Source of the DNA: a virus
Length of the DNA: 21,960 bases
Virus record (IMG/VR): IMGVR_UViG_3300021964_000625
Location: 1-21,960 of that record
Direction: 5' to 3' (one strand)
Both the position numbers and the translations under genes were made by a program. The notes beneath the pieces were generated by a model, which was not told where the DNA came from, made no database searches, and was given only the letters and a program-made list of their open reading frames with translations. Shown here one piece after another: positions 1 to 21,960 of this stretch (the stretch's first letter is position 1; every line of letters begins with the position of its first letter).

Positions 1-1
1 G

Positions 2-745
2 GGAGAGATACCTGTACTGCCAATGACCGCCAAGGACGAGTTGTCGTTCAAGACACCAGACTCCATGATGAGCGGACAATCCACGGTGGATGTGATACAG
101 AGCTGTGTGCCCAACTTCAAGAACGCCTGGAAAATGGTGAACTTCGACACCGATGCTGTGTTGTTGGCGATCAGGATCGCCACATATGGCGAGACCATGG
201 ATGTGAACTACAAGGTACCGGTGACCAATGAGGACATGACACACACGGTCAACCTACCGGCACTGCTAGAAGACCTAGGCAAGACCAACATTGTGGACGA
301 AGCAACCACAAAATCAGGATTCAAGGTCAAACTGGCACCACTGGACTACCAGTCGCTGTCACAGATCCAGACTGCACAGTTCGAACAACAGAAAATTTAT
401 GCCACGGTATCAAACAGTGCGTTGAGTGAGAAGGACAAATCAACCCAGTTCGTTAAAAGTTTCAAAGTATTGAACAACATCAACTTTAGCATGTTGGTGG
501 ATTCCATAACAGAGATCACCACACCTGAGGGAACAACGGTGGTGGACCGGGCACAGATCAAGGACTTCTGTGATAACTGTGACGCCAAGGTCATTAACGA
601 GATACAGGATGAACTGGCCAAGATAAGGTCGCAGGCTCAGATAAAGCCCATCAAATTAAAGTCCACAGAAGAACAGATCAAGAAGGGTGCACCGACTTCG
701 TACGAAGTGCCAGTGACATTTGACAGCTCAAATTTTTTCGCGTAA
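2..745 (+). CDS. 26: Baseplate hub subunit gp26-like (5' partial)
   Basis: Structural protein of the T4-type baseplate hub, acting during virion tail assembly in the host cytoplasm. The frame is open to the left edge: before the first ATG (position 23) it already reads GEIPVLP, continuing into MTAKDELSFKTPDSMMSGQ. The real start therefore lies outside the window and the ATG at 23 is internal. The visible part is about 247 residues; T4 gp26 is roughly 208. The conserved N-terminal block (TAKDEL, TPDSMMSG, VIQSCVPN) and the C-terminal SSNFFA ending match gp26 homologs of marine T4-like phages as I remember them (Pfam T4 baseplate family). The next gene starts 11 bases downstream, which suggests joint transcription. 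The G+C content is high compared with the right half of the window. Confidence 0.75.
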   Translation, partial: GEIPVLPMTAKDELSFKTPDSMMSGQSTVDVIQSCVPNFKNAWKMVNFDTDAVLLAIRIATYGETMDVNYKVPVTNEDMTHTVNLPALLEDLGKTNIVDEATTKSGFKVKLAPLDYQSLSQIQTAQFEQQKIYATVSNSALSEKDKSTQFVKSFKVLNNINFSMLVDSITEITTPEGTTVVDRAQIKDFCDNCDAKVINEIQDELAKIRSQAQIKPIKLKSTEEQIKKGAPTSYEVPVTFDSSNFFA

Positions 746-756
746 CACTGCTGACA

Positions 757-969
757 ATGGGGGACTCTGAAATAGTCTCACACCTCAAGGACTTCGACAA
801 CCAAGCAAAGAACCTCAAACTGGAATTGATGAAGATATGCTGGTTCATGCGTGGTGGCATGAGTTGGAACGAGGCACTGAACCTGTCTCCCGATGAACGC
901 ACAATAGCATCGCAACTGGTAAAAGAGAACATGGACACAGCCAAGAAAACCGGTCAACCTTTCTTCTAG
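757..969 (+). CDS. Small hub-assembly-like protein, possibly gp51-type
   Basis: A 70-residue protein directly behind the gp26-like gene. It is charged and helical, with a central CWFMRGGMSWNEAL segment (from about residue 28) and a conserved-looking C-terminal tail that ends TAKKTGQPFF. I recall similar short proteins with this MRGG...GxPFF pattern following hub genes in marine T4-like phages, where they are annotated as baseplate hub assembly factors (gp51-like). That identity is from memory and not certain. It carries no catalytic motif, signal peptide or membrane segment. A small assembly chaperone for the hub is the likeliest role, judged from position and size. Confidence 0.55.
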   Translation: MGDSEIVSHLKDFDNQAKNLKLELMKICWFMRGGMSWNEALNLSPDERTIASQLVKENMDTAKKTGQPFF

Positions 970-1021
970 AATATAGTATACTATTATGGTATTGAAAAAT
1001 GCAGATAATTAACACTTACAT

Positions 1022-1339
1022 ATGTCCGAAAAAGACCTAGTCAAGGAACTCAAAGCAGAAATCGTAGAAATCACCAAGGACCGTGACGATGCCTTGGAGA
1101 AAATGAAATCAAAGGAGAGCCGGATGAAGCAGGTGTTGATCAAGTTAGAACACGCCACCGAGGACGTGCACCACTGTGGACACAAGATTGGTGAGCAGAA
1201 CAAGGAGATAGCGGAACTCAAGGCCAAACTGGATACCAAGGGCCGACTGCTGGACGAGGCACTGCAAAAGATCAAGGACATACATGACGACTCAACGCAA
1301 AAAACAGACACCCACACAGACGATCCAGACCTGGATTAA
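1022..1339 (+). CDS. Coiled-coil protein of unknown function
   Basis: A 105-residue, highly charged protein that is almost entirely heptad-like helix from residue 1 to about 92 (KELKAEIVEITKDRDDALEK and following), then an acidic, Thr/Asp-rich tail (DTHTDDPDLD). An HHC cluster lies near residue 50. I do not recognise a named family. A scaffold, length-setting or chaperone role would fit the shape, but nothing proves it. The last 56 bases overlap the start of the next gene in another frame, so translation of the two is probably coupled. No good ribosome binding site is visible before the ATG. The 12-base palindrome ATAGTATACTAT lies 37 bases upstream (973-984). Confidence 0.7.
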   Translation: MSEKDLVKELKAEIVEITKDRDDALEKMKSKESRMKQVLIKLEHATEDVHHCGHKIGEQNKEIAELKAKLDTKGRLLDEALQKIKDIHDDSTQKTDTHTDDPDLD

Positions 1340-1811
1340 GGATTTCATCACAAAGCCCAATCCCGTGTTCGGCGACCTACCACCGTGCCCGTTCGCACAG
1401 AAGGCCATGGTGGATGGCAAGGTCAAGTTCCTGGAACTAGATGGCATCGGTGAGTTTGGAACAATATTCACCCACATCTGGGACTTTGACTTCGACAAGA
1501 AGGACGTGTTGGTGATCATAGCGGAGCCAGACCAGTACACCGCAAAAGAGACCGTGGAGATAGCGGACAGGTTGAACCAGGCGTTCATGCCACGTGACGT
1601 TGTGATACTGGAGGATCATCCCAAAATTCAAGAAAAAGTAAAAACGGTCAAACTCAACAACGGCCATTATATATTGTTCCTGGCACAGCGACTGAGCAAA
1701 CTCAACAGATATTCTGAGATGCTGGAAAAGGGACCTTACTACCGAAACTGGTCTAGGTCTTATCTCGAATCAGTGAAAGGTTTCCGAGATCCCGAAGGTT
1801 CTCGATCCTAG
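1284..1811 (+). CDS. Conserved CPFA-motif protein of unknown function
   Basis: A 175-residue soluble protein. After a short Thr/Gln-rich lead it has WIKDFITKPNP (from about residue 18) and the hallmark LPPCPFAQKA (about 32-41), then a hydrophobic strand DVLVIIAEPD and an alternating helix/strand pattern. Proteins with a (L/P)PCPFA block near the N-terminus occur in marine phages and loosely recall bacterial DUF1415, but I cannot name a function. The start is supported by AAGGA five bases before the ATG, although this puts it 56 bases inside the coiled-coil gene. The 3' end overlaps the convergent minus-strand gene by 59 bases. Confidence 0.65.
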   Translation: MTTQRKKQTPTQTIQTWIKDFITKPNPVFGDLPPCPFAQKAMVDGKVKFLELDGIGEFGTIFTHIWDFDFDKKDVLVIIAEPDQYTAKETVEIADRLNQAFMPRDVVILEDHPKIQEKVKTVKLNNGHYILFLAQRLSKLNRYSEMLEKGPYYRNWSRSYLESVKGFRDPEGSRS

Positions 1812-2523
1812 AGTCCCTCCTGCACAGCCTACGGTATTCCTTCTTGTTGGTGCTCCATTCCGTGCCCGTCCACCACTCGAATCCCCGGTAGTTGGCCTTG
1901 TACTCACTGCTGGTTTCATATCCGGATCCCATGTAGAAGTAACTGACGTAGTTGTTGGCGGCCCACTCTATCTCGAGGTCCAACGTGATGTCGGATATGG
2001 GCACGGTGTTGGCGTGTATGACAGATTCCAGTCCGTGTAGGTCCCGGCTGTCATAACTGTCTATGGTGCTGTAGTGGTCGTCCTCCCAACGGTACCGCTT
2101 CTGTTTGGTGAAACCCAGTATGTTGTCCGCAGTTCCGGTGTAGAATATCATGAACTGGTCACGGGCATGGTAGTGTGAGAATGGATCGTAGTCCTGCGTG
2201 AACTCCTTGCGTTTCATGTACTGCGAGTATATGTGTGGCAGTCCCAACAGTTTGACCATCTCGGATGCGTCAATTATTTTCACGCCTATCTCGTCGCCTT
2301 TGTACAGGTGTTGCTTGTATCTTGGTCTGTAAAGGTCCAGGTTTATCCTGGTGCTACGTGATTGATAGAAAACCTCACGTCCCATCACCGGATGATCCAG
2401 CGCCAGCCATCCTCGATCCAAGGCCTCGTGTTCCTCGTCCGTGTCCACTATGGCCATGGGTCGGCATATCACTAGGTCCTGGTGTTCCTGTTTGCCCAAG
2501 GTGTGGTCGAACATCAGTTCCAT
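1753..2523 (-). CDS. Arginyl-tRNA-protein transferase / GNAT-like acyltransferase
   Basis: About 256 residues. The C-terminal third resembles the acyl-transferring half of bacterial aminoacyl-tRNA-protein transferases (Bpt/ATE): a segment ending ITLDLEIEWAANNYVSYFYM is followed by GSGYETSSEYKANYRGFEWW. That parallels the family pattern of helix, YLYLGYWI, then xxYKxxFRPLE and a GxW (here GTEW). The family moves Leu or Arg from tRNA onto protein N-termini. The usual N-terminal Cys cluster is not evident, so a different GNAT substrate is possible. I prefer the ATG at 2523, which has AAGGA nine bases upstream and overlaps the preceding gene by 10 bases; the frame is open further, to an ATG at 2553. 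The assignment rests on eye alignment only. Confidence 0.5.
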   Translation of the reverse strand: MELMFDHTLGKQEHQDLVICRPMAIVDTDEEHEALDRGWLALDHPVMGREVFYQSRSTRINLDLYRPRYKQHLYKGDEIGVKIIDASEMVKLLGLPHIYSQYMKRKEFTQDYDPFSHYHARDQFMIFYTGTADNILGFTKQKRYRWEDDHYSTIDSYDSRDLHGLESVIHANTVPISDITLDLEIEWAANNYVSYFYMGSGYETSSEYKANYRGFEWWTGTEWSTNKKEYRRLCRRDSRIENLRDLGNLSLIRDKT

Positions 2524-3212
2524 TTGATCTGTTCCTTCACTGTTGACAGCCATTCACGATACACGCGGTTATCGAAGTGGCAACCGTCCTCCTGCAGGCC
2601 GTTGTTGCGGTGGCAGTAGGTGTGCGGATCGGAGTCTATCCAACATCTCTTGTTCAGTATCGACGGGAAACCGTCGATCTTGCCGTCGTAGTTCTCCTCT
2701 TCCGGTGTTGCCGGATTGGTTATGTCGTAGAAAAAATTCCAATTGTAGGGTATGCCCGTGGATTCCAAAAAATTTATGGCACCCGCCACACTGTGTACGC
2801 TCATCTCTGCCACGTGTTGGTAGTTGCCGTCCTGCCAGTACAGTGGCATGAACATCTCGTTGGTACGGTCCTCGCCCAGCCAACTGCCCACCTTGCCGCC
2901 CGAACAGAAGAACCTGTGTCGATATGTTTTTATGTTGTTCTTGTATCCGCCCGGTATGTCAAAATCCGGATGCACAATTAGGTCGTATCGCGCCAGTCCG
3001 GTGAACTGCACGTACACATAGTCCGGCCTGTGGTCTGCCAGGTAATCGTGTAGATTTGCGTTGATGAATTGGTTGCCCACTCCCCACCATGAGAGATTTT
3101 TTATAGTAACGTCCTCTCCGAACACAATGTCCTTCCAGGATTGTTCTTTTGTGGGTGGCGCACAATCGTCGACAAGGTTGCTACAACCTATGAATAGTAC
3201 TTGTTTGGGCAT
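2514..3212 (-). CDS. SGNH/GDSL-type hydrolase-like protein
   Basis: A 232-residue protein with an SGNH esterase layout. Block I is LFIGCSN, with the candidate nucleophile Ser11 straight after the first beta strand. GVGNQFIN at about 44-51 resembles the Gly block II. YVYVQFTG at about 65-72 sits at block III, where the usual Asn is replaced. The C-terminal EDGCHFD supplies a D209-x-x-H212 pair of the block V type. The family removes acyl or acetyl groups from sugars, lipids or other small substrates. There is no signal peptide, so it probably acts in the cytoplasm. It lies upstream of the acyltransferase-like gene and overlaps it slightly, so the two form a pair. G+C is high, like the left block. 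Confidence 0.55.
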   Translation of the reverse strand: MPKQVLFIGCSNLVDDCAPPTKEQSWKDIVFGEDVTIKNLSWWGVGNQFINANLHDYLADHRPDYVYVQFTGLARYDLIVHPDFDIPGGYKNNIKTYRHRFFCSGGKVGSWLGEDRTNEMFMPLYWQDGNYQHVAEMSVHSVAGAINFLESTGIPYNWNFFYDITNPATPEEENYDGKIDGFPSILNKRCWIDSDPHTYCHRNNGLQEDGCHFDNRVYREWLSTVKEQIKWN

Positions 3213-3251
3213 AATATACTACTTAATGCATTGTCAGAGACGGCTTACGCC

Positions 3252-3285
3252 ATCTGAAACTTCGCTCGCGCTCGTTTCTTTTTTT
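3252..3285 (+). terminator. Weak hairpin followed by seven T
   Basis: GAAAC (3256-3260) can pair with GTTTC (3274-3278) around a 13-base CG-rich loop, and TTTTTTT follows at 3279-3285. This has the form of a rho-independent terminator for plus-strand transcription, but the stem is only 5 bp. It could instead be the first element of the structured region that follows. Confidence 0.3.
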
Positions 3286-3541
3286 AACTTACGCAGTTGT
3301 GAAACTAAATGACGCATTTATGCGTCGCCTGTGGTAGATGAGCAGTCACAATTCGGCTATTTCTAGCCGAACCGACTTGAACCCTGTGGTGAGTTCGCAG
3401 TCACTATGCATCGCTACCGTGGTTGGGCGGTTGTGCTGTACCCATTTGCTCATTCATTACAACGCGAGCCTACCAAACCCTTGCATAATAGTTTTTGGTA
3501 AACCTGGGGTTTAACTTTTTCTAAGAGCCCCATCATTTTTT
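3286..3541 (+). ncRNA. Candidate structured RNA or leader upstream of accessory operon
   Basis: No convincing ORF covers this stretch, yet stems are dense. GACGCA/TGCGTC closes a 4-base loop (3311-3326). TTCGGCTA/TAGCCGAA closes a TTTC loop (3352-3371). GACTTGAAC pairs with GTTCG-c-AGTC (3374-3402). These last two sit inside a long outer stem of GGTAG-ATG (3333-3340) with CAT-cg-CTACC (3409-3418), giving a three-way junction. A further stem joins 3425-3434 to 3459-3470, and TACCAAA/TTTGGTA joins 3471-3500. Several pairs are G-T on the plus strand (3330-3332 with 3419-3421; 3378 with 3397). These would be A-C mismatches in a minus-strand RNA, so plus-strand transcription is favoured. It matches no RNA family I know (not tRNA, tmRNA, RNase P or SRP). 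No clear promoter was found. Confidence 0.4.
3505..3541 (+). terminator. Terminator-like hairpin with possible antiterminator
   Basis: TGGGGTTT (3505-3512) pairs with GAGCCCCA (3525-3532), an 8-bp stem with two G-T pairs, followed after three bases by TTTTTT (3536-3541). AAACCC at 3475-3480 is complementary to GGGTTT at 3507-3512, so the 5' arm of the terminator could be captured by an alternative upstream pairing, as in attenuators. It either ends a free RNA or controls read-through into the accessory operon. Confidence 0.45.
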
Positions 3542-3704
3542 GCTGTGTGCATCTAAGGATTCACCTGTCGCTTGTTAGCCGCATTTCCTTGCTCACTGGT
3601 TGCGATGCTATGTTTGCCTAAATATTTTTTTGATTTTGCCTGTCGGATAGATACTGTTGCCTATCACTACTATATAACATTCAAATAAAATTTGGTGAAC
3701 AGTA
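3542..3704. other. Intergenic stretch before the GIY-YIG gene
   Basis: I see no gene here. It holds a long-range inverted pair GCATC (3549-3553) / GATGC (3604-3608) and then becomes AT-rich. A loose sigma70-like arrangement, TTGATT (3630-3635) and TACTGT (3652-3657) with 16 bases between, could drive the operon but is weak. GGTGA at 3693-3697 is the likely ribosome binding site of the next gene. Confidence 0.3.
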
Positions 3705-4130
3705 TTGAGTTTAAATACCATCATGCAGTGGATGTTTGAAGGAAAACCGGTCGATGAATTACCAAACGATTGTGTTGGATTTGTGTACGAGATAACAAAT
3801 ACAACCAATGGTAAGAAATATATTGGTAAAAAATTAGCAAAATTTAAAAGATCCAGACCTCCGTTAAAAGGCAGAAAAAATAAAAGAAGATTCAAGGTAG
3901 ATTCCGATTGGAGAGATTATTACGGTTCCAGTGATGCATTGCTGGAAGACATACAAAAAATAGGAAACGACAAATTCACCAGGGAAATATTATTTTATTG
4001 CAAGAACAAAGGTGAACTATCTTACGTGGAAGCCAGAGAACAGTTTGCTCGAAAGGTGTTGGAGTCTGATGATTATTACAACGGACACATCAGAGTGAGA
4101 GTACACGGAAGCATGATAAGAAAAAAATAG
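3705..4130 (+). CDS. GIY-YIG endonuclease-like protein
   Basis: A 141-residue protein of the GIY-YIG nuclease fold. The paired motif is visible as GFVY (residues 25-28) and KYIG (38-41), followed by a Lys/Arg-rich stretch, WRDYYGSS (69-76) and SYVEAREQ (106-113), which supplies the candidate metal-binding Glu109. Similar free-standing proteins are frequent in T4-like phages, where some are homing nucleases that cut related phage genomes and some have host-DNA or repair roles. The start used is TTG at 3705, with GGTGA seven bases upstream; an ATG at 3723 is the alternative and removes six residues. It is first in the accessory operon, and tctA begins two bases after its stop, so it may have carried that cargo in. 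Confidence 0.75.
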   Translation: MSLNTIMQWMFEGKPVDELPNDCVGFVYEITNTTNGKKYIGKKLAKFKRSRPPLKGRKNKRRFKVDSDWRDYYGSSDALLEDIQKIGNDKFTREILFYCKNKGELSYVEAREQFARKVLESDDYYNGHIRVRVHGSMIRKK

Positions 4131-4132
4131 AA

Positions 4133-5569
4133 ATGGAACTGATATTTTTATTTGCCGGAATATTTTTTGGATTGATAATTGGCATAATACCGGCCGCGGG
4201 AGCCACCACAGGGTTGATAGCACTGTTTGGTGTGATGCCTTATTTTGTATCCGATCCCTACCTGGGCGTGATATTCTGTGTGGCAGTTGTGGCATCCTCG
4301 ACAACAGGTGATTCTTTCAGCGGTGTGCTGTTGGGCATACCCGGTGCCAATTCGGCGGCCGCAACCATGGTGGATGGATTCCCCATGGCAAGAAACGGCG
4401 AAGCATCACGAGCCCTGAGTGCCGCAATCACATCCAGCACCCTAAACGGATTGATATTTGGTTCTCTCACATTTTTATTTTTGCCTTACTATACCAACAT
4501 TGTGATGTACATGGGAATACCGGAATTATGGGCGTTGGTGGTTTTGGCTTTTGTCACAGTGGGTTTTTTATCAACAAAGAATTACATCAGAAGCATACTA
4601 GCCATAATATTAGGTGTCGTGATAGGCCTGGTGGGAGTGGATGCCAACAATGTGCCACGTTTCACAATGGGCTGGAGATACCTCGAGGACGGAGTACAGA
4701 TCTTGCCGTTCGTGGCAGGACTTTTTGCCATACCAGAGTTATGGGAAGGCTGGAGTAAAAGAAAACAGACAGTAGATGCCGCGGCATTGAAAGGCAGTTG
4801 GTCAGGAATTTTACAAGGGATAAAAGACACTTTACATTGCTGGAAAGATAGCATACGCGGAGGAGCCATAGGTTCGTTCATAGGCTTACTGCCAGGACTG
4901 GGTGGAGCAATGGCAGATTGGTTGAGTTATGGTGCCACGGTTGCTTCAAATCCAAGCGAAAAATTTGGAAATGGAAATGTGAGAGGAGTGATAGGAGCCG
5001 AGGGAGCCAACAATGCACAGAAGGCCTCGTCCTTTATTCCCACTGTGTTGTTTGGCATACCGGGAGCACCTTTTGCCGCCATCCTGATGGGATTATTTCT
5101 GTACATAGGAATAGATCTAGGATCACCAGACACGTTCTATGATACTCAACTATTTAATAGCATGACATTTGGCTTCCTGGCAGGAACGATCATCACTGCT
5201 TTTATCTGTTATGGATTGGCTTACTTCGCAGGACATATAACAAAATTACCATACATCTATTATTTTCCTTTCATAATAGCAATCATTGTCTGGGCAACCA
5301 TGCAGTATACCGGCGGTTGGGAAGATCTTGCCACTTTGGTAATTTTTTCTGCCTTGGGAATAGGCTGTAAATACATGAAAATAAGCAGACCGGCGTTGTT
5401 GATTGGTTATCTTTTAAGTGATAGAATTTATAATTTATCCTATCAATTGATATCGTTGCATTCGGTTGATGAAATTTTTCAAAGGCCGATCTTTATTTTT
5501 ATAATAATCTGTGTTATAATGATAACATGGGCGGGAATAACAAGAAAAAACAGGATAGACTATGCTTAA
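4133..5569 (+). CDS. tctA: Tripartite tricarboxylate transporter, large membrane subunit TctA
   Basis: Integral inner-membrane permease of a TctABC-type secondary transporter, which imports carboxylates delivered by a periplasmic binding protein. The 478 residues are mostly hydrophobic helices and carry both internal-repeat signatures. The first is GLIIGIIPAAGATTG (13-27) with LLGIPGANSA and VDGFPMARNGEASRAL. The second, in the middle of the protein, is GLLPGLGGAMADWLSYGA, GAEGANNAQKASSFIP and LFGIPGAPFAA. Families members are typically near 500 residues, so this is close to complete, with a short N-terminus. It overlaps tctC by 8 bases. No TctB (small four-helix subunit) is found next to it, so the phage protein may use host TctB or work without it. 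Base composition shifts from G+C-rich at the 5' half to AT-rich at the 3' end. Confidence 0.92.
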   Translation: MELIFLFAGIFFGLIIGIIPAAGATTGLIALFGVMPYFVSDPYLGVIFCVAVVASSTTGDSFSGVLLGIPGANSAAATMVDGFPMARNGEASRALSAAITSSTLNGLIFGSLTFLFLPYYTNIVMYMGIPELWALVVLAFVTVGFLSTKNYIRSILAIILGVVIGLVGVDANNVPRFTMGWRYLEDGVQILPFVAGLFAIPELWEGWSKRKQTVDAAALKGSWSGILQGIKDTLHCWKDSIRGGAIGSFIGLLPGLGGAMADWLSYGATVASNPSEKFGNGNVRGVIGAEGANNAQKASSFIPTVLFGIPGAPFAAILMGLFLYIGIDLGSPDTFYDTQLFNSMTFGFLAGTIITAFICYGLAYFAGHITKLPYIYYFPFIIAIIVWATMQYTGGWEDLATLVIFSALGIGCKYMKISRPALLIGYLLSDRIYNLSYQLISLHSVDEIFQRPIFIFIIICVIMITWAGITRKNRIDYA

Positions 5570-6638
5570 AAAAAGAATGATAAAAAGTGCCATACTAGTT
5601 GTCATACTTGTGGTGGGAGTGATGTTTGGAAAAATTGCAAAAGCAGATTACAATTTAATTGTGCCACAGAAACCGTCGGGCGGAACTTCTGTGTGGGCAC
5701 AGATAGTTGTGGCCGAATGGGAGAAACACTTGGGTGAAAAGATCAATCTCATTTACAAACCAGGTGCAAGAGATCAATTGGGTCCAAACGAATTTCAAAA
5801 CACATTAAGATTTGATGATAAAACAATATTGGTATCTCATGGAGGTAACGGTATATCATATCTAATGGAACCGGTCGATTACAATTATTTTGATTGGGAA
5901 TCGATTGGACAAATGAACTTGAACATTATTGTGGGTGCTCGTGATAATGCAGACTTATCAAATGGTCCTATCAAATTTCCTTCGGGTTCAGGAATGACAC
6001 CGGAAATAATGGCCATTGTGATGTTATTGGCAGGACCAAACGGTGACGTAATACAAACGTGGAATGAAAAAATTGTATGGGTAAAAGGCATGAGCGGATC
6101 TGAGAGGAGACTTGCGTTTCGTAGAGGAGATCTAAACGCAACGAGAGAAAACCCAGCCGCATATAAAAAACACGTGACACCTGTGATAGAGTCTGGAGAT
6201 GCTATCACTTGGTTCCATCATGGGTTATTAAATGTTGGTACCGGCAAACACGACAAAGATCCTAATTTTTCTGAACCAACATTCGAAGAGTTGTTTCAGT
6301 CAATGCACGGTGTTGAACCAAGCGGTGACTTTTATGATGCATACAAACTTGTGAAAAGTTGGAGAGATGCCTTACAAAAAGCATTTTGGGTAAACAGAGG
6401 TAATCCCAACAAAGATAAATTGGTTGATGCACTGAATAGGATGATCAACGATCCAGAATCTATAAAGGCAATCGAAAAGAATGTTGGAAAATACGAATGG
6501 AGAACAGGCACAGACGGTGATGCCGCTGTGAGAACACTGAAATCATTTATAACACCAACAGCATTGAAAACATTGACCAATTTTGGAAAAAATCAGTTGG
6601 GATATAACACAGTCTATAAGGAACAACTAACCAAATAA
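5562..6638 (+). CDS. tctC: Tripartite tricarboxylate transporter substrate-binding protein TctC (Bug family)
   Basis: Periplasmic ligand-binding partner of TctA. The 358-residue product starts with a clear Sec signal peptide: KKRMIK n-region, hydrophobic core at about 10-23, and an A-K-A signal peptidase I site after residue 28. The mature part opens with YNLIVPQKPSGGTSVWAQIV, the position of the Bug-family pocket motif (usually VPxxPGGxxD). It continues with the expected two-lobe pattern, including INLIYKPGARDQLG, the counterpart of the family's NRPGAGG loop. The loops differ from textbook TctC, so the ligand cannot be read off. An AGGA seven bases before the ATG lies inside tctA, which implies coupled translation. 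An exported solute receptor is uncommon cargo for a phage. Confidence 0.85.
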   Translation: MLKKRMIKSAILVVILVVGVMFGKIAKADYNLIVPQKPSGGTSVWAQIVVAEWEKHLGEKINLIYKPGARDQLGPNEFQNTLRFDDKTILVSHGGNGISYLMEPVDYNYFDWESIGQMNLNIIVGARDNADLSNGPIKFPSGSGMTPEIMAIVMLLAGPNGDVIQTWNEKIVWVKGMSGSERRLAFRRGDLNATRENPAAYKKHVTPVIESGDAITWFHHGLLNVGTGKHDKDPNFSEPTFEELFQSMHGVEPSGDFYDAYKLVKSWRDALQKAFWVNRGNPNKDKLVDALNRMINDPESIKAIEKNVGKYEWRTGTDGDAAVRTLKSFITPTALKTLTNFGKNQLGYNTVYKEQLTK

Positions 6639-6640
6639 CA

Positions 6641-7237
6641 ATGTACATATTGTTCACAGGGGCGCCGGGATCAAAGTGGAGCAGTGTGGTCAAGAACATC
6701 TACTGGAGTGATGACATAGATCACACGGACTATTCTGATCAGAGAACCTACTGGCACGATGCCGACACCCCCGGACACAGACAACTCATGCACACAGGAG
6801 CATACTGGGATCCAGGCATGGAGTTTGAAAATTCAAAAGAAAATTGGGATAAGCCATTCTCAGGCACAGGCAAGAGGATCATAAAATCACACACGTTTGC
6901 ACACCAACTTAATGAATTGAAGGTGTTGGGATATCCTATAGTGATTGTTCGAAGGAACAACCTAGAGTGTTATGACTGGTGGAAATTGTGTGGAGAATTC
7001 AATATCACATATCCCAACTATCAATACTTTGAGAACTTAGACCGGATGTGGACGCACATTCAGGATCAAAACACAGATATTGCACAGTTCATACAGCAAA
7101 ATCTAGACAGAATAATTTGTCCTGTGGACAACTTTGATCTGTGCCGGGTTCTAGGAATAAAAGAACCAGGCCCCAGGGACATCATACATACACATAACTA
7201 CGCGAACAAGGATATCAAGGTATATGTCTACAAGTAA
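6641..7237 (+). CDS. P-loop / sulfotransferase-like protein
   Basis: A 198-residue protein that begins MYILFTGAPGSKWSSVVKNI: a first strand followed by a phosphate-binding loop (GAPGSKWS, 7-14), in the position of the PAPS loop of sulfotransferases. IIKSHTFAHQL (80-90) and the strand IVIVRRNN (100-107), which would supply a 3'-phosphate-binding Arg, also fit that fold. The fold could equally bind another nucleotide. Proteins of this type are common in marine T4-like phages with no defined substrate. The gene starts two bases after tctC and overlaps the next gene by 14 bases. It is markedly richer in G+C than its downstream neighbours (34 of 60 bases in 6721-6780). Confidence 0.55.
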   Translation: MYILFTGAPGSKWSSVVKNIYWSDDIDHTDYSDQRTYWHDADTPGHRQLMHTGAYWDPGMEFENSKENWDKPFSGTGKRIIKSHTFAHQLNELKVLGYPIVIVRRNNLECYDWWKLCGEFNITYPNYQYFENLDRMWTHIQDQNTDIAQFIQQNLDRIICPVDNFDLCRVLGIKEPGPRDIIHTHNYANKDIKVYVYK

Positions 7238-7874
7238 TTGGAAAGATGCAAAAGCAAGAAGCAACTACCACTTCAACAAATGGCACCGGGATACCGACTG
7301 CGTACAACATCTAGGTAAATTCACTGGCGGTTGGCAAACAGAAATACAATCGGTGATCGATGATGCCAAACCATTGAATTGGGCCAATCGTAGGGAAGGC
7401 ACAGGTAGACCAGACGGTGATGTACAAGCAGAAGAAAATGATTTAATAAAAGCAGGTGCGGATCCCAAAATGACCATATACAGAGGTTTAAAAGATTTTT
7501 CAAAATGCCCCACACTCCAAAGAATGACCGATTTCTTTTGTTTGGAACCGGTAAAATCTAAGTTACACATACAATTTACTGGTGAGGTATTGAATATGCA
7601 CATAGACAAATTATATGATTTAGATGCTGATCCAAATAATGTTATACGTATAATGGTGATGTTGCAGGATTGGGAACCCGGTCAGTTCCTGATGTATGGT
7701 AACCAGCAATTTGACAGATGGAGATCCGGTGATATACACACGTTCGATTGGCAAAACTTACCACACGCCACAGCAAACGCCAGCAACAAGCCAAGACCCA
7801 TGTTGGTCATCACGGGTGTAAAAAGTGACAAAACAAATAATCTTTTACAGAAGGAAATTAAAAAAAGGATATGA
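7224..7874 (+). CDS. 2OG-Fe(II) oxygenase-like protein (Asp/Asn hydroxylase type)
   Basis: A 216-residue protein whose second half has the iron-binding layout of cupin-fold 2-oxoglutarate oxygenases. H126-x-D128 lies in EVLNMHIDKLYD, a strand-rich segment IRIMVMLQDWEPGQF follows, then WRSGDIHTFDWQNLPHATAN with the distal His181 and, ten residues on, Arg191 in PRPMLVITG, where the 2OG carboxylate would bind. The W-x-x-G-D...F-D...H pattern recalls the aspartyl/asparaginyl beta-hydroxylase branch. Substrate unknown: it could be a protein side chain or a small molecule. Its ATG is preceded by AAGG and lies inside the upstream gene; its stop overlaps the methyltransferase start by 4 bases. Confidence 0.65.
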   Translation: MSTSNWKDAKARSNYHFNKWHRDTDCVQHLGKFTGGWQTEIQSVIDDAKPLNWANRREGTGRPDGDVQAEENDLIKAGADPKMTIYRGLKDFSKCPTLQRMTDFFCLEPVKSKLHIQFTGEVLNMHIDKLYDLDADPNNVIRIMVMLQDWEPGQFLMYGNQQFDRWRSGDIHTFDWQNLPHATANASNKPRPMLVITGVKSDKTNNLLQKEIKKRI

Positions 7875-8389
7875 ACGAAATGGAAACAAGTTATTTTCGT
7901 GATAATTGGAAACCCAATTATTCAAAATTTAAATATTCAGGATGGGCGTTATTGGATAAAATTAATAAAACTGATCAAATATTAGATATAGGTTGTGGTT
8001 ATAATTTATTCAAAGAAAAATTAGGTGATAGATTATATGGTATAGATCCTGCCAACGACAATGCAGATGAGGTTATAAGTTGGGAAGATTATGAGCCACA
8101 TAAAAAGTTTAACGTGTATTTTGCTCTCGGAAGTTTAAATTTTGGAACAGAACAAGAAGTGGAATTTCAAATAGCCAAGTTATCAAGAATAACCAATACC
8201 GGTGATAGAATATACTGGAGACAGAATCCAGGCACGGGAGATCATCCATGGAAGGGAGTTGAATCTGTGAGATTTTATCCGTGGTCAATTGATAAAAATG
8301 TGGAATGGTGCGACAAGTATAACTTTACACTGAAAGAAATTTTGGAAGACAGTGGTAATAGATTATACGCCGAGTGGATCAAAAAATAA
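7871..8389 (+). CDS. Class I SAM-dependent methyltransferase-like protein
   Basis: A 172-residue protein with a Rossmann-type SAM site. Motif I is ILDIGCGYN (37-45) after a helical lead, the acidic end of strand two is LYGIDPAN (55-62), and FNVYFALGSLNFG is the strand and loop in the position of motif IV. The C-terminal part, with WSIDKNVEWCDKYNFTLKEI, looks like the usual last helix and hairpin. No substrate-specific domain is attached, so the target (sugar, small molecule or protein) is open. It is the last gene of the accessory operon, overlapping the oxygenase by ATGA, and is very AT-rich (14 G+C in 7921-7980). An ATG three codons in is an alternative start. Confidence 0.75.
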   Translation: MNEMETSYFRDNWKPNYSKFKYSGWALLDKINKTDQILDIGCGYNLFKEKLGDRLYGIDPANDNADEVISWEDYEPHKKFNVYFALGSLNFGTEQEVEFQIAKLSRITNTGDRIYWRQNPGTGDHPWKGVESVRFYPWSIDKNVEWCDKYNFTLKEILEDSGNRLYAEWIKK

Positions 8390-8411
8390 TCAAAAATACA
8401 GAAATAAAAAA

Positions 8412-8450
8412 AGCCCATGTATTTTAAAAGTACATGGGCTCTTTGTTGTT
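8412..8450. terminator. Strong bidirectional terminator
   Basis: AGCCCATGTA (8412-8421) pairs perfectly with TACATGGGCT (8431-8440) around a 9-base loop. On the minus strand the stem is followed by an unbroken run of T (complement of the A-run 8405-8412), which is ideal for ending the histone-like gene. On the plus strand a weaker CTTTGTTGTT follows and ends the accessory operon. It separates two convergent units. Confidence 0.88.
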
Positions 8451-8473
8451 ATAACAAAAAAGAAGAAGTAATA

Positions 8474-8680
8474 TTATTCAGCGGCAGGAGCCGATGCGGC
8501 TTTTTCTGCGTTCTTAGTTTCTTGAATTTCTTTTCTTCTTGCTTTAATCAATTTGCCAAGTTCAGCAAGTGCTTTTCTGGCTCTTGTTGCTGATGCCTTA
8601 ACACCTTTTTCCGTGAATTTTGAATTCTCTTCGGAATAAGTTTGAATTGCTGTCATTATTGACTCGTGTGTTGCTGACAT
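8474..8680 (-). CDS. Small basic histone-like protein
   Basis: A 68-residue Lys/Ala-rich protein (SATHESIMTAIQTYSEENSK, then VKASATRARKALAELGKLIK). It has an N-terminal helix, a strongly basic middle (KASATRARK, KLIKARRKE) and an Ala-rich tail. I recall closely similar short proteins in T4-like cyanophages annotated as histone-like or DNA-binding; direct evidence of DNA binding is lacking. It has an excellent ribosome binding site (AAGGAG), its own sigma70-type promoter at 8723-8752 and the terminator at 8412-8440, so it is a single-gene unit. That arrangement suggests high or early expression, as for a nucleoid or genome-organising protein. Confidence 0.65.
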   Translation of the reverse strand: MSATHESIMTAIQTYSEENSKFTEKGVKASATRARKALAELGKLIKARRKEIQETKNAEKAASAPAAE

Positions 8681-8722
8681 TTGTTCTCCTTTGTATTGTG
8701 TTAATTAATTAACTATATTCGT

Positions 8723-8752
8723 ATTGTACGACGCTATTTGTGGTTTAGTCAA
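8723..8752 (-). promoter_or_regulatory. Sigma70-type promoter for the histone-like gene
   Basis: On the minus strand TTGACT (8752-8747) is followed after 18 bases by TACAAT (8728-8723), each one mismatch from the TTGACA/TATAAT consensus. The start codon is at 8680, leaving a leader of about 35 bases that contains GTTAATTAATTA and AAGGAG. It begins directly after the gp46 stop codon. Confidence 0.7.
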
Positions 8753-8753
8753 C

Positions 8754-10523
8754 CTAAATAATAACTTCAACATCGTTGGCATAATTGGTAAAACCGTTTT
8801 CTTTTACCACTTTTAACACAGAGTTTACTCTGCTTACCAACTCGTCCTTGTGTGATATCAAGAATATATTTTTTTGTTGTTTACGAGCCATGTCCTTCAA
8901 AACTGCCATGGCAGATTCCACACCCGATGTGTCCATTCCTGCATCAATAAGTTCGTCAATGAACAGTAAGTTGATCTGTTGATAAAGACTTTCCCACACA
9001 TCTCTGAATGCCCAACTCAACGAAAGTATCAATCTGTTACGTTCGCCTCGACTTAAATTATCAAAATCCAGTTCTCTGCCCAGTTCTTCGATTTGCACAG
9101 TTAAATCTGATTGGAAAGTCACTGTGTGAGGTAATTTAACTTGTGACAAGTACCATGCCAGACGTTGATTTAGATATGTTAAGTTTTGTTCGATAATTCG
9201 TGTTCGAATGAACGAATCTTTTGCAGTAAGTAGTTTGTATAAAAAATCTTGATGTTTTAACAAATCTTCTAGTTCGTTGACTTTAGTATAATCAACTTTT
9301 TGTAATGCGGATTTAGTCAGTTCTTCGATTTGTTCTTGATATGGATTTTCTTTGTTTTCTGTTTGTTCTAGTTGTCTTTTTAGGTCTGCCAGTGATCCTT
9401 TATGATTATAGGCGTCATCGATGGTATCATAATAAGTGTCGGGTAAAATACCAATATCTCCAATTGCTGAAATGTTTTTATTAATTGCATCTAAATCACT
9501 AGTTAATTTTGTTTCGTCTTTTTGTAACTCGTCAAGATCATTTTCCAGTTTTGATAACAACTGTTGATGTTTTTCATCATGTAAAGTCTGTTCACAAGTG
9601 GGACACTTGGCTTCTTTGGCATATTCAATATCTTTCTGTTTCAACCCAATTTGTTTGACTGTTTTAGTCAAACTGTCTTCGTGGTATGCTTTCTCTTTTT
9701 CCAAACTTCTTAATGCTTTTGAATTTTCTTCGTGTTTTTGTATTTGTTTGTGTAAATCTAGTTCTTTTTCAATATCTACCTTTTCTAGATCGCTAATGGC
9801 AAATTTAAATTTTTTAATATCGTCTTTTTGTTGAGTTTCCCACGCAGAGTTTCTTAATTTTAAATTTTTAATTGATTCGTTAATTTTTTCATTTGAACTG
9901 ACAATCGAATCTAATTTAAATTTTTCTGTTGTTGCGTCATCTTTAGTTGCCTTCATTTGTGCTTTAAGCAAGTCTGCTTTCTCTGAAAGTATTGTTATAC
10001 CCAAAAGTTGTTCAATAATTTCTCTTTGTTCTGCTTGTTTTGTTGCCAAGAAGGGTTGTGAATATGTGTTTAATGCCATGATATTTTTAAACATAGCATG
10101 AGTCATGCCGATCAATTTGTTTATTTCATGTTGCGTTTCTCTGTTTTCACCTTGTGCTTCGTTTGACTCTTGTTCTATGTCGTTGGCGTAGAACCTAAGC
10201 ACCTGAGGTTTTCTCCCCCTCTCAATTTTATATTTGATACCATTCTTTTCAAATTCAACACCGACCACCATGTCTTTGTTGTTGGTCTTATTAACTAGAT
10301 TATCTTTTCTTATATTTGTCAGTGCTTCACCAAAAAATGCGTAACTTATGGCATTGATTATAGTTGTTTTACCTGTTCCGTTTCTTGCACCAGCATCGTC
10401 ACCTCCAAGATCCATGTTTTCACCAATCACTAAAACAAGATTTTTACCTTGGAAGTTAATGGCCTGTGCCTGATTACCAACAGAAAGAAAATTCTTCACA
10501 GTTAATGTTTTAATAGTCAGCAT
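8754..10523 (-). CDS. 46: Recombination endonuclease subunit gp46 (Rad50/SbcC-like)
   Basis: ATPase subunit of the T4-type gp46/gp47 complex, which resects DNA ends for recombination-dependent replication and repair. The 589 residues show the full SMC/Rad50 order: Walker A at about 45-54 (GARNGTGKTT, preceded by an extended Gly/Asp loop), two long coiled-coil arms on either side of the zinc-hook Cys pair C307-P-T-C310, ABC signature LSRGERNRL (490-498), Walker B INLLFIDELID (517-527, with D523/E524) and the switch His in LISHKDEL (H558). T4 gp46 is similar in length. The ATG follows the stop of the small upstream ORF with no gap, and AGGA lies about 9 bases before it. Confidence 0.95.
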   Translation of the reverse strand: MLTIKTLTVKNFLSVGNQAQAINFQGKNLVLVIGENMDLGGDDAGARNGTGKTTIINAISYAFFGEALTNIRKDNLVNKTNNKDMVVGVEFEKNGIKYKIERGRKPQVLRFYANDIEQESNEAQGENRETQHEINKLIGMTHAMFKNIMALNTYSQPFLATKQAEQREIIEQLLGITILSEKADLLKAQMKATKDDATTEKFKLDSIVSSNEKINESIKNLKLRNSAWETQQKDDIKKFKFAISDLEKVDIEKELDLHKQIQKHEENSKALRSLEKEKAYHEDSLTKTVKQIGLKQKDIEYAKEAKCPTCEQTLHDEKHQQLLSKLENDLDELQKDETKLTSDLDAINKNISAIGDIGILPDTYYDTIDDAYNHKGSLADLKRQLEQTENKENPYQEQIEELTKSALQKVDYTKVNELEDLLKHQDFLYKLLTAKDSFIRTRIIEQNLTYLNQRLAWYLSQVKLPHTVTFQSDLTVQIEELGRELDFDNLSRGERNRLILSLSWAFRDVWESLYQQINLLFIDELIDAGMDTSGVESAMAVLKDMARKQQKNIFLISHKDELVSRVNSVLKVVKENGFTNYANDVEVII

Positions 10524-10685
10524 CTATTTTTTTTCCTGTTGTTTCCTCCAACGCCAATAACCAGCAATCCATTCCTTTTGCGTGGGTTTACGATACAAGA
10601 AATCGTTGATTATATTAATTTCTTTGGGTTCGGATTTTAAAATCTGCATAAGTTTTTTCTTTGTTATTTTTTTAGTTGTTGACAT
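10524..10685 (-). CDS. Small basic ORF between genes 47 and 46 (53 residues)
   Basis: This short frame reads MSTTKKITKKKLMQILKSEP at its start and ends AGYWRWRKQQEKK. It fills the gap between gp47 and gp46 almost exactly: its ATG lies 14 bases inside the end of gp47 and its TAG touches the gp46 ATG. The product is very basic with a Trp/Tyr-rich WIAGYWRWRK segment, which would suit nucleic-acid or protein contact. T4 also has small ORFs (46.1, 46.2) between these genes, but I cannot show homology. A good ribosome binding site is not visible, so translation would depend on coupling to gp47. Confidence 0.6.
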   Translation of the reverse strand: MSTTKKITKKKLMQILKSEPKEINIINDFLYRKPTQKEWIAGYWRWRKQQEKK

Positions 10686-11694
10686 CTAGATTGTTGTATA
10701 TGGCCATTAGTATTTGTTTATCGTATGTTTTTGAATCTACGCTCTCCAGTTGTTTGATCACGATTTGATCAACCGAATCAAACTTTTCAATGTGTACTGT
10801 TGGTTGATCAACAGTGTCTAGTTGTTCTGGTATCAATTGTAATTCTCTCAATTTATATTTCTCTAAAAATGTTTCTCTAATGAAATTTGCTTCTTCGTAA
10901 GAAATTTTTATATCCAAACCAACACGCACATACATTTTTTCCTTCAATAATGCATCTGCGTTCTCTAATAGTTGTGAAATTTTATAATGACGATAAACAG
11001 GCATATTTGGCCAGTTTATGTATTGTGGTTTTCCGCCTTGTTCCAATATCATCATTCCTCTTTCGTCATCGCCGGCATCCGCGTAGTTGTGAGGAAAAGC
11101 ATTACCGATGTAATGTATATTGTTTCTAACCTGTCTTTTATGAAAATGACCTGAAAAAACAAATTGCTGATGAACAAAATGTTCTGCTTTAATTCCTCCA
11201 ACGTCGGGCATATCGACCATGGCATTCATTTTAAAATAAGGAATCTCAAAATGACCAAATATATATTTTTGTTTCATATTTGGAATTTTTAGATACTCTT
11301 CCGGTTCTAACCATGGAATGATTGCTACATCGTCGTTTTCGATCCAACTGTTTACTAGATGTACGTTGGGAATATTTCTTGCGAACTCCATGGAGTTGAT
11401 TTCTCTTTTTTCCCTATAGAATAAATCATGGTTGCCCATGATCACATACACTTTTTCAAATGCCTTACCTAATCGCTCGATGTTAGAAACAGTATAATTC
11501 ATGGTACTAACATTGGTAGAACTTCTATGATGATGCCAATCACCCAAGAAGATACAAGTTTCACAGTTGTTTTCTTTTGCTGTTTTTATAAACCAATGGA
11601 TGAATTCTTCACAGTCGTCGTTGTGTATTCTGGAATTTCCTTTAAGGCCAAAGTGTATGTCCGTAAAACAGGCCACTTTTTTAAATGTTGTCAT
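10672..11694 (-). CDS. 47: Recombination endonuclease subunit gp47 (Mre11/SbcD-like)
   Basis: Nuclease subunit paired with gp46. The 340-residue protein carries the calcineurin-type metallophosphatase motifs in order: D12-x-H14 in CFTDIHFG, GDWHHH (51-56), GNHD (87-90), GHFE (147-150) and GHFHKR (182-187). These bind the two metal ions of Mre11-type 3'-5' exonucleases. The remaining C-terminal part, about 150 residues, would be the capping and Rad50-binding region. T4 gp47 is about the same length. The gene starts three bases after the gp55 stop and is followed by the 53-residue ORF and gp46, giving a 55-47-x-46 transcription unit. Confidence 0.95.
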   Translation of the reverse strand: MTTFKKVACFTDIHFGLKGNSRIHNDDCEEFIHWFIKTAKENNCETCIFLGDWHHHRSSTNVSTMNYTVSNIERLGKAFEKVYVIMGNHDLFYREKREINSMEFARNIPNVHLVNSWIENDDVAIIPWLEPEEYLKIPNMKQKYIFGHFEIPYFKMNAMVDMPDVGGIKAEHFVHQQFVFSGHFHKRQVRNNIHYIGNAFPHNYADAGDDERGMMILEQGGKPQYINWPNMPVYRHYKISQLLENADALLKEKMYVRVGLDIKISYEEANFIRETFLEKYKLRELQLIPEQLDTVDQPTVHIEKFDSVDQIVIKQLESVDSKTYDKQILMAIYNNLDVNN

Positions 11695-11697
11695 GTG

Positions 11698-12705
11698 TTA
11701 CTTTCTTACTTTTTCAAAATCTTTCGCAGTCAGTGTACCCGACTTTTTCATTTTCTTGTTTAGTTCAGCAATTGCTTTTTTAGTATACACTGTTACCGGA
11801 GAAGGTTCAACTGTTCTTTCTATCTTATCTCCGTTGTTGGTCATGTAATAACTTTTCTTTATTTTCTTTTTCTTTAAAGAATTTTCTCTGTCTTCTCTCT
11901 CGGATTTTGCAATTTCTTCGTTTTTTGATTGTCTAGTATAACTAGGCATCAAGTTATTCAGTTCCATTATGTCATCTCGAATATTTTGATTTTTTTTCTC
12001 AATGTTCAATATACGAGTGAATGAATTTGTTATGGCCGCGGTGTAATAAGCAAAAGGATTGTCTGATTTGGATTCGTCGAATTGTAATCCTATCTGTGAT
12101 AGTTGCATTAATGCCTGTGACTGCATTTCATCATTGTAAGTGTAACCTCTCCAGTTGCTTCTTGTACCATATCTTTCACACAGTTTCATGTACATCAAAG
12201 CCAACTTGTTGGTCATTTTTCCATGATCTATTGAAAACTGTCCGTTAATCATTCCGCCAGTCCAGTGACTTTTGCCAACACATTTTGGTTTGCCCTTTTC
12301 GTCGATCCTATAGTGTTGAAAAGGTGGAAAATTAATTTTCGTATGAGTATCTGCCTCAGTTTTTGGTCTCTTTTTTCTTTGCAAGTCTTCGGGTATGTGT
12401 TCAAAGGTCATCACACGAAAAACAATATCTGTCTTGGAAATTTTTCTAGGAGAAACTTCAAAGTCGCTCATCTTTATTCTCTTGTTTCCACCAGACTTGG
12501 CCTGTTCCCAGGCTTCCTGTGTCAATCTTTTTGCTTTGGCCTTGCGGGCCCTTGCGATGTTGGCACCATTGATTTTTTTGATGTCGGGCACGATTATATC
12601 GTAGTTGCTATCATCGGGAGACACATACGAACAGTAACTATTTTTGCTCTTGTGTATCTCGCTCAACAGATCTTTGTTGTTCAGGTAGTTTACTCTTTTA
12701 ACCAC
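11698..12705 (-). CDS. 55: Late-transcription sigma factor gp55-like, enlarged
   Basis: T4-type sigma factor that directs host RNA polymerase to late promoters. The N-terminus VNYLNNKDLLSEIHKSK (residues 5-21) matches the start of T4 gp55 (NYVNNKELLQ). Residues 166-238 match its core: KLCERYGTRSNWRGYTYNDE, LQFDESKSDNPFAYYTAAIT and RILNIEKK, against SKRFNFSGYT, NFDETKYKNPHAYITQ and RIKKERK in T4. The total of 335 residues compares with about 185 in T4. A Lys/Arg-rich block of roughly 135 residues separates the two matching parts, and the C-terminal tail after 240 is lengthened and basic. The start is GTG at 12705 with TAGGAGA six bases upstream. Confidence 0.8.
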   Translation of the reverse strand: MVKRVNYLNNKDLLSEIHKSKNSYCSYVSPDDSNYDIIVPDIKKINGANIARARKAKAKRLTQEAWEQAKSGGNKRIKMSDFEVSPRKISKTDIVFRVMTFEHIPEDLQRKKRPKTEADTHTKINFPPFQHYRIDEKGKPKCVGKSHWTGGMINGQFSIDHGKMTNKLALMYMKLCERYGTRSNWRGYTYNDEMQSQALMQLSQIGLQFDESKSDNPFAYYTAAITNSFTRILNIEKKNQNIRDDIMELNNLMPSYTRQSKNEEIAKSEREDRENSLKKKKIKKSYYMTNNGDKIERTVEPSPVTVYTKKAIAELNKKMKKSGTLTAKDFEKVRK

Positions 12706-12719
12706 TAAATTCTCCTAAC

Positions 12720-12731
12720 TAATTAATTAAC
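12720..12731 (-). promoter_or_regulatory. Leader motif shared by two minus-strand genes
   Basis: Minus strand GTTAATTAATTA, 14 bases upstream of the gp55 GTG. The identical 12 bases lie at 8702-8713, in the leader of the histone-like gene. No clear -35/-10 pair was found here, so the motif itself may be part of the promoter or a shared leader. Confidence 0.35.
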
Positions 12732-12786
12732 GTAGATTGATGTAAAATCTTGCCGTATGTGAATAATATGCGCCTATTAAAATGCC

Positions 12787-12794
12787 TATAAATA
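12787..12794 (+). promoter_or_regulatory. T4-type late promoter for the baseplate operon
   Basis: TATAAATA is an exact match to the T4 late -10 consensus recognised by gp55-containing polymerase. It lies 44 bases before the gp48 ATG, in the 133-base divergent gap between gp55 and gp48. The gene for its probable reader, gp55, is transcribed away from the same gap. Confidence 0.75.
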
Positions 12795-12838
12795 TTGTTT
12801 AGTATACAAGAAATTTAAAGGAAGAGCAACCAAATAAA

Positions 12839-13741
12839 ATGGCCGGAATTATAGAAACAGGTAAAAAAATAGGCACCACTATTTTCAATAAAACTCTGGG
12901 TAGACTGACCGGTGCAGGATTACCTGCAGGAGCAGAAGCCAATAATAAATTGAGATCTAATGCTTCGTGGTCGGTAAGAGACAAAGCGGCAGATCAGCGT
13001 ATTAAGGTAATTTTACCTCCTGGCAGTATCATATATGAAAAATTTTTCGGAGTACCGCAACAAAATGCAATACAGGTAGATCCGGGTGACCCGGCCGGAG
13101 CCTTTAATGCATCGACAAATAATATTTTGGCACCTTTGGCAAATGAAGGAGGAGTTATTTTTCCTTTAACACCGTCTGTGATTATCAGTCATACAGCAAA
13201 TTATAATCCAATGACAGCCACTCATAGCAATTATCCTTTTTACGCATATCAAAACAGCGAGTTACCAAGTTTTACCTTGGTTGGCGAATTTCCGGTACAG
13301 AACCAAACAGACGCTCAGTATTGGATAGCCATGCTACATTTCTTCAGGTCAGCGACAAAAATGTTTTTTGGAGACAGTGTTGACGACACAGGAAAAACAG
13401 ACGGAATGAGAGGAAATCCTCCGCCAATATTACAATTGAATGGATATGGAAATTATGTCTTCAACAAAGTACCTGTTGTAGTCACAAACTTTACCGTTGA
13501 TCTAAGGAACGATGTTGATTATATTTGTACAGAACAACAAACGGACAGAAGAGGACTGTTACCAACATCATCGACTGTGGTAGATCCAAGTTCTAATAAA
13601 TCGTGGGCACCTACGCTGTCACAGGTAACACTACAATTACAACCTGTTTATTCTAGAGAGTCTGTCAAGAAATTCAATATGAAAGACTTTGTGAACGGTA
13701 ACCTAAACGGAAACAATGGTTCAGGAATAGGATATATTTAA
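12839..13741 (+). CDS. 48: Baseplate tail-tube cap gp48-like
   Basis: Structural protein that caps the baseplate hub and starts polymerisation of the tail tube. The 300-residue sequence has the features I associate with marine gp48 homologs. The first is a central block SFTLVGEFPVQNQTDAQYWI with an adjoining MLHFFRSATKMFFG. Then come NPPPILQLNGYGNYVFNKVP, VVVTNFTVDLRNDVDYI, and a C-terminal WAPTLSQVTLQLQPVYSRE. T4 gp48 is 364 residues; gp54 is the alternative cap-layer protein. AAAGGAAG lies upstream, but at about 14 bases is rather far from the ATG. First gene of the late operon; gp53 starts 1 base after its stop. Confidence 0.75.
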   Translation: MAGIIETGKKIGTTIFNKTLGRLTGAGLPAGAEANNKLRSNASWSVRDKAADQRIKVILPPGSIIYEKFFGVPQQNAIQVDPGDPAGAFNASTNNILAPLANEGGVIFPLTPSVIISHTANYNPMTATHSNYPFYAYQNSELPSFTLVGEFPVQNQTDAQYWIAMLHFFRSATKMFFGDSVDDTGKTDGMRGNPPPILQLNGYGNYVFNKVPVVVTNFTVDLRNDVDYICTEQQTDRRGLLPTSSTVVDPSSNKSWAPTLSQVTLQLQPVYSRESVKKFNMKDFVNGNLNGNNGSGIGYI

Positions 13742-13742
13742 T

Positions 13743-14042
13743 ATGGCAAAATATAGTACAACATCACCTTATTTCGCAACACCTGAAAATAATATAAGTT
13801 TAGATTTTCTTGTTGCGAGAGCAATCACAGCCGAACAAGATGATATAGAATATACGATTGATAGAATATATGCATATCGTCCAGACTTGTTGGCATATGA
13901 CTTATACGGTACTCCTCGACTATGGTGGGTGTTTGCTCAAAGAAATCCAGATTACATCGAAGACCCGATTTATGATTTTGCTCCAGGAGTTACGATTCGA
14001 TTGCCAAAGTTAAGCAATCTTAAAACTGACCTAGGGTTATAA
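13743..14042 (+). CDS. 53: Baseplate wedge subunit gp53-like
   Basis: A 99-residue protein. The block LAYDLYGTPRLWWVFAQRNP followed by IEDPIYDFAPGVTIRLPKLS is characteristic of the gp53 baseplate wedge family, in which a YGT/S-x-x-LWW-x-IA-x-xN motif precedes a LysM-like strand with an I-P. T4 gp53 is 196 residues; this is the short form seen in many marine phages. It joins wedges to the hub. One base separates it from the gene on each side, so it is expressed with gp48. Confidence 0.75.
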   Translation: MAKYSTTSPYFATPENNISLDFLVARAITAEQDDIEYTIDRIYAYRPDLLAYDLYGTPRLWWVFAQRNPDYIEDPIYDFAPGVTIRLPKLSNLKTDLGL

Positions 14043-14043
14043 C

Positions 14044-16263
14044 ATGGCTAAGATAACCAAAGGAAAACCTATCACTATAAGGGCGTCTAGGAATTACAAT
14101 GCCAGAGGGAACGATGGAGAATATTTAGACGTGGAAAGTTTTTTAAAAAATTCCGCAATGGACGGAATAACACAAAAAATTACATCATTAAACTACAACA
14201 AACAATCAGGGCAAGGTACAGAATACGAATTGCCTTCTCCTAACACGTTAAACAAATTTGCAACATACAATTACCTTTTCACTTTGTCTGCTTTATCTTC
14301 AAGTGATTTAGAAAATCCCGAAGATATTTTAACAAATTCTCCACATGATGTTATTGCCAGATCTGGTGGAATAGGGGACAAAGAGTCTTTCACGGCATTT
14401 AAAACGAGCACACCCGATTCGATTAGAAACATAGATGGAAAAATTACAACAAGAAAATTTAGCGAAAGTGAAACAGAAGGGTTACTAGATAGACTCAGAC
14501 AGTCGGATAATGTATTAAGAAGGGGACATGATATATTTTTTGAAAGGGTAGTTATAGACAGTACAAATAGGCCAAACGAGCAAAGAAAATTAATGAACTA
14601 CAATAAAATTGAAATAGAGTTAGTTGAACCCCACGGCATAACACTTTTTGAAAAATTAAAAGCGGCTTCTTGGAATAACGGGTTTCAGGATCATATAGAT
14701 GCTCCGTACCTGTTGACATTGGAGTTTAAAGGCACAGATGAGTTGGGTAGAGAAATATCTATACCTGATAGCAAAAGAGTAATGCCGATAAAGATCACAA
14801 ATGCACCCATGACTTTTAACAACGGAGTCACTAGTTACAATTTAACGGCTGTACCGTGGACAGAGTTCGCCATGACCGATAGGTTTTTATATACTAGAAG
14901 CACATACACAATAGTGGACAAAATTAAAAACTTTTTTTCAGCCGCACATCCGACGTTACAATCAGCACTGGATCACCTTGCAAATCAATTAACAGTGGCA
15001 CAGGATGACGAAATAGAAAAACAACTTAGAGCAACAAGAGATGCATATGTTATTAAAATCGATCCACGTGTGGCCAATCCGGAAGATGGTACACCTTTAA
15101 AGAACCAAGGAAGTTCTAATTATAATATAAATCAAACAGGTGGATTCAAAGCAACAGTAAGGCCTGGCATGAGTATAGCAAAAATTATTACCGATTTAGT
15201 AAAACAAGCCGACTACTATAAAAACATAACAGATCTTGTTTTGAGAAAATGGAAAACCACAACAAATGTCGACACAGGAGATACCGCAGATACAGATTTC
15301 ATGGTTCCTTGGTTCAAAGTCATTACAAATGTGAGAACATTAAACAATCAATTAGATTCAATAACCAAGATGCATCCAAAAATTATAGAGTTCCACGTGG
15401 TACCTTTCAAAGTTCACGTTATGAATTTTGTTATACCTGGAATGAGTTTACCACTGGCAAAATTTGCGAGAGTAAAAAAAGTTTACGACTATGTATTCAC
15501 AGGCAACAACACAGAAGTTTTAGATTTATCGATAGATTACAAATACGGATATTTTCAAGCAAGACTATCAAATAATTTGCCGGGTGTGGCACAAGATAAA
15601 ATGAATCTCAGCATAGGTGATAAATTTGCAAGACTGGTGGCTCAGTCTAACACACCGTATCCGGATGGTCTTTTACCCTTGAGAAGTTATCCGTCAATAC
15701 AATCTTCAGCGAAAGGTTATCAGCGTGACCTCGATGGTTCACCGGTATTGGATGAATACTTTGAATATCTAACAAATCCTAGAGGAGATATGGTAAACGT
15801 AAATTTAAAGATAATGGGAGATCCAGCATGGTGTGGACAAGATCATTTTTTACCAGTTAAAAGATCCGGTCTTGATTCTTACGAAATAGTAGGTAGTCTA
15901 GGCAATTATGCATGGGACGAAAAAAGACAATGTTTTAATTTTGATCAGGCAGAGGCATTAATGAATCTTAATTTTAGATTTCCAACAGATATCAATGAAA
16001 TAAAAGGAGTAATGGATTTTGCCAATCTAGAAAATATACAGTTCACCGGATTATATAAAGTGCCTCGTGTTGTCAGTACTTTTGAAAAAGGCCAGTTTAC
16101 TCAAGAGCTCACTTGCGTTCGTTTAAATAATCAAGGAACGGAGATCAAAGTGCCAACAAAAGCAGAATTAACGGAAGATAAAAAAACTAATAAAAATACA
16201 ATTGATTACGCCCCGATAGACTTACCAAAAGACGGTGGCAACTACGGAGAGGGAGGCGCATAA
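14044..16263 (+). CDS. Large baseplate hub/structural protein, unassigned
   Basis: A 739-residue protein between gp53 and gp5. It has no signal peptide or membrane segment. The N-terminal region (to about 170) is polar with ITIRASRNYNARGN near the start. A strand-rich middle includes KIEIELVEPHGITLFEKLKA and APYLLTLEFKGTDELGREI, reminiscent of barrel-domain hub proteins. Later parts contain IIEFHVVPFKVHVMNFVIPG and a C-terminal QFTGLYKVPRVVSTFEKGQF, the latter like the last segment of tail hub proteins. In T4 the protein that binds gp5 is gp27; a gp27-like hub role is inferred from position and from these beta-rich blocks. I cannot establish homology by eye. Confidence 0.5.
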   Translation: MAKITKGKPITIRASRNYNARGNDGEYLDVESFLKNSAMDGITQKITSLNYNKQSGQGTEYELPSPNTLNKFATYNYLFTLSALSSSDLENPEDILTNSPHDVIARSGGIGDKESFTAFKTSTPDSIRNIDGKITTRKFSESETEGLLDRLRQSDNVLRRGHDIFFERVVIDSTNRPNEQRKLMNYNKIEIELVEPHGITLFEKLKAASWNNGFQDHIDAPYLLTLEFKGTDELGREISIPDSKRVMPIKITNAPMTFNNGVTSYNLTAVPWTEFAMTDRFLYTRSTYTIVDKIKNFFSAAHPTLQSALDHLANQLTVAQDDEIEKQLRATRDAYVIKIDPRVANPEDGTPLKNQGSSNYNINQTGGFKATVRPGMSIAKIITDLVKQADYYKNITDLVLRKWKTTTNVDTGDTADTDFMVPWFKVITNVRTLNNQLDSITKMHPKIIEFHVVPFKVHVMNFVIPGMSLPLAKFARVKKVYDYVFTGNNTEVLDLSIDYKYGYFQARLSNNLPGVAQDKMNLSIGDKFARLVAQSNTPYPDGLLPLRSYPSIQSSAKGYQRDLDGSPVLDEYFEYLTNPRGDMVNVNLKIMGDPAWCGQDHFLPVKRSGLDSYEIVGSLGNYAWDEKRQCFNFDQAEALMNLNFRFPTDINEIKGVMDFANLENIQFTGLYKVPRVVSTFEKGQFTQELTCVRLNNQGTEIKVPTKAELTEDKKTNKNTIDYAPIDLPKDGGNYGEGGA

Positions 16264-16267
16264 AATT

Positions 16268-18400
16268 ATGGCATTCAATCAAGGTGATACTTCTACTCCT
16301 AATTTACACATCAATAGTACATCTTATACACAAATAAATCCAGGACCTTACATAGGTATAATAAAATCAAACGATGATCCTTCGCGAATGGGAACTTTAA
16401 AAGTGGCTATCCCTTCATTGTCGAACACAAACAACCCTTCAACTGATCAATTATACATTGTAAAATATCTACCTCATTTCTATGGTATAAAAAGTACAAA
16501 TGGTGTTGATGCTACCGATATAACAAAATATGATTCTTCTCAACATTCTTATGGAATGTGGATGAATCCACCTGACATCGACACAAGGGTAATGGTCATA
16601 TTTGTTGAAGGAAATGTTTCTGAAGGATATTGGATAGGATGTGTTCCGGAACCTTATATGAACAACATGATTCCGGGTATTGCCGCGGACAAAACTTATG
16701 ACGAAGTACAAGCAAATGAGTTATCAGGAACTCCTAGCCAGACTGGAGGATTTAATCGTATACGAGACTACGGAACAGATGTGCTTCCTACAGGAGAAGC
16801 CAACAGGGGAGACTTTGCATCTGCATCGGCGTTGGGTATAGATAAATTAAAAAAACCAATGCATCCTTTTGCAGATATTTTAAGGAAACAAGGACTGACA
16901 CAGGACACCGTCAGGGGAACAACCACATCAACTGTCAGAAGAGAATCGCCTAGCAGTGTGTTTGGTATCAGTACTCCGGGTAGAGTCAATCAGCGATCTA
17001 AAGGTAAAAAAACTCCAGTAGGTCCTTCGGACAAAAAAGAAATTAAGCAATTGGCAAGAGGACCGGGCCACACTTTTGTCTTAGATGACGGAGATGTAGA
17101 CGGAAACAATCAATTAGTACGATTAAGATCAGCATCAGGTCATCAATTATTAATGAACGATACGGCAGGCGTGGTATACCTAGCCAATGCCGACGGAAGT
17201 GTATGGATGGAATTTTCTAAATCTGGCATGGTCGACATTTATGCTCAATTAGGATATAACATAAGGTCAGGCGGAAACATAAATTTTCACGCAGAGGGCG
17301 ATATCAATATGTATGCCAACAACAACATCAAGATAAAAGCCAACGAAAAAACAGGTAGGTTATCGCTGGACGCTGATGTGTTAAGGGGGATAGGAAGAAG
17401 TGCAGTGCAACTGGATTCAGACGAAGGTATTTTAACTTTGAGAGCCAAACATAGTTTATTGACACAATCAGTACAAGGAAATCAAATACATCAAGCCGCG
17501 GGAAGGGTGGATCTAGTAGGAGATCAAATACATTTTAACAGTATTGGAAAAACTGATCTAGTTCCAGGATTAACCAGAACAAGTTTTGCACAACCCACAG
17601 GCACAGGAACACAAACAGTAGGACATCAAGATGTCACTCCTAGATTTATAGGAGAGATGCACAAGATTGACAGAGAACTTACAGGACTGACTGGAATGAG
17701 AGTTCCGACTCACGAGCCATATTGGGGTCATTTAGACAGGACCCCGATCTTTAGTTCTGTTGGCGGAGCATCGACAGCCACAGGAACAGTGGGAGCATTA
17801 GAAAACGCCAATAGAAATTCTAATTTATTTTCAATAAGATTTGCACAAGCGGAAGCAGATTTAAATGCCGAAATAGAAAAAAATATAACAACACCGATCA
17901 ACTCGATAGCAAATATTTTTAAAGCAGATTATTCTAAAAAAATTGGATTGCCGGATTCCATAACCGGAGTTTTCAATGATTACAAATCTTTGGGAAAGGG
18001 TGAGATGGAATTGTTTAACAGATTAGTAGAATCAACAGGAGTCACAAATACAGGTAATATAAGACAGGTGCTCGCAACCTCTTCCGGTATAATATATGCC
18101 AAAGGAACAGAAGCCGCAGTTTCTGTGATTGACAAAGCGACAAAAGGTGCATTGGGTAAAGCACAAACTGTGATAAAATCAGCAGGTTCTGTATTGAACA
18201 CGGTCAACAGTGCAATAGATTCGGTCAACCAAGTGGATACAGCAATCAAGTCAGTGAGTAAAGTAACCGAAACTTACACAAATGTCATCGGTAGCCAAGT
18301 CACCCAGGTCACCCAGGTTTCTGATGTAATAAGTAATATTGGAAACAAAATTGCTTCAGTGGCGAGAAGCATAGGAGATAAATTTGGATTTAAATTTTAA
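16268..18400 (+). CDS. 5: Baseplate hub / central spike gp5-like, no lysozyme seen
   Basis: Central spike protein of the hub. The N-terminal OB-fold is clear: GPYIGIIKSNDDPSRMGTLK leads to WMNPPDIDTRVMVIFVEGN and YWIGCVPEPYMNNMIPG (ends near residue 140). After a low-complexity linker comes the beta-helix stalk, with HTFVLDDGD, then alternating strands such as GGNINFHAEGDINMYANNNI and further repeats. The last 180 residues are helical and Ser/Thr/Val-rich. No lysozyme domain, present in T4 gp5, can be found, as in other marine T4-like phages. I chose the ATG at 16268, just after the stop of the previous gene and 12 bases after GGGAGG, giving 710 residues. The frame is open upstream to a GTG at 16235, which would overlap. 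Confidence 0.8.
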   Translation: MAFNQGDTSTPNLHINSTSYTQINPGPYIGIIKSNDDPSRMGTLKVAIPSLSNTNNPSTDQLYIVKYLPHFYGIKSTNGVDATDITKYDSSQHSYGMWMNPPDIDTRVMVIFVEGNVSEGYWIGCVPEPYMNNMIPGIAADKTYDEVQANELSGTPSQTGGFNRIRDYGTDVLPTGEANRGDFASASALGIDKLKKPMHPFADILRKQGLTQDTVRGTTTSTVRRESPSSVFGISTPGRVNQRSKGKKTPVGPSDKKEIKQLARGPGHTFVLDDGDVDGNNQLVRLRSASGHQLLMNDTAGVVYLANADGSVWMEFSKSGMVDIYAQLGYNIRSGGNINFHAEGDINMYANNNIKIKANEKTGRLSLDADVLRGIGRSAVQLDSDEGILTLRAKHSLLTQSVQGNQIHQAAGRVDLVGDQIHFNSIGKTDLVPGLTRTSFAQPTGTGTQTVGHQDVTPRFIGEMHKIDRELTGLTGMRVPTHEPYWGHLDRTPIFSSVGGASTATGTVGALENANRNSNLFSIRFAQAEADLNAEIEKNITTPINSIANIFKADYSKKIGLPDSITGVFNDYKSLGKGEMELFNRLVESTGVTNTGNIRQVLATSSGIIYAKGTEAAVSVIDKATKGALGKAQTVIKSAGSVLNTVNSAIDSVNQVDTAIKSVSKVTETYTNVIGSQVTQVTQVSDVISNIGNKIASVARSIGDKFGFKF
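18299..18316 (+). repeat. Two tandem 9-base units inside gp5
   Basis: GTCACCCAG occurs twice in a row. It keeps the frame and encodes VTQVTQ in the helical C-terminal part of the gp5-like protein. It probably arose by slippage. Confidence 0.7.
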
Positions 18401-18402
18401 AT

Positions 18403-18813
18403 ATGGCATACTCAAATAACCCATCAAACAAACAACAAAATCAAACTCTATTCAAGGGTTTTAGTTCTAAAGCAGAGCAGAGCAATTATAAATTATATGA
18501 TTTTGCTTTGATCAAACAAAATCTTATGAATAGATTATCGATCAGAAAAGGCGAGCGTGTGGAAAATCCAGAATTTGGCACAATTATATACGATATGTTG
18601 TTTGAACCTCTAACAAATGCCACAAAAGAATTGATTGCCAACGATATATCCGAAAATTTAAACGCAGATCCGAGAGTGAGCACATCCGACATAGTTGTGA
18701 GCGAAAACGGGCAAGGAATAAGTGTACAAGCAACACTAACATACATACCATATAATATTACCGAGAAATTGTCTTTTAATTTTGATCAAAATTCAACATT
18801 TAATCTTTCTTAA
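18403..18813 (+). CDS. 25: Baseplate wedge subunit gp25-like
   Basis: A 136-residue protein of the gp25 / 'lysozyme-like' wedge family (T4 gp25 is 132). Family features in order: YDFALIKQNLMNRLSIRKGE (an early helix, then the R-KGER turn), NPEFGTIIYDMLFEP (the conserved G-T-xx-D-xLFEP core), a helix through NDISENLNADPRV, and a closing strand pair TLTYIPYNITEKLSFNFD. gp25 forms a small core bundle with gp6 and gp53 that joins the wedge to the sheath's first ring. It lies two bases after gp5 and 44 bases before gp6. Confidence 0.88.
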   Translation: MAYSNNPSNKQQNQTLFKGFSSKAEQSNYKLYDFALIKQNLMNRLSIRKGERVENPEFGTIIYDMLFEPLTNATKELIANDISENLNADPRVSTSDIVVSENGQGISVQATLTYIPYNITEKLSFNFDQNSTFNLS

Positions 18814-18833
18814 TATACGTACATAATTAAAAC

Positions 18834-18841
18834 AATAAATA
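18834..18841 (+). promoter_or_regulatory. Possible late promoter before gp6
   Basis: AATAAATA differs from the T4 late consensus TATAAATA by one base and sits in the 44-base gap before gp6. It is only 16 bases from the ATG, so the leader would be very short, and such AT-rich words arise easily by chance here. Confidence 0.25.
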
Positions 18842-18857
18842 CTCGTAATATAAATGT

Positions 18858-21800
18858 ATGGCCACTACAGATAGACAAAACAGATTACTCGTTGCAGAAG
18901 ATTGGACAAAGATCTATACGGCTTTTCAACAGGCAGATTTTAAATCGTATGATTTTGAGACATTGCGTAGAACAATGGTTTCTTATCTCAAAGAAAATTA
19001 TCCAGATGATTTCAATGATTTTGTTGAATCATCGGAATATATCGCACTAATTGATCTAATTGCCTATGTCGCACAGAGTTTAAGTTTTAGAGTTGACTTA
19101 AATGCTCGAGAAAACTTTCTTGAAACGGCCAGCAGAAGAAATTCAGTTTTAAGATTAGCAAGATTAATCAACTACAATGCCAAACGAAACAAATCTGCGA
19201 TCGGATTATTAAAATATACATCGGTGTCAACGACACAGGATCTCAGAGACAGTGCAGGAAACAGTTTGTCTAATGTCACAGTTGGATGGAACGATGCTAC
19301 CAATCCTAATTTCAAAGAACAGTTCACTGCAATATTAAGTGCAGTCAATCAGTCTTCACAAAAGTTTGGCAAACCGTTGGAATCAGAAAATGTGGGAGGA
19401 ATCAAAACTGAAGTTTATGTAGTTAATTCCTCAAATAATGACTTACCAATTTTTACGTTCAATAGAGCAGTGAGTGGAGTAGCAAGAAATTTTGAGATTG
19501 TTCCAGCAACGATTTCAGGACAGGAAGCCATTTATGAATTTCCACCAACACCGGGAACAGGATTTAGATATGTTTATAGAAACGATGGTGCTGGCGACAA
19601 CAGTCCCAACACTGGATTTTTTTGTTTATTCAAACAGGGCTCACTGGCCAGCGAACAGTTTACAATTTCACAACCAACAACTAATTTTGTAAAAACGATT
19701 GCAACAAACAACATAAACAACGATGACGTGTGGTTATATAAATTAGATGATTTCAATCAATTGGAATCATTGTGGACACAGATACCTTCGTTGACAGGAA
19801 ACAATGTAATCTACAACAGTTTATCAAAAGATATTAGAAATATCTACAATGTCATTACAAAAAATAATGATCAGATTGATTTAGTATTTGGTGACGGAAA
19901 CTTTTCTAATATTCCATCGGGAGCATTTAGATGTTATTATAGAACATCGGACAATGCGAGATACAACATACAACCAAATGATATGGCAGACATATCTTTT
20001 TCAATTCCATATGTTGATCAGTTTGGTGCTAATCAGTTATTAACTGTGACGGCTTCGTTACAACAAAGCATTTACAATGCATCAGCAACAGAATCGAATG
20101 ATTCTATCAAACAAAAAGCATCGCAAGTTTATTATTCTCAAAACAGAATGATAACAGCAGAAGATTACAATGTTGTACCTTTATCAGTATCACAGGAAAT
20201 TATAAAAGTAAAATCAGTCAACAGATCTGCATCTGGTATATCTAGAACAAAGGAAGTGATTGATCCAACGGGTGCGTACTCCAATGTGTCAACTTTTGCT
20301 GATGACGGAATAATTTATAGAGAAGAGTCCATACCACAATTTACTTTTACATTTACCAACAGGAACGAAATTTTAGATGTGATCAATAGCAAAATTGAAA
20401 GCAAATTATCTGATGCATATTCTCGACAGTTTTATTATCAAAAATATGGAACACAAGATTTATCAACATTATCGGCAAGTTGGGTATCAACAACAACCAG
20501 CACTAATACAAATACTGGATATTTTGTAGCAGGCGGTCCATTGACCGTGGGATCATTTTCAACCAGTAACTTGAAACACGCAAAACCGGGAGCATTGATA
20601 AAATTTGTTTCACCCGACACAAGAAAATTTTTAAATGGTGTATTGGTATCGTCGACGACCGATGTAGCAGAAGATAGGGCATGGGCAAAGATTTCGAATG
20701 TGGTGGGAGATGGTGCAAATTCCGGTCTAGGAAATTTAGAATCAGGAGTTGGACCTATAACGTTAAATGATATCATTCCTTCGAATGCAGTTTTATCAGC
20801 AGTGATTCCTCCTTTCACAACCCTGTTACCTACAGAGTTGAAAGAAGACATACAGAATAGAATTGAAACCTACGAAGAGTTTGGATTAAGGTTCGACGAA
20901 CAAGACGGAGAATGGAAAGTAATCACTTCGTCAAATTTAGGTTCATCCAACACATTCTCTTTGAACAATGCGGGCACAAACACATTGACCAATTCGGATG
21001 ATAGTTGGTGGTTTAAACTTACTAACGATGGTAACACTTATACCGTGCAGTATAGATCATTGGATTATGTTTTTGAATCGGTATCGGAAAATAAATTTCA
21101 TTATGATAAAACAGATAAAATCTACGATTATGTTTCAGGACAAACAGTAAAAGATACAGTAAAAATTCTTAAAAGTAATACTGTTCCAAGTTCCGGTACA
21201 GTGATAGGTTATCCAATTAATTGGCAAGTGGTTGACACAATCACCGAATCGGATGGTTATCAAGATAATAGAAAAGTTAAGGTTGGTTTTTTTGATCAAG
21301 ACGACGATGGGGTAGTTGATAATCCGGAAATTTTTGATATTATTGTGGAACCATCACAAAATGTTGCTTCCAAGTATGTATTTTTTGAAAAATATATCAG
21401 TTATGATAATATTGAAAGATACAGACCCAAAGATGCAACCAGTTTTATTGTGACGGAAAACGAATCAAGCATAATATTACCTGGAAATTACGCAGACAAA
21501 CAGTTATTTTATTTTTATTCCAATGACTCAATTAAACATTTCGATTCAGTAACGACATCTTTGGTAACGAACACAAATTATATTGCGAGAATTGGAAGAA
21601 GTTCTATAGAATTCCAATACAAACATTTTGTTGGACAGTCAACTAGAGTAGATCCTGCACAAACAAATATTATGGATATCTATTTGTTGGAGAGATCGTA
21701 TGATCAATTATTTAGAACATGGTTAAGAGAAGGTGGAACACAACCAAAACCTTCAACATCAGACCAATTACGAATTTCTTATTCAAATTCACTTAATTCT

Positions 21801-21960
21801 TTGAAAGGATTATCTGATCAAATAATTTATCACCCGGTCAAATATAAAATTTTATTTGGATCACAAGCAGACGAGGCCTTCCAAGCAACATTTAAAGTGG
21901 TCAAGAATGCAAGTTCAAACATTACAAATGCCATAATCAAAACCAAAGTTATACAAGCAA
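18858..21960 (+). CDS. 6: Baseplate wedge subunit gp6-like (3' partial)
   Basis: The frame opens with ATG at 18858 (MATTDRQNRLL) and has no stop in the 1034 codons to the right edge, so the gene is incomplete. The N-terminal region is typical of gp6/J-like wedge proteins: DFETLRRTMVSYLKENYPDD, SSEYIALIDLIAYVAQSLSF, then RVDLNARENFLETASRRNSV and LRLARLINYNAKRN. gp6 builds the continuous ring that links the six wedges and drives sheath contraction. T4 gp6 is 660 residues; this one is already far longer, with extra beta-rich segments from about residue 500 on. One of these contains a perfect EF-hand-type loop, D813-QDDDGVVDNP-E824 (21294-21329). No standard ribosome binding site is visible. Confidence 0.88.
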   Translation, partial: MATTDRQNRLLVAEDWTKIYTAFQQADFKSYDFETLRRTMVSYLKENYPDDFNDFVESSEYIALIDLIAYVAQSLSFRVDLNARENFLETASRRNSVLRLARLINYNAKRNKSAIGLLKYTSVSTTQDLRDSAGNSLSNVTVGWNDATNPNFKEQFTAILSAVNQSSQKFGKPLESENVGGIKTEVYVVNSSNNDLPIFTFNRAVSGVARNFEIVPATISGQEAIYEFPPTPGTGFRYVYRNDGAGDNSPNTGFFCLFKQGSLASEQFTISQPTTNFVKTIATNNINNDDVWLYKLDDFNQLESLWTQIPSLTGNNVIYNSLSKDIRNIYNVITKNNDQIDLVFGDGNFSNIPSGAFRCYYRTSDNARYNIQPNDMADISFSIPYVDQFGANQLLTVTASLQQSIYNASATESNDSIKQKASQVYYSQNRMITAEDYNVVPLSVSQEIIKVKSVNRSASGISRTKEVIDPTGAYSNVSTFADDGIIYREESIPQFTFTFTNRNEILDVINSKIESKLSDAYSRQFYYQKYGTQDLSTLSASWVSTTTSTNTNTGYFVAGGPLTVGSFSTSNLKHAKPGALIKFVSPDTRKFLNGVLVSSTTDVAEDRAWAKISNVVGDGANSGLGNLESGVGPITLNDIIPSNAVLSAVIPPFTTLLPTELKEDIQNRIETYEEFGLRFDEQDGEWKVITSSNLGSSNTFSLNNAGTNTLTNSDDSWWFKLTNDGNTYTVQYRSLDYVFESVSENKFHYDKTDKIYDYVSGQTVKDTVKILKSNTVPSSGTVIGYPINWQVVDTITESDGYQDNRKVKVGFFDQDDDGVVDNPEIFDIIVEPSQNVASKYVFFEKYISYDNIERYRPKDATSFIVTENESSIILPGNYADKQLFYFYSNDSIKHFDSVTTSLVTNTNYIARIGRSSIEFQYKHFVGQSTRVDPAQTNIMDIYLLERSYDQLFRTWLREGGTQPKPSTSDQLRISYSNSLNSLKGLSDQIIYHPVKYKILFGSQADEAFQATFKVVKNASSNITNAIIKTKVIQA

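Follow-up and report, generated by a model that had tools for sequence, protein, structure and literature searches.

What is a T4-like phage doing with two overlapping genes, one resembling an SGNH hydrolase and the other an ATE/Bpt aminoacyltransferase, on the strand opposite to their neighbours? The initial annotation of the window (the whole stretch of viral DNA analysed here, 21,960 bases) had suggested tagging of protein N-termini as in the N-degron pathway, or a cycle of acylation and deacylation, and had left the pairing itself unexplained. The record comes from a distant T4-like phage, whose gp46 has its nearest cultured counterparts, among 2,994 matching phage records, in Pseudomonas phage PA5oct and relatives of that phage (48.7%). 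Table 1 shows the features of the window. The loci used for comparison were gathered by scans with the ATE-like, RNA, SGNH-like or DUF6875-like sequences.

Table 1. Features of the 21,960-base window
Feature	Position	Strand	Remarks
gp26-type hub	23-745		
DUF6875-like partner gene	1284..1811	+	175 aa; C35-P-[FY]-A and E-D-H-P motifs; convergent
ATE/Bpt-superfamily aminoacyltransferase-like gene	1753..2523	-	256 aa from M11
SGNH-hydrolase-like gene	2514..3212	-	232 aa; between RNA and ATE-like gene; motif-level assignment
TTAAGTA	3220..3226	-	conserved right before the first start codon after the RNA
Structured noncoding RNA, ~380 nt	3238..3619	-	conserved core and two 3' hairpins (3238-3278)
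RNA pseudoknot	3403..3489	-	loop 3489-3482 with 3410-3403, 8 pairs
SegE-type GIY-YIG endonuclease gene	3705..4130	+	divergent, flanks RNA; possible alternative start at 3723
gp46/gp47 and late sigma factor	8754-12705		
Baseplate genes	beyond 13 kb		

The two overlapping minus-strand genes are present where they had been placed, at 2514-3212 and 1753-2553. The ATE-like ORF in its longer form (266 aa) carries the pattern YFYMGSGYE..YKANYRGFE, and the SGNH-like ORF has GCSN close to its N-terminus and DGCH close to its C-terminus. In most of 65 relatives the alignment to the ATE-like ORF begins at residue 11, so the start at 2523 (M11) is more probable than the one at 2553, and the overlap of the two genes would be about 10 nt, not 40. 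At its 3' end the ATE-like gene overlaps the plus-strand DUF6875-like gene by 59 nt. Between the window and its relative at locus L009 the ATE-like gene differs by 20, 10 and 57 substitutions at codon positions 1, 2 and 3, a third-position excess typical of close pairs; together with the occurrence of relatives on at least 183 viral contigs, this argues that the ATE-like ORF is no chance product. Judged from such comparisons, both minus-strand ORFs are more than chance ORFs.

Neither ORF of the window has a clear family in Pfam, PHROGs or cultured phages. Searched alone, the ATE-like copy reached a convincing E-value against neither Pfam nor PHROG families and gave 0 matches among 50,697 cultured phage records; one divergent member matched only two Acinetobacter phage records (E 4e-3), annotated as arginyl-tRNA-protein transferase. 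A single-sequence scan found 65 loci with a relative, and a profile scan found the at least 183 viral contigs, the best 80 of which were used. Among 84,980 species genomes the gene occurred on 3 MAG contigs, which are probably phage sequence in bins. When the family was examined as a whole, PF04377 (ATE_C) was matched by 8 of 25 members (best E 6.9e-9), and 6 of 10 members scanned singly exceeded the Pfam cut-off. The best ATE_C match, L065, also hit the NCBIfam arginyltransferase model at E 4.6e-8, far under its cut-off. Against the PDB, the top five matches of the family profile were all arginyltransferases (E 0.014-0.037), and against 17 bacterial ATE/Bpt sequences (17 of 24 loci kept by a motif filter) hhalign gave a probability of 95.5 and E 1.5e-8 over 150 columns.

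The predicted structure agrees. An AlphaFold model of the ATE-like protein (pLDDT 83.4, pTM 0.81) has human ATE1 as its best Foldseek match (E 4.4e-6), with Z 13.8 over 208 residues; the alignment spans model residues 1-240 and hence covers the N-terminal domain as well. The next structural rows are mostly aminoacyl-tRNA-dependent GNAT enzymes, namely MprF/A-PGS, FemX and the streptothricin peptide synthases Sba18/Sbb17, which match the GNAT domain at Z about 10 to 12.5, but in which mostly the GNAT part only is aligned and the scores stay below that of ATE1. Among viral protein structures, a 143-aa phage protein gave the best match (E 2.3e-7). With ATE1 and bacterial Ate/Bpt (PF04377 with PF04376) the phage protein shares the two-domain architecture, the GNAT fold, the YK..E..W signature and R59, Y102 and Y197. 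By profile and modelled fold we assign the window gene to the ATE/Bpt superfamily, as the initial annotation had it: ATE_C, PDB profiles, hhalign and the ATE1 fold match all place the family with the arginyltransferases, inside the GNAT/ATE group. Our search of the open-access literature for phage arginyltransferases, marine phages and auxiliary metabolic genes included, found no paper, an absence that is weak evidence. On N-degron/Bpt this open-access search gave a Leptospira paper only.

The SGNH-like gene is a different case. In SGNH hydrolases the catalytic Ser lies in block I and Asp-x-x-His in block V, while block III carries the Asn of GxND. The window-type protein resembles SGNH/GDSL hydrolases in its Ser at the block I position and its C-terminal His: Ser11, Asp209 and His212 are invariant in 5 of 5 aligned sequences. 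At the presumed place of block III it reads, by eye, QFTGLAR, with no canonical GxND to be seen, and it gave no sequence match in Pfam or the PDB. An AlphaFold model made from the 5-sequence alignment reached pLDDT 46. Thus the conservation of the catalytic-type residues that had been pointed out stands, while the assignment of ORF 2514-3212 to the SGNH hydrolases stays at the level of motifs. Window-type relatives occur on 11 other contigs from a different T4-like lineage, none of which (several are short) has an ATE-like gene; in L006, the locus examined, the gene comes after a GroES-like gene.

The pairing nevertheless recurs in other phages, by way of a second SGNH-like family whose members begin with a GDSF(S/N) region and carry GHH..EGQQ.F towards the C-terminal end (L021, L051, L144 and L152, the last being the same locus as L290). 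BLAST and hhalign detected no relation between this family and the window type. A scan with it found six contigs, all 6 with the RNA directly upstream; the ATE-like gene lies directly downstream in 4 of the 4 contigs that continue, the two others ending inside the gene. The family was absent from the 10 longer contigs searched. A scan with the 7-residue SGNH pattern also drew unrelated proteins (L168, L169, L171). In six loci altogether (the window, L016/L218, L021, L051, L144 and L152) another gene separates the RNA from the ATE-like gene, and in five of them, L016/L218 excepted, an SGNH-like gene immediately precedes the ATE-like gene. In L051 two more genes lie upstream of the SGNH-like gene, with Pfam matches to an aminotransferase (E 2.1e-4) and to a PhyH-type oxygenase (E 2.9e-4); L016 has aminotransferase-like (0.03) and PhyH-like (0.0083) genes and no SGNH-like gene.

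A much steadier companion is the convergent gene on the plus strand. DUF6875 (PF21780) was weakly matched by 12 of 14 partner proteins (best E 2.3e-4), and the partner shares the CPF motif and the layout of a DUF6875 protein adjoining an NRPS-type gene (in L333, beside an ORF that by eye reads like an NRPS adenylation domain); the window copy scores under the Pfam cut-off (18.9 against 24.5 bits). The ATE scans gave 70 unique loci whose 3' flank extends for 900 nt or more; 64 of them have the gene, and the six loci lacking it all belong to a divergent branch (L062-L071). The reverse scan, in which the best 80 of 483 relatives were kept, gave 71 unique loci, with 66 convergent with an ATE-like gene, 2 with the ATE-like gene elsewhere and 3 with none within the flank. 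Of 50 loci that the RNA scan gave with a 3' flank of 2,500 nt or more, 33 had both genes, 16 had neither and 1 had the ATE-like gene alone. We concluded that the ATE-like and DUF6875-like genes form one unit, gained and lost together. More distant relatives of the partner in the cultured phages HMO-2011, CRP-810 and Sf-FP1 indicate that its family also occurs where no neighbouring gene is recognised as ATE-like; the relative in CRP-810 overlaps a gene for a 2OG-Fe(II) oxygenase. At the heme-ligand Cys of the YqcI/YcgG heme-thiolate N-hydroxylases the partner aligns over 27 columns with a probability of 3.6 to a profile of 3 YqcI sequences; a heme role of this kind is a conjecture at the level of motifs.

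Upstream of the ATE-like gene, a long noncoding sequence is common to most loci. The corresponding stretch of the window matched 132 loci by blastn, and scanning with a 19-mer gave at least 120 viral stretches but no cultured phage or plasmid among those searched. RNAalifold predicted 65 pairs from 41 aligned sequences, 27 of them with compensatory changes, and a pseudoknot formed by a loop emerged from mutual information among 108 unique sequences. In the final structure 98.5% of the cells pair, a figure inflated by the fact that the structure was partly derived from the alignment tested. Shuffles and the asymmetry of G-U and A-C cells are the better controls: both sides have changed in 36 of 69 pairs, a count reached in 0 of 500 shuffles and in which slid partners give at most 11, and the alignment holds 302 G-U against 13 A-C cells, which puts the RNA on the minus strand in the window. 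In the pseudoknot helix 5 of 8 pairs have changed on both sides and 99.7% of the cells are paired. The window RNA also folds better than 100 of 100 shuffles (z -3.27). The window sequence and its relatives matched no Rfam 15 family at the gathering score, and looser limits gave chance-level rows only. The RNA is therefore a previously unlisted, strongly covarying family.

GOLLD, which is also phage-borne, ROOL and OLE are likewise large, pseudoknotted and highly conserved RNAs; the present RNA differs from them in its length of ~380 nt and its lack of a match in Rfam 15. Two other identities were rejected. A peptide encoded in the RNA (ATGATGAGG...) does not fit, since the frames differ in length and the codon positions vary about equally (3.0/3.9/3.7). 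As for tRNA or tmRNA, none was detected in the window, and 16 loci gave two tRNAs (L068 and L071), both away from the RNA. The conserved TTAAGTA is the single copy of that 7-mer in the window, for which reason its reading as a late promoter is unproven.

How firmly do these elements belong together? The RNA and the DUF6875-like gene are far more constant partners of the ATE-like gene than is SGNH. Of 69 loci from the ATE scans whose 5' flank reaches 600 nt or more, 61 have the RNA; six of the eight without it belong to the divergent branch, and the other two are L153 and L155. Viewed from the RNA (64 unique loci whose 3' flank reaches 1 kb or more), the ATE-like gene lies directly behind on the same strand in 35, elsewhere in 9, and is absent in 20. 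Most of these 20 keep, whole or in part, the order gp46 / GIY-YIG / RNA / p1022 / p757 / gp26 hub. It follows that the RNA is part of a backbone site of the phage, beside which the ATE-like and DUF6875-like genes appear and disappear as a unit; the 16 of 50 loci with the RNA and no ATE-like gene indicate that the RNA need not serve the enzyme.

Such an arrangement raises the possibility, which we hold to be rather doubtful, that the neighbours share a hotspot and nothing else: cassettes (ATE-like with DUF6875-like, SGNH-like and others) would enter a variable site flagged by the SegE-type homing endonuclease and an independent phage RNA, and adjacency would say little about function. Consistent with it, 75 of 96 RNA loci have a divergent GIY-YIG gene no more than 700 nt upstream, a sizeable share of loci have the RNA without the enzyme as counted above, the window-type SGNH genes elsewhere have no ATE-like neighbour, and L205, L266 and L293 show an inverted order, with the ATE-like gene and its partner on the upstream side of the RNA. 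Against a mere hotspot speak the joint gain and loss of the ATE-like and DUF6875-like genes, the finding of the GDSFS-type SGNH family in this slot only (6/6), and the order RNA-[SGNH]-ATE, which most loci preserve with all its members on the same strand.

It is unlikely that the RNA is a cis-acting leader, such as a riboswitch or a thermosensor, of the gene downstream. It does stop shortly ahead of the first start codon in most loci (in the window ~25 nt ahead of that of the SGNH-like gene), but L205 and L266 have a divergent ATE-like gene located 80 nt upstream of the RNA, the enzyme is missing from the same 16 of 50 loci, and the 3' hairpin with its T-rich tail is by eye terminator-like.

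Compared with the bacterial enzymes, the phage proteins have kept, lost and gained residues. R59, Y102, A188, Y197, G199, Y208, K209, E216 and W223 are common to at least 80% of both the phage and the bacterial ATE sets. The four metal-ligand cysteines, invariant in 17 of 17 bacterial sequences, are Cys-conserved at 0 of 4 positions in the phage proteins; 79 full-length phage sequences have 0-2 Cys in residues 1-70, while all 17 bacterial ATE/Bpt have 4 in the first 100. By alignment, the lost cysteines correspond to the zinc site of yeast ATE1, CX2CXnCC (PMC10115844). Besides lacking this CXXC/CC metal site, the phage proteins differ from ATE/Bpt in a 2-residue deletion ahead of YK, in near-invariant gains (G201-Y202-E203, W217-W218-T-G220..W223 and C234, then R236-D237), which include a C-terminal tail of their own, WWTGTEW...C.RD, and, in the marine group, in the loss of the bacterial motif D-G-[LV]-S..F-[FY]-[DE]-P...S-L-G (DGLS..FDP..RSLG). 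In the region of the basic tRNA-binding helix alpha-f of ATE/Bpt, residues 62-72 are modelled as coil with no helix, and residues 61-80 have a net charge of -3 to +6 (median +2). The loss of the metal cysteines and the tail of its own argue that the ATE-like gene is a branch of its own within the superfamily and not a proven Bpt or ATE.

These residues bear directly on the N-degron proposal, by which the enzyme would transfer Leu or Arg onto N-terminal Asp or Glu of host or phage proteins and send them to ClpS/ClpAP degradation during infection. The full-length match to ATE1, N-terminal domain included, and the conserved YK..E..W agree with it. In one bacterial class, moreover, 84 of the 142 genomes encode ATE_C proteins, so that the pathway is common there. 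Against this, the Zn/Fe-S cysteine cluster stands at 0 of 4, the DGLS/FDP/RSLG motif is lost in marine members, and the three MAGs with ATE-like contigs give no ATE_C match of their own. The Bpt-like metal site was therefore not borne out, viral N-degron tagging is unsupported, and we regard this role as improbable. We hold it to be very unlikely that the ATE-like scaffold serves a GNAT acyltransferase dependent on acyl-CoA, to which the SGNH enzyme would be the matching deacylase, since, for all the GNAT fold, the interleaving of VipF (a CoA-dependent GNAT acetyltransferase, Z 12.5) among the top structural rows and a weak Acetyltransf_6 match in 2 of 25 members (best E 0.0091), the glycine (position 177) of the pyrophosphate P-loop that CoA-dependent GNATs carry as R/Q-x-x-G-x-G/A is absent in 69 of 79 sequences (present in 10) and ATE_C is a far better family match.

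We give about even chances to the reading that the window gene is an aminoacyl-tRNA-dependent transferase and that the unit acts on a small molecule, a peptide or a protein amine outside the N-degron pathway, with SGNH as an accessory. The GNAT domain would bind a host aminoacyl-tRNA, and the protein would catalyse passage of the amino acid to an amine of the acceptor; the use of aminoacyl-tRNA we infer from superfamily membership. In this group of marine T4-like phages the transferase gene makes up a unit with the convergent DUF6875-like gene and is placed directly behind the RNA. Some of the phages have an SGNH-type gene, and rarely an aminotransferase-like and a PhyH-like oxygenase gene, inserted between RNA and transferase. 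Since the metal site is lost and some of the optional genes are of small-molecule type, the acceptor may be a small molecule, a peptide, or a phage or host protein amine other than the standard N-degron. The SGNH enzyme, probably an optional accessory hydrolase, may trim or activate the acceptor or the product, and the RNA is probably an independent phage RNA near the unit. A more elaborate version is distinctly improbable, namely that the metal-free ATE-type transferase and the DUF6875-like protein (possibly redox, through the invariant Cys35) together build an aminoacylated compound or tag, which SGNH edits, with the RNA as regulator or partner.

ATE/Bpt enzymes are cellular regulators of protein fate. 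The present work adds a large phage-borne branch in which the metal site is absent and which is tied to a fixed partner gene. If the ATE-like enzyme is active, these phages would channel charged tRNA into a reaction outside the ribosome while they infect, and the recurrent pairing with SGNH-like genes turns this into a concrete question of substrate, that is, an acceptor or product that would carry an ester or amide.

In most of the related loci (75 of 96 to 80 of 97), the structured noncoding RNA is flanked at a distance of about 75 nt by a divergently oriented gene for a SegE-type GIY-YIG protein. The best PHROG match of the window copy is PHROG 447, whose label, NAD synthetase, looks like a mislabel. 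The product of this gene may either mediate homing to the RNA gene or act jointly with the RNA. On the other side, most marine loci carry TTAAGTA or a close variant a few bases 5' of the start codon, regardless of which gene succeeds the RNA; the motif may serve as a promoter or a ribosome site.

Features of the window discussed here
Feature	Position	Strand	Remark
TTAAGTA	3220-3226	-	few bases 5' of start codon of first gene after RNA
SegE-type GIY-YIG gene	3705-4130	+	divergent from RNA; counterparts in related loci L203-L320
TctA gene	4133-5569	+	PF01970, E 1.7e-92
TctC-like secreted solute-binding gene	5562-6638	+	by eye
2OG-Fe(II) oxygenase-like ORF	7224-7871	+	by-eye resemblance
Weakly methyltransferase-like ORF	7871-8386	+	weak resemblance

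The window also carries a phage-borne tandem of a TctA gene followed by a TctC-like gene, the latter called by eye; PMC6359870 lists tctA among the putative auxiliary genes of SUP05 viral contigs. The three plus-strand ORFs at 6641-8386 have no clear family. The G+C content lies between 47 and 52% over positions 1-3000, versus 32-42% over positions 5000-21000.

Three phage contigs with relatives of the ATE-like aminoacyltransferase gene (L085, L086, and L087) were assigned to MAGs that carry the labels Pelagibacter, Betaproteobacteria, and Neomarinimicrobiota, which leaves more than one candidate host. Divergent ATE-like proteins are encoded in other viral contigs (L062-L071) without the RNA or the convergent DUF6875-like partner gene. 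These proteins gave the top scores to ATE_C (PF04377) and are good candidates for biochemistry.
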